The translations under genes and the position numbers were made by a program. The notes under the pieces are model-generated. The model ran no database searches. It was not told where the DNA came from and saw only the letters and a program-made list of their open reading frames with translations. From Prochlorococcus sp. AG-363-M21 (GTDB lineage: Bacteria; Cyanobacteriota; Cyanobacteriia; PCC-6307; Cyanobiaceae): a stretch of 64,000 nucleotides of DNA. This document shows positions 1 to 64,000 of this stretch, in pieces (the first letter of the stretch is position 1; the number at the start of each line of letters is the position of its first letter). The stretch is from contig QCFU01000004.1 of NCBI GenBank assembly GCA_003278305.1, positions 1 through 64,000 of the forward strand. The letters are read 5' to 3'.

Positions 1-843
1 AACTGGTGTACCAAACAAATTACAATTTGTACAGGCATTTCCATTCCCACTACCAAAAGCAATGTTTCCTATTAAGTCATCATCTTGAATTCTGCTATAT
101 CCACCTGATGATCTACTAAGATATTGAGTCTTTGAATAATCCTTAGTTAAATCAGCTGATATACCAACCTCTGCTGCTCTTCTATTTTTGTCAGTACAGA
201 TTATTATTCCTCTTACTTTTCTATACTTCCACCCTGCATTTTTATCACAATGCATCTCATCAATTGGTTCATGTCTGATATTGTCTGAAATAATATTGTT
301 TTCAATTTTAGTTGGTATATAGTAACCTTTCTCATTTAAAGCAGGCCCTCTTCTCATCAACTGATAATAAGAACCATGTTTGCCAGATTTTTTAGAATCT
401 TTTCTAAGAGTATATACAATGGGACAATCTATTGATTTCCATATCTTCGATTTATTTGTCATACTCGAACTACTATAAGCTGATAAATCTATTGCTTGAT
501 CTGGTAATTTTACGCCTATAACAAAATCTTCTCCGGAAGTGAGTTGAGGACAATTAGCTGGAATCTGGCTTTTATCATCTAATACTCTTTTGCTACTATT
601 AATTTCATCAATAACAAAGTCCAATGCATTATCAACTTTGGCACTAAGTTTTAAATATGATTCATCTGATTTGTTTGCTTCGATAGTAGTTCTTACAAGA
701 CTATAACCTGCTATTAATACTGCAGTTGAAATTAGACTTGATACTAATAGCTCTGATATTGTAAAGGCTTTGTTCCGCCTAAATTTATAAAAGCTTTTGC
801 TTGAAGAAAAAAAGCGTGAAAGTTTCTGATGTTTAATTTGCAT
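1..843 (-). CDS. PilW-like prepilin, partial (3' end outside window)
   Basis: A reading frame open from an ATG at 843 down to the window edge, at least 281 residues. A basic N-terminus leads to a class III prepilin site (NKA|FTISELL: Ala at -1, Phe at +1, Glu at +5) and a hydrophobic helix at about residues 27-48. A long hydrophilic region follows, with scattered cysteines including a CTNC motif near the edge. This is the architecture of a PilW/GspJ-type minor pilin. It starts 3 bases after the stop of the PilV-like gene, so it is the next gene of the same minus-strand operon. The prepilin call is solid; the PilW subclass is inferred from order and size. Confidence 0.8.
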   Translation of the reverse strand, partial: MQIKHQKLSRFFSSSKSFYKFRRNKAFTISELLVSSLISTAVLIAGYSLVRTTIEANKSDESYLKLSAKVDNALDFVIDEINSSKRVLDDKSQIPANCPQLTSGEDFVIGVKLPDQAIDLSAYSSSSMTNKSKIWKSIDCPIVYTLRKDSKKSGKHGSYYQLMRRGPALNEKGYYIPTKIENNIISDNIRHEPIDEMHCDKNAGWKYRKVRGIIICTDKNRRAAEVGISADLTKDYSKTQYLSRSSGGYSRIQDDDLIGNIAFGSGNGNACTNCNLFGTPV

Positions 844-846
844 TTT

Positions 847-1455
847 CTATTGACTGTTAGGTGAACACCATCCGTGAGCCTCACTATTTAAGTATATACT
901 TGTCCAGTGAAATTTTTCAGTGCCTTTATTTACACTGTAAACAATCTCGGCGACACTATTGTCAATATAGGAGCTTGTACCAATATTAAAAGGTCTTTTT
1001 GAGGAAACATTTCTTGTAATACTTATAGGCTTCCCTTGAAAAATCCTATTCCTTATTTGACCAGATTGTGTTTTCGAATCAGCTCCAGGAGTCCATGTTT
1101 TATTGTTCCAGCTAGGGAGTCTAACAAATGTTCTTAGAATATCTTCACAGTAATAATTAGGATTAGATTTTGTTCCAGTAAGATAAAAAGCTGTTGATTG
1201 ATTTTGCGGGCTATGGTAATGTTCATTCCATAGTTCTATTTTTAGTCTCTCAATATCTCTTCTTATTTCATCACTAATAGCTCTAGTCAAATTAGCATTA
1301 TATAAAGTAGATTGTCTCATCGAGACCAAGCTAAGTGAAAATGTTATTAATATTGTTAATAGTAAAATGCTTAAAATTGCTTCAATTAATCCAAACCCAC
1401 TTACATTTGTAATTCTATTTCTAATAGAATAATTTAATTTAGAATATAGATTCAT
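847..1455 (-). CDS. PilV/GspI-like minor prepilin
   Basis: Protein of 202 residues with a prepilin signal at about residues 19-25 (VSG|FGLIEA; Gly at -1, Phe at +1, Glu at +5). A hydrophobic alpha-helix of about 22 residues follows, then a globular C-terminal part containing two cysteines and several tryptophans. It overlaps the upstream large minor pilin by 4 bases (ATGA type), which suggests translational coupling, and is followed after 3 bases by the PilW-like gene. It would be processed by the PilD encoded in this window and join a type IV pilus priming complex. The exact minor-pilin class is inferred from operon position. Confidence 0.8.
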   Translation of the reverse strand: MNLYSKLNYSIRNRITNVSGFGLIEAILSILLLTILITFSLSLVSMRQSTLYNANLTRAISDEIRRDIERLKIELWNEHYHSPQNQSTAFYLTGTKSNPNYYCEDILRTFVRLPSWNNKTWTPGADSKTQSGQIRNRIFQGKPISITRNVSSKRPFNIGTSSYIDNSVAEIVYSVNKGTEKFHWTSIYLNSEAHGWCSPNSQ

Positions 1456-3710
1456 TTGTAGAAATCTCTAAGTGTATCCCAAACCTTCACAGACTTGCCT
1501 CTGTAATAAGGAACTCCATAATAGTAAGTATTATTAAATCTGGTTGCAAGTTCTTTGCTGAAATTTTCATCAAAATCCCAGTTTATTGCCCATTTCCCTG
1601 CTTTATCTAAGCAAATATTTTTCATCCAAATAGCTCCTTTAAAGTATTTTTCTTTAGGTAACTTTGACTTTTGCTCCAGTTGAATCCCGTAATAATCTAT
1701 CCATAATTTACCTTTAGAATCTCTTTTAAAAGGGGTATTATCTAAACTAATCAATGCTTTTCTGCCACCAATATCTTTATCAGAAATCCTTGCCTCGTTA
1801 CCATTTATTGTAAGTCCTCTAAGGCTATATAAATTTGTTCTAGAGTCCCAAACCAAAGCCATATCCAACATACTATTAATACCTGGTTGAGATGAGTTTG
1901 ACCTACTACCAATGGCTATTAAATATAAGTTTCTCATATATGGATCCCATACTGTATTGACAGTACTTTCAAAAGGTATAAGTTTCCCATTTGGACTTCT
2001 GATTAGTTTGGGGGCTCTTGAATTCATAGATTTATTTTCTGGATCATCTAAATACCCATAAACCCCTCTAAACGATATCAATAACTTAGAACCAGATTTT
2101 GGGTTCTGGTAATAATTAGTGTTTGGGATAGATGTGGTAAATGTTGTATCTGGAGCATAAACAAAACCACTAAATTTCTCTTTAGATGAATAACCTGTAT
2201 GACTGATAAGCATTGTGTTATAAGGTACGTTTTGGTTATTTATTAATGACACGCCTCCATTTGAAGAACATTGAAGTTCTTGTTTGCCATTAGCATTAGC
2301 GATAGCTGGTAATACATTTTTACCTGGCTGCTCAAACAATATAGTTAAATTTTGGGGTTTACCAGAACCACAATTATTATTTCTGGAACTATCTCTATGA
2401 CAGATTTTACCTCCATTACTAACGTCTATTGATCCTCTTACGACTAAGGTCACTTTAGAATTATCTGAAGTAACAATTCCCATAAAGGCATCTTTCCCTT
2501 TAACAATAATATCGTCAACAGTGGCAGTCCTATCTGTATTTTTGTAATTGTCCCATCCAGTTGTTTCTAAGAAACGACAATTAGTCCAACTTTGATTGGA
2601 TGAATTTTGCGTACAGACTACAGGGCCCAGACTCCAGGGTGCTACCGCTCCTGCAGGCTTTTGTTGAGATATCTTGGGTCTAGAGGGTAATTTAAGTGGT
2701 TGAACCCATAAGCCTCCATAACCTCTTTTGTTATCTGGTAAACCAGATGTATTGGTTATTCCAGCTTTAGTTTTAATTCTTGAGCATTCACTCATTGAAT
2801 AAAGATTTTTTCGCCATATTATTGATCCCGTTGGTTGTTTAGATGAATTCGAGCCTCCAGTAGTAATTAAATTGCCAAGATATAAAGAATTAATATCTCT
2901 TTGGTTGCCACCTGCACTTAGGAATCCAAAAGCCGAAGGAGGAACTGTTTTAACAACTTGAATATTTGCTCTTAATTTATTTGATGCATTTTTTTGTGTC
3001 GAATTAGTTAGAGATTTAGTAAACCCTTCTACAAGAAATGAACTTTCTCCTCCATCTTCAGTTCCAACAAAATCAGTTGAAACTAGAGAAAAACTCTGTG
3101 CATAATCTTTTTTTCCAAAAGAGCCTGTTCCAGTACTTATTGATTTTTCTTGATTCAATAAAGTCCTTATTGAATTTCTATGTCCAGACCAATTAATAGG
3201 TGTGGTTGGATATTTCCCTAAATAGGAACATACTGGAGCAACTTGTCTGCCTGCACATTGAGGATAATTGATTCCGTCACACCAAGTGTTTCCATTATCC
3301 GTCCAGAATAATTTAGATAAATCAGGGAAATCACCTTGTACTAATTGGCCAGGCCATAAAAGAGCTAAATTACTAGCATTAAATGATGGACATTCTTTTG
3401 TTGGAGTATTAGAAGAACAAGTTTTTGCTAACCAATAATAATAATAAGCCCCTCCTTTACTATTATTAAATAATGCTCTAAGTAATGTTATACCAGAATC
3501 AGTTGCATTTTTAGCATGCATTTCAAGTAGGTTAAGCCTTGTAGTAGATAGACGATTTATAGATGCTGCTATAAGTCCAGTTAAAGCAATGGCAATCCCT
3601 ATAGATAAAATAAGTATTTGAGTTAAAGCAAAACCTTCTTCGTCTTTGTTCCTTAGTGTTGTATAAAACTTAAACTGTATAAAGAATAAATTTATATTGA
3701 ATTTATTCAT
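1452..3710 (-). CDS. very large PilX/GspK-like minor pilin, 752 aa
   Basis: The N-terminus has a prepilin-like signal (about residues 25-32, EEG|FALTQIL) followed by a hydrophobic helix to about residue 50. Position +5 is Gln instead of the usual Glu, a feature seen in GspK-type tip pseudopilins. The remaining 700 residues are secreted-type sequence rich in Asn, Ser, Gly and Trp with cysteine pairs, far longer than ordinary minor pilins (150-350 aa). This suggests a tip adhesin or scaffold. The start follows the PilA gene by 45 bases and the end overlaps the PilV-like gene. Large minor pilins of this kind occur in cyanobacterial pilus/competence loci; function here is inferred. Confidence 0.72.
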   Translation of the reverse strand: MNKFNINLFFIQFKFYTTLRNKDEEGFALTQILILSIGIAIALTGLIAASINRLSTTRLNLLEMHAKNATDSGITLLRALFNNSKGGAYYYYWLAKTCSSNTPTKECPSFNASNLALLWPGQLVQGDFPDLSKLFWTDNGNTWCDGINYPQCAGRQVAPVCSYLGKYPTTPINWSGHRNSIRTLLNQEKSISTGTGSFGKKDYAQSFSLVSTDFVGTEDGGESSFLVEGFTKSLTNSTQKNASNKLRANIQVVKTVPPSAFGFLSAGGNQRDINSLYLGNLITTGGSNSSKQPTGSIIWRKNLYSMSECSRIKTKAGITNTSGLPDNKRGYGGLWVQPLKLPSRPKISQQKPAGAVAPWSLGPVVCTQNSSNQSWTNCRFLETTGWDNYKNTDRTATVDDIIVKGKDAFMGIVTSDNSKVTLVVRGSIDVSNGGKICHRDSSRNNNCGSGKPQNLTILFEQPGKNVLPAIANANGKQELQCSSNGGVSLINNQNVPYNTMLISHTGYSSKEKFSGFVYAPDTTFTTSIPNTNYYQNPKSGSKLLISFRGVYGYLDDPENKSMNSRAPKLIRSPNGKLIPFESTVNTVWDPYMRNLYLIAIGSRSNSSQPGINSMLDMALVWDSRTNLYSLRGLTINGNEARISDKDIGGRKALISLDNTPFKRDSKGKLWIDYYGIQLEQKSKLPKEKYFKGAIWMKNICLDKAGKWAINWDFDENFSKELATRFNNTYYYGVPYYRGKSVKVWDTLRDFYK

Positions 3711-3755
3711 TTCATATTAATATTAATAGTAATAAAAATACATTGAGTATTGTTA

Positions 3756-4319
3756 TTATCTACAATTTATATTCCTAACATATCTCGTTCCTTTTTCATT
3801 CCCTGAATTTTCTTTTAATTTTGTAGCACCTGAGAAAGAGTCGTAACATCCCACAACTCCTAAGCCAGATGTTGTATTTGTTGGGTAAGCAAGGAAATTA
3901 AGACGTGTACCTGCCAGCTGCATTCTGATTGTGAAGTGTCCACTTGGGGAATACCATTGGTTTCTATTGCTGTTTGACCAGTTCACTACAGAACTGTTAT
4001 TAGATTTGCAAGTTGCAGGATTGTTCCATCTGCATCCAGTCACAGTTACAAATTGACCAATTTGGCTGGAATAGCGTGGTGTAGTGCTGTTTTCAGTGAA
4101 ATATGCTTGAGCAGCTTTTAAATATGAGGCAATTAAAGAGGAAGCTTCCTTTTGCTTGGCCTTTTCAGAAGCATTTTGGAAGCTGGGTATTGCTATAGAA
4201 GACAAAATCCCAATGATCACAACTACGATAATGAGTTCAACAAGTGTAAATCCTTCCTGGGCCTCTTTCTTTCGAGAAGCTAAATAATTAATGACCGCTG
4301 CTTTTAATTGTGTTTTCAT
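3756..4319 (-). CDS. pilA: type IV major pilin PilA-like
   Basis: Protein of 187 residues with a textbook class III signal (QEG|FTLVELIIVV, cleavage after about residue 23, Glu at +5). A hydrophobic helix and the typical IPSFQNASEKAKQKEA start of the pilin heptad region follow. The C-terminal domain has cysteines near residues 95 and 103 and a pair near the C-terminus, consistent with a disulfide-bounded D-region. An AAAGG ribosome-binding sequence lies just upstream of the ATG. It leads the minor pilin genes and is preceded by a 319-base gap, so it probably has its own promoter. It may be the major subunit or an abundant pseudopilin. Confidence 0.88.
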   Translation of the reverse strand: MKTQLKAAVINYLASRKKEAQEGFTLVELIIVVVIIGILSSIAIPSFQNASEKAKQKEASSLIASYLKAAQAYFTENSTTPRYSSQIGQFVTVTGCRWNNPATCKSNNSSVVNWSNSNRNQWYSPSGHFTIRMQLAGTRLNFLAYPTNTTSGLGVVGCYDSFSGATKLKENSGNEKGTRYVRNINCR

Positions 4320-4638
4320 TAAACCTTTTCATTTGCTCACTATCTTATCAAATCAGTCAATAAATTTTGTCTAGACGTTATAGATTGTATAGGTTTGAAC
4401 TTATAACCTTAAGAGTCTTGCCTTTAAAACCAAATTAAGTTAAATACTGATAGCTTGATTAATTAGAATCTTACTTATAATTCACTGTATACAAATATAC
4501 ATTCAAAATAATCGGCTAAATCAGAAAGGGCTTTAAATAAGATTTAAATTATCAAGTTAAGATGTAAGCGAGAAAGCTAAGACAAAGAGACAATGAAGTA
4601 TGAAGCGAAGGACGCCTAAGTTTTTTCGTAGATTAATT
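4320..4638. other. intergenic region upstream of pilA-like gene
   Basis: No convincing ORF. On the minus strand it should hold the promoter of the pilA-like gene and the 3' end region of the FimT-like transcript. A 16-base inverted repeat (TGTATA CAAA TATACA, 4486-4501) could be an operator or chance in AT-rich DNA. Around 4385-4430 the minus strand has a faint tRNA-3'-half resemblance that does not fold properly. Confidence 0.5.
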
Positions 4639-5256
4639 TTATTTAACATTACAAAAAACACCTCTAAGAGAAGGATTCTTACTGCTCCCTACTCTGTTTT
4701 GATCATTTCTGTAGCTTGTCTGATAAGTTCCAGTTCTAATTATGCCTGATGGCGCTTCTATTAGAATACATTTTGGTTGTTGAAATGAGCCTGGATTATG
4801 AGAATGTCTACCACCTACCACAAGTACTATTGATGTTACTCCAGATGGTGAATTTGCTGGAAGAGAGATATGACCTTTAGGCGTAATAGTAAATTCATTA
4901 CTCATTTCTTGGAAGACTGTATCACTTAATTTTGGCCTTTGAACGACAACATTTGACTGATTACTATTATCCATACCTTTACAATTAACATTTAATGAGT
5001 AATTGCCAAAGCTTGTAGAAATAAATGTAGGTTTAACAGTGCAAGTTCCATTCCATCTTCTTGCTTCTTTTCTGACAAGTTCGATATAACCAATTAACTC
5101 TCTTATGTAACTACTTTGCCTTTCTTTATATATCCAACCAAGAGATGATGGTACGGAAAGTGAAGCTAGTATACCAATTATTGTTATAACTATTACAAGC
5201 TCAAGTATTGTAAAACCAGCATTGGGATTGAAATCGTTTTTTCTTAAACTAAACAT
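4639..5256 (-). CDS. GspH/FimT-like minor prepilin
   Basis: Protein of 205 residues with a prepilin cleavage site at about residue 14 (NAG|FTILELVIV, Glu at +5) and a hydrophobic stretch to about residue 37. A RKEARRWNG segment, typical of the region after the helix in GspH/FimT proteins, follows. Cysteines near residues 72, 92, 163 and 202 may form disulfides. It lies 319 bases upstream of the pilA-like gene on the same strand and just downstream of a secreted unknown. FimT-type minor pilins can bind DNA in competence pili; that role here is only a possibility. Confidence 0.82.
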   Translation of the reverse strand: MFSLRKNDFNPNAGFTILELVIVITIIGILASLSVPSSLGWIYKERQSSYIRELIGYIELVRKEARRWNGTCTVKPTFISTSFGNYSLNVNCKGMDNSNQSNVVVQRPKLSDTVFQEMSNEFTITPKGHISLPANSPSGVTSIVLVVGGRHSHNPGSFQQPKCILIEAPSGIIRTGTYQTSYRNDQNRVGSSKNPSLRGVFCNVK

Positions 5257-5271
5257 ATTTAATTGCTATTA

Positions 5272-5652
5272 TCAAAATTTAAGCAGACTACCATTAAAGC
5301 CATTAGGTATATCTTGTGTCTTTTTTCTGGGTCCTGAAGTTTGTTTTGATGATTCTATTTTAAATCTTTTCCATAGGGTGATTGCATCTTTACTCATAGT
5401 TCTTTCTTTAAAACCGTTTACACCAAAATAGCTTTTGATCTGACTGGTGAAACTTACACTGTCTTCCATAAAACTATGATGCCCATAAAAGCTTTCATAA
5501 AATTTGTCAGAAAGCTTTTCAGATTCTTTGCAGCCTTCTATTGAATTTATGGAACAATAAGTTTCAGAGGCATCTGAAGGTAAGAATAATATAATTGGAC
5601 CTAGATTAAATAAAAATAGAAAGGACAGAATCGTTCTAAATTTAATATTCAT
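5272..5652 (-). CDS. small secreted protein of unknown function in pilin cluster
   Basis: Predicted 126-residue product starting at the ATG at 5652 (a longer frame begins at 5676, but the later start gives a cleaner signal peptide). A basic start and a hydrophobic stretch end near LPSDASETYC, resembling a signal peptide. The mature part is hydrophilic with two cysteines close together and a basic C-terminus. No family recognised and no prepilin motif. It sits between pilD and the FimT-like gene on the same strand, 15 bases before the latter, so a pilus-linked role is plausible from position only. Confidence 0.6.
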   Translation of the reverse strand: MNIKFRTILSFLFLFNLGPIILFLPSDASETYCSINSIEGCKESEKLSDKFYESFYGHHSFMEDSVSFTSQIKSYFGVNGFKERTMSKDAITLWKRFKIESSKQTSGPRKKTQDIPNGFNGSLLKF

Positions 5653-5743
5653 TAACCCAATTAGAGCACTTGCCACCTAACTATACTCAATTTTAGCTTA
5701 ATTAGCTATATACATTCACTATAAATTGACTTGACATGATTGG

Positions 5744-6568
5744 TTATTGATAATTAATTAAATACATAGCTTTAAAAAATCTAGCCCAAGCATCTTCTCC
5801 TAAAAGATAGACCAAGTAACTACCTACAGACAGATATGGCCCAAATGGGATCTTTTGCTTTCTTCTTATTACCCTTATTGCAATTAAAAATATACTTATA
5901 ACCCCCCCGATGTAAATGGCTAATAATAAACCCAATAGCATCCCCTTTATGCCAAGCCAACTTCCTATAAAGAACAGATATTTACTATCACCAAAACCAA
6001 AAGCTTGTTTTTTTATTATCAAAGCAATTAAAAAGGTTGCTATTTCAAGCAAAATAAAGCCTAAGCAACCAGAGAAAGTAAAATAGCAAAGAGCTTTTAA
6101 AGCTGTTAATAGATTATAATCTGAAGCACTTATAGTATTATATGATAAACCTATAATTGATCCAAATAATATAATATTATTAGGTATTATCATTAGATCT
6201 AAATCTATAAGAGATGCTATAAAGCATATAGTTGAGAATATAGATATTCCTATTAATTTCGTAAAAGTTTCTTCTTTTGTATAAGATAATGCTTGGCAAT
6301 TTAAGGCAAAAATTAGTCCAAGTGTTAATTCTACTAATGGATAGCTAAGGGGGATAGGCCAATTACAAAACCTGCATTTTCCATTTATTATTATCCAAGA
6401 TAGAATCGGTATATTGTCATACCAATTAAGTGTTTTTTTACAGTTATTGCAATAACTTGAAGGTGTAATTAATGACTCTTTAGCAGGTAATCTGTATCGA
6501 ACTACATTGGAAAAGCTTCCTATGCATATTCCTATCAATATATAGCTAATTTTAAATTCTAAATTCAT
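5744..6568 (-). CDS. pilD: prepilin peptidase PilD/GspO
   Basis: An integral membrane aspartic protease that cleaves and N-methylates prepilins. The 274-residue protein has an N-terminal helix (GICIGSFSNVVRYRLP), a zinc-binding tetracysteine domain (CNNC at about 40-43 and CRFC at about 65-68), and two catalytic aspartate motifs: one in the DLDLMIIPN segment at about 122-130 and GFGDSK at about 190-195. About seven membrane spans follow. It lies upstream of the prepilin genes on the same strand and would process all of them. Confidence 0.93.
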   Translation of the reverse strand: MNLEFKISYILIGICIGSFSNVVRYRLPAKESLITPSSYCNNCKKTLNWYDNIPILSWIIINGKCRFCNWPIPLSYPLVELTLGLIFALNCQALSYTKEETFTKLIGISIFSTICFIASLIDLDLMIIPNNIILFGSIIGLSYNTISASDYNLLTALKALCYFTFSGCLGFILLEIATFLIALIIKKQAFGFGDSKYLFFIGSWLGIKGMLLGLLLAIYIGGVISIFLIAIRVIRRKQKIPFGPYLSVGSYLVYLLGEDAWARFFKAMYLINYQ

Positions 6569-6639
6569 TTATCTTCCTTTGTTAAGAATTTAATCTTTGT
6601 TTATTTGATTTAATTTGAATATTGTAGATCTTGGTAAAT

Positions 6640-6891
6640 TTATTTACATAACTTGCTATAAATCTCAGAGACCCCATGTATCCACCTCCCTTTTTCACTA
6701 AAAGTCTTCCAGTCTTCTGATTTTATAGCTTCCTTTTGACTTAAGTAAGAGTCTTTTATACTGGTTATTAACTCTATGCAGTATTCACTCAAGAATTCAT
6801 CTGCTTCTTGCTTGTTTCGAAGTTTTCCGTTTGCGCTTTCTGTTACAGAAAACAAAGCAATAAGTACAATCGCTAGGGTGACTTTTTTCAT
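6640..6891 (-). CDS. small secreted protein, unknown
   Basis: An 83-residue product with an N-terminal signal peptide (MKKVTLAIVLIALFSVTESANG) and a short helical mature domain. The mature part has Cys in EYCIEL and a C-terminal Cys-Lys, which could form a disulfide. It is on the same strand as pilD and 71 bases upstream of it. No family recognised. Similar tiny exported proteins with a C-terminal cysteine are common in marine picocyanobacteria. Confidence 0.6.
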   Translation of the reverse strand: MKKVTLAIVLIALFSVTESANGKLRNKQEADEFLSEYCIELITSIKDSYLSQKEAIKSEDWKTFSEKGRWIHGVSEIYSKLCK

Positions 6892-7169
6892 TTGTAAATT
6901 GTCTTTATTTAATTTATCATGATCTTTAGATTTAGACTTTAAATACGTTTACTTCTATTCTGTTTGGTGATTTAAATAATAATCTTTCTAAAGTGATAAA
7001 TTAATTAAACATTAATCTGTCGAAAACATCAGAAATTCCATAACTTTCCTTTTGTTATTGGATTTGGTCCTTTGGGTTGACTTGTCTTTCTAAAAGTTTC
7101 ATCACTCTTAAGAATAAGATATTTATTTTTGATTGTATGCCATAATTTGCTGATACATAAAACAGTTTC

Positions 7170-7358
7170 ATGGCTAAGAGCGATCAATCACGTTTCCTTG
7201 GTGATTTGCCAATGCAAGGTGAGATTTCAGAAAAAGAGAAAATCCGTTATATCTCTCACTTAATGTTCTTTATAGGTTGTGCCCTCTTCTCATTTGGAAT
7301 ATGGGCTCTATCTGGATTCACCTCTTCCACTGGTGCTAGTGGTCCTTTCCCCTTTTAA
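7170..7358 (+). CDS. small single-span membrane protein, unknown
   Basis: A 62-residue product with a soluble N-terminus (about 1-27, with GEISEKEKIRYI before the membrane), one membrane helix (about 28-48) and a short C-tail ending GASGPFPF. The shape resembles small photosystem-associated cyanobacterial proteins such as Psb34 or HliP relatives, but there is no chlorophyll-binding ExxNxR motif, so no assignment is made. It stands alone on the plus strand and ends at a perfect terminator hairpin. A thylakoid location is inference. Confidence 0.65.
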   Translation: MAKSDQSRFLGDLPMQGEISEKEKIRYISHLMFFIGCALFSFGIWALSGFTSSTGASGPFPF

Positions 7359-7373
7359 TAGCGATAGGTCAAT

Positions 7374-7410
7374 AACAAAATAAAACCAACATGGTTGGTT
7401 TTATTTTGTT
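7374..7410. terminator. bidirectional intrinsic terminator, 17-bp perfect stem
   Basis: AACAAAATAAAACCAAC (7374-7390), a 3-base loop ATG, and its exact reverse complement (7394-7410). The A-rich and T-rich flanks supply a U-tract in either direction. It lies between convergent genes, and the TAA stop of the minus-strand gene (7401-7403) is inside the stem, so one structure can end both transcripts. Confidence 0.85.
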
Positions 7411-7664
7411 GCGTCTAGGTCTAGCTTTGAATCTCTGTCTTTTAGAAGCGTCTCGAACCATTTAGATGCAGTGGAACGTGATATAGATCTATTCTTCAAC
7501 AGTTCCGATATAACTGAATATAGAGGCAAATCTTTGGCTTTAGAATTAAACCATTTTTCGAAATTCAGTATTTCATCAGAAGTTTGGCAGGCTCTTAACT
7601 GGTCAACAATTGCATCATGAGTAGAGATACTCATCTCTTCAATGCTTCTGTGAGCTGTAGTCAT
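7401..7664 (-). CDS. conserved hypothetical small protein
   Basis: An 87-residue soluble, alpha-helical protein with no signal peptide or membrane span. An internal segment (SRSTASKWFETLLKDR) resembles a short helix-turn-helix, but this is not diagnostic. It is convergent with the small membrane protein gene and shares its terminator hairpin, which includes its stop codon. I do not recognise the family with certainty. Confidence 0.6.
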   Translation of the reverse strand: MTTAHRSIEEMSISTHDAIVDQLRACQTSDEILNFEKWFNSKAKDLPLYSVISELLKNRSISRSTASKWFETLLKDRDSKLDLDATK

Positions 7665-7837
7665 TCTGTATTTTTCTAGAGCACAGTGACCTCCTTATTA
7701 ACACTTAGCTCTTATTTGGTAATCTGCCAAGGATTGTTTTTCTTTTAGATCAAATTCTTAGCAAAGCTTTTTATTCTCTAGTAGTAAATTACCCAATTTA
7801 CTAAGTTCTCAGTTTGTTTTTCTGCAAAGAACAATTT

Positions 7838-10141
7838 TTAATTGGGTTTTGCAAGAGGAAGTAAGCATTTGTCTGAGTCGCATCCGGCTGGACCAGCTTC
7901 AGTTAATTCCCCAAGGTCATACTTGCTAAGAGCTTCAAAGAAATCCTTGCTTACTCTTCTCTTTAAAACATTGGCCTGCAAATCCTGATAAGTCTTTTCA
8001 TTTATGGGTTCAAAAGGAAGTCTAGGGAAAGTAGCATTTGCATCAAATCTTGCTAGTAATGCAGCAGAAATATAGCCTTTATTTTGTTGGATTGCTTCAT
8101 GAATAGCTTTAGATAAAGGACCTATTTCATTTTCACGAAACTCAATAGTTGCAGAAGTATTATGTTCAGTGTAATGAGTTTGAACTTGCATATAGAAATC
8201 AAATTGAGCTAGCGCTGAGAAATTATTTATTTCTATCTCGTCAGCTCCTGGAATGTTTGCCCAACTTACTTCAGTTGGTATTTCAACTAGCCATTCGGTG
8301 CACCTTGGATCAAAGGGATCATTAAGAAGACGGCCTTTGTCATCTTTGTCAGATTGAGATGGAACAATTGTGTATCCATAATCCATGCAAGCCATTGCTA
8401 CTGGGTCACTTTTTCTAAAGGTAATTCTTCTAATAAATCTCTGTGCTTTTGGGGGGTGCCATCCTGGGGCGGCACCTGTTAATAGACTTTTAGTCCCAGC
8501 CGGTTGAACTGTTGTGCATCTGTTTGGACGTCTTAGACTATGTCTATCGCAATAATCCCAAACTGTTTTATTAACAGTGTCTTTCCAGGTCTGTAAATAT
8601 TCTGCCTCCTGTTTTTTGAAACTTTTTCCTTCATCTGAATCTGGTCTTCCGGCTTCCCACCATTGAAGCCAAGGAGTACCAAAAGCATGAACAAAGAAAT
8701 CAAATAAACCTGTAAAACTAACTCCAACAATTGGGTCTAATGAGCGACTTTTTCGGTATCTTTCAACCTCAAAACGATGATTGAGTAGGCATGCTACAGA
8801 CAAGCCTGCTGCTCTGAAAGCATCAAATTGAGCTTGACTATCAGATGGGTTGATTTGATTTAAATGGACTTCAGCAAGATTACAATGAAAATCTGCTCCT
8901 AATATTTCACCACATGGGTTAAGACCATATCTACTTAGACGGTGGTTTAGCTCATATTCATCTATTGACTCATGATTACTTTTTAACCATCTTTCTGCTT
9001 CCTGACGACCTTCCTCACAATAAATTTGAATAAATTTCTCTTTGAGTTCTTTTGTTGAGAGAATGTCTGAATTTGAACGAGCTAAGGCTTCTGGTGCAAA
9101 TTGAATAGCACCTTCTCCGGAATGAAATTGTTTTGTTACCGCTTCCGTTACTACACTTAGGCTAGGACGAGTGTGGTATACACGAGTATGATTTGCCATT
9201 CTGAGGGCATCTTTCTCAGGGTCTATGCACCAATTGCCTTCAGGATCTTGGTGCCATAAATTTTCTTTTGCTCCGGATGCTTCTATATCCTTTGAGCAAA
9301 ATTGTCTCATTCCTGCACTCCTTCTTATATTGCCTGCAACTATGGTTACAGCTGCTTCGTCAATTAATAAACAGCATTCAATAGATGTAAGTTTTCTTCC
9401 TAAACTCTTCAAGAGTATTCTGGATATCCTTGGATATAAGTCTTTTAATTTTACTGGGTTAGCCATTCCGCCAAAGCCTTTTAGTGATTCACCTGCAGGC
9501 CTAATATCTCTTAGATCAATGTTTACGAGAATCTTATTGCTGTTGAAATTTTTATCACTACTTAACTCTAGTAGTAATTGATAACTATCTACCCAGCCAC
9601 GTCTACTATCACCGACTTTTATAGTTACTTCGTTGTCGTTTATTTTGAAGGATGTTTTTTCTTGGCGTTCTTCTGGTTTTGTAATGCCAATCTCTGAGAC
9701 AGAATTGATTTCTATTATATTTCTTATTTCAGGTAATTGATTTATTAAATGTGGCTCAATTATTGCTCCAGTCCCACAGCCCATCATTGCAAGATCCATC
9801 ATTAGACCAAAGGCTTCCCAGTCAACAAGGTTTGTTGAAGTGCAATTGTAAGCACCCGAGAAATTCTTTTCTTTGTTAATCCATTCCGTCCCTCCTATCC
9901 ATAACCATCTTCCTGAAGGTAGAGCTTTCTTCTCAGTTTGCATTCGAGCCATCAGCTCTATTTCTTCCTCATTAAGGCTCCCTAATGAATGAAGGCCTTG
10001 CAGGTTACGTGAGCTGACTTCAGACCAGCTCTCTCTGCCTGAAATTGTTTTGCGGCTGTAAGTTCTATAAAAGACAGGATTTGCAGCTGGGGCTGTCGTA
10101 GGAAAATCACAATTTTCAGTCCCGAGCTCTGATGAAGACAT
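7838..10141 (-). CDS. nrdJ: adenosylcobalamin-dependent (class II) ribonucleoside-triphosphate reductase
   Basis: Reduces ribonucleotides to deoxyribonucleotides using a radical from adenosylcobalamin, supplying dNTPs for replication. The start at 10141 (MSSSELGTENCDFP) is preferred over an upstream in-frame start that adds 29 hydrophobic residues. The resulting 767 aa match the monomeric class II enzymes. Visible features include YNCTSTNLV and GCGTGAIIEP near the N-terminus, an NPCGEI motif around residue 410, the TVQPAGTKSLLTGAAPG segment around 550, and a C-terminal CDSDKC pair for thioredoxin re-reduction. No class I nrdAB seen here. A long gap on its 3' side separates it from the preceding gene. 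Confidence 0.93.
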   Translation of the reverse strand: MSSSELGTENCDFPTTAPAANPVFYRTYSRKTISGRESWSEVSSRNLQGLHSLGSLNEEEIELMARMQTEKKALPSGRWLWIGGTEWINKEKNFSGAYNCTSTNLVDWEAFGLMMDLAMMGCGTGAIIEPHLINQLPEIRNIIEINSVSEIGITKPEERQEKTSFKINDNEVTIKVGDSRRGWVDSYQLLLELSSDKNFNSNKILVNIDLRDIRPAGESLKGFGGMANPVKLKDLYPRISRILLKSLGRKLTSIECCLLIDEAAVTIVAGNIRRSAGMRQFCSKDIEASGAKENLWHQDPEGNWCIDPEKDALRMANHTRVYHTRPSLSVVTEAVTKQFHSGEGAIQFAPEALARSNSDILSTKELKEKFIQIYCEEGRQEAERWLKSNHESIDEYELNHRLSRYGLNPCGEILGADFHCNLAEVHLNQINPSDSQAQFDAFRAAGLSVACLLNHRFEVERYRKSRSLDPIVGVSFTGLFDFFVHAFGTPWLQWWEAGRPDSDEGKSFKKQEAEYLQTWKDTVNKTVWDYCDRHSLRRPNRCTTVQPAGTKSLLTGAAPGWHPPKAQRFIRRITFRKSDPVAMACMDYGYTIVPSQSDKDDKGRLLNDPFDPRCTEWLVEIPTEVSWANIPGADEIEINNFSALAQFDFYMQVQTHYTEHNTSATIEFRENEIGPLSKAIHEAIQQNKGYISAALLARFDANATFPRLPFEPINEKTYQDLQANVLKRRVSKDFFEALSKYDLGELTEAGPAGCDSDKCLLPLAKPN

Positions 10142-10290
10142 GCTGTCTATTTTATGATTGGATGTGATGGTCAAGATCTTTTTTTGGACTAGGTAAGAGC
10201 ACACTAACGCCACAAATAGCGTCTGCAAGTTTTTTTAACACCATTTACAGTGTATTAATATGAGAATATAGATGGGTTCTTGGTTTGTTC

Positions 10291-10986
10291 GTGAAACGTG
10301 TTACAGAACCAGAGTTAATGTCAGAGCCTTCGCAAGTAAAGGCCTATGCCGAGGCTGATTTTTCTTATACGGAGCAACAAATAATTACAAAATTAGAGAC
10401 TTTTTTAAATCAGAGCACCAAGAGTCTTGATCAAAACACTGTGATTATTGATCTTGGTTGTGGACCTGGAAACGTAACAGAAAGAATTGCGATGAGTTGG
10501 CCAACCGCCAAAATTTTTGGAATTGATGGTTCAAAAGAAATGATAAAAGTTGCACAAAGAAGAGCTTGCTTTCTCAAGGAGAAGTTTCGTATCAAGAATC
10601 TGGAGTATTTAGAATTAAATATTTCAAACTTATCAAAAGAATTTTTAAAAATTGCCGATTGTGCTGATGTGGTTGTTAGTAACAGTCTCTTACACCATAT
10701 TCATAATCCAGAAGTCTTTTGGAATGCAGTCAAGAATATTTCATCTAGTGGGACTGTTCAATATCACAGGGATTTGCGGCGACCTCTTTCCTACGCGCAA
10801 TTATTGAATATCCAGAAAAAATATCTTCCAGATGCACCTAGTGTTTTGAAAAATGATTATATCTGTTCTCTTCAGGCAGCTTTTTCAGTTAATGAAATAA
10901 AAGAACAGCTAGTAATATCTGGCCTTGATCAATTAAATGTATTTGAGGTAGAAGAACGTTATCTTGAAGTTGTTGGTATCCTCTAA
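10291..10986 (+). CDS. class I SAM-dependent methyltransferase
   Basis: Predicted 231-residue protein with a Rossmann methyltransferase fold. Motif I is IIDLGCGPGNVTERIA (about residues 53-68), an acidic residue follows in FGIDGSKEM, and NSLLHHIHNPEVFW is the motif IV/post-IV region. The chosen GTG start at 10291 (MKRVTEPELM) fits the conserved EPELM N-terminus better than the TTG two codons upstream. Divergent from nrdJ and 37 bases before prfC. The substrate cannot be told from sequence; ubiquinone/menaquinone-type or small-molecule methylation are possibilities. Confidence 0.8.
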   Translation: MKRVTEPELMSEPSQVKAYAEADFSYTEQQIITKLETFLNQSTKSLDQNTVIIDLGCGPGNVTERIAMSWPTAKIFGIDGSKEMIKVAQRRACFLKEKFRIKNLEYLELNISNLSKEFLKIADCADVVVSNSLLHHIHNPEVFWNAVKNISSSGTVQYHRDLRRPLSYAQLLNIQKKYLPDAPSVLKNDYICSLQAAFSVNEIKEQLVISGLDQLNVFEVEERYLEVVGIL

Positions 10987-11023
10987 AAGTTAAATTGTAT
11001 AAGATGCTAATTAAGAATTTTTA

Positions 11024-12691
11024 ATGAATGTTATTCCCTCCAACAATGATTCCTCAAAGGCTAATCAAATAGAAATATCTGAAGTAGAACTTTCTGCAGC
11101 AGTTGAGAGAAGAAGGAACTTTGCAATCATTTCACATCCAGATGCAGGGAAAACAACCTTAACGGAGAAACTTCTTTTATATGGAGGTGCTATTCAGCAA
11201 GCAGGTGCGGTTAAGGCTCGAGGAGAACAAAGAAAAGTTACTTCAGATTGGATGGAATTGGAGAAGCAAAGGGGTATTTCAATAACTTCTACTGTTCTGC
11301 AATTTGACTATAAAGAAACAACAATTAATTTGCTAGATACTCCTGGCCACCAGGACTTTTCTGAGGATACATATAGAACTCTTGCTGCTGCTGATAATGC
11401 TGTAATGCTAGAAGACGCGGCAAAAGGTCTTGAGCCACAAACTCGAAAACTATTTGAAGTTTGCAGACTTAGGGGAATTCCTATTTTTACTTTTATTAAT
11501 AAGATGGATAGACCTGGACAAGAGCCTCTTTCCCTTTTAGATGAAATTGAATCAGAGTTGGGTCTATCAACTTGGGCTGTTAATTGGCCAATAGGTAGTG
11601 GAGATTTATTTCGCGGTTTGATTGATCGAAAGAGTAAAGAAATAGTTTTGTTTTCCCGAGCTGATCGTGGCAAACAGTCTATTGAGAGACGCCTAAGACT
11701 TCAGGATCCAGAGATAAAACAATTAGTAGAGGACGATCTACTTCAAAAAGCCTTGGAAGAACTTGAGTTGTTAGAAGAGGCAGGCTCTGAAATGGATTTG
11801 AAACTTATTCAATCAGGCGAGCTGACACCTGTGTTTTTTGGTTCAGCTATGACGAACTTTGGAGTAAAGCCTTTTCTGGATACTTTTTTGAGAATGGCTC
11901 AAGGACCTGTCGCTCGCAATAGTAGTAGTGGTTTAATTGATCCTTTGAGGAATTCATTTAGTGGCTTTGTATTTAAACTTCAGGCAAACATGGATCCTCG
12001 GCATCGGGACAGGGTGGCTTTTGTAAGAGTTTGCAGTGGCAGATTTAAAAAAGATATGACAGTGAAACATGCAAGAACAGGAAAAAATATCCGTTTATCT
12101 AGACCTCAAAAGATTTTTGCTCAAGATAGAGCAGTAGTAGAAGATGCATACCCAGGAGATGTTATTGGTTTAAATAATCCAGGGATGTTTTCAATAGGCG
12201 ATACTTTATACACTGGCGATAGAGTTGAATATGAAGGTATTCCATGCTTTAGTCCCGAAATATTTAGCTGGTTACGTAATCCAAATCCGTCGGCTTTTAA
12301 AAACTTTAGAAAAGGAGTTAATGAATTGCGAGAGGAAGGTGCAGTGCAAATCCTTTATGATATTGATCAAGCGAAGAGAGATCCGATATTGGCAGCTGTT
12401 GGACAATTGCAATTAGATGTTGTTCAACATCGATTGGAGAATGAATATGGTGTAGAAACAAGATTAGAGCCTATGGGCTATCAGGTGGCTCGATGGGTCC
12501 CAGGTGGGTGGTCAATTATTGAAGATATTGGAAGAATCTTTAATTGCAAAACGGTTCGTGACTCTTGGGATAGACCCGTTTTGCTTTTCAAGAATGTTTG
12601 GAATTTGAATCAACTTAAAGAAGATCATCCAAGTCTTGAATTAAGTTCAGTGGCTCCAGTGGTTAGCGGCGTGGATCCAATTACACTTTGA
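11024..12691 (+). CDS. prfC: peptide chain release factor 3
   Basis: Translational GTPase that recycles RF1/RF2 from the ribosome after peptide release. The 555-residue protein begins with [20 protein letters not shown] (P-loop at about residues 38-49), then G2/G3 RGISITSTV and [16 protein letters not shown], and NKMD for guanine recognition. Domains II and III follow with a RF3-type C-terminus; length matches RF3 rather than EF-G. It follows the methyltransferase gene on the plus strand and precedes the CPP1-like gene. A T-rich tract directly follows the stop and may end transcription. Confidence 0.95.
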
Positions 12692-12759
12692 AAACATAAT
12701 AAGTTGATTTTTTTTTTCATTAATAAGATTCTTAGGAGTAGATTTAATTATTTGAGATT

Positions 12760-13431
12760 GTGGAAGGAAAAGACTCTGCTTCTAATAAAGCTTCTAACGA
12801 TGCGTATCGAATACTAGGGATACAATCTGGAGCAAGTTTTGAGGAGATTCAGAAGGCTAGGGATGACAAGATTTTAGAGGTTGAGAATGATCCAATTCTA
12901 AAAGCAAAGGTTGAAGCTTCTTTTGATGCCTTGTTAATGGACAGCCTAAAGTTGAGGCAGCTTGGCCAAGTTAGCAATGATGCCGTTAAAGCTTCTAATA
13001 GAGAGAACTCAAAAAATGACTTAGGTAGTAGCAATCTCTTAACTCGAATAAAAAGTTTTAATTTCCAAGCTTCAACATCAGAAGAACGAGGACTCTTCCC
13101 AACACTCGCTATTCCACAGGGTGAAAAATTAATTATTAGGGTTGCTTTTGGTTTATTAGGCTTAGTACTTCTATTGATGCTCCCAGATGAAAGTACCCAA
13201 CTAATACTTTCTCTATCAACAATTATTCTTTTTATTAGCTTTGCAAAAGGGGGGAGGGGAATCTTTAAGTCATTAGGATGGAGTGTTGTTTTTTTATCAA
13301 TTGGTTTAATAGTAGGAGGAGTATTAGTTGCTGGTATACCTAAGATTTCTGATGAATTTCATATTTTCACACCAACTAAGATAGAAGGCATTGTCTCAAT
13401 AATATTTCTTTGGATTGGATCATTCTTTTAG
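12760..13431 (+). CDS. CPP1-like J-domain-related membrane protein
   Basis: A 223-residue protein starting at GTG. The N-terminal half (about 10-75) has a J-like fold signature ([22 protein letters not shown], given here only as its start) but lacks the HPD motif needed to stimulate Hsp70. The C-terminal half has three or four membrane helices (about 127-220). This matches the cyanobacterial/plant CPP1 family (DUF3353), whose plant member stabilises protochlorophyllide oxidoreductase. A thylakoid role is therefore inferred. Its stop overlaps the convergent hslO stop by 4 bases. Confidence 0.75.
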
Positions 13432-14330
13432 TAGTTAATTAAGGTTTTTAATTCTTCCTCTTCTACAAGGTATTTGCTTTTACAGAATTGGCAAATTAAT
13501 TCAGCTTTTCTGTCTTCTGTAAGAATTTTCTTTAATTCATCATCACCAACTAACTTCAGAGCTGAGAGGCTTCTTTCTCTGGAGCATCTACATTGAAACT
13601 TGATTTTTTGGGTGGAATTGTGAGTATTAATAGGCTCAGGGTTTAAATCAGGGAACAATGATTGAAAAATCGACTGCAGATTATCTTTGCTTTCAAGAAG
13701 CTGATCACTGAAGCATTGGATGTTTTGACATGTGTCCTCTAAAAGTTTGATTGTTGACTTATCTTCCAACCCTTTAGGAAGGATTTGGGCTATTAATCCT
13801 CCTGCACAAAGCATCTCATCCTTTTGTATTGTCTCTCCAACAAATACTGCAGATTGAGTTTGCTCAGAGTGTAATAAATAAGATGCTATATCTTCTCCTA
13901 TTCCACCACAGACAAGTTCAACAGTACTGTTAAAGGGTTCTCCTTTGCCTTCATCTCGAGTTACATGTAGATAACCAGTGCCAGTAGCCTTTGCTAAGTC
14001 AAAAGAATATTCGCCTAGTTGTGTTTTGACTAAATTTAATTCAAGTTCAGGGTTCCCTACATAGCCTCTAACAGTTCCATCCCTTCCTGCATCAACCATT
14101 AGGCCTTGTAATGGACCATCGGATTGTACTTTTAATGTGACTCTGCCATGATCCACTTTCATTGAACTTGCTAGTAACAATGCGCCACTCATTGCTCTAC
14201 TTAGTATTACCGATGTTAAGTAGGAAAGATTATGGCGTCTTTGTGCTTCTTGTATGGTTTCAGTAACAGTAACAGCAACAAGTCTGACACCACCTTCTAC
14301 TGCAGTGGCTCTAACTAATTGGTCTGACAT
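13428..14330 (-). CDS. hslO: Hsp33 redox-regulated chaperonin
   Basis: Redox-switched holdase chaperone of the cytoplasm, active under oxidative stress. The 300-residue protein has the Hsp33 N-terminal domain (DQLVRATA, then [19 protein letters not shown] and GYVGNP) and the C-terminal zinc switch with CRC around residue 248 and CQFC around residue 280. These four cysteines release zinc and form disulfides on oxidation. Its start overlaps the end of the upstream ABC ATPase gene by 16 bases, suggesting co-transcription. Confidence 0.95.
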
Positions 14331-14983
14331 GGGGGTTCTTTGGTTTTGTGCGGCTGAATTGTCTTTATAAGTCTCCCATTGTTTAGTTGATAGGATGATA
14401 TTTTCGAATCCTGAAAGATCTGGGGCTCATGTGTTACTACAATTAGGATAATATTTGATGAGAGATCTTTTATCACTTTTATTATTTCACCTCTTACAGA
14501 CCAATCTAACCCAGCCGTTGGTTCATCCAATAACAGGATACTAGGATTTCTAGTTAATTGAACTGCAATAGCCAATCTCCTCTGTTGCCCTCCACTTAAG
14601 TTCTCTGGGGGTGACTTAAGTATTAAACTTGATAAGCCTACTTTTGTGAGTGTTTCATCAATTTTGTCAGAAGCTAATCTGCGATGACCTAACCGTAGTT
14701 CTTCTAAAACTGTTAGACCTATAAAATGTCTTTCTGGGAATTGAAAAACCACTCCAGAAATTGAGCGCCTTTTGCGTTCACTAGCTATTTTCCCTTGGAA
14801 ACGTATATACCCATGCTGAGGTTTTGATAAACCACTAATTATCTCAATTAAACTTGATTTTCCGCTTCCACTTGCCCCAGCTATGACTAGGGGAGTACCT
14901 TTATTTACACTTATATTAACATCTGTCAAAATTGGATTTAGTGCAGTAGCAGGATGATATTTAATTTTCTTAAGTTCTAACAT
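14315..14983 (-). CDS. ABC transporter ATP-binding protein (CbiO/EcfA-like)
   Basis: A 222-residue ATPase with Walker [10 protein letters not shown] (about 36-44), a Q-loop in [10 protein letters not shown], signature LSGGQQRR (about 128-135), Walker [11 protein letters not shown] and the H-loop VVTHEP. The FPERHF after the Q-loop is like that of energy-coupling-factor ATPases, which import vitamins or metal ions. No permease partner is adjacent; it is upstream of and overlaps hslO. Substrate unknown; it presumably works with a transmembrane subunit encoded elsewhere. Confidence 0.82.
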
Positions 14984-15085
14984 GCCTCAAAGCCAAGCTA
15001 ATTTGAGTAAGGGTTTGCGTAATTATTAATTTTGTTCTCTAAGAATAGTATCTTGGGTTTAGTTAAATCTTTTTAAAAGGTTGTA

Positions 15086-15535
15086 ATGGTTATGAAGATT
15101 GGTTTTCGTGAAATAGATCCATTTAATTGTTGGATATGGATACGGTTCTCTGAAATACCTAGTGAAGGGGAGAAGAATTATATCGATGGTATTTTTGATA
15201 GTTGGTATGTAATAGGTAGATTGGGTGGATTTAATTCTGAAAATCTCCAAGCGCATGAAAACTCTTCTGATTTAAGTTGGATGTCATATGACACTAACGA
15301 TTCAGAGTCCAGCTTGCCTGCTGTAATGCATAATTTAGGGCATATTGAATATCAGGGAGAATGGGCTCGATGTTGGGTTGACTTAGGAACATCTGATGCA
15401 ATTGCAATTGATGTTTTAATTAACACTTTTAATCAGATTAATGGAGAAGTGGTTCAGATTGATGAATTGTTGATCGGAGGAATTAATGACGACTGGCCAG
15501 TAGAGGTTCATCCAGATTCTATCTTTAAACCTTAA
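15086..15535 (+). CDS. DUF3531 family protein
   Basis: A 149-residue soluble acidic protein beginning MVMKIGFREIDPFNCWIW. The body has WARCWVDLGTSDAIAIDVLI and ends GGINDDWPVEVH. This matches the DUF3531 family of cyanobacteria and plastids, which has no established function. It is 8 bases upstream of rsmE on the same strand, so the two are likely co-transcribed, hinting at a translation or RNA link that is not shown by the sequence. Confidence 0.8.
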   Translation: MVMKIGFREIDPFNCWIWIRFSEIPSEGEKNYIDGIFDSWYVIGRLGGFNSENLQAHENSSDLSWMSYDTNDSESSLPAVMHNLGHIEYQGEWARCWVDLGTSDAIAIDVLINTFNQINGEVVQIDELLIGGINDDWPVEVHPDSIFKP

Positions 15536-15543
15536 AAATAAAT

Positions 15544-16302
15544 ATGGTGAGAGAGTTACGAAGGCTCCTGATTGATCAAGAGCGTATTTTAAGTAAAGCA
15601 GATAACTCTTTTATAAAACTTTCTAATGACGAAGTACATTATTTGAAAAATGTCTTGAGGTTAGGAACAGGAGATTTGTTTTTAATTACAGATGGATTAG
15701 GGAATCTATGGCAAGCCACTTTTGATACGAAAAATACTGTTTTGCTTGAATCTTCCTTTGAAAAACCTTATAAAACATCAGATCGCCTAAAACCTCTGAT
15801 TGGTTTGGCAGTTGCTGTTCCTAAAAGAGGGATGAAAGAAATATTGAGAATGAGTTGCGAAATAGGTGTTGATATAATTCAACCTTTAATTTCTGATAGA
15901 AGTATTAAACAACCAGTTAAGAAAAATCATTTTCATAGATGGAATTATATTTTGAATGAAGCCACAGAACAGTCTGAACGGTTATGGAGACCAGATTTAA
16001 AAGAGCTTATGTCCTTTCATGATTGGGTACAACGACCACATTCCAACAGATTATCATCAATAGCGTCAACAAGAGATAGTTGTTCTAATGAATTTGAAAT
16101 TTGGTTGAAAAATATATCTAAACAGTTTGATGAAATTTGGGTTGTTATTGGTCCAGAGGGTGGCTGGTCAAATCAAGAATTAACTTTTGCTTTAGACAAT
16201 GCATATAGCAAAGTTCAATTTGGAGAGACAATTCTTACTACTTCTACTGCTGCGATCTCAGCATCTCAGCTAATGGCTTCCTGGAGAAGAACGTACATAT
16301 AG
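15544..16302 (+). CDS. rsmE: 16S rRNA (uracil(1498)-N(3))-methyltransferase RsmE
   Basis: SPOUT-fold methyltransferase modifying U1498 of 16S rRNA in the decoding centre. In 252 residues it shows the N-terminal PUA-like domain (SNDEVHYLKNVLRLGTGD), the central LAVAVPKRGMKEIL...CEIGVDIIQPL region, EATEQSERLWRPDL, and the SAM-binding knot IWVVIGPEGGWSNQEL and FGETILTTSTA. The order and spacing are those of RsmE. It follows the DUF3531 gene after 8 bases. Confidence 0.93.
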   Translation: MVRELRRLLIDQERILSKADNSFIKLSNDEVHYLKNVLRLGTGDLFLITDGLGNLWQATFDTKNTVLLESSFEKPYKTSDRLKPLIGLAVAVPKRGMKEILRMSCEIGVDIIQPLISDRSIKQPVKKNHFHRWNYILNEATEQSERLWRPDLKELMSFHDWVQRPHSNRLSSIASTRDSCSNEFEIWLKNISKQFDEIWVVIGPEGGWSNQELTFALDNAYSKVQFGETILTTSTAAISASQLMASWRRTYI

Positions 16303-16367
16303 TTTTACTTCTGCTTGTTTTTGGAGTTATATATTAATGATCAGTCTTTTTTAGATGGTTTTTTAAT

Positions 16368-17120
16368 GTGAGTAATTCAATGGTTTTATTTGAAAATAGC
16401 TGGTTTTTTGCTTTTGGAATTAATTTTATTCTTATTTTTTTAGCGCAACGCTTACCTTTGCTTACCAGTAAAGGGTGGATCCATGCAGGGGTATTAGGAA
16501 CAATACTTTGGGGATGCTTAGGCTGGCGTGGTTGGTTAGCGGTATTCTTCTATCTGTTATTTGGTTATTTGGTTACTAAAATTGGTTTCGCTTACAAAAA
16601 ATCATTAGGAGTTGCGGAAGGTAGAGATGGCCTTCGTGGCCCTGAAAATGTATGGGGATCTGCCGCAACAGGAGCATTTTTGGCAATTCTAGTTGACTTG
16701 GTTGCTATTTCTTCTAAGGAAATTTTTTTAGTAGGTTTTGCAGCAAGTTTTGCAGCTAAACTTGCTGATACATTTGGGAGTGAAGTAGGTAAACGATGGG
16801 GTAAATCAACTTTTTTAATTACATCACTCAAGAAAGTTCCTGTAGGTACTGATGGGGCTATAAGTCTTCAAGGAACTTTAGCAAGTTTAGGAGGGAGTGT
16901 TTTGATGACATACGTAATGTATTCCCTTTCTTTGATTGACTCCTCATCTTCGTTTTTGATAGTTGTTTCTTCGGGCTTTTTTGCAACACTTATAGAAAGT
17001 GTTATCGGAGCGACTTTCCAGAACCGCATTAGTTGGCTTAGTAATGAATTAGTAAACGCAATACAAACAACTTTTTCGGCAACTGTGGCAATGATTTTAT
17101 TTTTATTCTTTAGAGTATAG
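16368..17120 (+). CDS. DUF92/VTE6-type membrane protein (putative phytyl-phosphate kinase)
   Basis: A 250-residue protein with six or seven membrane spans. Visible family motifs are the LTSKGWIHAGVLGTILWG start, RDGLRGPENVWGSAATGAF, AAKLADTFGSEVGKRWGKS and VPVGTDGAISLQGTLAS. This is the DUF92 family (TIGR00297). The plant member VTE6 phosphorylates phytyl monophosphate in phytol salvage for tocopherol/chlorophyll metabolism, so a similar role in the thylakoid is likely but inferred. Starts with GTG at 16368; an ATG at 16380 is an alternative. Convergent with the GDSL hydrolase gene. Confidence 0.82.
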   Translation: MSNSMVLFENSWFFAFGINFILIFLAQRLPLLTSKGWIHAGVLGTILWGCLGWRGWLAVFFYLLFGYLVTKIGFAYKKSLGVAEGRDGLRGPENVWGSAATGAFLAILVDLVAISSKEIFLVGFAASFAAKLADTFGSEVGKRWGKSTFLITSLKKVPVGTDGAISLQGTLASLGGSVLMTYVMYSLSLIDSSSSFLIVVSSGFFATLIESVIGATFQNRISWLSNELVNAIQTTFSATVAMILFLFFRV

Positions 17121-17132
17121 AAAAATAAAAAG

Positions 17133-17789
17133 TTATGTCTGATTTGTTTTTTCAATCCATTGTGTCAATGGAGGCCATTTAGAAACTTTAGAATATATCC
17201 ATTCATGCCCCTTGGAATTGAGATGAATACCATCTTTTGTTAGGAATTGCTCCCAGGACGTTTCATCTCTCATGGCTTTAAAAATTGGTAAAAATGGAAT
17301 ATTTAAATCTAAACAACTCTTCTCTATTTCCCTTTCATAAGCGTCACAAGAATTGTTGGTATACCAAAGACAATCTGCGAAAGGCATTTTCTTTTCGTCA
17401 ACAGGTGTAAGTCCCATTACTAAGACATTTGTTTGTTTATTCATTTCAGTCAGTAATCTCTTTAATCCGAATCTAAAGGCATCTGCTGTTAATTGAGGTC
17501 TACCGTCTTCACGCCCTATATTTGCTGTGTCATTTAACCCTATAGCTAGTAATAATCCATTTGGTAGATTTCTTCTTAATTCACCTCTACATTCCCATTC
17601 ATTCTTCCAACGCTTGGCAACTTTTTCAAGTCCATCTCCTCTTATCCCTAATGGATAAAGCACTGGGCTGCCTTCCGTACTCATCCATTGTTGCTTCAGT
17701 CTTGAGCACCAACCTCCTCCAATTGGATCACCCCACCCGTAAACTGAGCTATCCCCTAAAACAATGAGTTGTTTTGGTGCTAATGCCAT
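17133..17789 (-). CDS. GDSL/SGNH-family hydrolase
   Basis: A 218-residue esterase-like protein. Block I is VLGDSSVYGWGDP (nucleophile Ser in GDSS, residue about 13). Block III is the GLNDTAN segment with Asn, and block V is DGIHLNSKGHEW with the catalytic Asp and His near residues 197-200. No signal peptide, so probably cytoplasmic. It is the last gene of a minus-strand run with phnE, phnC, phnD and an aminotransferase, only 6 bases after phnE, which makes it part of that operon. Its substrate is unknown. Confidence 0.87.
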   Translation of the reverse strand: MALAPKQLIVLGDSSVYGWGDPIGGGWCSRLKQQWMSTEGSPVLYPLGIRGDGLEKVAKRWKNEWECRGELRRNLPNGLLLAIGLNDTANIGREDGRPQLTADAFRFGLKRLLTEMNKQTNVLVMGLTPVDEKKMPFADCLWYTNNSCDAYEREIEKSCLDLNIPFLPIFKAMRDETSWEQFLTKDGIHLNSKGHEWIYSKVSKWPPLTQWIEKTNQT

Positions 17790-17795
17790 AGTTGA

Positions 17796-19349
17796 TTAAT
17801 TACTAACATTAGGTGTGGGATTAAACGATTGCATTTTTTTATTATTTAATGAAGCTTCTAAAGATCCACTTAATGACTCTCCAATCATAGTTAGAGAAAT
17901 AAATGTGGCTACTATTATTAGGACTTCTTCCCATGCAAAGGAACTTAGTGATTCTTGTAGCTTCCAGCCTAATCCAGCCCCTCCTACAACTCCAATAGCT
18001 GCAGTTTCTTTTAGAATGATGTCAAATCTGTATAAGGAATAAGCTAAGTAACTATTACTTTGTTGACAAAACTTTCCATATAGCCATGAAGAACTTTTAC
18101 TCGCACCTGATTTTTCAAATGCTATAGCTATGAACTTATCATTTCGATCAATGTTTTCTTTAAGAATTCTCCCTAATACACCCATGTTTTGGATTCCAAT
18201 AGCCAATGATGCAACAGATAAGCTTGGATAGATAAATAATAATAATAGTAGAGCTATTAATGGAGAAGGTAGTGTTCGACATATCATATAAATTTTAGCT
18301 ATTACATCCTGACCTATACTCGTTGGGAATAACATAGACATGATGGGGGGTATTCCAACTGCTATGCCTGTTGCAAGTAGGCTTATGAATAATGTTTGAG
18401 ATATTAACTTAACTAGATCAATATTATTGATTGCTATCAATAAACTTTTGACGCTAGGTAATGTAATAGAGTTAATATTAATAGAAGTGTTTATGTTTAA
18501 ACCTCCTAGACGTATAACACTTATAACCAATAGAATTGAGATGATGATTAATCCGATTACTGAAAAGTGTTTTATATTCTTTTGAATTTTATTTATATCT
18601 TTTATGCGTTCAATTATTTTCTCTAAACAAAAAATTGATATTACCAACACCCAAATTGATGTCCAAACTTCTCTAAATTGAAGTGATTGAGTACTTAGTT
18701 GCAATTCTGTCCCAATGCCTCCCAATCCAAAAACTCCAAGCAACGTTGCTCCCCTGATAGCACATTCCAGTCTGTAACCTCCATAGCTAACTAATACTGG
18801 AAATATCTTTGGCCAGAGGCCTGTAATGATAACTTGTATGGGACCAGAACCAATTTGTATTAATGAATCTAAGGAAGCTTTATCTAGAGCATTTATTTGA
18901 TCTGAGAAGACCCTTGCATTTAAACAAGAGTATGGGATTGCAAGTGCCAATATGGCCACCCATGACGTTAAGCCTAGGATTTGAAGAAGCAGTAATCCCC
19001 AAACAAGTTCATGTATTCCTCTAGGTATAGAGAGCAATATTTTTAGAAATTTTTTGATAGAATAAGGAACTTTGAATAATATATAAAAGATATCTGATGT
19101 TATTAGAGCTAAAGATATTCCAAAAAATAAGCTCACAGACCAGCCAATTAAAGCTATTGATATTGTGTCCTGAAGACCATTAAATACAGCATATAATACG
19201 TCACTTTCGAATGAAGGGTTTAATGCTGAAGAAAAGAAGTTATATAATAGATTTATACCTCCAGGATGAATATCGTAGAATACATTACTTGCTATAGGCA
19301 CTATTGCTAAGATTGGTAAAATACAAAGAACTGGTTTGTTAAGTATCAT
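17796..19349 (-). CDS. phnE: phosphonate ABC transporter permease, two fused permease modules
   Basis: A 517-residue protein of about twelve membrane helices. Two permease modules follow one another: the first with LLQILGLTSWVAILALAIPY around residues 120-140, the second with IYPSLSVASLAIGIQNMGVLGRIL around 370-395. The second carries the usual EKSGAS coupling loop, then AAIGVVGGAGLGWKLQ near 450. Ordinary PhnE is about 270 aa and works as a homodimer, so this gene looks like an internal duplication/fusion that supplies both halves of the channel. It lies between phnC and the GDSL gene with very short spacers. Confidence 0.85.
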   Translation of the reverse strand: MILNKPVLCILPILAIVPIASNVFYDIHPGGINLLYNFFSSALNPSFESDVLYAVFNGLQDTISIALIGWSVSLFFGISLALITSDIFYILFKVPYSIKKFLKILLSIPRGIHELVWGLLLLQILGLTSWVAILALAIPYSCLNARVFSDQINALDKASLDSLIQIGSGPIQVIITGLWPKIFPVLVSYGGYRLECAIRGATLLGVFGLGGIGTELQLSTQSLQFREVWTSIWVLVISIFCLEKIIERIKDINKIQKNIKHFSVIGLIIISILLVISVIRLGGLNINTSININSITLPSVKSLLIAINNIDLVKLISQTLFISLLATGIAVGIPPIMSMLFPTSIGQDVIAKIYMICRTLPSPLIALLLLLFIYPSLSVASLAIGIQNMGVLGRILKENIDRNDKFIAIAFEKSGASKSSSWLYGKFCQQSNSYLAYSLYRFDIILKETAAIGVVGGAGLGWKLQESLSSFAWEEVLIIVATFISLTMIGESLSGSLEASLNNKKMQSFNPTPNVSN

Positions 19350-19357
19350 TTTATTCG

Positions 19358-20095
19358 CTATAAATATAATTTATTAATGTTGGTTTTATTTAGATTGCCA
19401 ATTGGAATATCAAAAAATATTTCCCCACTCTTTAAGCCTATAACTCTTGTAAAACCTTCTAATAAATCAGGTCTATGTAAACTTACAACACAAGTGTTTG
19501 GGGAAGTATAAAAAGAATTCTTCCTTTTTGTAAGTAAAAGGTTCAAAATATCATTTGCAATTTGAGGATCTAGACTGGATAAGGGTTCATCAGCAAGAAT
19601 GATTTTTGGTTGTTGATGAACCAGACGTGCAATAGCAACTCTTTGTTGTTGTCCGCCTGATAAGCTTGATATGCTTTTGTTCATTAAAATCTCTTCTAAG
19701 CAAGCAACTTGAAGACATTTGCGGCAATTTTCATTGTCAATCAACCCAAATATATTTCTTAATGCCCAAAGAGCATTCTTTCTCCCTAATGCACCTGCAT
19801 TGACATTTTGGCAAACAGTTAATTCTTTAATGAGTTTCAAGTCTTGCCATAGAGTGCCAATTTCACTCTTTTGCCTCCTTTTTAGCTTATTTAATTCAAT
19901 CCCTTTCCACAAGACTTTGCCAATAGTTGGCTTTAAAGTTCCATTGGCTACTTTAATTAAAGTTGTCTTGCCCGAACCACTTTGGCCTAGTAAGGCAACC
20001 TTTTCGCCTTGTTGAATAGAGAGAGTAATATCCTTGAGACGATGATTTGACCCACTTGATAAGCTGACTGACCTTAGATCCAGAAGTGTAGTCAC
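19358..20095 (-). CDS. phnC: phosphonate ABC transporter ATP-binding protein
   Basis: ATPase component of the importer, 245 residues. Walker A GQSGSGKTT (about 37-45), Q-loop region GTLWQDLKLI, signature LSGGQQQR, Walker B ILADEPLSSLD and H-loop VVSLHRP are all present. The ALGRKNALWALRNIFG segment is typical of PhnC. It overlaps phnD by 4 bases and precedes phnE by 8 bases, so translation is probably coupled. Confidence 0.92.
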   Translation of the reverse strand: MTTLLDLRSVSLSSGSNHRLKDITLSIQQGEKVALLGQSGSGKTTLIKVANGTLKPTIGKVLWKGIELNKLKRRQKSEIGTLWQDLKLIKELTVCQNVNAGALGRKNALWALRNIFGLIDNENCRKCLQVACLEEILMNKSISSLSGGQQQRVAIARLVHQQPKIILADEPLSSLDPQIANDILNLLLTKRKNSFYTSPNTCVVSLHRPDLLEGFTRVIGLKSGEIFFDIPIGNLNKTNINKLYL

Positions 20096-21006
20096 CTGAT
20101 CTTTCCAATTTTTCTCCCTATTTGTTCAATGTCTAGGTATTGGTAGTCATATGCAGGTATAAAACTTTCAGCACCAAACAATTCAAGAATCTCTTTTTGC
20201 CTTGGGTTTGATTTGTTAAAGCTTAATAAGACATCCTTAAGTTTGGCGGTAAACCCTTTCCCAAATCGTTCGTCAAGATTTGGCTGCGACAACCAATGAT
20301 AATCAACATAAGAAGGTGTTCGCCATATCACAATGACATTTTTGGGATTAACCTTACCTTCTGATAGGCGTTGCTTCCATACTTGCTCGTTCAGAGCTCC
20401 TGCCTCATAGGAACCACTTTGTACCAAAGCTATTGTTGAATCATGACTTCCACTAAATCCAGCATTCCCTCTTTTAAAGTGGTGATTTTCAACGCCTGCT
20501 TTTTGTAAATAATACTGAGGCATCAGTCGCCCTGAAGTTGAACTTTCTGAGCCATATGTAAATCGCCTGCCTTTTAAGATCTTTAGATCATTTGGGTCAT
20601 TTATTATTGGAAGATTACTTTTTTTATTTGCTATAAAAACACTATGAAATTGTTCATCAATATCTCTTTGTGCAATTACTTTTGACCCTGGACTTTGTAG
20701 CCTCGCCTGTGTTCCAGTTAAGCCTCCAAACCAAACTAGATCTAAGCTTTTTGTCCTAAATGCTGTAACTGCGGCAGGGTAATTTGTTAAAGGCTTGTAT
20801 TGGACAGAGACTTTTAGTTGATCAGCTAGTTCACTCGCAAGTATCTTGTACATTCGATTCAAATGCTCTGGATTTTGATCTGGAATTGCACTAATTATTA
20901 ATTTATCTTTTGCAGAGATTTTGTTAGCTTCAAATATAGAGAGTATAAGTAAAAAAATTAAGACAAAGTATCTTGTTTTGAATAGATTTTTCATTTTATT
21001 AGTCAA
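20092..21006 (-). CDS. phnD: phosphonate/phosphite-type periplasmic binding protein
   Basis: The 304-residue product has a signal peptide (about 1-32, hydrophobic core YFVLIFLLILSIFEANKISA) and the PhnD fold: AIPDQNPEHLNRMY, AFRTKSLDLVWFGGLTG, FTYGSESSTSGRLMPQYYL and GSYEAGALNEQVW. Prochlorococcus PhnD proteins differ in ligand (phosphite, methylphosphonate), so the substrate is left open. It overlaps the aminotransferase by 8 bases and phnC by 4. Confidence 0.9.
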   Translation of the reverse strand: MTNKMKNLFKTRYFVLIFLLILSIFEANKISAKDKLIISAIPDQNPEHLNRMYKILASELADQLKVSVQYKPLTNYPAAVTAFRTKSLDLVWFGGLTGTQARLQSPGSKVIAQRDIDEQFHSVFIANKKSNLPIINDPNDLKILKGRRFTYGSESSTSGRLMPQYYLQKAGVENHHFKRGNAGFSGSHDSTIALVQSGSYEAGALNEQVWKQRLSEGKVNPKNVIVIWRTPSYVDYHWLSQPNLDERFGKGFTAKLKDVLLSFNKSNPRQKEILELFGAESFIPAYDYQYLDIEQIGRKIGKIR

Positions 21007-22183
21007 TTAACTTAGATACAAGTTTGTTTAGACGTTTTAATCCGTCTTCTATTGTTTCAACTGATACTGCAGATGAAAGTCTAATACATTGGTCTTCACC
21101 AAAGGCTATTCCTGGAACTAGCGCTAGACCAACTTCATCAAGAGCTAACTTACAGAATGTCAGTGAGTCAAGTTTATACTTTGATATTTCGGGGAATGCA
21201 TAAAAGGCACCATCTTGAGGAACTAAGGAGATACCCTTGATATTGTTCAGGCCTTCTGTAAGTTGACGACGCCTTTCATTATAACTATTAACCATTATTT
21301 GAAGAGATTCCCTGGAACCTTGTATAGCGGCAAGTGCTCCTCTTTGGGCAAAACTACAGACGTTACTAGTGCTTTGGCTTTGTAAGGCAATGGTTTTCTT
21401 TATCACATCGACTGGACCTGCTAGATAACCAACGCGCCATCCTGTCATGGCCCAGGCTTTTGCAAAACCATTTATAATAAAGGTTCTATTTTGAAGGTCA
21501 GGTGCTATTTCCCCAATACTTATATGTTTTTTTTCGTTTGAGATAAGGAATTCATATATCTCATCACTCATCAAGAAAATATGTGGATGATTACGTAATA
21601 TTCGGGCAATTTCTTCAAGTTCACTTCTAGGTATTACTCTTCCAGTTGGGTTGCCAGGAGAGTTAAGTATTAACAATTTTGTTTTTGAAGTTATTTGTTC
21701 TTCTAGCTCTTTTAATTTCATTTTAAATCCATCTTTTGGAGATGAATTAATTGCTATTGGCTTTGCCCCTGCCAAGCGAGCCATTTCAGGGTAACTAAGC
21801 CAATAAGGAGATGGTATAAGAACCTCATCTCCTGGATTAAGGATCGCTTGGAAAAGGTTGTAAATGGCTTGTTTGCCACCATTAGTGATTAAGACATTCT
21901 CTGAATCTGTAGGGATATTATTCGTTAATGAGAGTTTGCTTGCGATAGCTTCTCTTAACTCTGCATCACCTTGGGCAGGCCCATAACGAGTGAATCCATC
22001 TTTCAATGCTTTGATTGCAGCTTCAACAATAAAACTTGGAGTATCAAAGTCAGGCTCCCCTGCGCTCAGGCTACAAATGTCTTTTCCTTGTTGCTTAAGT
22101 GTTTTGGCCATTGCACTTATTTCAAGTGTCAATGATGGTTTTAAGGATGCAACTCTTTTGGATATGTGGTTCGAATTTGTCAT
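20999..22183 (-). CDS. PLP-dependent aspartate aminotransferase family (class I)
   Basis: A 394-residue fold-type I aminotransferase. It shows LSAGEPDFDTP, the GGKQAIYNL region, NSPGNPTGRV (cofactor-pocket Asn), MSDEIYE (Asp to the pyridine nitrogen), and NGFAKAWAMTGWRVGY with the PLP lysine of FAKAWAMTGWR at about residue 236. Family Ib aspartate/prephenate aminotransferases share these, so substrate could be aspartate or prephenate. First gene of the minus-strand run leading into phnDCE, overlapping phnD by 8 bases. Confidence 0.9.
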   Translation of the reverse strand: MTNSNHISKRVASLKPSLTLEISAMAKTLKQQGKDICSLSAGEPDFDTPSFIVEAAIKALKDGFTRYGPAQGDAELREAIASKLSLTNNIPTDSENVLITNGGKQAIYNLFQAILNPGDEVLIPSPYWLSYPEMARLAGAKPIAINSSPKDGFKMKLKELEEQITSKTKLLILNSPGNPTGRVIPRSELEEIARILRNHPHIFLMSDEIYEFLISNEKKHISIGEIAPDLQNRTFIINGFAKAWAMTGWRVGYLAGPVDVIKKTIALQSQSTSNVCSFAQRGALAAIQGSRESLQIMVNSYNERRRQLTEGLNNIKGISLVPQDGAFYAFPEISKYKLDSLTFCKLALDEVGLALVPGIAFGEDQCIRLSSAVSVETIEDGLKRLNKLVSKLID

Positions 22184-22275
22184 TTGATTGACATTCTTTC
22201 TTTGGATTTTTCTTTAAAGGAGCTCATATTCTTTTAACTTGTGAAAAAATAATGTGTATTAATTCATAAGGTCTC

Positions 22276-22671
22276 TTGACCGATAGCATAGCCACTAGCT
22301 TTATCATTGCATCTGTTGATCCTAAGGCACTTGCAGACTTCTATGCTTTTGTAGGTAATGGAAGAGTTTCTCAAGGTTTAACAAGTGACCATTTCCTAAT
22401 AATTTACAGAGAATCTTTTAAAATTCAAATTTATAAGCATTCTGTTGATAGGAGTTTTTGTTTTAAAGGATCAGAATCATGTTCTATTTGTTTCCAAAAA
22501 GAACCAAATAGCAACCCTTTGTTGGTATTACAAGAATGGTGTAAAGAAATATCTCTCTATGGTTGTATGGTCTCAGAATTACCTCGTTTAGAATCTTTTG
22601 GAGCAGAAGCCTGGTTTTTGGATCCTGAAGGAAACAGGTTTGCCTTATTTGTTCCTCGTAAAAATAAATGA
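22276..22671 (+). CDS. VOC (glyoxalase/bleomycin-resistance fold) protein
   Basis: A 131-residue protein starting at TTG, with no earlier ATG in frame. SVDPKALADFYAFVGNGRVS at the N-terminus and GAEAWFLDPEGNRFALFVP at the C-terminus match one vicinal-oxygen-chelate domain. The metal-binding pattern of true glyoxalase I is not clear. Divergent from the aminotransferase gene and 34 bases before the UDG gene. Function unknown beyond the fold. Confidence 0.7.
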   Translation: MTDSIATSFIIASVDPKALADFYAFVGNGRVSQGLTSDHFLIIYRESFKIQIYKHSVDRSFCFKGSESCSICFQKEPNSNPLLVLQEWCKEISLYGCMVSELPRLESFGAEAWFLDPEGNRFALFVPRKNK

Positions 22672-22705
22672 GTCATAAAATAAAAAAAGAATAGCTTTGA
22701 GAAGC

Positions 22706-23311
22706 ATGAGTGAACCTTCTAGGAATAATAAGAAACTCCTTATGCATTTTGAAACGGACGACTTTGATGGAAATGAGGTTGTTGTTAGCAGAGGTAATGC
22801 AAAATCTCGATTGATGTTAATAGGTGAGGCTCCAGGAGAAACAGAAGCAAATATAGGAATACCTTTTGTAGGTAGATCTGGACAACTTTTAGATCAGTTG
22901 CTAGAAGGTCTTGGGTTTGATGTAAATAAAGATGTATATATATGCAATGTTTTAAAGTGCAGGCCGCCAAATAATAGAAAGCCCACTAAAAAGGAAATTT
23001 CTAGACATCTACCATGGTTGATTCAACAAATAAAGTTGGTTGATCCTCTTGTAATAGTAGCTTTAGGTTCAACAGCTCTTGAAGTAGTTCTTGGTTATAA
23101 AGAGAAAATTACTAAAGTTCGAGGTACTTGGAAAAAAATCAATGGCATAGATCTAATGCCAGTATTTCATCCCTCATACTTATTAAGAAATCCCTCAAAA
23201 GCTTGTGGAAGCCCCTTTGATCTAACAAGGTTAGATTTATCTAAGGCTAAAGATAGGTTTGATAGCCTAAAAGCATCTTTTGAGATGAATCTTTCAGCTT
23301 CTAAAAATTAG
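22706..23311 (+). CDS. family 4 uracil-DNA glycosylase
   Basis: Removes uracil from DNA. Taken from the ATG at 22706 (a TTG three codons earlier is possible), giving 201 residues. GEAPGETEANIGIPFVGRSG is the catalytic/uracil-pocket block, NVLKCRPPNNRKPTKKEI carries one of the pattern cysteines, and PVFHPSYLLRNPS is the His-containing motif. Two of the cluster cysteines of canonical [4Fe-4S] family-4 enzymes are not clearly visible at the N-terminus, so cluster content is uncertain. It is 6 bases upstream of ispG. Confidence 0.85.
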   Translation: MSEPSRNNKKLLMHFETDDFDGNEVVVSRGNAKSRLMLIGEAPGETEANIGIPFVGRSGQLLDQLLEGLGFDVNKDVYICNVLKCRPPNNRKPTKKEISRHLPWLIQQIKLVDPLVIVALGSTALEVVLGYKEKITKVRGTWKKINGIDLMPVFHPSYLLRNPSKACGSPFDLTRLDLSKAKDRFDSLKASFEMNLSASKN

Positions 23312-23317
23312 TCACCC

Positions 23318-24553
23318 ATGACATCAGTCGAAGTATTTACAGATAAGCAGCTTTCTCGCCGTTACAGCACTCAGATACAACGTCGTAAGACTAGAACTGT
23401 AATGGTAGGAGACATACCAATTGGTAGCGAGCATCCAGTAAGTGTACAGTCAATGATTAATGAGGACACTCTTGATATTGAGGGTTCGTCTAAGGCTATT
23501 CGCAGTTTGCATGAAATAGGTTGTGAGATAGTCAGATTGACTGTCCCTTCCCTTTCTCATGCAAAAGCAGTTGGTGAAATAAAAGAACGATTAAACAGGG
23601 AATATAAATCAGTTCCTTTGGTTGCTGATGTTCATCATAATGGTATGAACATTGCTCTTGAAGTTGCAAAGCATGTTGACAAAGTGCGTATTAATCCAGG
23701 TTTATTCGTCTTTGAGAAACCAGACCCTAATAGGACAGAATTTTCATCACTAGAGATCCAGGCAATTAAAGATAAAATAATCGCTAATTTTGAACCAATT
23801 GTTAAAACATTAAAAGCTCAAAATAAAGCTTTAAGAATAGGAGTTAACCATGGTTCCCTAGCGGAAAGGATGTTGTTTTCTTATGGAGATACACCTCTTG
23901 GCATGGTTGAATCTGCTATGGAATTCATACGTATTTGTGATGATTTAGATTTTCACAACATTGTTATTTCAATGAAAGCTTCCAGGCCTCCAGTTATGCT
24001 TGCTGCTTATCGCATGATGGCAGATGTAATGGATAAAGAAGGTTTTAATTATCCTTTGCACTTAGGTGTAACTGAGGCAGGTGATGGAGATTATGGCCGA
24101 ATTAAAAGTACAGTTGGCATAGGTACACTTTTATCAGAAGGAATAGGGGATACGATCAGAGTTTCTTTAACAGAAGCACCTGAGAAGGAAATACCAGTGG
24201 CATATTCAATTTTGCAAACAGTTGGTTTAAGAAAAACAATGGTTGAATATATAAGCTGCCCAAGCTGTGGCAGAACATTATTTAATTTAGAAGAAGTTGT
24301 AGCAAAAGTTAGAGAGGCAACAAATCATTTGACGGGTTTGGATATTGCGGTCATGGGATGCATAGTTAATGGGCCTGGAGAAATGGCAGATGCTGATTAT
24401 GGTTATGTTGGTAAAGGTAAAGGCACTATTGCTCTTTATAGAGGTCGTGAAGAAATCAAGAAAGTTCCAGAAGAAGATGGTGTTAAAGAATTGGTAAATC
24501 TAATTAAAGATGATGGTAAGTGGATAGATCCAGACTCTTTGAGAACTAATTAA
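23318..24553 (+). CDS. ispG: 4-hydroxy-3-methylbut-2-enyl diphosphate synthase (IspG/GcpE)
   Basis: Penultimate enzyme of the MEP isoprenoid pathway; reduces MEcPP to HMBPP with a [4Fe-4S] cluster. In 411 residues, [35 protein letters not shown] and KVRINPG form the barrel domain. The C-terminal cluster domain has [16 protein letters not shown] and [17 protein letters not shown], which give the three cysteines. Cyanobacterial IspG takes electrons from ferredoxin. The product feeds carotenoids and phytyl chains, as do dxs and the reductase gene later in this window. Confidence 0.96.
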
Positions 24554-24555
24554 TT

Positions 24556-25890
24556 ATGTTCAACAAGTTATATCCAAAACTTAAAGGTAATCTAGCAAAG
24601 TTAACATCAATTACGCGAGTATCTCTTCTCATAGTTGTAACTATTACTCCTTCACTAGCTATTCCTCGTAAAGCACCTTTGCTAATAAAGGATAGTCCAA
24701 AGGAGGTAATCGATCAAGTTTGGCAGATAATTTACAGAGATTATTTAGATGCTAATGGTAAGTATGATCAGTCCGATTGGCTTGTTTTACGTAAAAAGCT
24801 TCTTTCGAATAAATATCATGAACCTTCAGATGCTCATGAAGCAATAAAAGGTATGCTTTCATCTTTAGATGATCCTTATACCAGATTCTTAGACCCTAAA
24901 GATTTTCATGAGATGCGTATTGATACATCAGGTGAACTTACAGGAATAGGGATACAATTATCACTAGATACTAAAACAAATAACTTAGTAGTTATCTCTC
25001 CTATCGAAGGTACGCCTGCTTTTAATGCAGGCATTAAACCAAATGATATAATTATATCTATTGATGGTAAAGATGCTACTGGGATGGATATAGATAGTGC
25101 TGTGAAATTGATAAGAGGAAAGAAAGGTACATCTGTCACTTTAGGTATACTTAGAGGTGAACAATCTTTAGAAATTCCTTTGATTAGAACTAGGATCGAG
25201 ATCAGATCAGTTATTAGTAGAATAAATAGTACTCAAGATAATATAAAAATTGGATATATCAGATTAAAACAATTTAATGCTAATGCTTCTAAAGAAATGA
25301 GAGATGCAATTATTGATCTTGAAAAGAAAAATCCATCTGGTTATGTTTTAGATCTTAGAGGCAATCCAGGTGGTCTATTAGAAGCAAGCATACAAATTGC
25401 TAGGCACTGGATAGATGATGGAATAATAGTTAGTACTAAAACAAGAGGCGGAATTAATGATGTAAGAAGAGCTAATGGAAATGCATTGACAGATAAACCA
25501 ATGGTTGTATTGGTGAATGAAGCCTCGGCAAGTGCTAGTGAGATTGTTGCTGGAGCTATTCAGGACAATAAAAGAGGATTGCTTGTTGGCAAAAAAACAT
25601 TTGGCAAAGGATTGGTTCAATCAGTTAGGCCATTGGCTGATGGTTCAGGTATTACAGTTACAGTTGCAAAATATCTTACACCAAATGGAACTGATATTAA
25701 TAAACATGGAATTAAGCCTAATATAGAGTCACCAATGAATTTAAATAGAAGAATCTATAGTTATGACTTAGGTACAAAAAGTGATAGTCAATATGTTTCT
25801 GGCGAAAAAACTTTGATTAAAGAAATACGCTTAGAATTAAATAAGATTTTATCCTTTAGAACTAAAGAAGACTATTCATATAAACTCTAA
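24556..25890 (+). CDS. ctpA: carboxyl-terminal processing protease (S41/CtpA type)
   Basis: A 444-residue lumen/periplasmic serine protease. A signal peptide (about 1-36, ending near PSLA) precedes a conserved N-domain with the MLSSLDDPYTRFLDPKDF motif, then a PDZ domain (about 115-200, GIGIQLSLD...VVISPIEGTPAFNAGIKPNDII). The catalytic core has YVLDLRGNPGGLL, the Ser in NEASASASEIVAGA (about residue 329) and the Lys of GKKTFGKGLVQS (about residue 354). One family member matures the D1 protein of photosystem II. Starts 2 bases after the ispG stop. Confidence 0.93.
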   Translation: MFNKLYPKLKGNLAKLTSITRVSLLIVVTITPSLAIPRKAPLLIKDSPKEVIDQVWQIIYRDYLDANGKYDQSDWLVLRKKLLSNKYHEPSDAHEAIKGMLSSLDDPYTRFLDPKDFHEMRIDTSGELTGIGIQLSLDTKTNNLVVISPIEGTPAFNAGIKPNDIIISIDGKDATGMDIDSAVKLIRGKKGTSVTLGILRGEQSLEIPLIRTRIEIRSVISRINSTQDNIKIGYIRLKQFNANASKEMRDAIIDLEKKNPSGYVLDLRGNPGGLLEASIQIARHWIDDGIIVSTKTRGGINDVRRANGNALTDKPMVVLVNEASASASEIVAGAIQDNKRGLLVGKKTFGKGLVQSVRPLADGSGITVTVAKYLTPNGTDINKHGIKPNIESPMNLNRRIYSYDLGTKSDSQYVSGEKTLIKEIRLELNKILSFRTKEDYSYKL

Positions 25891-25900
25891 TAATTCCTAA

Positions 25901-26482
25901 TTAGTTATCTAACCTAAGGTATCCTTGCCAATCTGGAACTATTTTTTGACTTCTATTTTTGCAATCTTTCCTTAATTCAATTTGCCAATTTTTCACTTTC
26001 TCAATTGATAAACAGTTGTCTATACCCTTTGCAGAATCTATAGTATGACAATTGTCTTCATGCATTTGCTTCAGGCTGGTTTTCCATTTATTTAAAGCTT
26101 TTGACTTTGCTTCCTTCTTATTCATTGCCACTAAAACATCTAAATGATGTTGCTCGATTAGATGTCTATGATCATATCCGCCTAAGTAAATAAACCAAAG
26201 TTTTGGACTGTTTATTCTTTTTTGATTATTATAATCTTTGTTTATCTTGTTTAACTCAACTTTGTATCCATCGATATACTTTACTGTAATATAGCTATCA
26301 ATATGCAATCCAGATAAATCTCCAACCCATTCTTTCTTGATATACTTAAAAGTCTCCTTTATATTTCTACCAACAAACCACCTTACATCATGTACTTCTA
26401 TATTACTCGTGCTTAATCTTCCGCCTAGGACTATAATAAAAAGATTATAGTTTTGATTATTAGATGCATTATTAGAATCCAT
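25901..26482 (-). CDS. DUF1543 family protein
   Basis: A 193-residue soluble protein with IIVLGGRLSTSNIEVHDVRW near the N-terminus and LWFIYLGGYDH in the middle, the two matching halves characteristic of DUF1543. Function is not established. It is convergent with ctpA (10-base gap) and downstream of nadA on the same strand. No signal or membrane span. Confidence 0.75.
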   Translation of the reverse strand: MDSNNASNNQNYNLFIIVLGGRLSTSNIEVHDVRWFVGRNIKETFKYIKKEWVGDLSGLHIDSYITVKYIDGYKVELNKINKDYNNQKRINSPKLWFIYLGGYDHRHLIEQHHLDVLVAMNKKEAKSKALNKWKTSLKQMHEDNCHTIDSAKGIDNCLSIEKVKNWQIELRKDCKNRSQKIVPDWQGYLRLDN

Positions 26483-26514
26483 ATTTTTTATTGCTTATGT
26501 AATATAGTTTGTAT

Positions 26515-27462
26515 TCAACTACTCATTTCAAGCATTTTCTGAATAGGTCTTAAAGCTTTTTCTCTTATATCTTCCTTAATTATAATATTTGGTTGATTAT
26601 TTGTTAAGCATTCTATAACTTTCTCAAGTGTATTCAATCTCATATAGGGACACTTATTACAACTACAACCTTCTAACCCTGGAACCTCTAAAAATAATTT
26701 GTCAGGATTTCTTTTTCTCATCTGATGTAAGATGCCTGGTTCAGTTAGAACAATAAAAGCATTGCTAATGTCTTTCTGTGTGTAATTTAAAAGTTTAGTC
26801 GTAGAGCCTATATAATCAGATTGCTCTAAGAGAATCTCTTGACATTCGGGGTGAGCGATTACTTTTGCTTGAGGGTATTTAAGCTTTAATTTTAGTAAAC
26901 CTTCTTCGCTAAATGTTTCATGAACAATACATGATCCATCCCAAAGCTTCATTTCTCTGCCAGTTTGTGCTTGAACCCATCTTCCTAGGTTTTTATCAGG
27001 TGCAAAGATTATTTTTCGGTCTTTAGGAATTTGTTTTACTAGATCTACCGCATTGCTACTTGTACAGATCAAGTCACTTTGAGCCTTGACGGCAGCACTG
27101 CAATTGATATAGCTAATAACAAAATGATCGGGATATTTCCTAAGGAAATTTTTAAAATCTTCTTCTTGGCATTCATCAGCCAAAGAACAACCAGCATCCA
27201 TATCAGGGATTAAAACAGTTTTCTGGGGGCAAAGAATCTTTGCTGTCTCAGCCATGAAATGAACTCCACAAAAAACAATTATTTCTGAATCAGTATTTGC
27301 TGCTTTTCTGGATAATTCCAGAGAGTCTCCAATGAAGTGAGCAATATCTTGTATTTCATTCTCTTGGTAGTAGTGAGCAAGAATTAGAGCATTTTTTTCT
27401 TGACAAAGGTCGTGTATTCGATTTTTGAGCTGCTCTTTTTGAAGCACACTAGTGTTAGCCAT
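26515..27462 (-). CDS. nadA: quinolinate synthase A
   Basis: Condenses iminoaspartate with dihydroxyacetone phosphate to quinolinate in NAD synthesis, with a [4Fe-4S] cluster. The 315-residue protein has [35 protein letters not shown] (first cluster Cys), [32 protein letters not shown] and [13 protein letters not shown] near the C-terminus. The pattern is typical of cyanobacterial NadA. Confidence 0.95.
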
Positions 27463-27518
27463 CGTTTGTTTTGCAATCTCTGTAAACAGTTTCTTTCAAG
27501 CAATTTGAGGCAGTATAG

Positions 27519-28391
27519 GTGTATATATGTGATTTAATTCTGTCAATTATTAGTTTAGCCATTGCTGGAGACCTTCACGGCTTCTGGAATCTAGAAGATA
27601 ATGACCTTTTAAGGGAATTAAACCCTGATGCAATACTTTTTGTAGGAGATCTTGGTGAGGGAGATTTCCGTTTGATTAAATTAATTAATCAACTGACTAT
27701 TCCTACAGCTGTAATTCTCGGAAATCATGACAGAGGCGGAGATGTAACGGGGGAAGTCTTAAGAAATCAATTGTCTTTATTAGGAGAGCGTGATTGTTCT
27801 TGGCGTTTAAGAAATTGGGATTCGCCAAACATTTCTGTTATTGGAGCAAGACCATGTAGCTCAGGAGGAGGGTATTTCCTTGCACCTGCAGTTCAAGCAG
27901 TATTTGGACCAGTAACTATTGATCAATCTATTGATCGTATTGTAAAAGCCTCGCAAAAGGCCTCTGAAAGCCTGCCTCTTGTTTTGTTGGCACATGCTGG
28001 CCCCACAGGCTTGGGGTCAGACGCAAGAAGCCTTTGCGGTAGGGATTGGAAGAAGCCTTATATCGACTGGGGTGATAAGGACCTAGAGATTTCCATTACT
28101 AAAATTCAGAAGCAAAGACATTTAGATCTAGTTGTTTTTGGGCATATGCATCACAAATTAAAACAAGGTATGGGCTATAGGGATACTTTTGTTAGTGATA
28201 ATTTTGGAACTGCATATTTAAATACTGCTTCTGTTCCTAGGAGAGGAATTACTGATTCTGGAGAAGTGCTTTCTCATTTCTCCTGGGTTGAATTTCTAAA
28301 TGGAAAACTGCATCACATATCTCATCGTTGGTATAGGACTGATGCGACTATCGCCTATAAAGAAACATTATTTGATGGAATTCAAAGATAA
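27519..28391 (+). CDS. metallophosphoesterase (TIGR04168-type)
   Basis: A 290-residue calcineurin-like phosphoesterase. Motifs are AGDLHGFWN, LFVGDLGEGDF, VILGNHDRGGD, LLAHAGPTGL and VFGHMHHKL, giving the full two-metal site. The start is uncertain: GTG at 27519 adds about 14 hydrophobic residues before the usual LAIAGDLHG start of the family, and no nearer in-frame start codon exists. Close to the cyanobacterial/plant family TIGR04168; substrate unknown. Divergent from nadA. Confidence 0.87.
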   Translation: MYICDLILSIISLAIAGDLHGFWNLEDNDLLRELNPDAILFVGDLGEGDFRLIKLINQLTIPTAVILGNHDRGGDVTGEVLRNQLSLLGERDCSWRLRNWDSPNISVIGARPCSSGGGYFLAPAVQAVFGPVTIDQSIDRIVKASQKASESLPLVLLAHAGPTGLGSDARSLCGRDWKKPYIDWGDKDLEISITKIQKQRHLDLVVFGHMHHKLKQGMGYRDTFVSDNFGTAYLNTASVPRRGITDSGEVLSHFSWVEFLNGKLHHISHRWYRTDATIAYKETLFDGIQR

Positions 28392-28404
28392 TGAACTTTA
28401 GAAA

Positions 28405-29211
28405 TCATTCTTCAGAATCTTGGATTATATTTTTGCCCAAACTATTTTTTGCAAAAATATTTGCTGCTATTGCAGATGCTATAAACGCGACAATATTTCT
28501 TAGTACAGGAATTAATTCATTTGTCCTGGTAGCAACCTGAGCTATACCAATTACCCCAAAAGGTATTATCCATATTGGTGAAACAAGAAACAACCATTTC
28601 CAAGCTATTACTTGATTGCTTTTACGAGGTGATGATGCGATCCCTGCAATAAGTCCGCCCAAGATTGATGCTGCTAATGTCCATAATAATTGTTCTTTTG
28701 TAATACCTGGGACCTGATTACACCCTCCACGGTCCAGACATTTCTCAACCGTTTTTATTGAATTAATAATTGCTCTGTCTTCACCATTATCCCTAACATA
28801 AAATTGATTACCGAAACGAGTTTGTAATTCTACCCAAAATATTCTTGGCATTAAGGCGAAATAAGCATCTCCAACGTTGAAGTTAATAAGGTTGCCTCCA
28901 CGAGGGTCTGCGACTATTAAAAGGGTTCTATCATCAATATTCCAAAAATCCTTAATTGACATCCCTGGCGTACTTTCAAATTGAGTTAAAACTCTTATTT
29001 TCCAGCCTGATGATTGTTCGTAATCATTTAACTCAAGTTCTAATTTTGATTTTTGACCTAAAGTTAGTGAATTCGCTAAATCTATTACAGGGGTTTGATA
29101 GTTTGGTAAAAGGTCCGGATTGTCATATGCGGCTACTGGATTATTGAAAATCAATGAACTTATTAAGCAAAATACAACTAATGCGATTCTTAAATGCCGT
29201 TTTAGTTGCAT
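28405..29211 (-). CDS. TPM-domain thylakoid protein (Psb32-like)
   Basis: A 268-residue protein with a signal peptide (about 1-29, hydrophobic core LVVFCLISSLIF). The lumenal TPM domain runs from about 36 to 160 (PVIDLANSLTLGQKSKLELEL, DRTLLIVADPRGGNLINFNVG, YFALMPRIFWVELQ). Two C-terminal membrane spans lie at about 172-240. TPM proteins of the Psb32/TLP18 group protect or repair photosystem II; that role is inferred. Convergent with the phosphoesterase gene and divergent from the next. Confidence 0.82.
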   Translation of the reverse strand: MQLKRHLRIALVVFCLISSLIFNNPVAAYDNPDLLPNYQTPVIDLANSLTLGQKSKLELELNDYEQSSGWKIRVLTQFESTPGMSIKDFWNIDDRTLLIVADPRGGNLINFNVGDAYFALMPRIFWVELQTRFGNQFYVRDNGEDRAIINSIKTVEKCLDRGGCNQVPGITKEQLLWTLAASILGGLIAGIASSPRKSNQVIAWKWLFLVSPIWIIPFGVIGIAQVATRTNELIPVLRNIVAFIASAIAANIFAKNSLGKNIIQDSEE

Positions 29212-29241
29212 GAGCTTTTTTCATTTATCTTATTCTCTCTA

Positions 29242-30453
29242 ATGGAGAACTCAAATGCGAAATGTCCCAAATGGCTTGTTTCACATTTTTTAAAAAGGGG
29301 TGGAACACTTTCATTTTCTCAGTTTATGGACTTAGCTCTCAATGATTCTGAGAAAGGTTCATATGCCTCTGGCGAAATAAAGATAGGGAGAGACGGAGAT
29401 TTTGTTACATCTCCTTCACTTGGAAGTGATTTTGCTGAATTGCTAGCGATTCAACTAATCAGATGGTTTGAAGATATTTTTAATAATGACCCATCACTTC
29501 ACAAGGTTTCTTTGGTTGATATTGGGCCAGGTGAAGGAGATCTTGCTTTGGACTTGTTAGAGGCACTTGAGAGAATGTCTCCAAACTTATATGAAAAATT
29601 AGATCTTGTTCTAATTGAAATAAATAGTGCTATGAGGAAGAGACAAAAACATAAGTTGTCTTCTTTAACTAATGCCTCTGTAAGGTGGACAACCCTTGAA
29701 GAGTTATGTGATGAACCTATAGTTGGTGTTATTATTGCTCATGAAATATTGGATGCTTTGCCAGTTGAGAGATTAGTTTTTAGGAATGGCGCTTTACATC
29801 AGGTTGGTATAAAAATTGTAAGAAATAACTCAAATTACTACTTGAAATATGTTGATTTACCTTTAAGTAATGAGATTATCAAGACTCTTGAATCCTACAA
29901 AAATAATTATAATATTATTATACCACCAATTAATGCATCTGAAGGTTGGTCGACAGAATTACATGTTAACTTAGATTCTTGGTTTTCCAGGGTCTCAAGA
30001 GCAATAAATAAGGGACTTTTGTTGGTTATTGATTATAGCTTAGATGCTAAAGATTATTATAATGAGTTTAGGTCTTCTGGTACAATTGTTGCTTATAAAA
30101 ATCAAAAGTTATATACTGATGTTCTTCTCAAGCCTGGCAGATATGATATCACCTCACATATATGCAAGGAAGCTGCTATTTTATCCGCTCAGAAAAATAA
30201 CTTCAAGTTCATTGGTTCTACAATGCAAGGACTTGCTTTGCTGGCATTAGGTTTGGCAGGTAAACTTTCAATATTAAGAGAACTAGGTAATCATGATATT
30301 TCAAAAGCTCTTAAGACAAGAGAAAACCTGCTCAGACTTGTTGATCCAGCAGCTCTTGGAAGGTTTCAATGGTTATTATTTCAAATTAAAAAAAATGAAT
30401 TTGTAGAGCCCATTGAGTTTAATACATCCTTTTTGGATGAACCTAACAATTAG
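29242..30453 (+). CDS. SAM-dependent methyltransferase MidA/NDUFAF7 family (DUF185)
   Basis: Predicted 403-residue protein when started at the ATG at 29242 (an upstream TTG adds 12 residues with no family match). GSYASGEIKIGRDGDFVTSPSLGSDF is an internal landmark (26 residues, described by its ends). VDIGPGEGDLALDLL is the SAM-binding loop, IIAHEILDALPVER the post-I region, and LLVIDYSLDAKDYY follows. In mitochondria the homologue methylates complex I; in cyanobacteria an NDH-1 link is inferred. Overlaps the convergent aroB by 11 bases. Confidence 0.85.
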   Translation: MENSNAKCPKWLVSHFLKRGGTLSFSQFMDLALNDSEKGSYASGEIKIGRDGDFVTSPSLGSDFAELLAIQLIRWFEDIFNNDPSLHKVSLVDIGPGEGDLALDLLEALERMSPNLYEKLDLVLIEINSAMRKRQKHKLSSLTNASVRWTTLEELCDEPIVGVIIAHEILDALPVERLVFRNGALHQVGIKIVRNNSNYYLKYVDLPLSNEIIKTLESYKNNYNIIIPPINASEGWSTELHVNLDSWFSRVSRAINKGLLLVIDYSLDAKDYYNEFRSSGTIVAYKNQKLYTDVLLKPGRYDITSHICKEAAILSAQKNNFKFIGSTMQGLALLALGLAGKLSILRELGNHDISKALKTRENLLRLVDPAALGRFQWLLFQIKKNEFVEPIEFNTSFLDEPNN

Positions 30454-31561
30454 AAGCTTGGTTAAGATTATAAATAAATTTCTTTATTTCTTCATTATCA
30501 ATATCATCAATTATAACTTTTCCAATACTTTTAGGAAGTATAAATTTTATATTCCCATCTTTTACTTTTTTATCGGTAGTTAGTGTTTCAAGAACCTTTG
30601 TTATGTTTAATTTCGGCCAATGTATAGGTAAGCCTGCTTTTAAAAGTAATTCTTTCTGCCTTTGGTTATCTTCTATTGTCCAAAGATTCTTTTTAATTGC
30701 TAACTCTCCCGCGACAATCATTCCAATTGATACTGCTTCACCATGAATCCATACGCCATAGCCTTCAAGGGTTTCTATTACATGACCAAAAGTATGACCA
30801 TAGTTGAGGATGGCTCTTAAACCAGATTCACGTTCGTCTTGTTCTACTATTTTGGCTTTTGATTTTACTGATCTATAGAGTATTTCTATTATCAATTCTT
30901 TATCTATAGAATTAAGATTTTTTATATCTTTGGCGTTTTCAAGAAGCTCAAATAGTTTTTTATCTCCAATTACTCCATATTTGATAACTTCAGCTATGCC
31001 TGCTCTAAATTCTCTGTCTGGCAATGTTTTTAATGTAACTGGATCGATTAATACAAGTTTAGGTTGATGAAAAGCTCCTATAAGATTTTTGCCTTTAGGG
31101 TGGTTAACTCCAGTTTTACCTCCGACGGAGGCATCGACCATTGCTAATAATGTTGTGGGGATTTGTACAAAGGGGATGCCCCTTAGCCATGTAGCAGCAG
31201 CAAAGCCTGTCATGTCTCCTACAACACCTCCTCCCAAAGCAATCATTAATGAATTCCTTTCCAGTTTTTGTTCATAGGAAGAGTCGTGAATATAGCCGAT
31301 ACTTTTTATGTTTTTTTGACTTTCACCAGCTTCTAAAACTAATAATTTTGCCGTAAAACCAGCTAAATGCAGATTTTGGATTAATTGGTTTGCATATTCT
31401 TTGGCAACAACCGGGTTAGAGACAATAAGTATTTTCGTAGATTGTTTGAATCCGAGTGCCAGCAGCTCATTACCTATTTGCTTTAAAAGGTTTTTTCCAA
31501 TAACAACCTCATAGGGATTGTTTGTTAAATCAACTTTTATTCGAATGGGAGTTTGTTTCAC
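30443..31561 (-). CDS. aroB: 3-dehydroquinate synthase
   Basis: Second step of the shikimate pathway, DAHP to dehydroquinate, with NAD and a divalent metal. The 372-residue protein has the NAD-binding LEAGESQKNIKSI and ALGGGVVGDMTGFAAA, the FVQIPTTLLAMVDASVGGKTGVN-type block (22 residues, named by its ends), EVIKYGVIGD, LNYGHTFGHVIE (metal His) and WIHGEAVSIGM. Convergent overlap with the MidA-like gene at its 3' end. Confidence 0.95.
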   Translation of the reverse strand: MKQTPIRIKVDLTNNPYEVVIGKNLLKQIGNELLALGFKQSTKILIVSNPVVAKEYANQLIQNLHLAGFTAKLLVLEAGESQKNIKSIGYIHDSSYEQKLERNSLMIALGGGVVGDMTGFAAATWLRGIPFVQIPTTLLAMVDASVGGKTGVNHPKGKNLIGAFHQPKLVLIDPVTLKTLPDREFRAGIAEVIKYGVIGDKKLFELLENAKDIKNLNSIDKELIIEILYRSVKSKAKIVEQDERESGLRAILNYGHTFGHVIETLEGYGVWIHGEAVSIGMIVAGELAIKKNLWTIEDNQRQKELLLKAGLPIHWPKLNITKVLETLTTDKKVKDGNIKFILPKSIGKVIIDDIDNEEIKKFIYNLNQASNC

Positions 31562-31627
31562 AATATTAGGTAGGTTTTGAAGCTGATTAGTCTAGGTTTG
31601 TTTAAGAAGAATGATTAGAATCATTGA

Positions 31628-32827
31628 ATGAGGAATTTTGCATTTTCAATTAATAAGAAATCAAATCAAACTATTGGTGTGGTAGGAGGTGGTCAGTTGG
31701 CAAGAATGTTAGCTCAAGCAGCCAACAAAAGAGACATAGAACTAATTGTTCAGACTGGATCAAGAACTGATTCAGCTGTTTCAGAGGCTAGTGGATTTGT
31801 ACATTCTGATATTGAAGATCTTAATGGAACTAAGGAACTAGCTTCGAAATGTAAATGCCTCACATTTGAAAATGAGTGGATAGATATTGATTCTTTTTTG
31901 GATTTAGAACTTCAAGGCACTTCATTTATCCCAAGCTTGAAAGCCATGACTCCATTAGTCGACAAAATTTCTCAACGCAAACTTCTTAACAATTTAAATA
32001 TTCCATGTCCAGATTGGGTTATAGCTTCTTCTTTCAAAATTAATGATTTGGAACTTCCTACTGGATGGCGTTTTCCTTTGATGGCAAAATCTGGTCAAGG
32101 CGGATATGACGGTAAAGGTACAAAGGTAATAAATGATTTTAAGGATTTAAAAGATCTCCTTATTGCTTGTAACCCGAAAAATTGGCTTTTAGAAAGATGG
32201 GTGGATTATAAAAAAGAACTAGCTCTAGTTATTTCGAGAGATATGGAAGGTAAAATTAACTCATTCCCTTTAACTGAAACTTATCAATATAAGCAAGTTT
32301 GTAATTGGGTTTTGAGTCCTGCCGATGTGAGTCATCAAGTAGAAAATATGGCTTTTAATGTAGGCGCTTCATTATTAAGAGAGCTAGATTATGTAGGCGT
32401 ATTAGCAATAGAATTCTTTTTCGGAGTAGATGGTTTACTCGTTAACGAAATTGCACCAAGAACTCATAACTCTGCTCATTTTACAATCGATGTATGTACA
32501 AGCAGCCAGTTTGATCAGCAAGTTTGTATAGCCGCAGGATTGTCAGCCCCTCAAATTGAATTAAAAGTTCCTGGAGCGTTAATGATCAATTTATTAGGAC
32601 TACCTTCTGAAATGAATGATTCAAGAGAACGTTTGCAGGAACTTACTAAAATTAATACTGCAAAGATTCATTGGTATGCAAAAGATGTAGAAACTCCTGG
32701 TAGGAAACTAGGTCACTTGACTTTGCCTTTGCATGAGACGGATAAGACTCTTCGGAGAGCTAAAGCCTTGGATCAATTAAGAAAAATACGTTCAATATGG
32801 CCTATATATGTTCCAGAAATCGATTAG
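31628..32827 (+). CDS. purK: 5-(carboxyamino)imidazole ribonucleotide synthase
   Basis: ATP-dependent carboxylation of AIR in purine synthesis. The 399-residue ATP-grasp protein has GVVGGGQLARMLAQAA (N-terminal Rossmann-like part), FENEWID, MAKSGQGGYDGKGT (ATP-grasp loop) and NEIAPRTHNSAHFTIDVC near residue 280. Divergent from aroB. The gene directly upstream of the 6S RNA candidate, an arrangement known in cyanobacteria. Confidence 0.95.
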   Translation: MRNFAFSINKKSNQTIGVVGGGQLARMLAQAANKRDIELIVQTGSRTDSAVSEASGFVHSDIEDLNGTKELASKCKCLTFENEWIDIDSFLDLELQGTSFIPSLKAMTPLVDKISQRKLLNNLNIPCPDWVIASSFKINDLELPTGWRFPLMAKSGQGGYDGKGTKVINDFKDLKDLLIACNPKNWLLERWVDYKKELALVISRDMEGKINSFPLTETYQYKQVCNWVLSPADVSHQVENMAFNVGASLLRELDYVGVLAIEFFFGVDGLLVNEIAPRTHNSAHFTIDVCTSSQFDQQVCIAAGLSAPQIELKVPGALMINLLGLPSEMNDSRERLQELTKINTAKIHWYAKDVETPGRKLGHLTLPLHETDKTLRRAKALDQLRKIRSIWPIYVPEID

Positions 32828-32834
32828 ATTAGTT

Positions 32835-33014
32835 TAGAACTTCTTTGTTGGTGAAGACCTTCTTAAGAGCTCTGATCTGACTCTTTTCGACTTAGGGATA
32901 ACTGTCGTGATGGAGAAGTATACCAGTGTTATTGCTGGAAACGGAACCACACTTTGTTGCCCATTCTGGTTTTTCCAGGTCGATGCTCTGAGGTCACACG
33001 GCAAAGAGGTTCCA
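32835..33014 (+). ncRNA. ssaA: 6S RNA (cyanobacterial 6Sa/Yfr7 type)
   Basis: The candidate begins 7 bases after the purK stop and ends about 180 bases later, the usual 6S size. The two ends pair: GAACTTCTTTG at 32837-32847 with CAAAGAGGTTC at 33002-33012 (one G-U). Near the exact centre is an apical hairpin, CCAG (32923-32926) with CTGG (32935-32938). The long rod with central hairpin plus the purK neighbour is the known cyanobacterial 6S context. 6S RNA binds sigma-factor-bound RNA polymerase. No ORF lies here. Boundaries are estimates. Confidence 0.8.
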
Positions 33015-33256
33015 CTTTGTTAAATTGTTATATACATAAGTTCACTTTAGATGAGATATACAATCCCTTACCAAATCGTTAAATGGAAAACTAGTTTTTT
33101 ATAAGATATAAGATGAGCCGATAATTATTGAGTTTGATTAGTTTATTCTTCTCAAGGTGTTCTACCAATTAGATGGCTTGAGCGCATTAAGATTAAAAAA
33201 TGAAGTTTGCTATATTTTGCTTTAATATTAATTTTGATTGGATAATGTGAATCAGA

Positions 33257-33445
33257 TTACTTAGGTTCATCGCCTGGGTAAAAACTCCAAAAGAAGATTC
33301 CAAGACAAACAACAATAATCGTTAAACCTGCCCAACCCCAGAATTTATCTTCAATAAATAAATTTGTAAGAAGAGATTCTTCATGATAATTTGCTTCCAT
33401 TTGATTCTGATAAGCATCTATGACTAATAAAAGTAGACGTCTCAT
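33257..33445 (-). CDS. small single-span membrane protein, unknown
   Basis: A 62-residue frame; an internal ATG at 33400 (start of MEANYHEES) may be the true start, giving 47 residues. One clear membrane helix (about residues 37-54, GWAGLTIIVVCLGIFFWSF) precedes a short PGDEPK tail. Lies between the 6S RNA and the hli block. Size and shape resemble small thylakoid subunits, but no family is recognised. Confidence 0.55.
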   Translation of the reverse strand: MRRLLLLVIDAYQNQMEANYHEESLLTNLFIEDKFWGWAGLTIIVVCLGIFFWSFYPGDEPK

Positions 33446-33921
33446 AAGGAATAAGAAGAGTCAATTGTTAGAGGAATTTAGGAACATGACCCCTAACTCT
33501 ATATCGATAATAATTAATAAAAAATTAGTTTTTCATAGAGTTACATAAGTATAAAATACTTTTATCAACTTAATAATGGATTGATTTTATTTGCAGATGT
33601 GATTATACAATAACTTTTATCCCTAAGTAAGATTTATTAGAGAAAATTAGTTCATATTATTAGAAAGAGTTTTGTTTGGAAATATCTTTCCATAAATAGT
33701 GTCTTATGTATAACAAGCAATCCCATGGAATTAAGAAAATATTGAGGAGATTCCTTGATATTTATTCTTATTTAATCGAACTTAAGAAGAGAAATAAGTC
33801 CGATTAAAATTGAGTTATATATCATTTATATAACAATATTATATAGTAATTATATATAATATCATAAGATAATAATATTATCCCACTTGCAAGCAAGTAG
33901 AATGAACCCCTAAGTATTTAA
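33446..33921. other. AT-rich intergenic region
   Basis: About 476 bases, very AT-rich in its right half (runs of TATATAA from about 33815 to 33880). A 33-codon plus-strand frame (33706-33807, basic, starting MYNKQSHGIKK) is seen but has no support. A hairpin near 33883-33900 is listed separately. Nothing else recognised. Confidence 0.4.
33883..33900 (-). terminator. possible terminator hairpin after hli genes
   Basis: CCACTTGC (33883-33890), AA, GCAAGTAG (33893-33900) form an 8-bp stem with G-U allowance, or 7 bp with a 4-base loop. It lies 21 bases past the stop of the last hli gene on the minus strand, followed by A/T-rich sequence rather than a pure U-run, so it is a weak terminator candidate. 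Confidence 0.4.
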
Positions 33922-34041
33922 TTAGTAAATACCAGGGATAATCCAACCAAAAGTAATGTAATTAGTTGTGAGGGCGAATAAACCAATCATAGCAAGACGC
34001 CCATTAGTTTTTTCAGCGAAAGACCAGAAATCTTTATCCAT
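33922..34041 (-). CDS. hli: high-light-inducible protein (Hli), 39 aa
   Basis: Too short for a standard ORF list. The translation has one membrane helix carrying the chlorophyll-binding core AEKTNGRLAMIGLFAL (residues about 9-24: Glu, Asn, Arg of ExxNxR and the AMxG turn), then YITFGWIIPGIY. Hli proteins bind chlorophyll and carotenoid and protect photosystem assembly. Unlike its two neighbours it keeps the Arg (NGR) needed to pair with the Glu. Its ATG overlaps the stop of the preceding hli in a TAATG arrangement, so the two are translationally coupled. Confidence 0.9.
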   Translation of the reverse strand: MDKDFWSFAEKTNGRLAMIGLFALTTNYITFGWIIPGIY

Positions 34042-34148
34042 TAAAAAATTCCTGGAATTATTTGGCCTGTGGTTACATAAGCACCAAATGCTGCAACGAA
34101 ACCAAGCATTGCTGCCCAGCCATTAATTTTTTCTGCGTTAGGAGTCAT
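34041..34148 (-). CDS. hli: high-light-inducible protein (Hli), 35 aa
   Basis: Very short Hli product with core AEKINGWAAMLGFVAAF (about residues 5-21) and C-terminal YVTTGQIIPGIF. The Glu and Asn of ExxNxR are present, but Arg is replaced by Trp (NGW), a variant common in Prochlorococcus Hli proteins. The gene is upstream of, and shares one base with, the 39-aa hli. The TGQIIPG tail is nearly identical to that of the third hli, suggesting recent common origin. Confidence 0.9.
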   Translation of the reverse strand: MTPNAEKINGWAAMLGFVAAFGAYVTTGQIIPGIF

Positions 34149-34457
34149 AATAAAAACAAAGTTTTAGTAATCATGATTAGTTGGTTAGTTATAGACTCTT
34201 GGGCCATAACTAAGAAATATATTTCAAATCAAATAACTGATATAGCTTCAAAGTAAAGTAAAACTTAACTCTTGCTATAAGATAATTGATTTGTTTTTAT
34301 TATTCGAACTTATTTGGTTAAAGTACCAACTAGTTTGAATAATATACTTAACTTTATGTTTGACTTAATAGAGCTAATAAAGAAAAGTTGTTTTAATTGA
34401 TTTGCATGCAGAATTAATAAATTGCTGCATAGGCTTAAAAGGGTTTAACTCCACAAC
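34149..34457. other. intergenic region between hli genes
   Basis: 309 AT-rich bases. Should hold the minus-strand promoter of the overlapping hli pair; no clean -35/-10 pair stands out. A plus-strand 64-codon frame across the hli start looks like a shadow. Nothing else seen. Confidence 0.4.
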
Positions 34458-34601
34458 TTAAATCACACCTGGAATAATTTGACCTGTTGTCAAGTAAGCA
34501 CCAACAGCTGCCCAAAAACCCATCATTGCTGCCCAGCCGTTTATGCGTTCTGCAATCAGCTTTTCAGGCTCTACTTTTGGCTGACTAGTAGTTTTTTTCA
34601 T
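34458..34601 (-). CDS. hli: high-light-inducible protein (Hli), 47 aa
   Basis: A 17-residue soluble N-extension (KKTTSQPKVEPEKLI) precedes the Hli core AERINGWAAMMGFWAAV (about residues 17-33), followed by YLTTGQIIPGVI. As in the 35-aa Hli, the ExxN is kept and NGW replaces NGR. One membrane helix. It has its own probable promoter (34654-34683) and stands 309 bases from the next hli. Photoprotection or chlorophyll handling in the thylakoid is the family role. Confidence 0.9.
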   Translation of the reverse strand: MKKTTSQPKVEPEKLIAERINGWAAMMGFWAAVGAYLTTGQIIPGVI

Positions 34602-34653
34602 TTTAAAAATTTAACTAAAGGAAGAAAGGCCAACGGACGCTGACTTGTAACGA

Positions 34654-34683
34654 ACTATAACAGGTTTTATTACTGAGTGTGAA
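34654..34683 (-). promoter_or_regulatory. candidate sigma70-type promoter for the 47-aa hli
   Basis: On the minus strand, TTCACA (34683-34678), an 18-base spacer and TATAGT (34659-34654), giving a start near 34647 and a leader of about 46 bases to the hli ATG. The -10 is good, the -35 moderate. Confidence 0.45.
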
Positions 34684-35091
34684 GCATGAGCTGAAGAATT
34701 CCTCTGATAGTACAGAAATGTATTCTTAATTGAAGTATGGTACTGGGATAATAAGGCATTGAATAATTTATTCCTTATGATGTTATTACGCAAAGTGCAA
34801 AGTATTTCGGTAAATTCTGTATTTAAAATTACAATAGGAAAATAGATATAGATTCTTTATTCATTTTATAGATGCTTATTAAGCTAAACATAATTTGCCA
34901 ATTTTGGCTCTATATACTCTTTTGACTTGTATTACTCAGCAAGCATTTTACTGTTTTACTTAACTCCCTCTTCTATCATGCGATTGCCAATAAATTCAAG
35001 CTTTCCCCCAAGCTCTGTTATCCCTACGAAATTATTTCTTGATATACTCGTAATTACCTCTAATTATTAAAATGGCAGAGAGGTAATAGTG
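34684..35091. other. intergenic region, nothing recognised
   Basis: About 400 AT-rich bases between the divergent hli and DUF1651 genes. A 60-codon minus-strand frame covers 34611-34793 but its amino-acid composition looks like noise. No RNA structure or repeat noticed. Confidence 0.4.
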
Positions 35092-35120
35092 TTGACACAA
35101 ATATTTTAGATTATTATAGT
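35092..35120 (+). promoter_or_regulatory. strong sigma70-type promoter for DUF1651 gene
   Basis: TTGACA (35092-35097), 17-base spacer, TATAGT (35115-35120): consensus -35, near-consensus -10, optimal spacing. The start of transcription would be near 35127, leaving a leader of about 18 bases before the ATG at 35145, without an obvious Shine-Dalgarno sequence. Confidence 0.8.
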
Positions 35121-35144
35121 ACAAATATACTACGAGACTCTAAA

Positions 35145-35390
35145 ATGACTCATCAGGGTTGGCTGCGTGATTCGAAAAATCGTTGGGCACTTCATTTTTT
35201 GCAAGTTCCAAAAGCTTTTGACAATGAAATCTATGTCTATATAGATAAGTGGAATGTTTCAAGCATTGGCACCCCAGAAAAATTTATTGATAGAAGAAAA
35301 GTCGCTTTGTTGCCTGCTATTGAGACTTGGAACGAGCTTGTTGGACTTGGTTGGTCAATCGTTGATAAGCAGTTTGGCATGTTTGCATGA
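35145..35390 (+). CDS. DUF1651 family small protein
   Basis: An 81-residue soluble protein rich in Trp. GWLRDSKNRWALHFLQ near the N-terminus, YVYIDKWNVSSIGTPEKF in the middle, and RRKVALLPAIETWNELVGLG-W near the C-terminus match DUF1651, a family multiplied in marine picocyanobacteria with no known function. Preceded by the near-consensus promoter described at 35092-35120. Monocistronic. Confidence 0.82.
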   Translation: MTHQGWLRDSKNRWALHFLQVPKAFDNEIYVYIDKWNVSSIGTPEKFIDRRKVALLPAIETWNELVGLGWSIVDKQFGMFA

Positions 35391-35656
35391 ATTAACTCTT
35401 TGATATAGTTCTATTTCTGATATTGACTACTCTTATCCTGCCTTTCTATCTAGTATAAGCAACAAGCATATATGTCAATCACAGAGTCATTCCCTTAGGC
35501 TTTATAGCCTTCCCTATATAGGTATAGATTTTAATCTTTTAGGAAAATTATTTTATAGACTCGTAATATTATCTTGCTAGTACTAAACTTTGTATACGCT
35601 ATTTGCTTAGAAATTGGTTTTTGTCTATTTGCAGGGCTGTTTTCTTTTCACACTTA

Positions 35657-35680
35657 ATTCATTGATTCATTGATTCATTG
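35657..35680 (+). repeat. ATTCATTG octamer, three perfect tandem copies
   Basis: Three back-to-back copies of ATTCATTG at 35657-35664, 35665-35672 and 35673-35680. The array ends 2 bases before the ATG at 35683, where a ribosome-binding site would normally be. Confidence 0.9.
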
Positions 35681-35682
35681 GC

Positions 35683-36036
35683 ATGGTCTTTTTTCAATCT
35701 TTACTCAGTATTTTACTTGTTCTTCACCCTTCTCCACTTTTTGAATGTGACGGTGAACCACTTACAGCGACTATAAGAAACAACTTAAATGGTGATTTTG
35801 CTTTGGTCAAAGATCTAGATAAAATAGATGAAGGTTCCTTTGTTGTTCTTGAATGGAAAGACCTATCTCTCATGCTGCCTATTTCTTTTCAAGTAAGTGA
35901 AATTTCTTTTACAGATAAGAAGTGGTTATGGAGCTATAAGGATCAAACAAATGGCCTGCACATAGATAAACCTCGACTAGCACAACTACTTCCTCGTGGT
36001 GAAATAATTGAATATCAATGTAGCCTTCCCAGTTGA
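35683..36036 (+). CDS. small exported hypothetical protein
   Basis: A 117-residue product. The hydrophobic N-terminus (about 1-20, FFQSLLSILLVLHPSPLF) looks like a signal peptide, followed by CDGEPLTATI and a beta-rich domain with several Trp (VVLEWKDLSLMLPISF, KKWLWSYKDQTNG). Cysteines at about 22 and 113 could bond. Reading starts directly after an octamer tandem repeat that replaces the usual ribosome-binding region. Family not recognised. Confidence 0.65.
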   Translation: MVFFQSLLSILLVLHPSPLFECDGEPLTATIRNNLNGDFALVKDLDKIDEGSFVVLEWKDLSLMLPISFQVSEISFTDKKWLWSYKDQTNGLHIDKPRLAQLLPRGEIIEYQCSLPS

Positions 36037-36108
36037 CTAGACAGTTAGTAACTATTTTAATTTTTGTGAACTATATTAGGTAGTCTTATCTAATTTTTTT
36101 ATATGTAT

Positions 36109-36315
36109 TTAGCTTTCTTTAAGAAGATAAAGAATCTCAAGATCTTGTCTTGATTCAGCAATCCTTTTTCGCAGGAATGAGATAGCTGATTCATTCATTC
36201 TTGATTCTGCAATTAGTTTCTCCGCTGCTTGCAAAGCATGTTCTATATTTTTGATTTTTAGTTTGAGTAGCTCCGTGTTACTGCTACAGGACTCAAGAGT
36301 ATATCTATCAATCAT
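36109..36315 (-). CDS. small coiled-coil hypothetical protein
   Basis: A 68-residue, highly helical, charged protein (ELLKLKIKNIEHALQAAEKL and FLRKRIAESRQDLEIL). It is likely a short coiled coil, cytoplasmic, with no signal peptide. It is 4 bases downstream of the small membrane protein gene on the same strand, so they may be co-transcribed. Family unknown. Confidence 0.55.
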   Translation of the reverse strand: MIDRYTLESCSSNTELLKLKIKNIEHALQAAEKLIAESRMNESAISFLRKRIAESRQDLEILYLLKES

Positions 36316-36319
36316 ATTT

Positions 36320-36505
36320 TTACCACCATCTTATTCGGTCTGGCTTATCCCTTTCAATCCTTTTAAGAACAATAATCAAACTAAGAATAATTAGTGGGCC
36401 TAAGAATGCGCTTATGCCTATAAATGCTTTTATTGATGGATCGAGACTAGCCAAATGATTATTAGCCATTGAATTAATTATCATTTTAGGAATCTCCAAA
36501 TACAT
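36320..36505 (-). CDS. small membrane protein, unknown
   Basis: A 61-residue frame with one strong membrane helix (about 27-47, FIGISAFLGPLIILSLIIVL) and a very basic C-tail (KRIERDKPDRIRWW), suggesting an inside-facing C-terminus. A shorter start at the Met of MANNHLASLD (about residue 13) is possible. Followed after 4 bases by the coiled-coil gene. Confidence 0.55.
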   Translation of the reverse strand: MYLEIPKMIINSMANNHLASLDPSIKAFIGISAFLGPLIILSLIIVLKRIERDKPDRIRWW

Positions 36506-36781
36506 CGTTAAAACGTATTGAATTGCAATTACTACAATGAATTCTCTCTATGAAGTATGATTGGTTCAAATGGTTCATTTTCGTCAATGGCTAACAAGGA
36601 CAAGATCTTTTTTAATAGATATTAGCTTATTCTATCGAACTCTTTTTTGTTAGATTACAAGCATTATTGAAATTATTTAGAATTACTTTATTAGCGTCTC
36701 ACAGTTTTGAGATCTAACTATTGTAGATCAAATCTTTGCATCTTAGATTAAGCTAGATCTAAATAGCAATTAACTACCTCA

Positions 36782-37108
36782 ATGTCTCGAATATCAATTA
36801 ATCTTAGTGCAAAGGTTGATGCTATGATCGATCAGCTTCAGAAAAAAATCATTAATCGACGTCGTAAAAAGCTTAAAATTCAGGAAGTCCTTTCAACGCT
36901 TCTAGAAAGGGGGGCAAATTCTCAATCTGATAAATGTTCTGTTGCTTCATCGAAAAATTTAATTAGCGATATTGAAAAAGCAGCTAAAACATCCAAAGCT
37001 CATGCGACTAAACCTAGCAACATATGTTCAGAAAAGTGGGCACTAATTCTTTCTCACTGTATACGCAAAAGTTTAACGTCTAGAAAACTGAATCAACAAC
37101 TTCTTTAA
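36782..37108 (+). CDS. small basic hypothetical protein
   Basis: A 108-residue, lysine- and serine-rich protein. The start (SRISINLSAKVDAMIDQLQKK) resembles a ribbon-helix-helix or coiled beginning, with a strongly basic stretch (INRRRKKLKIQEVL). Such features fit nucleic-acid binding, but no family is recognised, and the call is from composition only. It is 75 bases upstream of the rhomboid-like gene. Confidence 0.5.
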   Translation: MSRISINLSAKVDAMIDQLQKKIINRRRKKLKIQEVLSTLLERGANSQSDKCSVASSKNLISDIEKAAKTSKAHATKPSNICSEKWALILSHCIRKSLTSRKLNQQLL

Positions 37109-37183
37109 AAACAGTAGATAATACGTTTTTACTAACCAACTCCCCTGAAAAGGTTATTTACATTCACTCTTGGACGTTTTTTA

Positions 37184-37774
37184 ATGAATTTCTACCCTCA
37201 TAAAGATGATTGGCAATATGTTCTACCTTTTATAGCTATATCTATAGTTTTTTTGTTGACAGATATTTTTGTTGTTTTGGAAAAGATAAATCTTGCATAT
37301 ATATCTGGACGTCTAGTTTTAGAGCCTTATCGGTTAATAACTTCTCATTTTGTACATTCGAATTTTAGTCATCTCTTGGCTAATTCTGGTGGGATAGTTA
37401 TTTCTCGCTTTTTTTTTAAAGAATTAAACTTAAAAAATCGTTTCTTATTCTTAGCACTAACTGCTTTATTAATCCCTTTTCAAACTATATTTCAATGGAT
37501 ATGGGATATACAATTAACTAATAATTCTTATTCTGTATTAGTTGGATTTAGTGGAGTTCTCTATGGCATTGACGCGTTCGTTCTCTTATCCGCTTACTAT
37601 GGAAAGAAAACTTTCTTAGGCTCAAAAATTAACTTGTGTAGTAGTTATAGTGTCTACAGAGCTTCTTTAGTTATTACAATCTTAGGCTTGTTATGGTCTT
37701 TTATGCCTGGAGTTAGTTTCTCTGGCCATCTGACTGGCTTTATTAGTGGCGTAGCCCTATTCTTTTTAGGATAA
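37184..37774 (+). CDS. rhomboid-family intramembrane protease (rhombosortase-like)
   Basis: A 196-residue protein with about six membrane helices. The rhomboid landmarks are HFVHSNFSHLLAN (residues 55-67, with helix-2 His and Asn), the catalytic serine in GFSGVLYG (Ser123) and the catalytic histidine in FSGHLTGF (His182). GxSGVLxG is closer to the rhombosortase subfamily (which cuts GlyGly-CTERM proteins) than to GlpG (GASG), but the match is by eye only. No GlyGly-CTERM protein was seen in this window. Flanked by small unknown genes. Confidence 0.8.
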   Translation: MNFYPHKDDWQYVLPFIAISIVFLLTDIFVVLEKINLAYISGRLVLEPYRLITSHFVHSNFSHLLANSGGIVISRFFFKELNLKNRFLFLALTALLIPFQTIFQWIWDIQLTNNSYSVLVGFSGVLYGIDAFVLLSAYYGKKTFLGSKINLCSSYSVYRASLVITILGLLWSFMPGVSFSGHLTGFISGVALFFLG

Positions 37775-38020
37775 GAAAAAAATATTACTGCTATAACATA
37801 TGATTGAATAAAAAAACAATTAGAGATTAGATATCAGCTTTATCAAGTGAATCCATCGAACTATACTGGTTGGTAGGATATTCAAATATGGTACTAATAA
37901 TTAGTAGGTGTTGATCATTTAATTGTCTACTAAGTAGTTGGTTTAGGACTTTTATATAGCAATACTTGACAAAAACATCTATTCTAAATTTATTGATATT
38001 AACTTGTTATGCCGTACGAC

Positions 38021-38260
38021 TTAATTTTTAAAATTCTTTTGAGCACATTTTTTTGCTGAGCTGTTTTGGTCTTTACCTTCGTCTATTATTGCTTTTAGAG
38101 CACAATCACAGAAACCTTCTATTGAACTTTCTTTGGCACCTGCCACTTCTGGATTTGATTGGGCCGAAAGGATGCAAGCAGTTAAGTCTTCAGGGTTGTA
38201 TGCCATAACCTTTGGTGCCAATGCAAGCAATAGCAAATACAAAGTGATCAATAACTTCAT
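38021..38260 (-). CDS. small secreted cysteine-containing protein
   Basis: A 79-residue product with a clear signal peptide (MKLLITLYLLLLALAPKVMA) and a mature part of about 59 residues. Four cysteines are visible: Cys-29 region TACILS, the FCDCALK pair and KKCAQK near the C-terminus, enough for two disulfides. Family unknown. Stands alone between the rhomboid-like gene and a small membrane protein gene. Confidence 0.6.
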   Translation of the reverse strand: MKLLITLYLLLLALAPKVMAYNPEDLTACILSAQSNPEVAGAKESSIEGFCDCALKAIIDEGKDQNSSAKKCAQKNFKN

Positions 38261-38456
38261 TAGTAATTAGAGGATTAATTTTTTTATTTTATCTTTAAAT
38301 TGTTGCTTAGGTTGCAGAAGTTGATATGTATCATATTTTACTTTGGGTTCCTTCTCTAGGGATGTGAATTTTTCCGATATTACTGCTTATGTAAAATCAA
38401 GTATCATGTTGACTCAAAATAACTTTTTTAGTTACTATTACGCAAAAAACTTTGTC

Positions 38457-38639
38457 ATGAACTCATTTGGATTTAATCGATATGGTTTAGATAGAGCTGG
38501 TATTCACTGGGCACAGCATCTTGCTATGACAATTGTTTCATTGCTAATTTTCTTAATTGCTTTGGACAAGGCAGTTCCTGCTTTCCATAATCTCTTAATC
38601 TCATCATTGTATAAAATTGAATGTAGTGGGTTGTTTTGA
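38457..38639 (+). CDS. small single-span membrane protein, unknown
   Basis: Frame is open from 38343 (TTG), but the ATG at 38457 is preferred: 60 residues starting MNSFGFNRYGLD, with one membrane helix (about residues 23-41, AMTIVSLLIFLIALDKAV). A possible promoter (TTGACT near 38409, then TACTAT 18 bases later) would fall inside the longer version, which supports the shorter one. ATG at 38406 is another option. No family recognised. Confidence 0.45.
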   Translation: MNSFGFNRYGLDRAGIHWAQHLAMTIVSLLIFLIALDKAVPAFHNLLISSLYKIECSGLF

Positions 38640-38922
38640 AATAGTATTCGTATCCATAGGTTCTTATAGAATCTTCCTTTAAAAATCTAAGACCAAATAA
38701 ATCTTCGTTTCTTTTTTACGCTTATTAAATATATAAATATAAAAATTTGTTTTTTGTCTAGGTATTGATTTGGGCCACTCTCTGTCATATCTGTGTTTAT
38801 TGATATTGGCCCTTCATAATTGACTTGTCTTAGCCTGGCTTCTATGTTTTTTTGAGGTTTAAGAAAGAAAGCGTCTTTTAGGATTTTTTTTGTTATTATT
38901 AAAGCAGAGGATGATTTAAACA

Positions 38923-39162
38923 ATGAAAAAGGTTAAATATCCTGAATGGGTGCCTTGGGATGGCGGTCCTACTCAGTTGCAAGCAAATGATGATGAATGG
39001 GTAATGCAGAAAGGTGAAAAAGAAGTTATCTTCAGCAAGAATAAGCTTGACAGTAATTACTTTCATGTAAGAAGTGCAGAGAAGGAAGAGCAAATCTATA
39101 CTTTTCAAGCGAGATACCTTTATCAAGAACTAGTGAATAAGGGATTTATCCTTAAAGCGTAA
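38923..39162 (+). CDS. small soluble hypothetical protein
   Basis: A 79-residue charged protein with several aromatic residues (YPEWVPWDGGPTQLQ; DEWVMQKGEKEVIF; TFQARYLYQELVNKGF). No signal or membrane segment. Minus-strand frames cover the same place (38687-38923 and 38899-39126) but their sequences look less protein-like. The start follows directly on a long gap. Confidence 0.6.
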   Translation: MKKVKYPEWVPWDGGPTQLQANDDEWVMQKGEKEVIFSKNKLDSNYFHVRSAEKEEQIYTFQARYLYQELVNKGFILKA

Positions 39163-39242
39163 ACTTAATTTAGGTTAGAAGCTACTTCTCTAGATACTTT
39201 TTCGTCCTTCCACCGATATTTCAAGTTTCTTTTTGCGAGACC

Positions 39243-39521
39243 TTGCTGACCAAAAGCGCAAAGAGAAGTACATTAGTACTAGTATGCTTGCTTGGTTGCG
39301 TGGGCCCAGCTTTTTTGCGAGTTCGTTCTGGCGATTGTGTTCTTGTTTCTAGCGAGATCGACGGTTTTCCTTATTTTGGAAAGATTTTAAAGTGCATTGG
39401 GAGTTCTAAGGACTCTCGTGCTTGGACTCTTTTTCAAGTATTTGATATTGATAATGGCTATATAAATATTATAAATGCATGTGATGTTATTGAGATTCTT
39501 AGCTCATCAAAAAGCAACTAG
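39243..39521 (+). CDS. DUF3104-like small protein
   Basis: A 92-residue frame with no ATG start; TTG at 39243 is the first possible start. RVRSGDCVLVSSEIDGFPYFGKI and SRAWTLFQVFDIDNGYINIINACDVIEIL (both given by their ends in this text) fit the beta-barrel pattern of DUF3104, a marine picocyanobacterial family with no known function. The first 20 residues are hydrophobic, so either a signal-like segment or a misplaced start is possible. Confidence 0.55.
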   Translation: MLTKSAKRSTLVLVCLLGCVGPAFLRVRSGDCVLVSSEIDGFPYFGKILKCIGSSKDSRAWTLFQVFDIDNGYINIINACDVIEILSSSKSN

Positions 39522-39872
39522 TTAGAAAAGTCTGAATCTAAAATTTTGGAGTATCTAAGATATAGCGCTATGTTTTAATATTTAAGCCTAATTAAAGTGA
39601 AGTTTTTTCTTTATAGAGTATTTATTTTCTATTTAGAAAATTCCAGAACAATTAGAGGAAAATTCAATTAGAAATAAATACTTATATATTTAGAGAATTG
39701 ATTTCTTTTAGTCACATTTTTTATATTAGGTAATAACTTATATCATTAGATGTTTTTGTTGTTCCAGCTTTCGTTAATAGTTAAGTATTAATGTATGCTG
39801 CATGACTTTTCCCCAAATAATATAGTACATTACATATTAGTAAATTTTCATCGAAGGATGTATAGGGGTTTT
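39522..39872. other. intergenic region, AT-rich
   Basis: Roughly 350 bases before the secreted-protein gene when its inner start is used. Contains no convincing ORF; a few T-runs near 39600-39660. Presumed promoter region for the gene at 39873. Confidence 0.35.
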
Positions 39873-40742
39873 ATGAACATTAAAAAATCTGCAATAGCTA
39901 TATCTACTTCCCTTATAGGACTGGGTTCTTTGGCAGGAGGACTTTTGCCACAAGCATCAGCAAGTAACTTTCTCTATCAAGGAAAATGTGGATTTTTAGT
40001 AAGTTCAAATTTCCAGGAAAAATGTAATGCTTTATTCACAAAGACAATGCTTACGATTATGCCAAAGGGTTCTAAGCAAATACGAATATGGCCTCAGCAG
40101 ATTTCATATGTTTCCCTTGCTACAAAGAAATCACTTAAAATGAATGAAGATTTAGTCTTATGGAAAAAAGCTGCTGGAAAAACAGGCATCCTATGGTGGC
40201 GTAGAGATCGTATACCTCAATGGGTAATTGATGTTACTGCCAAGGAGCAGGAAGATCATCAATTTAGTATTGGTTTTGTAGATAAGTATAAAAAACCTCA
40301 AATCGTTTTATTTGTACTAAATGATAAAGAACAAGCTTCTGGAATGATAGGTATGCTCGAATCCTACTCTGGACTATCATTAGGCCAAAGTAGAACACCA
40401 GGATCATATTTAGGACCTACACTTACAAGAAACTTATCAAGAGAGGCAACTCGTAAGGCAAGAAGACTTGCTGGTTTATGCTCACAAGATATGTTTGATG
40501 ATGCAGAACCAATCGCATTAGAATTGGATAGTTATATTGAAAATATTATTGATGAAGTTTCGATTTTTTCTGGTACAGAAAAATTTACTTACAAGTTACG
40601 TAAAACATATGATGAAGCAATAAGTTATTGTGATGATCAGATTTTAAGGGCACATAGAGAGCGAGAAGCAGAGAGAAATGAAATAGCAGAAGAGAAAAGA
40701 GCAGAAGCCAGGGAAGCTTTTGATATGCTTGCAGAATTCTAG
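39873..40742 (+). CDS. secreted protein of unknown function, 289 aa
   Basis: The best start is the ATG at 39873 (MNIKKSAIAIS); longer frames begin at 39858 and 39795. A signal peptide (about 1-29) ends near QASASNF. Mature sequence: a Cys-containing YQGKCGFLVSSNFQEKCNAL segment, a Trp-rich middle (WPQQISYV, ILWWRRDRIPQWV), and a C-terminal helix with a highly charged coiled-coil end (HREREAERNEIAEEKRAEAR). Family not recognised. It is 9 bases upstream of a second exported protein on the same strand and faces the CsgG-like gene. Confidence 0.65.
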   Translation: MNIKKSAIAISTSLIGLGSLAGGLLPQASASNFLYQGKCGFLVSSNFQEKCNALFTKTMLTIMPKGSKQIRIWPQQISYVSLATKKSLKMNEDLVLWKKAAGKTGILWWRRDRIPQWVIDVTAKEQEDHQFSIGFVDKYKKPQIVLFVLNDKEQASGMIGMLESYSGLSLGQSRTPGSYLGPTLTRNLSREATRKARRLAGLCSQDMFDDAEPIALELDSYIENIIDEVSIFSGTEKFTYKLRKTYDEAISYCDDQILRAHREREAERNEIAEEKRAEAREAFDMLAEF

Positions 40743-40751
40743 TCAATCAAA

Positions 40752-41495
40752 ATGAAAGTATTTGCAAGAAGCAGTCTTCGTTCGTTGGGCTCTTCAGTTG
40801 TTTTTTTAACATTATTAATTCAACACCCTGTTGATTCTTTCCCCTTTAAAGGATTTGATACAGACAATAGGATAAAAGAGTCTTCTTCAGGTTTTGTTGA
40901 TTCACAGACTGGGGATATAATTGATAAGGAAATAGATGAGTACGGAAACTTAAGAGATTGCACTAGGGGCAAATCATCCTTTAGAAGAAAACTACCTAGT
41001 TGTAATGAAATAGTAGATCGACGCCAGAAAAGATTAAACGATTCAAGAAAAAAATCATGGGGTCTATTGCGTAACGAACTTTCAGGAAAGAATATTTTTA
41101 TTCTTCCTAATGGTAGTAAAATAAGAGTAAGTTCTTCAGTCAAATATAATGATGAGACTCAATATGGTAGAGGTGGCGGAGAGCTGATAATCAATGCTTA
41201 TGTCGAAAAAGTAAGCTCTAATCTTACAACATTTGAGAATCTATTTATTAATCGAGGTTCCAGATTAGAGATATCTTTCTTAGATAGGGATGGTTTTGAG
41301 ATGCTTGATAAATTGATAATTCCTTTTCATATTGAGACTGGTTTGGCTAGAAATATAAGTTATCAGAAGAAGATAGGTAAGACAGCAGATGACTTGCTAG
41401 GAATTAAGGTTCAATCACGATTACCTATTAGAAGTGTTAGAGAGTATAAGGAAATAAAAAGAATTGGCGTATCAGCTAAGTTTGGAAATAAATAG
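40752..41495 (+). CDS. secreted protein of unknown function, 247 aa
   Basis: A signal peptide (about 1-28, ending near HPVDSFPF) precedes a hydrophilic mature part. Features include a DSQTGDIIDKEIDEYGNLRDC segment, a Cys pair around residues 73-84, and a beta-rich C-terminal half (about 105-235) with many short strands (IRVSSSVKYNDE; GELIINAYVEKV). Family unknown. Co-oriented with the preceding secreted protein after a 9-base gap and convergent with the CsgG-like gene, 25 bases away. Confidence 0.65.
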   Translation: MKVFARSSLRSLGSSVVFLTLLIQHPVDSFPFKGFDTDNRIKESSSGFVDSQTGDIIDKEIDEYGNLRDCTRGKSSFRRKLPSCNEIVDRRQKRLNDSRKKSWGLLRNELSGKNIFILPNGSKIRVSSSVKYNDETQYGRGGGELIINAYVEKVSSNLTTFENLFINRGSRLEISFLDRDGFEMLDKLIIPFHIETGLARNISYQKKIGKTADDLLGIKVQSRLPIRSVREYKEIKRIGVSAKFGNK

Positions 41496-41520
41496 TATTC
41501 TTGCTATCTAAAAATATTTG

Positions 41521-42294
41521 TTAGAATAAATCTAATGAATCATTAGATTCTTTGCGTTGTAAGTCTTTGGCTTTATAAACTTCTACACATTCATCTTTTA
41601 GGTAAAGAACGCAATCAAGATATGAAGCAATTTCTTGCATAGCTTTTCTTATAACACGAGTTTTGTTTACTCCCTCAGCTTTCTTCTGGGATTGTCCAAG
41701 GCTGACTCCCTGAAAAGTACCAGAAAAAGCTTGACTTTTAGACTCTTTAGAAGCTTTTCCTTCAATAGTTCTACTGTAAGCAATAGTTCCGGTAGATGTA
41801 TTTACTACCTTTAAATCAAAAGAAACATAAAATGAAGATATTTTTGTTCCTCCGCCAACAGCGAACCCGCCATAACCAATTGTTTGAGCATCATCACCTG
41901 TACTTGATTCTTCAAAGTCAGTTAAAGATGCCAAAATTATGTACTTGGCTTGGTTGAGGTTGTTTTTTTTGGCAGCAGTTTTTTTATTAATACCTGTCAT
42001 ACCAAGTTCCTTTCTTAACTCTTCTAAGGCCTCTGTATCTCTTTCAAGGACTGTAAAGTGACCTGTGCTAGTCAGTTCTGTTGATAAAACATTAGCAAGT
42101 TTTTCAGGGAATGAGCTTCTAAACCAAGGGGCACCACTTCGATCTTTGACCTGTCTTACTGCAACAGTTATAGGTTTCATTGGACGCAGCCCTTCTCCCT
42201 TGACAGGTTTGATGAGAGGGATTGATGATATTAAGGTTATTGTCGGAATAATTATTGCAGTAATAGCTTTAGATGAAAAAGAAGTACTAACCAT
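41521..42294 (-). CDS. CsgG/curli-assembly-like protein
   Basis: A 257-residue exported protein. The N-terminal hydrophobic stretch (about 9-32, AITAIIIPTITLISSIPLI) is signal-like. The following domain (about 40-190) matches the CsgG fold: ITVAVRQVKDRSGAPWF, LANVLSTELTSTGHFTVLER, LNQAKYIILASLTDFE, and FYVSFDLKVVNTSTGTIAYS. CsgG is an outer-membrane lipoprotein pore in curli secretion, but this one has no lipobox cysteine; its cysteines are near the C-terminus. So an exact curli role is doubtful. It faces two secreted unknowns. Confidence 0.7.
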   Translation of the reverse strand: MVSTSFSSKAITAIIIPTITLISSIPLIKPVKGEGLRPMKPITVAVRQVKDRSGAPWFRSSFPEKLANVLSTELTSTGHFTVLERDTEALEELRKELGMTGINKKTAAKKNNLNQAKYIILASLTDFEESSTGDDAQTIGYGGFAVGGGTKISSFYVSFDLKVVNTSTGTIAYSRTIEGKASKESKSQAFSGTFQGVSLGQSQKKAEGVNKTRVIRKAMQEIASYLDCVLYLKDECVEVYKAKDLQRKESNDSLDLF

Positions 42295-42473
42295 TTTTCT
42301 TTGACTATAAATTCAAAACCATAAAGATCATATCTCTAAACACTCCTTACAAGTCTATAAATGAAAAAAAAAACTAAGATATTTCAACAAAATTGCATTA
42401 ACTCTGATTTTAGATCTGCAGATATATCTTCTTTAAAATATTTAGTAAAGAGATTTAAAGTAATCTAAAATAA

Positions 42474-42656
42474 CTAATTAGCTTCTATTTTCCTTCTCAT
42501 ATCATGCATTTTTTCTAATTCATCATAAATAGCTTTTAATTTGCTCTCAATATGATCTGTATTGCTTAAATACTTTAGAGATTGCAGTGTCTTTAACAAG
42601 TGTTCTTTGGTTTCAATGATTCTTCTACACTCTGTACTGCCAGCTTCGTAGGACAT
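42474..42656 (-). CDS. small helical hypothetical protein
   Basis: A 60-residue charged protein that is probably one long helix or coiled coil (IIETKEHLLKTLQSLKYL; IESKLKAIYDELEKMHDM). No signal or membrane span. The ratio of charged residues and lack of bias argue for a real small gene, but there is no known family. Confidence 0.5.
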   Translation of the reverse strand: MSYEAGSTECRRIIETKEHLLKTLQSLKYLSNTDHIESKLKAIYDELEKMHDMRRKIEAN

Positions 42657-42753
42657 TTAATTAAACTAACTCTAATAAATATTATTCTTATACAGGAATC
42701 CATTAAGTGATAAATGATACAGCAGAAGTCTTCTTTGTTTTAAGGGTTGCTAC

Positions 42754-42840
42754 TTAACCGATGGAAACCATTACCAAGAAGGTTGTACTCATTAGGATTA
42801 ACCCCACCGCAGCTGTAGCAGCCAAAAGAGAGATATTCAT
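42754..42840 (-). CDS. 28-aa hydrophobic micro-protein (single membrane helix)
   Basis: ATG at 42840-42838 to TAA at 42756-42754. The product is almost wholly hydrophobic (ISLLAATAAVGLILMSTTFL and following), a single membrane helix with tiny ends. Photosystem and cytochrome b6f subunits such as PetL, PsbM or Psb30 have this size, but the sequence does not match one I can name. No clear Shine-Dalgarno. Could also be a chance frame. Confidence 0.4.
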   Translation of the reverse strand: MNISLLAATAAVGLILMSTTFLVMVSIG

Positions 42841-43200
42841 CTAAAAAAGTAGATCTATAAAAATCTTAAGCTTTTCTAAAGGATTGTCAGGATCTTTATG
42901 CATTCTCTATACAGAATGTAATTATTTTTCAATAAATAGGCTTAACTTTCCAAGGTCTTTGTTTTTTGCTTGATATTTATAGTTGAGTATAAATTTTAAG
43001 ATTATCCAAGTTTTTTTAAACCTAAATCATAGTATTGATATAGCTTTAGTGGGTTCTATTTGATAGTCATATTAAGCTTTAATAAGCCTTCCTCTTATTA
43101 AGAGTTATTCTCTATTTTAATGCCGATAATCGTAATTATTATTAGTGATATATGAATCATTTGGAACTTTAGTTTTGTATCATTTGTACAATTGAACTTG
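42841..43200. other. intergenic region, nothing recognised
   Basis: 360 AT-rich bases between two minus-strand small genes. No ORF with protein-like composition, no repeat and no RNA structure noticed. Confidence 0.4.
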
Positions 43201-43392
43201 CTAGGTTAATCCATCTTGTTCTAGCTCAACTCTCTTCCTTAAAGCCTGATTTAACTTGCCAGCAATAAATGGAATATGAACTGAGTACTTTCTAAGTTCT
43301 ATTCTTTCTTTCAAGGAGACACTAGAACCACTGCCAAGTCTTCTAATGATTTCTTCTAATTTCTTTCTTGTACCCGTAGTTAAAAGCCTCAT
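43201..43392 (-). CDS. small basic hypothetical protein
   Basis: A 63-residue, Arg- and Lys-rich, helical protein (TRKKLEEIIRRLGSGSSVSL; KLNQALRKRVELEQ) with no signal peptide. Its composition suits nucleic-acid or ribosome contact, though that is a guess. Family not recognised. About 70 bases from the lipoprotein gene on the same strand. Confidence 0.6.
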   Translation of the reverse strand: MRLLTTGTRKKLEEIIRRLGSGSSVSLKERIELRKYSVHIPFIAGKLNQALRKRVELEQDGLT

Positions 43393-43461
43393 TTAACTTA
43401 ATCAAGTTTTCTAATCATATTAATTCTGTGAAAAAACACAAGAGTAGTAATTTATTAATAA

Positions 43462-43887
43462 CTATTGAATCAACTCTTCAGAACCTTCTACTAGTTCACT
43501 ACTTGATTCTTCCGCTTTGTCAATTTGTATAATTGTATCTTTTTCTAAAGTGTACATTATCTTTTCTCCCATCAAGTCGGGAACTGTGATTTTACAACCT
43601 TTGTCTCTTTCTAGATTACAGTTTCGGGTCGCTTTAACAGTTTTCCAAGTGCAAGGTACTTCAGATACAGATTCGTTGACTACAGTCCATCCATTATCTA
43701 GATAATCTTGAATAGTATCTTTATTGCATGAGATTGATACCTCAATTGATTCAGTCACACTTTTGTTCAAAAGCTCTTCCTTTGAAGAAGGCTTTAATTT
43801 ATCTCCAAGCTGTTCTTTTACAGGACAACCAGTCAAAAGGACAGTTAATGGTAAGAAGTAAATCAGATATGATTTGAATTTAAGCAT
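43462..43887 (-). CDS. small lipoprotein, unknown function
   Basis: A 141-residue protein with a lipobox LLTGC (Cys21) after a hydrophobic signal (SYLIYFLPLTVLLTG), so it is probably lipid-anchored. The mature domain has four further cysteines (ISCNKD, VPCTWK, RNCNLERDKGC) and an acidic C-terminal tail. No known family. Membrane-anchored in the periplasm or lumen is inferred from the lipobox. Confidence 0.65.
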   Translation of the reverse strand: MLKFKSYLIYFLPLTVLLTGCPVKEQLGDKLKPSSKEELLNKSVTESIEVSISCNKDTIQDYLDNGWTVVNESVSEVPCTWKTVKATRNCNLERDKGCKITVPDLMGEKIMYTLEKDTIIQIDKAEESSSELVEGSEELIQ

Positions 43888-43923
43888 CTTAGGATTTAAA
43901 GTCTTTCGTATTCTATAGTGAGA

Positions 43924-44133
43924 TTACTTTTTTGTTTGTTTGTTTGATTTTTTTGATGATTTTGGTTCTATAACAAGTAATAAATCTTCCATTTGATCCA
44001 TTAGTTTTTTGATTTCATCAGGTTCTGGTAACTTTAATTCATCGGCAACAGCTAGATGTATTACCCTTAACTCTGACCTTAATTTCTTAAGGTATTTTTT
44101 TACTTCTTCTTTTTTTTCTTTTGCAGTAGCCAT
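43924..44133 (-). CDS. small charged hypothetical protein
   Basis: A 69-residue highly charged, alpha-helical protein (KEKKEEVKKYLKKLRSEL, then ELKLPEPDEIKKLMDQMEDL) with a Lys/Ser-rich C-tail. No signal. Real-looking composition but no family. Same strand as the lipoprotein gene, 36 bases upstream of it. Confidence 0.6.
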   Translation of the reverse strand: MATAKEKKEEVKKYLKKLRSELRVIHLAVADELKLPEPDEIKKLMDQMEDLLLVIEPKSSKKSNKQTKK

Positions 44134-44265
44134 TAGTTATTAAGATGATAAAGAATCTAGAAACCCATTAACGCTATAGAATCATCTAGATATTAAGCAA
44201 TTATAACATAATGAACCTTCTACATCTTATAATAACTGAATTCAATACAAGAGATTGGATCATTT

Positions 44266-44412
44266 ATGAAATTACTAAAATCGGGTTATGAAAAAATATG
44301 GGTACCTGTTTTAGGCAGAATACTTATGTACTTTTCTTCTTTGATAGAGGGTAAAAAAATTTCGGAAAAGCCTTCCTATAAATTTGATGAAGATAAATTT
44401 GATTTCAAATAA
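44266..44412 (+). CDS. micro-protein, 48 aa
   Basis: A plus-strand frame from ATG 44266. The product starts MKLLKSGYEKIWVPVLGRIL, has an amphipathic or membrane-edge helix, and a charged C-terminus (SYKFDEDKFDFK). It ends 2 bases before the convergent stop of the next minus-strand gene. The tight fit between neighbours favours a real gene. Unknown function. Confidence 0.5.
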   Translation: MKLLKSGYEKIWVPVLGRILMYFSSLIEGKKISEKPSYKFDEDKFDFK

Positions 44413-44414
44413 CT

Positions 44415-44783
44415 TTAATTTAGTGTCATTGATTCCATAGATCCACCATTACAGTAATTAACTGCTAGTTGCTTTCTATATGGTTTTATCTCTTCAGATT
44501 GAAGTAATTTCATAGTGGCATTTATACACTTATTTTTATTCCTAGATTCCTGTATTATTGGAAAGAAATAAATCAGAAACACAAATACAATAAGAAGAGA
44601 TTTGTACTGGCTCTTTTTTTTCACTATATGATTAGATGTTTTCTTTTGAAAGCCTAAGAGTTTAACAAGTAATTTTTCAGGAAGACCTATTTGAACAAAA
44701 AGTAGTTCAATCCACCATGGTAATTTCTTCTGGCCTTTTTTATTGTTGAAATTAGGTCTTATTTTTTTTGAAGGTTCTTCCAT
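44415..44783 (-). CDS. single-span membrane protein, unknown
   Basis: A 122-residue protein with a basic N-terminal half (EEPSKKIRPNFNNKKGQKKL, then LPWWIELLFVQIGLPEKLL), a membrane helix at about residues 63-79 (SLLIVFVFLIYFFPII) and a C-terminal domain with two cysteines (NKCINA; NYCNGGS). Family not recognised. Convergent with the 48-aa micro-protein gene. Confidence 0.6.
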   Translation of the reverse strand: MEEPSKKIRPNFNNKKGQKKLPWWIELLFVQIGLPEKLLVKLLGFQKKTSNHIVKKKSQYKSLLIVFVFLIYFFPIIQESRNKNKCINATMKLLQSEEIKPYRKQLAVNYCNGGSMESMTLN

Positions 44784-44985
44784 TTTGATCTTTGTTCCTA
44801 GATGTTGAATGTTGGCTTTAGAGTATATAACTTAAATTATATACCAAATATATCTTTATATTGTCTCCTTGCCTGCTTTATATAGTCTTATTACCCTTTT
44901 CAAAGCTGATATATGTTGACTTTTAATTCCAAATCTTTGATATGTAATCATTTTACTGTATTGTTTAAACAATTAAAAGCCTTCG

Positions 44986-45255
44986 ATGGTAAAAAGAAGA
45001 AGAAAGCTTTCTCCGGAATACGAGAAGCTAATTACAAGATCATTGAAGGAAGTTGAATTGATTACGGCTAAAATCAATGATATATATGATGATGATATAC
45101 GTGAAGAATATACTATTGCTTTTAGAGCTGTAAAGCTTCAGTTGGTTTCTCTAAGCCAAACCTATAAGGAAATTGGTTTTAACGACGATTCAATCCCTCT
45201 TATCCAGAAGTACCAAGAAAGTTTAAATAGTTTTATTAATGAATATGAAATTTAG
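44986..45255 (+). CDS. small helical hypothetical protein
   Basis: An 89-residue soluble protein, basic at the N-terminus (VKRRRKLSPEYEKLITRSLK) and acidic in the middle (INDIYDDDIREEYTIAF). No signal. Upstream, TTGACT near 44918 with a GATATG-like -10 could be its promoter. Its last 17 bases overlap the start of the next gene, so translation is likely coupled. Confidence 0.55.
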   Translation: MVKRRRKLSPEYEKLITRSLKEVELITAKINDIYDDDIREEYTIAFRAVKLQLVSLSQTYKEIGFNDDSIPLIQKYQESLNSFINEYEI

Positions 45256-45604
45256 AGATCTTTTATTCAAAAAAAGATACTTTATATCTTCTTTATTCAC
45301 TTTACACTGCATCTTTACACCATTATCTTATTCTGAAATTAAAATTATTCTTGATACAGATTCACAAAGTAAGCAAGACCAAAGAAGTGAATATGGACCA
45401 TTATATTTATATTTTGAATATTTAATTAAAAAAGGAGACAAATATATATTACCTGCGAGAAATTCTCAGGGTCAAAATATTTATTTAGCTTTAAGCTGTT
45501 CAAAGCAAAAGATTAATGTGTCCACCGATAGCATGACTTGGAAATCGTGGCTTTCTCCCAGCAAACCTTTTGAATATAGGTTGATTAATGAAATATGTAA
45601 TTAA
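45239..45604 (+). CDS. small exported hypothetical protein
   Basis: A 121-residue product (start 45239, or the second Met at 45245). A signal-like N-terminus (about 1-32: basic, then FISSLFTLHCIFTPLSYS) precedes a beta-rich, tyrosine-rich domain (YGPLYLYFEYLIKKGDKYIL). A Cys pair near residues 83 and the C-terminus (ALSCSKQ; NEICN) may bond. Overlaps the preceding gene by 17 bases. Unknown family. Confidence 0.6.
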   Translation: MNMKFRDLLFKKRYFISSLFTLHCIFTPLSYSEIKIILDTDSQSKQDQRSEYGPLYLYFEYLIKKGDKYILPARNSQGQNIYLALSCSKQKINVSTDSMTWKSWLSPSKPFEYRLINEICN

Positions 45605-45636
45605 TACTTTTAATCAGTCGGTATTTTTATATAATA

Positions 45637-45846
45637 TTAGTACTTCCATGGTATAACCTTGATTTCTATAGCTTTACCCATTCCTTGATTTTGATTGGTG
45701 TCTTGAACTCCTTGAAATTCAATCATGCACTGGCTATAATTTTTTGTCTTTTTGCAGAACTTTTCGATTTCTAATTTGTCAATAGAATAGGTATTTGCAA
45801 TAGGTACACAGAATATTAAACCAAGGCAGATAAGGCTATTTTTCAT
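45637..45846 (-). CDS. small secreted hypothetical protein
   Basis: A 69-residue product with a signal peptide (MKNSLICLGLIFCVPIANTY) and a mature part with two cysteines (EKFCKKTKNYSQCMIEF) spaced to form a disulfide loop. Similar in build to the small secreted protein at 38021-38260. Function unknown. Convergent with the preceding exported-protein gene. Confidence 0.6.
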   Translation of the reverse strand: MKNSLICLGLIFCVPIANTYSIDKLEIEKFCKKTKNYSQCMIEFQGVQDTNQNQGMGKAIEIKVIPWKY

Positions 45847-45952
45847 GCTTTTATTATGCCAAATTATTTAAGAGCTGCAAAAAATTTTGATTTATTTAAT
45901 GATTCCAATCTTTAGGCTTATTAAAATATAAATTGATAAATCGGTAATCTTC

Positions 45953-46090
45953 ATGAAAGATAGTATCAATCTTATAGACCAAGCAATGGATGATATAAAG
46001 GAAGATATGATTAGAGACATAATTAATACTTCACCATATAGCGATGAGCAGAAGTTCAATCATTCAGAAATTCTGAAGACTCAAGAATAA
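45953..46090 (+). CDS. micro-protein, 45 aa
   Basis: ATG at 45953 to TAA at 46090, a soluble, acidic, probably helical 45-residue product (SINLIDQAMDDIKEDMIRDI, and FNHSEILKTQE at the end). It ends 3 bases before the convergent DUF2103 stop, the sort of packing expected of a genuine gene. Function unknown. Confidence 0.5.
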   Translation: MKDSINLIDQAMDDIKEDMIRDIINTSPYSDEQKFNHSEILKTQE

Positions 46091-46093
46091 TAA

Positions 46094-46375
46094 TTATCTC
46101 TTTTCTAAGACTGAATTAAGATGTTGTTCTAAAGTTGTTTTTGATAATTTAGTAATAATATACACCTCTTGAGCCATCCTTCCTTTGCGGGCAATTAGTT
46201 TGAACCCTCCTTGTGTCTCTTTTGTGATCCTTAAAATTAATTTTTCAGAATTACTTTTAACTCTTTTTATTATTCCTGGAGTGATGCTTTTTATAGATTC
46301 ATTACGTGAAATTATTGTTAGACGGTCTATTAAGCCCTCTATGTGAGTGCTGTGATTCTTTATGATTCTTCCCAT
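46094..46375 (-). CDS. DUF2103 family protein
   Basis: A 93-residue protein, MGRIIKNHSTHIEGLIDRL at its start, SITPGIIKRVKSNSEKLILR in the middle, and FKLIARKGRMAQEVYIIT near the end. This matches DUF2103, a cyanobacterial/archaeal family annotated as predicted metal binding. The His in the HSTH segment fits that label; no biochemistry is inferred from sequence. Divergent from petN. Confidence 0.78.
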   Translation of the reverse strand: MGRIIKNHSTHIEGLIDRLTIISRNESIKSITPGIIKRVKSNSEKLILRITKETQGGFKLIARKGRMAQEVYIITKLSKTTLEQHLNSVLEKR

Positions 46376-46456
46376 ATCTTTTACTACTACCCCCTATTTC
46401 TGCTTTAGTGTATTGAACTTTGCTAAGCTATAATAACAATAATATTTGAGATCAGG

Positions 46457-46558
46457 ATGCTATTTACTTTTGCGTGGGCTTCTTTGGCTGCCATCTTTAC
46501 TTTCTCCATTGCCATGGTTGTCTGGGGAAGGAATGGAGATGGAACAATTGATTTCTAG
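46457..46558 (+). CDS. petN: cytochrome b6-f complex subunit PetN
   Basis: A 33-residue protein, too short for a usual ORF cut-off: [20 protein letters not shown], then [13 protein letters not shown]. This is the well-known PetN, a single-helix subunit (VIII) needed for assembly of the cytochrome b6-f complex in the thylakoid membrane. An AGG sits near the start. The next ORF begins inside its 3' end in another frame. Confidence 0.95.
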
Positions 46559-46700
46559 CCTTGTTGAAGGGTTCAAAAATTTGACGCCTGCCAATTATTT
46601 AGCTATAGCAGTACTTTCATTATTAGTTTTTATTACCCTCTCTGTGTTGTATATATCTATTGTTGATTATAAGGATAAAAGGAGAATGATGAATAAGTAG
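46533..46700 (+). CDS. small single-span membrane protein overlapping petN
   Basis: Starts at ATG 46533 (or 46539) within the last codons of petN, giving 55 residues: a polar N-part ([20 protein letters not shown]), one membrane helix (about 21-43, [18 protein letters not shown]) and a basic tail ([11 protein letters not shown]). The GGGAAGG sequence just upstream could be its ribosome-binding site. A longer frame from 46446 runs through petN out of frame and is not favoured. The 26-base overlap implies coupled translation with petN. Confidence 0.65.
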
Positions 46701-46706
46701 ATATAT

Positions 46707-47375
46707 TTAAGAGACTTTTTTCTCTTCTCTTGATTTTCTTCTTTTTGCTTCCTCTGCGATATTTATTTTGATTAGCTCTTCCATCTTCTTAACTTTATCT
46801 ATATTGCTAGTATATAAATTTATGTCTTTATAGAGTCTATCTTGATTGATATCTAGTGATTTTGTGATGGCCTTGATGAAATTATCTTTATCTTTATCTT
46901 TGTTTTTGGTTGGTTCAAAACCTAAAAATACGATTAAAAGGAATAAACCTATCCCTGATAACCGGGAGTAGTAATTATCCTTTTGGAATCCTATTTCCTT
47001 TACAAAGAAATTTAATATTTCTTTTTCTTCAGTATGTTCTAATTCATTTAGATGTTTTACAAGAAGATCCTTTTGGTCAATAATTTTATTATATTTTTCA
47101 TTGATTATAGCTGGATCAAAGTTAGTTGAATTGCAAATTGCTGAAAATAATTTATTTGTATGAGCTTCTGGTTTGTAACCCTTAGTGAGATCTCTATAGG
47201 CTTTAACTAATCCAAATGCAAATAATGAGTCAATTTTAAAATCTTTCTGATTATGTAATAAGTTTAACTCAACTATAAATTCATCCACTATTCGTCTATA
47301 GAGTGCTGGTATTACATAATCAAACTCCTTGTGGAATTTTGCTTTGCTATCTGAGACTGTTTGCCTAATACTCAA
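46707..47375 (-). CDS. psb29: photosystem II biogenesis protein Psb29/Thf1
   Basis: A 222-residue soluble, helical protein starting at TTG (TVSDSKAKFHKEFDYVIPAL then YRRIVDEFIVELNLLHNQ), with SLFAFGLVKAYRDLTKGYKP and a C-terminal charged coil (KKMEELIKINIAEEAKRRKS). This is Psb29/Thf1, which supports photosystem II stability and is reported to affect the FtsH thylakoid protease complex. No in-frame ATG exists upstream (a TAA intervenes). Divergent from clpP, with ftsH further on. Confidence 0.9.
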   Translation of the reverse strand: MSIRQTVSDSKAKFHKEFDYVIPALYRRIVDEFIVELNLLHNQKDFKIDSLFAFGLVKAYRDLTKGYKPEAHTNKLFSAICNSTNFDPAIINEKYNKIIDQKDLLVKHLNELEHTEEKEILNFFVKEIGFQKDNYYSRLSGIGLFLLIVFLGFEPTKNKDKDKDNFIKAITKSLDINQDRLYKDINLYTSNIDKVKKMEELIKINIAEEAKRRKSREEKKVS

Positions 47376-47452
47376 TTTCTTAATTTAATTCTTACACAAC
47401 CTTATCTTTTGTTCTAGTACAATTAAAATCGTGGAAACCGATCAATTTAAGA

Positions 47453-48043
47453 ATGATTCCGATAGTTATTGAAGAAACTGGTCGAGGCGAAAGAGCCTTT
47501 GACATATATTCCAGGTTATTAAGAGAACGAATTATTTTCTTAGGCGAACCAGTAACCAATGACTCGGCCAATCGAATAGTGGCGCAACTTCTTTTCTTAG
47601 AGGCAGAGGATCCAGAAAAGGATATATTTCTCTACATCAATTCTCCTGGAGGGTCTGTTTATGATGGGCTTGGAATTTTTGACACTATTCAGCATGTAAA
47701 GCCAGACGTTCACACAGTTTGTGTTGGCTTGGCCGCTAGCATGGGTGCCTTTTTACTTTGTGCAGGTGCTAAAGGCAAAAGAAGCAGCCTTAAGCACTCT
47801 CGAATAATGATTCACCAACCTTTAGGAGGCGCAAGAGGTCAGGCTAGTGACATTAGGATCCAGGCAGATGAAATTCTTTATTTGAAGAAAAGATTAAACA
47901 CTGAGCTTTCTGAAAGATCAGGACAACCTTTGGAGAGAATTTCTAACGATACTGATAGGGATTTTTATATGTCACCTGAAGAAGCTTTGGAATATGGGAT
48001 TATCGATAATGTATTAAATAAGAGGCCAGTAAATATTGTTTAG
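47453..48043 (+). CDS. clpP: ATP-dependent Clp protease proteolytic subunit
   Basis: A 196-residue serine protease subunit that forms the ClpP chamber. It has [19 protein letters not shown], the nucleophile in GLAASMGAF (Ser96), [17 protein letters not shown] (His121) and [18 protein letters not shown] (Asp170): the complete Ser-His-Asp triad. Cyanobacteria have several ClpP paralogues; this one has a full triad and so is not a ClpR. Divergent from psb29. Confidence 0.95.
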
Positions 48044-48065
48044 AATATTTTACTTATAAAATTTA

Positions 48066-49976
48066 CTAATTTAGTATATTTTCAGTTCTTTCTTTCTTTG
48101 GCAAGTTTGTATATTGAGATAATATTTTAACAAACTCTTCTCCATCCATTGTTTCTTTTTCAATAAGTACATCAACTAATCTATCTATTGCTTCGCGATT
48201 ACTCTTTATGATATTTAGTGTCTCTTCATAACTTTGTTTAACTATATTTCTTACTTGTTCATCTACTTGTTTTGATATGGAATCAGATATGTCATTCCTT
48301 GTCATTAAATCTCTTCCAATAAATACTTCTTGTGAGTTATTTTCTAATGAAATCAAACCTAAATCACTCATTCCAAATTGAGTTACCATTTGCCTTGCCA
48401 TTGAGGCAACCTGTTGAATATCGCTTCCCGCTCCAGTTGTGACTTCTCCATCACCAAAAATAATATCTTCTGCTGCTCTCCCTCCTAATGCACCCATTAT
48501 TCTGGCCTTTAATTGTGCCTTGCTGACTAACATTTGATCTTCATCAGGCGAAAACCAAGTCAAGCCTTTTGCTTGTCCTCTTGGTATAAGAGTTACTTTT
48601 TGAACAGGATCATGATCTTTAACAATTGCACCAACAATGGCATGACCTACCTCATGGTAAGCAATAAGTCTTTTGCTTCTTCCATCAGTTAAGGGTTGAC
48701 CTTCCATTCCTGCAATAATCCTATCGACAGCATCATCAATTTCAGGATTACCAATAAAATTTTTCCGTCTTCTCGCGGTAAGTATTGCAGCTTCATTTAA
48801 TAAATTAGCCAAATCAGCTCCTGTGAAACCAGGAGTTCTTCTGGCTATATTTTCAAGTGAAAGATCTTCTTCTAATTTTTTGTTTTTTGAATGAACTTTT
48901 AATATTGAAAGCCTGCCACTTATATCAGGAGTATCTACCGAAACTTGTCTATCAAATCTTCCTGGTCTCATTAGAGCTGAATCTAAAACGTCAGGTCTAT
49001 TTGTTGCAGCAATAATTATGATTCCACTATTCCCTTCAAATCCATCCATCTCAGTAAGAAGTTGATTTAAGGTTTGTTCTCTTTCATCATTTCCTCCACC
49101 TATACCCGCGCCTCTTTGTCTGCCTACAGCATCAATTTCATCTATAAAAATTAAACAAGGGCTGTTCTCTTTGGCCCGTTTAAACAAATCTCTAACTCTA
49201 CTAGCTCCAACACCAACAAACATTTCTACAAACTCTGAACCTGAAAGTGAAAAGAAAGGAACTCCTGCTTCCCCAGCAATTGCTTTTGCTAAAAGAGTTT
49301 TACCTGTTCCTGGAGGACCAACTAATAAAACACCTTTAGGAATTTTTGCTCCAACAGAAGTAAACTTTTCAGGCTGTTTCAAGAAAGTTACGACTTCTTC
49401 TAAGTCTTGCTTGGCCTCGTTAACACCTGCTACATCATCAAATTTCACTCCAGTTTCTGCTTCCATAGCAAATCTTGCCTTGGTTTTTCCAAACTGCATG
49501 GCTTGGCCAGGTCCACCAGGCATTGAATTAGATCTTCTGGCTAGTAAAATTAAACCTCCTATCAAAAGTAATGGGAAAAAAAGATTTCCTAGTATCCCTA
49601 ATGCCGGTGGGGCTTTTCTCGTTGAATGAATATCAAAGCTTATCCCTTCTTCTTTAAGTCTATTGATTAGTTCTGGCGCAAGTCCTGGAAGATCCACTCT
49701 TATTCTTTGAACTCTATTGTCTATATCAGGATCAATGGCTTCAACTACAGCATTGCTTCCTCCATCGTAAAAATCAACTGCTGTAACCCTTCCTGAATTT
49801 ATATAATCAATAAATCTTCCATAACTCATCCTGGATACAGCCGAATTCCTTTGAGTAATTGATGATGTTGTACTTAATCCTGATGGATTGCTATTCCCAA
49901 ATATCTGCCAACTAATAAGGACTACCATTCCAATAGGAAGTAACCATAGCGCTATAAGTCTGAATCTCTGATTCAT
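48066..49976 (-). CDS. ftsH: thylakoid AAA+ zinc metalloprotease FtsH
   Basis: A 636-residue membrane protease. Two N-terminal membrane spans (about 8-26 and 126-146) enclose a lumenal domain. The AAA+ domain follows: Walker A GPPGTGKT (about 220), Walker [13 protein letters not shown] region [19 protein letters not shown]. The protease domain has zinc motif HEVGH (about 443) and a C-terminal region. Thylakoid FtsH degrades damaged D1 protein of photosystem II; the specific paralogue cannot be fixed by eye. Convergent with clpP (22-base gap). Confidence 0.95.
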
Positions 49977-50090
49977 GAATCAATAATTTTTTTTTATTCT
50001 AAAAGGGTAATACAGCTAACTGTTGGATTTTTTGATTAATTGTTCTTCTTGAAGGATCTTTTGTGATTAGTTTTGCTTTGTTGTTAGGTT

Positions 50091-51320
50091 CTATAAACTT
50101 CTTAGGGCAACAATTGGATCAAGTCTGGCGGCTCTCCGGGCTGGCAAGACACCAAATACAAGCCCAATAGAACCTGAAAGGGAGACAGTTAATATAACAA
50201 CTTTATATTCTATTTCTGCTGGTAGTGGTGTGACTATAGAAACCGATTTTACTGATCCAAGCCCAATGATTATTCCAATAAAACCCCCTAATATTGAAAG
50301 TATTAATGACTCAATTAGAAATTGAATTAAGATATCAGATTTTCTCGCTCCTAAAGCTTTCCTTAAACCTATCTCTTCAGTTCTTTCGCTTACAGCAACT
50401 AGCATAATATTCATAATTCCAATACCACCAACTATCAATGAAATGCCACCAATAGCGGCTAACATTAATGTTAGTCCTCCTGTAATTGTAGAGACTATAT
50501 TTAGGGCATCTTTTTGAGATCTAACTGCAAAATCATCGTCTTTAATGATTTTATGTCGTTGTCTAATTAAATTAGTTATTTGAAATTTCGCAGCACTTAT
50601 TGATTTTTCGTCATTTGCTTCAATACTTATAAAGCTTAGACTAACTCCAAAATTAGGATCTTTTCCCGTAATTCGATTAACCATAGTTGTTATTGGTATG
50701 TAAACATTCTTGTCTTGATTGTTACCAAATACAGCTCCTTTTGGTTCCATTATTCCAACAACCTCGAATGATTGGTCTTTTATCCGAATTTTATTCCCTA
50801 TAGCATTATCTATTTTAAATAATTCATTATTAAGCTCAGATCCAATTATAGCAACATTTCGAGCAGACTTGATATCTTGTTTAGTAATGAACCTTCCACT
50901 TGCAATCTCAAAACTTCTTACAGGCAAGAACTCTGTTGTTACACCTAGTATTGATGAACTAAAACTCTTTGATTTGTATTGTATTACTTCGTTAGAAGAT
51001 ATTTGTGGGGCAACTCTTTTTATTGAGGGAACTTGCTCTTTTATAGCTATTGCATCATCTAAAACTAAGTTTTTAGGGAAGGCAACTCCTCGACGTCTAG
51101 TATCATTATTCCCTGGAACAACAAATAGTACATTTGCACCTAAATTGCTTAATTGTGCAGAGGCTAAATTTTGAGCCCCTTTACCAATGCCTACTAAAGT
51201 TATAACGGAAGCGTTTCCAATTATTATTCCCAGCATCGTTAATGAGCTTCTTAACTTATTAGCTTTTAATGTATTTATTGACATTAAAAGAGTCTCTTTT
51301 AGGGAAACTTTTCGGGACAT
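50091..51320 (-). CDS. ABC transporter permease, MacB/FtsX type
   Basis: A 409-residue protein with one N-terminal membrane helix (about 21-46, SLTMLGIIIGNASVITLVGIG), a large periplasmic MacB_PCD domain (about 50-260) and three C-terminal helices (about 280-405) with AVSERTEEIGLRKALGARKS between. It lies 14 bases downstream of pyk on the same strand. The partner ATPase is not adjacent. Efflux of peptides, lipids or other substrates is possible; the sequence does not say which. Confidence 0.85.
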   Translation of the reverse strand: MSRKVSLKETLLMSINTLKANKLRSSLTMLGIIIGNASVITLVGIGKGAQNLASAQLSNLGANVLFVVPGNNDTRRRGVAFPKNLVLDDAIAIKEQVPSIKRVAPQISSNEVIQYKSKSFSSSILGVTTEFLPVRSFEIASGRFITKQDIKSARNVAIIGSELNNELFKIDNAIGNKIRIKDQSFEVVGIMEPKGAVFGNNQDKNVYIPITTMVNRITGKDPNFGVSLSFISIEANDEKSISAAKFQITNLIRQRHKIIKDDDFAVRSQKDALNIVSTITGGLTLMLAAIGGISLIVGGIGIMNIMLVAVSERTEEIGLRKALGARKSDILIQFLIESLILSILGGFIGIIIGLGSVKSVSIVTPLPAEIEYKVVILTVSLSGSIGLVFGVLPARRAARLDPIVALRSL

Positions 51321-51334
51321 ATCTCGTATTTTAT

Positions 51335-53080
51335 CTAAATAATTTTATTGTTTTCTCCTTTATATATTGCCCCTTCTTTAGGTACTAATGTAACCACATC
51401 TCCATTTCTTATTATTTTTGATGCATCCTTAACCTCAGAAATTGTTGGTACATTAATAAGTTCAGGGTCTTTTATTTTACTCTCAGCAATTACACCTGCT
51501 GTATATTTTGAAAAACTATGATTAGTGTTAATTCCTTCTGCAAGAACTAATATTTCCTCATGCTTTAATTCTGAAAAATCCATTTCACTTTTTATTACTC
51601 TTACTTTCCCGCTCACTGATTCTTCTCCAGTTGAATTTCCTCGAGCAATTAATTTACTTACAATACCAACTTTTATTAAATCTGTTGAGCCACTGATGCC
51701 AGTCAATGTTCCAGCAGTTTGTACAACAAGATCACCTGGGATTAGCAGTCCCATTTCCTGAGCTATTTCCATTGCCAAACTAAATGTTTTAGTTGTGCTT
51801 TCTTGCGTGGGAATTAATAAGGGAGTAACACCCCAAACTAGCTGTAGTTTTCTAGCAACAGATATTTCACTCGTAATTGCAAGGATGGGTGTTGCTGGTC
51901 TGAATTTGCTTACATTGTGTGCTGTGCTTCCACTTTTAGTTAATGGAAGAATTGCAGAAGCGTCTAATTGTCTTGCTATTGTGCTGACTGCAGCACTAAT
52001 TGCATTTGGAATCGTACTTGGTAGATGACTTTCAATAGCTCTCTGAGGGTAATCTCTCTCTATTCTTTTTGAAATTGTTGCCATCGTTTTGACTGCTTCA
52101 ACTGGATAATCACCAACAGCAGTTTCATTAGAAAGCATTACTGCATCTGTACCGTCAAGAATCGCATTTGCTACATCGCTTACTTCAGCTCTTGTCGGTC
52201 TTGGACTAGAAGCCATTGAATCAAGCATCTGAGTAGCTGTAATTATTGGAATACCTAAACTGTTGGCTTTTTTTATTAATTCTTTTTGAATTAATGGAAC
52301 TTCTTCGGCTGGTATTTCTACTCCTAAGTCGCCTCTTGCCACCATGACACCATCACATAAGCGAAGTATTGAATCCATTTGATCTATGGCTTCAAATTTC
52401 TCGATTTTGGCTACTACTGGTGTAGTAAAACCATGATTTCTAATAAGCTTTTTTATTTCTTGTATATCTTCTGGATTTCTTACGAAACTAAGCGCAATCC
52501 AATCAACAGATTGTGATAATCCAAAGGCTAAATCAACTTTGTCTTTTTCAGTTAAGGCATTTATTGATAGTTGGACATCAGGAAAGTTAACTCCTTTGTT
52601 ATTGGATAGCATTCCACCAACAACAACTTTGCAATGAAGCAGTTGATCTTTTTGATCTACTTTTTCCACTATCATTTCAACTCTTCCGTCATCTAGTAGG
52701 ACTCTTTTTCCATGAGAAACTTCATTTATTAACTTGTCGTAAGTAACATTTGCAATGGTTTTGTTACATTCTATTTTCCTTGAAGTAAGAATAAACTTGT
52801 CTCCAGCAGATACATTAATCGGGCCCTCTTTAAATGTCCCTAAACGTATCTTTGGACCCTGCAAATCTTGCAGGATACCTATGTTTACATTGAGTTTTGC
52901 AGAAACTTCTCTAATAGTTGATATACGCTTGGCATGCTCCCTATGATCTCCGTGAGAAAAGTTCAGTCTAAAAGTTGTTGCGCCAGCTTGGATAAGCTCT
53001 GCAATACGTTCAGGACTCTCTGTTGCAGGACCTATTGTCGCAACAATCTTGGTCCTTCTGTTAGGAGCTTTAAATGTCAT
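51335..53080 (-). CDS. pyk: pyruvate kinase
   Basis: A 581-residue glycolytic enzyme making pyruvate and ATP from PEP and ADP. Visible: TKIVATIGPATESP, LNFSHGDHREH, QDLQGPKIRLG, VAKIEKFEA, MVARGDLGVEIP, ATQMLDSMASSPRPTRAEVSD-type block and the C-terminal effector domain. The final 100 residues (from about 475) are an extra PEP-utilising-like domain (EILVLAEGINTNHSFSKYTA), so the protein is longer than the 470 aa core form. Upstream of the ABC permease gene by 14 bases. Confidence 0.96.
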   Translation of the reverse strand: MTFKAPNRRTKIVATIGPATESPERIAELIQAGATTFRLNFSHGDHREHAKRISTIREVSAKLNVNIGILQDLQGPKIRLGTFKEGPINVSAGDKFILTSRKIECNKTIANVTYDKLINEVSHGKRVLLDDGRVEMIVEKVDQKDQLLHCKVVVGGMLSNNKGVNFPDVQLSINALTEKDKVDLAFGLSQSVDWIALSFVRNPEDIQEIKKLIRNHGFTTPVVAKIEKFEAIDQMDSILRLCDGVMVARGDLGVEIPAEEVPLIQKELIKKANSLGIPIITATQMLDSMASSPRPTRAEVSDVANAILDGTDAVMLSNETAVGDYPVEAVKTMATISKRIERDYPQRAIESHLPSTIPNAISAAVSTIARQLDASAILPLTKSGSTAHNVSKFRPATPILAITSEISVARKLQLVWGVTPLLIPTQESTTKTFSLAMEIAQEMGLLIPGDLVVQTAGTLTGISGSTDLIKVGIVSKLIARGNSTGEESVSGKVRVIKSEMDFSELKHEEILVLAEGINTNHSFSKYTAGVIAESKIKDPELINVPTISEVKDASKIIRNGDVVTLVPKEGAIYKGENNKII

Positions 53081-53159
53081 GAGATGGACCTTTGAATCTC
53101 AGGGAGAAACCAGTTTTTGTTCATTTGCAATGCTTTTTTAGCATTACTAATTACTTATC

Positions 53160-53489
53160 ATGGACCTTAATCAGTATCAACACAAATCTAGAGGAACTGC
53201 TCTTTACCCAAATTTAGGTAAAAACCCAATTTATCCAACCCTAGGTTTGGTAGGTGAAGCTGGAGAAGTCGCAGACAAAGTAAAGAAGGTCTTAAGGGAT
53301 AAAGAGGGGATTTTTGATGATGATGTCAGGAATTCAATAAAGTTAGAACTTGGAGATGTCCTTTGGTATGTTGCGCAACTTTCCACAGAGCTAGGGTTTG
53401 ACTTGGAAGATGTGGCAATAAATAATTTAGAAAAGTTAGCTAGTCGAGCAAGAAGAAACAAGATATCAGGTAGTGGAGATGAGAGATAA
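53160..53489 (+). CDS. MazG-like nucleotide pyrophosphohydrolase
   Basis: A 109-residue all-alpha NTP pyrophosphatase-like protein. GLVGEAGEVADKVKKVLRD and ELGDVLWYVAQLSTELGFDL supply the EExxE and ExxD-type acidic residues of MazG/dUTPase-like enzymes that bind magnesium. Probably a house-cleaning enzyme for non-canonical nucleotides. Divergent from pyk. Confidence 0.87.
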   Translation: MDLNQYQHKSRGTALYPNLGKNPIYPTLGLVGEAGEVADKVKKVLRDKEGIFDDDVRNSIKLELGDVLWYVAQLSTELGFDLEDVAINNLEKLASRARRNKISGSGDER

Positions 53490-53530
53490 GGGTTATTGCT
53501 TAAGTTTTAACTAGGGTATTATTTTATTTC

Positions 53531-53839
53531 TTAATTGTAATATTGTACAAAGCTACTATTTAAAAATGTATAACTTAGCCTTAATAGAATATCTTGAGAT
53601 AAACTAAGAACAATAAAAGCTAATATTGGCGATAGATCAAGTCCGCCAAGAGGAGGGATTATGCCTCTAAATATATTTAGATAAGGGTCTGTTATTGAAC
53701 GAACACTTGTTAGTATTGGGTTAGACCAATCTAGATTTGGGAACCAAGTTAATAATACTCTGATTATAAGTATATACGAATATATCATTAGTGTTTGGCT
53801 TATTACTCCAAAAATATTTGCAAAAATGTTTGAGGCCAT
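53531..53839 (-). CDS. YggT family membrane protein
   Basis: A 102-residue protein with two membrane regions (about 5-30 and 70-90). YILIIRVLLTWFPNLDWSNP and SVRSITDPYLNIFRGIIPPL are the YggT/Ycf19 signature. Family members act in cell division, chloroplast nucleoid distribution or cofactor assembly (CCB3) in cyanobacteria and plastids; the specific role here is not shown. 23 bases downstream of scpB on the same strand. Confidence 0.9.
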   Translation of the reverse strand: MASNIFANIFGVISQTLMIYSYILIIRVLLTWFPNLDWSNPILTSVRSITDPYLNIFRGIIPPLGGLDLSPILAFIVLSLSQDILLRLSYTFLNSSFVQYYN

Positions 53840-53862
53840 TTTTTAGATGTTTTTCTTTTATT

Positions 53863-54357
53863 TTATGCAGCTATATCAGTTTTGGGTGATTTTATCTCAG
53901 GAAGTATAGAAAACGTTCTATGAAATTTTTCTGAAAGAGTGATCCAATACGACCTTCCATCCCTTTGGCGTTTCCTTTCAACAAAGTTTTTAGATATTAG
54001 TTCTTTTATATGTTCATATGCTCCTGATCCTCTCAGCTCTACAAGATCTGCTTGCAATATTCTTTTCTTTAGAGCAATAGTTCCAAGAGTTCTTAAGGTG
54101 GCACCTGAAAGATCTACAGGTAATAGGTTTTGAACTAATCCTCCAAGACCTGCTTGAAGTTGCAGGCTATATTTGCCATTCTTTTCTTTTATCTCCAATG
54201 CTGTGTCTCGTTGAGAATATCCTGCCATTAGGGCAAAAAGCGCTTGTTCGATTAAGTGATCTGTCTCATGTAATAACTCAGATATTTCAGCAATGCTCAA
54301 AGGTTTTCCTTTTAAATATAAGACGGCCTCTATCCTGGCTGGCAAGGACAGGAGCAT
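53863..54357 (-). CDS. scpB: segregation and condensation protein B
   Basis: Forms part of the SMC-ScpAB condensin. Starts best at the ATG at 54357 (MLLSLPARIEAVLYLKGKP), which is where the family begins; a longer frame from 54447 adds about 30 unmatched residues and overlaps ilvA. Two winged-helix domains follow: EISELLHETDHLIEQALFAL and ALKKRILQADLVELRGSGAY with KNFVERKRQRDGRSYW. The end lies 23 bases before the YggT gene. Confidence 0.87.
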   Translation of the reverse strand: MLLSLPARIEAVLYLKGKPLSIAEISELLHETDHLIEQALFALMAGYSQRDTALEIKEKNGKYSLQLQAGLGGLVQNLLPVDLSGATLRTLGTIALKKRILQADLVELRGSGAYEHIKELISKNFVERKRQRDGRSYWITLSEKFHRTFSILPEIKSPKTDIAA

Positions 54358-54430
54358 AGTTTCAACTTCGTTTGAATTGGTTGAATACTCTTTAATGATC
54401 TCAATGGCAATTTGACTAAAAATACCTTGA

Positions 54431-55975
54431 TTAAAGGTTATGTGCACCTAAAAAAAGTTTATATGCAGGATTTTCAGTTTCATTCCAACTTTTATAGCCA
54501 ATATCTTGGAGAAATTTTTCCCATATCTGCATGTCAGTTTTAGCGACTATTACACCTATCACTATCCGCCCAATATCCGCACCATGGTTTCTGTAATGAA
54601 AAATGCTTATGCTCCATTCAGGTCTCATTTTGTTTACAAATCTCATTAAAGCTCCTGGCCTTTCAGGGAATTCGAATCTATAAAGCATTTCTTTATATAA
54701 GCCATTAGACAATATATCTGAGGCAGAAGGGAGTCTTCCTCCAACCATATGGCGTAGATGAACCTTTGAAAGCTCGTCTTCACTAAGGTCAATACATTTT
54801 ATCTTCGCTTCTTTGAAACTTTTTAAGAGGTCAGAACGATCATGCTTATTTTCTAATTCTATCCCCATGAAAATGTGTGCACTATTTCCTTCTGACATTC
54901 GGTAACTAAATTCTGTAAGACTTCTTTTGCCTAGTAATTTGCATAACTCTTTCAGGCTTCCTGCTTTTTCTGTTATTTCTACAGCAATCATGGCCTCTTT
55001 CTTTTCACCTAATTCTGCTCTTTCAGCCACAAAACGAAGTCTTTCAAAATTCATATTTGCACCACATGCAATTGCAACTAGGTCTTGACTTTTTAACTTT
55101 CTATTTTCTGCATCTGACTTAAGACCCGCAATTGCCAATGCTCCGGCTGGCTCTAGTATTGATCTTGTATCTTCGAAAACATCTTTTATTGCTGCACATA
55201 TTTCATCTGTACTAACTGTCACCATATAATCAACATATTTCTTTGCTATTTCAAAAGTATTTTCGCCAACTTTATTGACAGCAACTCCATCAGCAAACAA
55301 TCCAATATCTTTGAGCTCTATTCTTGAACCTTTCTCTAAAGATTTTGTCATTGCAGCGGCTTCATTAGGTTCAACGCCAATTATTTTTACTGTTGGCCAA
55401 AGACTTTTAACATAACTAGCTATTCCAGCAATTAATCCGCCACCTCCTACAGCAACATAAATAGCATCAGGGGGTGACTCCATTTGTCGAAGAATTTCTA
55501 AGGCAATCGTCCCTTGTCCAGCAATTACTTCAGGGTCATCAAAAGGATGTATGAACACCAAACCATCTTTTTGACTAATTCTTTTTGCTTCTTGATATGC
55601 TTCATCATATGTTTCACCATGAAGCATTACTTCTGCATTAAGAGCTTTGACTGCCATAACCTTTACCTTTGGGGTTGTTATTGGCATAACTATTAAGGCC
55701 TTACATTTCAAATAAGAAGCGCTTAAGGCAACTCCTTGAGCATGATTACCTGCGCTGGAAGCAACAACCCCTTTTTTAAGCTCTTTAAAATTCAGTTTTG
55801 ACATTCTGTTGAATGCCCCTCTTAATTTGAATGAGAAAACAGGTTGCAAGTCTTCCCTTTTCAGCCAAACATTATTTTTCAGTCTATTGCTAAGCCTTTT
55901 GGCTTTTTCTAATGGTGATTCTATAGCGACGTCATAAACTCGTGCTCTAAGAATTTTCTGCAGATAGTCCTCCAT
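54431..55975 (-). CDS. ilvA: threonine dehydratase, biosynthetic (IlvA)
   Basis: Makes 2-oxobutanoate from threonine, the first step in isoleucine synthesis, with PLP. In 514 residues: VFSFKLRGAFNRMSKL (PLP lysine in FKLRG), SAGNHAQGVALSASYL, VAVGGGGLIAGIASYV, and two C-terminal ACT-like regulatory domains (about 333-420 and 430-510, e.g. RFEFPERPGALMRFVNKMRP). The ACT domains mediate isoleucine feedback. Same strand and upstream of scpB; divergent from dxs. Confidence 0.95.
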   Translation of the reverse strand: MEDYLQKILRARVYDVAIESPLEKAKRLSNRLKNNVWLKREDLQPVFSFKLRGAFNRMSKLNFKELKKGVVASSAGNHAQGVALSASYLKCKALIVMPITTPKVKVMAVKALNAEVMLHGETYDEAYQEAKRISQKDGLVFIHPFDDPEVIAGQGTIALEILRQMESPPDAIYVAVGGGGLIAGIASYVKSLWPTVKIIGVEPNEAAAMTKSLEKGSRIELKDIGLFADGVAVNKVGENTFEIAKKYVDYMVTVSTDEICAAIKDVFEDTRSILEPAGALAIAGLKSDAENRKLKSQDLVAIACGANMNFERLRFVAERAELGEKKEAMIAVEITEKAGSLKELCKLLGKRSLTEFSYRMSEGNSAHIFMGIELENKHDRSDLLKSFKEAKIKCIDLSEDELSKVHLRHMVGGRLPSASDILSNGLYKEMLYRFEFPERPGALMRFVNKMRPEWSISIFHYRNHGADIGRIVIGVIVAKTDMQIWEKFLQDIGYKSWNETENPAYKLFLGAHNL

Positions 55976-56092
55976 AACTTGATTGTGATAATTTTATGAA
56001 TGAAAAATTCCAAAAAGGAATTTTCGATTAAGTAAGAATTTTGTAGAAATGTTGTTAGACCTCGTAGATTGGGTTAAACAAATTTGAAGTTT

Positions 56093-58030
56093 ATGCGTCT
56101 GAGTGAGGTTAGTCATCCTAATCAACTTCATGGTCTTACTACAACTCAACTTGAGGATATTGCCTGCCAAGTTCGAGAAAGACATCTTCAAGTTGTGTCT
56201 ACTAGTGGAGGTCATTTAGGACCAGGATTAGGAGTTGTTGAATTAACTCTTGCCCTTTATCAGACTTTAGATCTTGATGTGGACAAGGTTGTTTGGGATG
56301 TGGGTCATCAAGCTTATCCTCATAAGTTAATAACTGGTAGGTATGAGCAATTTCATACACTTAGGCAAAAGGATGGTGTAGCTGGTTATTTAAAACGTAG
56401 TGAAAGTAATTTTGATCATTTTGGGGCAGGGCATGCCAGCACATCAATATCAGCAGCATTAGGCATGGCATTTGCTAGAGATCGACTTGGTAAGGATTAT
56501 AAATGTGTTGCGGTGATAGGAGATGGAGCATTGACAGGAGGAATGGCATTAGAAGCGATTAATCATGCTGGCCACCTTCCTAGCACTCCGTTTTTGGTTG
56601 TTCTCAATGATAATGACATGTCCATTTCTCCTCCTGTTGGGGCATTGTCAACTTACCTTAATCGAATGAGGCATAGTGCTCCTGTTCAATTTATTTCTGA
56701 CAGTGTTCAAGAAAGTGTAAAGAACTTACCTTTTATTGGTAAAGAAATGCCTTCAGAAATCAAGTCTTTAACTGGTAGTGTTCGAAGACTTGCAGTCCCT
56801 AAAGTAGGAGCTGTTTTTGAGGAACTTGGGTTTACTTACATGGGCCCAATAGATGGTCATGACATATCACAAATGGTGAGAACATTTCAGGCAGCTCATA
56901 GAGTGGGAGGACCAGTATTAGTTCATGTTGCCACAACTAAAGGGAAAGGATATCCCTACGCAGAGGCTGATCAAGTTGGATATCATGCTCAATCGGCTTT
57001 TGATTTAACAACAGGCAAATCACTTCCATCTAAAAAACCCAAACCTCCTAGTTACAGCAAGGTTTTTGGTCAGACATTAGTTAAGCTTTGTGAGCAGGAC
57101 TCAAAGGTTGTGGGAATTACCGCTGCAATGGCAACTGGTACAGGTTTAGATCTTCTTCAGAAAGCTATACCTGATCAGTACATAGATGTAGGAATAGCTG
57201 AACAACATGCTGTTACTCTTGCAGCTGGTATGGCAACTCAAGGACTAAAGCCTGTGGTTGCTATTTATAGTACTTTCCTTCAGAGGGCCTACGATCAGTT
57301 GATTCATGATGTAGGGATTCAAAATTTACCCGTAACTTTTGTGCTTGATAGGGCAGGAATTGTTGGAGCCGATGGACCTACTCATCAAGGACAATATGAC
57401 ATTAGTTATTTGAGATCAGTACCTAACTTTACTGTCATGGCTCCCAAGGATGAAGCGGAATTACAACAAATGCTTGTCACTTGCTTAGAACATAATGGGC
57501 CAGCTGCACTTCGAATCCCTAGAGGACCTGGTGAAGGTGTTACTTTAATGGAGGAGGGATGGGACCGGATTAAGATCGGTAGAGGTGAGTTACTTGAAGA
57601 GGGAGATGATTTGTTGATATTGGCATATGGATCAATGGTTGCACCTGCTCTAAAAACATCATCAATATTAAGGTCATCTGGCATTGATGCCACTGTAATC
57701 AATGCACGATTCCTTAGACCATTAGATCAAGCCTTAATACATCCCTTAGCACGAAGAATAGGAAAGGTTGTCACTATGGAGGAAGGAACCATATGTGGAG
57801 GTTTTGGAGCGGCTGTAGTTGAGTCTTTCTCTGATCAAGATTTGATGGTACCTACCTTGAGAATTGGTATTCCAGATAAATTAGTTGATCATGCAAGTCC
57901 AGATCAAAGTAAAGAATCCTTAGGTTTAATGCCTCCCCAGATGAGCGAACGAATCAAAGAAAGATTCGGATGGTCTAATCCAAACAGCCTATTTGTTAAA
58001 AACTCAACCTCAGAATCAATTGAAAAGTAA
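56093..58030 (+). CDS. dxs: 1-deoxy-D-xylulose-5-phosphate synthase
   Basis: First enzyme of the MEP pathway; TPP-dependent condensation of pyruvate and glyceraldehyde 3-phosphate. The start at ATG 56093 ([15 protein letters not shown]) is preferred over a TTG three codons earlier. The resulting 645 residues show [55 protein letters not shown] (TPP), [17 protein letters not shown]-type block and [18 protein letters not shown]. With ispG it feeds isoprenoid/pigment synthesis. Confidence 0.96.
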
Positions 58031-58051
58031 GCTAATAGTATATAAATAAAA

Positions 58052-59254
58052 GTGACTATATTAATAGCTGGAGCTGGACCTGCAGGGGCTCATCTTGCTT
58101 CTTTACTTGCTCATAATGGAATAAAAGTAATACTTGTCGATAAATTAAAACATCCATATGAGCAGACTTTTTCAAGTGCTGCTATTCCAATAAGTGCAAT
58201 TTCTACAAATAATATTCCTAAGGATTCAATTTCTTCTTTTTGGAATAGTTGGAATATTTTTGGGCCGGATGGAAACAACTATAAATGGGTTAGTAATGAA
58301 CATATAGGAGTTGTTTTGGATTTTGGAAAGTTAAGGCAATGTTTGTGGCAAAGAGCTAGCTCTTTAGGTGTAGATATCTTATTAGGCTGGAAGGTCTTAA
58401 ATGTAACTTCATCAGAGAAATATGCTGATGTAGTGCTTGTCTCCTCAGATGGAATAAAAAAAATAATGAAAGTCAACCTGGTAGTTGATGCAACAGGTTC
58501 TAAACGATCCTTCTTAGGACTTAGTATGCATAATTCTGATGAGGTTTTAGAAGGAAGTGGTATTGAATGGGTTTTAGAAGGTAATGAGATGATAAGTAGA
58601 GACTGGGGAGAATCTTTGTCATTTTTTCTTGGTTCTAATTGGGTTAAATATGGATATGGGTGGATATTTCCAATGGAAGGTAATCAAATAAAGATTGGAA
58701 TATGTAGATTGCCTCCTACAAGGCTGAGGAGTAGATATTCTAATTTAGAAGATCTGAAATCGTTAATTTATCGGAATGGCTTAAATAATTTAAAAGTTAT
58801 TGATAAACATGGAGGTTCCATTAAAAGCACATTGAAACGAACTGAATTGCATTATAAGAATAGAATAATAGGAGTAGGTGATTCTATTAGTACAGCAAAC
58901 CTTCTTGGCGGAGAAGGCATTCGTCATGCGATGACTAGCTCGGAGGTTTTATCAGAAATTCTGAAGAAGGTCGTTAAGAAAAATTCTTTTTGCTCTTTAA
59001 AAGAGCTAAGAAAACTTGATTCTTATAGCAAAAAATTAAAAAATAAATTTGGTTGGAAATGGCTTATTTCAAATAAAATTGCTAAAAGGACATGGTTGAA
59101 CCTAGAAAATAAAAGTTCTGATAAAAAATTAAATAAAATCCTTTATGGCCTTTCAAAAAATGGAAAAGCCAAAGACCTCAGTGATATCCTTTTTGAATAT
59201 AAGTTTGGTAGCTATGGAATTAGATTATTCCCTTACTTAATTGGGTTCAAATAA
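58052..59254 (+). CDS. geranylgeranyl-reductase-like FAD-dependent oxidoreductase
   Basis: A 400-residue flavoprotein with an N-terminal GxGxxG dinucleotide motif (ILIAGAGPAGAHLASLLAHN), LVVDATGSKRS in the middle, and GVGDSISTANLLGGEGIRHAM near residue 270 (the GD motif that closes the FAD site). This is the geranylgeranyl reductase/halogenase-like family. Position 21 bases downstream of dxs suggests a link to isoprenoid or chlorophyll phytyl chain metabolism, but chlP itself is not identified. Starts with GTG. Confidence 0.8.
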   Translation: MTILIAGAGPAGAHLASLLAHNGIKVILVDKLKHPYEQTFSSAAIPISAISTNNIPKDSISSFWNSWNIFGPDGNNYKWVSNEHIGVVLDFGKLRQCLWQRASSLGVDILLGWKVLNVTSSEKYADVVLVSSDGIKKIMKVNLVVDATGSKRSFLGLSMHNSDEVLEGSGIEWVLEGNEMISRDWGESLSFFLGSNWVKYGYGWIFPMEGNQIKIGICRLPPTRLRSRYSNLEDLKSLIYRNGLNNLKVIDKHGGSIKSTLKRTELHYKNRIIGVGDSISTANLLGGEGIRHAMTSSEVLSEILKKVVKKNSFCSLKELRKLDSYSKKLKNKFGWKWLISNKIAKRTWLNLENKSSDKKLNKILYGLSKNGKAKDLSDILFEYKFGSYGIRLFPYLIGFK

Positions 59255-59263
59255 GGTTGCTTT

Positions 59264-59539
59264 TTATAAAATGCCTCTAGCAGCTAACCCCAAAATAGAA
59301 CCTATTCCAAGTATGTGACCTAAGCAATTTGCAGCAACAACAGATGCATGGCTCATTCCTCCAAAATAATGAGAGTTTGGTATTTCAAAACCTTCATTGG
59401 GCTTGGAAATATTAGCTCTAGCTATGGCATAAGCCAGAACGTTGCATAGGATCATTATCACTGCGCATTTAGGAGACCAGTGAAAGGTGGCTGGTGCAGC
59501 AGAGGCTAGCAAGGTTGTGATCATTACTTTTGAAAGCAT
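59264..59539 (-). CDS. psaK: photosystem I reaction centre subunit PsaK
   Basis: A 91-residue two-span membrane protein of photosystem I. Features: WSPKCAVIMILCNVLAYAIA (first helix), SKPNEGFEIPNS loop, GMSHASVVAANCLGHILGIG (second helix) and a short C-terminus. PsaK sits at the periphery of photosystem I and can bridge antenna. Convergent with the geranylgeranyl-reductase-like gene. Confidence 0.9.
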   Translation of the reverse strand: MLSKVMITTLLASAAPATFHWSPKCAVIMILCNVLAYAIARANISKPNEGFEIPNSHYFGGMSHASVVAANCLGHILGIGSILGLAARGIL

Positions 59540-59602
59540 CTCTAATATTCTCTATGATTATGCACACTTGACCACAAAGTTTCTATGCCTCTTAAGAGTT
59601 TT

Positions 59603-59932
59603 TCACCTCTTTTCTTGAACCATCCCATAGAAGCCAATCACAATCAAAGCATCACTAAGAGCCAAGAAAGCCTCAGCTGACCCATGTAATGGATCAATGT
59701 TGGTTAATTCCTCTCCATAGATAACCTTTGCAAAAATTGCGAAAACTATTGTTATAGCAACAAAAAGTAGCGTCAGTCGAAAACCCCATAATGATGTTGA
59801 AGGAATCTTCGTACTCTTTTGCGCCCATAGAATAAAAGCTATATAAGGAAAAATTGATAAAACAAAAAAAGGACTTGGATCTATGTTGTTTAATGTTTCT
59901 AAAATAGTTCCTAGCGTAGAAAAATTAATCAT
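59603..59932 (-). CDS. DUF3593 family membrane protein
   Basis: A 109-residue protein with three membrane helices (about 20-35, 45-68, 88-106) and the PSPFFVLSIFPYIAFILWAQ and ALSDALIVIGFYGMVQ blocks of DUF3593. It overlaps the upstream DUF2499 gene by 4 bases. The two families are a fixed pair in cyanobacteria and plastids, implying a shared thylakoid membrane complex. Function unknown. Confidence 0.8.
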   Translation of the reverse strand: MINFSTLGTILETLNNIDPSPFFVLSIFPYIAFILWAQKSTKIPSTSLWGFRLTLLFVAITIVFAIFAKVIYGEELTNIDPLHGSAEAFLALSDALIVIGFYGMVQEKR

Positions 59933-60231
59933 GTTAGCTGCCTATCTTGTTTTTGAAGATTCCAAGCAGCAATAGCCAAGCATGTATTGCCAATAAAAGT
60001 GAGAGCTGCTTGAAGAGTTACAAGTCCTATGAGCTCTTTTGTGTTGTCAAAAATGTGCCAAGTTATTGCTGCCATTGCACTAGCTAGATTTGGCAGCATG
60101 GCCAAAGCAAGATATTTATAACCATTGTTTTTTGTTCTAGAACTTAGTTTTGATATTAGTAATATTGCCAGACTCCATTCCAGCACCGTGGCTATATGTA
60201 TGGCCCAAGTCCCAATAGATAGTTCGTGCAT
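59929..60231 (-). CDS. DUF2499 family membrane protein
   Basis: A 100-residue protein with three membrane segments and LSIGTWAIHIATVLEWSLAI, then LALAMLPNLASAMAAITWHI with FDNTKELIGL. This matches DUF2499, the partner of DUF3593. Stop overlaps the DUF3593 start by 4 bases, so translation is coupled; peroxiredoxin starts one base upstream of it. Function unknown. Confidence 0.82.
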   Translation of the reverse strand: MHELSIGTWAIHIATVLEWSLAILLISKLSSRTKNNGYKYLALAMLPNLASAMAAITWHIFDNTKELIGLVTLQAALTFIGNTCLAIAAWNLQKQDRQLT

Positions 60232-60795
60232 CTAGGTTTGTAATTTTTGGTTTAATAATTTAAGTACATCATTTGGATGGGTAGATGGATTTACATCATT
60301 CCATTTATATACAATAAGCCCTTCAGGATTAATCAGAAAAGTGTTCCTTTTAGAAAAAGGCTCATTCCATGAATCATAAGCTTTACTGATTTCACCTTTT
60401 TTATCTGATAAAAGTAAAAAGTTTAAATCCTCTTTGATACAAAATTCCTTATGATCACTACTACTATCATTGCTAACTCCAGCTATCGTTATATTCCTAC
60501 CTTTTAATTCTTTTGATATTCTTTCAAACCCTTTGCCTTCTATAGTACATCCTTGGGTAAAGTCTTTTGGATAAAAATATAAAACCAACCACGAACCTTT
60601 AAAATCATTTATTTCCCACTTCCTTAATCCATCTTTTTTTGCTGAGTAACCCTCTAATTGAAAATAAGGAGCTTTAGCATAAATATCAATTGATGGACTA
60701 CTATTGGTATTGGCTAATGAATAATTTGAGAATGAAACTAGAATTATAATAAAGGCTATTAAATTTCTGACAAATCTCATTATATTGTCTATCAA
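60232..60795 (-). CDS. PrxQ/BCP-like peroxiredoxin, exported
   Basis: A thiol peroxidase with a signal peptide (about 1-30; start could be the Met at 60780), indicating lumen or periplasm. The peroxidatic cysteine is in YPKDFTQGCTIEGKGF (Cys83 of this frame). The usual PrxQ second cysteine five residues later is absent (Lys), and Cys119 (KEFCIKED) is the only other candidate for resolution, so this may be a one-cysteine or atypical type. Directly upstream of the DUF2499 gene. Confidence 0.87.
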   Translation of the reverse strand: MIDNIMRFVRNLIAFIIILVSFSNYSLANTNSSPSIDIYAKAPYFQLEGYSAKKDGLRKWEINDFKGSWLVLYFYPKDFTQGCTIEGKGFERISKELKGRNITIAGVSNDSSSDHKEFCIKEDLNFLLLSDKKGEISKAYDSWNEPFSKRNTFLINPEGLIVYKWNDVNPSTHPNDVLKLLNQKLQT

Positions 60796-60809
60796 TGTCT
60801 AAATCAAAC

Positions 60810-61046
60810 TTATATCTTTCCAAGGTCTATACCTTTAGACTTCGCATATGCTTGGAGACCTTTTTTTTGTATAGATTTTAGAGTTCTTGTTGTGACTCGA
60901 AGCTTTATCCATTTTTTACCTTCTTCCCACCAAAGCTTTCTTTGTTGCAGATTTGCTTGTTGGAGCTTCTTGGTACGAATATGTGAATGGCTGACTGCCA
61001 TCCCATTGTTTGCTCTTGTCCCTGACAGGTCGCATACTCTTGACAT
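60810..61046 (-). CDS. rpmB: ribosomal protein L28 (bL28)
   Basis: A 78-residue ribosomal protein of the large subunit. [20 protein letters not shown] at the start (N-terminal zinc-ribbon-like region) and [20 protein letters not shown] near the end match bL28. It lies 55 bases downstream of htpG and 15 bases upstream of the peroxiredoxin gene on the same strand. Confidence 0.96.
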
Positions 61047-61100
61047 TTAATTATCCTAAACAGGTTTGAAGTTCATTCCAATATTATCAAATGGTTGCAC

Positions 61101-63002
61101 TCATACCGCTTTTGATATGAGCTTGCCCATAAGTTCTGAATTTCTATTTTGAAAGTCAGCTATAGACTTAGGCTCTAGTCCTCCAATGCTTAACTTGGCA
61201 ATATCATATAAATGTCTAGCTATATCTTTGCTTAAATTTTCATTGGAGGAAACTCCTTCTTGACCTGTAATGATAGAGGATGACTTAAGCTTAATTAAAC
61301 CAGAAACCAAAGGATGATTTTTGTTGATTAGAAGAACATGATATTCAGGAAGGCCTGGAAGTCTTTGTTCCATCAAAGCACCTACGTCATTTATTCTTCG
61401 CATTTGTTCCGGTAATAAAATCATAGCTGGTATTGAGTTTTCTCCTTTTAAAGCCTGTATTTGTATTGTTATTTTCTCATTATTTAATGCTTCTTTGATT
61501 AGTTCTTTTAAGCCATCTGATTGTTTCTCTCCATCTTTATCAGTTATTTCTGGACTATCATCTTTTAAATCTTCATCCAACTCAGAATCAACTCTTTGAA
61601 ATTTTAGATTACTATCTTTTGATTCTAGCCATGATATAAATTGTGAATCAATTAGCGTATCTGTTATAAGAACCTCAACTCCTTGACAGTTCCACAGTTT
61701 AAGTGCATTTGCTTGAGAAATCTCATCTGTACAGTAAACCACCTTTTTTTCTTTTTTGGAGTCTATTCTATTAAGATAAGATTCTATGGTTGTAAATTTC
61801 TTATTATTTAAATTGATTAGATTTTCTGAATTGTTATCACCAATGCCTAGTTTGGTTGGGAATATAACTATATCTTTAATCTGCTCTGCAAATTTCTCAT
61901 CTTCCATTGCTCCTATTTTTATAAATGGTCCAATAGATTCCCATATTTCAGCATAAAATTCTTCACTTTCTTTCTTTATATCTTTTAGTTTGCTAGATAT
62001 TTTTTTTGATACAAAGTTACCAATAGACCTAACCTTTCTGTCCGTCTGAAGAGCACTTCTGCTAACATTAAGTGGAATATCTGTAGAATCAATAATACCT
62101 CTCAAAGGTAATAGATATCTTGGCACAACTTCTTTTATAGAATCACTAACAAAGACTTGATTACAATATAATTTTATTTCTCCATTTTCCCAATCAGCCC
62201 GACCCGTTATCTTGGGAAAATATAGAATACCTTGGAGGTCATAGGGATAATCTGTATTCAGATGAATCCAAAATAATGGATCTCCTTGAAATGGATAAAG
62301 ATATTTATATAGTTCAATATACTCTTCATCTTTAAGTGTGTTAGGACTTTCCCTCCATGGCGGGTTCATTTTATTTATTACTTCACCCTCAAGTAAAACT
62401 TGTACTGGCATAAAATCACAATATTTTTTTATTAGAGTTTTTATTCTGCTAGGTTCTAAATACTCAAGCTCTTCTTCCATTAGATAAAGTATTACATCTG
62501 TACCTGGCTTTTCTCTAATAGTATTTTCCAAAGTAAAGTTTGGAGAACCATCACATGACCATTTTGTAGTTTCTTTGTGTTTTTGAGCAGATTGTGTAAT
62601 AAGCTCTACATTTTTAGAAACCATAAAACTTGAATAAAAGCCAAGTCCAAAATGACCTATTATCGCTTCATCAGTTTGTTTGTATTTTTCTAAAAACTCT
62701 TCAGCACTTGAAAAGGCAACTTGATTAATGTATTTCTTAACCTCTTCCTTTGTCATCCCTATCCCATTATCAGATATCGTTATTGTTTTAGCTTCCTTAT
62801 TAATAGATAGCTCTACTTTTGGTTCGTCCACATTCTCACAATCTCCAGCCAATGATGCCATTTTTCTTTTCTGAATTGCATCAACACTGTTACTTATTAG
62901 CTCTCTTAAGAAGATTTCATGATCTGAATAAACTGCTTTTTTTATTATTGGAAATATATTTTCCGTATGTATCTGAATTTGGCCTTCTTCAATAACAGAC
63001 AT
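61101..63002 (-). CDS. htpG: Hsp90-family chaperone HtpG
   Basis: A 633-residue ATP-dependent chaperone. N-terminal GHKL ATPase: EIFLRELISNSVDAIQKRKM, ITISDNGIGMTKEEVKKYI, and IGHFGLGFYSSFMVSKNVEL. Middle domain: GILYFPKITGRADW, LPLRGIIDSTDIPLNVSRSA and LQTDRKVRSIGNFVSKKI. C-terminal dimerisation region follows, shorter and more charged than in eukaryotes. In cyanobacteria HtpG is important in heat, cold and high light. Upstream of rpmB and downstream of the ferredoxin gene. Confidence 0.96.
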   Translation of the reverse strand: MSVIEEGQIQIHTENIFPIIKKAVYSDHEIFLRELISNSVDAIQKRKMASLAGDCENVDEPKVELSINKEAKTITISDNGIGMTKEEVKKYINQVAFSSAEEFLEKYKQTDEAIIGHFGLGFYSSFMVSKNVELITQSAQKHKETTKWSCDGSPNFTLENTIREKPGTDVILYLMEEELEYLEPSRIKTLIKKYCDFMPVQVLLEGEVINKMNPPWRESPNTLKDEEYIELYKYLYPFQGDPLFWIHLNTDYPYDLQGILYFPKITGRADWENGEIKLYCNQVFVSDSIKEVVPRYLLPLRGIIDSTDIPLNVSRSALQTDRKVRSIGNFVSKKISSKLKDIKKESEEFYAEIWESIGPFIKIGAMEDEKFAEQIKDIVIFPTKLGIGDNNSENLINLNNKKFTTIESYLNRIDSKKEKKVVYCTDEISQANALKLWNCQGVEVLITDTLIDSQFISWLESKDSNLKFQRVDSELDEDLKDDSPEITDKDGEKQSDGLKELIKEALNNEKITIQIQALKGENSIPAMILLPEQMRRINDVGALMEQRLPGLPEYHVLLINKNHPLVSGLIKLKSSSIITGQEGVSSNENLSKDIARHLYDIAKLSIGGLEPKSIADFQNRNSELMGKLISKAV

Positions 63003-63087
63003 TGAACAAAAAGTATTTTTATAAGATTAATCACTTTCATCTCTACGACTCAATAGGCATAGAGGTGTGTTGTCCGAACCTCTTCAG

Positions 63088-63312
63088 TTATCCTTGCTTT
63101 TGAACGTCTGGTCTTTCTTCGTTTAGTACAGCCCCTTCTACTGGACATACTTGCAAGCAAACGCCACAGTCAATACAAGTCATAAAGTCGATATAAAAAA
63201 AGTTTTTTCCTTTATTGTTTCTAAATTCAGCTGGTTTGATACAGCCAACTGGACATGCTTGAACACACTTAGACACACCTTCGCAAATATCGCTAACAAT
63301 ACTGTGAGGCAT
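63088..63312 (-). CDS. 2x[4Fe-4S] ferredoxin
   Basis: A 74-residue electron carrier with two cluster motifs: a less regular first set (CEGVSKCVQACPVGC, residues about 10-24) and a standard CIDCGVCLQVCP (about 45-56). The first differs from the CxxCxxC of PsaC, and the length fits 7Fe/8Fe ferredoxins rather than PsaC. Six bases downstream of the hisZ fragment and 85 bases upstream of htpG. Confidence 0.88.
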   Translation of the reverse strand: MPHSIVSDICEGVSKCVQACPVGCIKPAEFRNNKGKNFFYIDFMTCIDCGVCLQVCPVEGAVLNEERPDVQKQG

Positions 63313-63318
63313 AGAGGT

Positions 63319-64000
63319 CTAATCGCTTATCCATTTAAGTTTCTCACATTTCCTTTTTTTTAGTAAAGACTTTGCCTGGTTTTTATCAATACATTCGCTA
63401 AGCTCAAGAACTGCTATATGACCCTGTTCATGCAATTTCCTTTGTTCTTCTAATGCATCTTCTATTGACTTGTTTGAACTAAAAGCAACCAGAACTTTTT
63501 CTTGACTAGTATCTTTTATAAAAGTTGCATATTTATTTAGTTCTCTAATTTTATCAATGTAAAAGGCAAAACCTCCTCCAATATGATTATGTGTTTGACT
63601 CCCAAATTTCCTTACCAGTTCATCATAACGTCCTCCTCTAGCGATTACGACTGGGGCACTAGTTCCTTCGCAAACTAACTCAAATATAATTCCAGTATAT
63701 AAATCAAATAGAGGCTTATATGTTGGATCTAGTTGTATATTAATGTTATACTTTTGGCCTATCGGTTTTATAATATTGAACAGTCTTTTTAAAGAATTTA
63801 TTGTATCATTTTCTCCAAATATACTACTTAATTGATTTAAGACCTCTTCAGGCTCTCCTCTTAACTTCTGGATACTTAGCAGATTATTCTTTTCCTGTGA
63901 TGAAATTTCAAGTTTATTAAATTCAACCAAGTCAAAGTTTATAAAAGCTTTATTGATCTTTTCTTGAAGCTTATTTTCATATCTAGAAAGGATTAAATTC
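63319..64000 (-). CDS. hisZ: ATP phosphoribosyltransferase regulatory subunit HisZ, partial
   Basis: Frame is open through the right window edge (5' end outside), with 226 codons plus a stop visible. IARGGRYDELVRKFGSQTHN and GGGFAFYIDKIREL are the class II synthetase-like core shared with HisRS, and the C-terminal region is short and without an anticodon-binding domain, which points to HisZ rather than histidyl-tRNA synthetase. HisZ activates HisG in histidine synthesis. Six bases upstream of the ferredoxin gene. Confidence 0.82.
   Translation of the reverse strand, partial: NLILSRYENKLQEKINKAFINFDLVEFNKLEISSQEKNNLLSIQKLRGEPEEVLNQLSSIFGENDTINSLKRLFNIIKPIGQKYNINIQLDPTYKPLFDLYTGIIFELVCEGTSAPVVIARGGRYDELVRKFGSQTHNHIGGGFAFYIDKIRELNKYATFIKDTSQEKVLVAFSSNKSIEDALEEQRKLHEQGHIAVLELSECIDKNQAKSLLKKRKCEKLKWISD

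Follow-up and report, generated by a model that had tools for sequence, protein, structure and literature searches.

Three neighbouring genes of Prochlorococcus sp. AG-363-M21, here called A, B and C, form a real unit that is inherited together, and their products probably make up an outer-membrane complex that has not been described before and is not curli. The reading towards which we lean is that of a dedicated envelope complex, analogous in its logic to HfaABD of Caulobacter, in which an outer-membrane-associated CsgG-type ring operates with dedicated exported partners. The genes lie in the window, the whole 64,000-nucleotide stretch of DNA that was analysed, which comes from a 1.16 Mb draft genome that is 70% complete and whose relatives are Prochlorococcus strains and single cells. 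The three open reading frames, the gaps of 9 and 25 bases between them and the convergence of C on B had been described in a sequence-only reading and are confirmed (Table 1). Further in-frame ATG codons lie upstream of gene A at 39795 and 39861, but 39873 is most plausibly the start, since the signal peptide begins there, as does the alignment with relatives.

Table 1. Features of the A-B-C module and of the slot that holds it (window coordinates unless a contig is given)
Feature	Position	Strand	Description and basis
Gene A	39873-40742	+	289 aa from conserved ATG; ORF list
A signal peptide	residues 1-30, 39873-39962	+	ends ..ASA|SNF; read by eye
A predicted PH-like domain	residues 33-166, 39969-40370	+	AF2 and Foldseek
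A helical tail	residues 182-288, 40416-40736	+	AF2 prediction
Gene B	40752-41495	+	247 aa; starts 9 bases past gene A; ORF list
B predicted all-beta domain	residues 110-243, 41079-41480	+	AF2
Gene C	41521-42294	-	CsgG-family protein, 257 aa; convergent with B, 25 bases from B stop; Pfam, profile
CsgG domain of C	residues 38-230, 41605-42183	-	Pfam
TM1-equivalent stretch of C	about residues 131-156, 41827-41904	-	aligns with transmembrane hairpin 1 of E. coli CsgG
Conserved C-terminal tail of C	residues 225-257, 41524-41622	-	YLDCxLYxxxxC ... DLF; conserved Cys 228, 236
Upstream edge of exchange slot	39243-39521	+	small ORF kept in G066 and G016; synteny
Downstream edge of exchange slot	42474-42656	-	small ORF kept in G066 and G016; synteny
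Alternative module of G016	L061:7922-11884		CsgG convergent with genes for a 577 aa protein and for two smaller exported ones

Protein C belongs to the CsgG family, as had been proposed, with a match to the Pfam CsgG model (PF03783) at E=1.3e-29 and 103.5 bits, where the cut-off is 20.8. A profile built from 14 relatives of C also matches the E. coli CsgG structures (E=3e-12), the TM1 hairpin stretch included, although the similarity between the two proteins is distant. In a canonical CsgG channel each subunit carries a lipobox cysteine at the signal peptide and two transmembrane hairpins, TM1 and TM2, and the subunits assemble into a nonameric ring. C has a signal peptide without a lipobox cysteine and contains no cysteine at all in residues 1-60. 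This had been taken as a peculiarity of C, but none of 39 Cyanobiaceae CsgG proteins (C and 38 relatives) has a lipobox, whereas the E. coli control was positive, and its absence is, on these sequences, the rule among picocyanobacterial CsgG proteins. CsgG-family proteins of Synechocystis and Synechococcus 7002 have been detected in several envelope fractions (PMC7880944) and one of Anabaena in the exoproteome (PMC10936207).

The case for a unit is carried by co-occurrence, gene order and phylogeny. Across 300 Cyanobiaceae genomes A is present in seven and B in the identical seven, an agreement with a chance probability of about 2e-14, and all seven also contain a CsgG relative (chance about 9e-5). 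Wherever both are present, A and B lie side by side on the same strand. The CsgG gene converges on B and lies 1-56 bases after it in six genomes, and G093 has the order CsgG-C6-A-B on a single strand, so the genes do stay together across genomes, the comparison by which the sequence-only reading had proposed to judge them. In G066 B is found at one contig end and CsgG at another, as expected of an assembly break inside the module. AG-449-J16 is missing B and retains A and CsgG, with 385 ORF-free bases between them, which argues that B can sometimes be dispensed with. Trees built separately for A, B and C recover the same groups, with the window beside G066, MIT 9107 together with AH-716-J09 and G067, G041 apart and G210 on a long branch, and the order of the module genes is maintained at 36-72% protein identity. 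Against the nearest relative, dN of the module genes is 0.16-0.24, that of the housekeeping gene purK being 0.18, and dS of the module genes is about 1.6 or saturated. A scan for promoters and terminators gave matches no more frequent than chance.

The module is rare and patchy, being confined to a sparse and distantly related subset of Prochlorococcus rather than found in picocyanobacteria at large; in the large genus of G067 only 3 of 200 genomes have A. The earlier idea of an unrecognised picocyanobacterial system thus holds only in part. A literature search of partial coverage found no account of a CsgG module in Prochlorococcus, which on that coverage is weak evidence of novelty.

Within the genus of the window the module occupies a slot bounded by two small open reading frames. 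In G016, which belongs to the same genus, A-B-C is replaced between the orthologues of these edges by CsgG'-C5-C3-C3, where the CsgG comes from a different clade and converges on C5 and the two C3 genes. The slot therefore holds alternative CsgG modules of the same convergent layout, as judged from three genomes. C5, a protein of 577 aa with repeats that are weakly FlgT_N/LPP20-like, has weak matches to FlgT_N and LPP20 (best E 0.0017, below the curated cut-offs in the tabulated member), and the CsgG of this module has a weak match to FlgT_M. A conserved slot outside the genus was ruled out, as the flanks differ there.

When 36 CsgG proteins of Cyanobiaceae are placed in a tree with E. coli CsgG as the outgroup, CsgG phylogeny largely follows the partner genes. 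The clades comprise the A/B-linked (9 rows, 99/99), the C6-linked (7 rows, 99/98) and the C7-linked proteins (5 rows, 90/86), together with a clade (99/98) holding those linked to C5 and C3. G093 is the exception, having its A-B pair beside a C6-clade CsgG. C6 is itself a divergent CsgG relative or paralogue (profile comparison, E=2.6e-6). C7 is a relative of A, one full-length C7 matching it at E=4e-8, and the two families match over the helical part (E=1e-6). It adjoins CsgG in the six Synechococcus-type genomes that have close CsgG matches. Six larger-genome relatives that were checked have CsgG without any such partner family within 11-16 kb. C9-type small proteins near some CsgG genes look like A by eye, but were rejected as relatives on a negative profile comparison. 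In MIT 9107 and AH-716-J09 the locus consists of five genes, C6, a full CsgG, A, B and a TM1-less CsgG (L049:1754-6024 and L068:4083-8354).

Protein A is predicted to be secreted and to consist of a PH-like domain followed by a helical tail. The AF2 model (pLDDT 76.6) places the helices after the PH-like domain, and almost all matches found by Foldseek in the PDB are PH, PTB or RanBD (Ran-binding) structures, with a probability of ~1.00, a best E of 5.8e-4 and TM-scores of about 0.5-0.6 against the PH targets. The predicted elements include the seven-stranded beta sandwich and closing C-terminal helix that define the PH-like superfold. Four cysteines, at positions 39, 51, 203 and 253, are invariant in the alignment. 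A was confined to Prochlorococcus in a pattern scan of 84,980 species and to Cyanobiaceae in a profile scan of 390 cyanobacterial genomes. The C-termini of A (40700-40742, ..DMLAEF) and C (41521-41560, ..DSLDLF) resemble each other in having a charged helix, hydrophobic residues and a terminal aromatic, which could be a shared recognition tail or chance.

Protein B contains an invariant Cys70/Cys84 motif, CTxGxSSxxRxLPSCN. Its AF2 model is all-beta (pLDDT 76.1) and finds no credible fold match in the PDB with Foldseek, every probability being low. As first supposed, neither A nor B matches any family in Pfam, NCBIfam, PHROGs or PADLOC, and for A, B, C6 and C5 a sequence search gave no credible relative of solved structure. 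The signal peptides of A and B, read by eye, mark both as exported-type proteins, in agreement with the earlier description, and conserved cysteine pairs in A, B and C alike fit an extracytoplasmic location for all three. A lipobox is found in 5 of 8 B proteins, being absent from those of the window, G066 and G067, and hence the predicted lipid anchor of the module, where there is one, is on B rather than on C.

In the complex that we favour, C, like other CsgG-domain proteins, would form an oligomeric ring at the outer membrane, on its periplasmic side. A would be secreted to the periplasm and dock on the ring through its helical part, leaving the PH-like domain exposed; this part may well bind CsgG because it is just what most C7 proteins retain beside their CsgG. 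B would be a partner at the outer membrane, rich in beta structure and in most relatives held by a lipid anchor, and is proposed to help fix the ring in place, as C itself is not lipid-anchored. The whole might then display A, and perhaps B, at the outer membrane or pass them across it, much as HfaABD does as an anchor in Caulobacter. Counting against this scheme are the loss of B in AG-449-J16, the C6-clade CsgG beside A-B in G093, the lack of a lipobox in the B of the window, the weak hydrophobicity of the putative hairpins of C and the distance of C from E. coli CsgG. The earlier proposal of an export or surface system keeps its exported-type partners here, but the role itself stays putative, given that CsgA, CsgE and CsgF are absent and that some A/B-linked CsgG copies have no TM1 hairpin.

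The TM1 stretch is deleted from the A/B-linked CsgG of MIT 9107, AH-716-J09 and AG-449-J16 and from one of the two copies of G067, which lends some weight to a different picture in which C and its paralogues would be soluble rings in the periplasm, comparable to PelC or to the CsgG-like middle domain of FlgT. Such rings would act as a scaffold or gate for something else, with nothing exported through them and with A and B as structural partners. The missing lipobox in all 39 CsgG proteins, the absence of curli substrates and accessory proteins and the LPP20/FlgT_N-like proteins of the sister module would all be in keeping with this. However, each of the four TM1-less copies shares its cluster with a TM1-bearing CsgG, so that the cluster as a whole keeps TM1, and no PelB-like or flagellum-like partner is seen beside the genes. 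A ring that is not a pore is a possibility to be taken seriously, if not the one we would choose. The pairing of TM1-less and TM1-bearing proteins would be consistent with mixed rings as well as with the two kinds dividing the work.

The C of the window does have a TM1-equivalent stretch that aligns with E. coli CsgG, together with an aromatic PWW/PWF motif near what we take to be the position of the E. coli constriction loop. These features would suit a plain secretion channel, with C as a CsgG-like outer-membrane pore and A, perhaps also B, as a substrate that is released or deposited on the surface. Moreover, HfaA and HfaD need HfaB to reach the surface (PMC6707917). Against this, the predictions for A and B are of folded domains with cysteines, in contrast to the unfolded CsgA; CsgE and CsgF are absent; and TM2 of C aligns poorly with E. 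coli CsgG. A plain channel is considered unlikely. A crude beta-amphipathicity analysis of TM1 and TM2, in which both putative hairpins are weakly hydrophobic, did not decide the matter. Least probable by some distance is that A, B and C are ordinary accessory envelope genes hitch-hiking in an island without forming a complex, for although their sparse distribution (7/300), the differing flanks outside the genus and the swapping of slot content would allow this, the constant gene order at such divergence, the agreeing trees and the partner-specific CsgG clades speak against it.

Other surface-related genes occur in the window and among the relatives. The region 34000-47000, between purK-like and clpP-like genes, is dense in short genus-specific open reading frames, several with a signal peptide or lipobox (for example 43462-43887, LLTGC), and at 847-6568 the minus strand carries a type IV pilin-like cluster, which encodes a protein resembling prepilin peptidase and several N-termini of prepilin type (GFTLVELI). 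In G067, two CsgG genes in tandem and A-B are immediately preceded upstream by genes for very long RTX-like repeat proteins (L047:3-7618), a 447 aa partial and one of 1929 aa, which may represent a surface protein. A phage or defence origin of the module was rejected, as A and B are absent from IMG/VR by pattern scan and C has only weak PHROG matches, to families of unknown function, with no PADLOC match.

Few photosynthetic cells on Earth are as abundant as Prochlorococcus, and the phages, grazers and partners that it encounters depend on what its outer surface presents. An outer-membrane module that is specific to strains and can be swapped, in genomes so streamlined, is a candidate source of surface variation, and new partners for CsgG would help to separate a general role of the ring from its role in curli. 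We suggest, tentatively, that marine picocyanobacteria have diversified CsgG-ring machines, whose subfamily-specific exported partners are exchanged as cassettes at fixed slots, and that the A-B-C type, a CsgG ring with a secreted PH-like protein and a lipoprotein, is an undescribed class.

Of the known systems, curli (type VIII secretion) shares with the module a CsgG domain with an alignable TM1 region, but C has no lipobox and the gene order and partners are unlike those of curli. The search for CsgA-, CsgE- and CsgF-like genes, which the sequence-only reading had named as a check, gave none over the cut-off in the seven genomes, curlin repeats included, while the E. coli control was over it; four of the seven genomes are near complete, and that of the window is 70% complete. 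A curli system is accordingly rejected. FlgT has a CsgG-like middle domain, and the CsgG and C5 of G016 weakly resemble FlgT and, for C5, LPP20, but A and B are unlike the FlgO/FlgP/FlgT and LPP20 families, and Prochlorococcus is not known to have flagella. PelC has a CsgG-like fold. It forms a ring in the periplasm at the outer membrane (PMC12141448), as is proposed for C, but is itself a lipoprotein and acts under the PelB barrel, and no gene resembling PelB was seen next to the module. HfaABD differs in that HfaA is curlin-like and HfaD adhesin-like, whereas the prediction for A is a PH-like fold and for B an all-beta one that matches nothing known; neither has a family match, and the seven genomes contain no curlin repeats. 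It nevertheless resembles A-B-C in its layout, a CsgG-like protein encoded with two exported partners.
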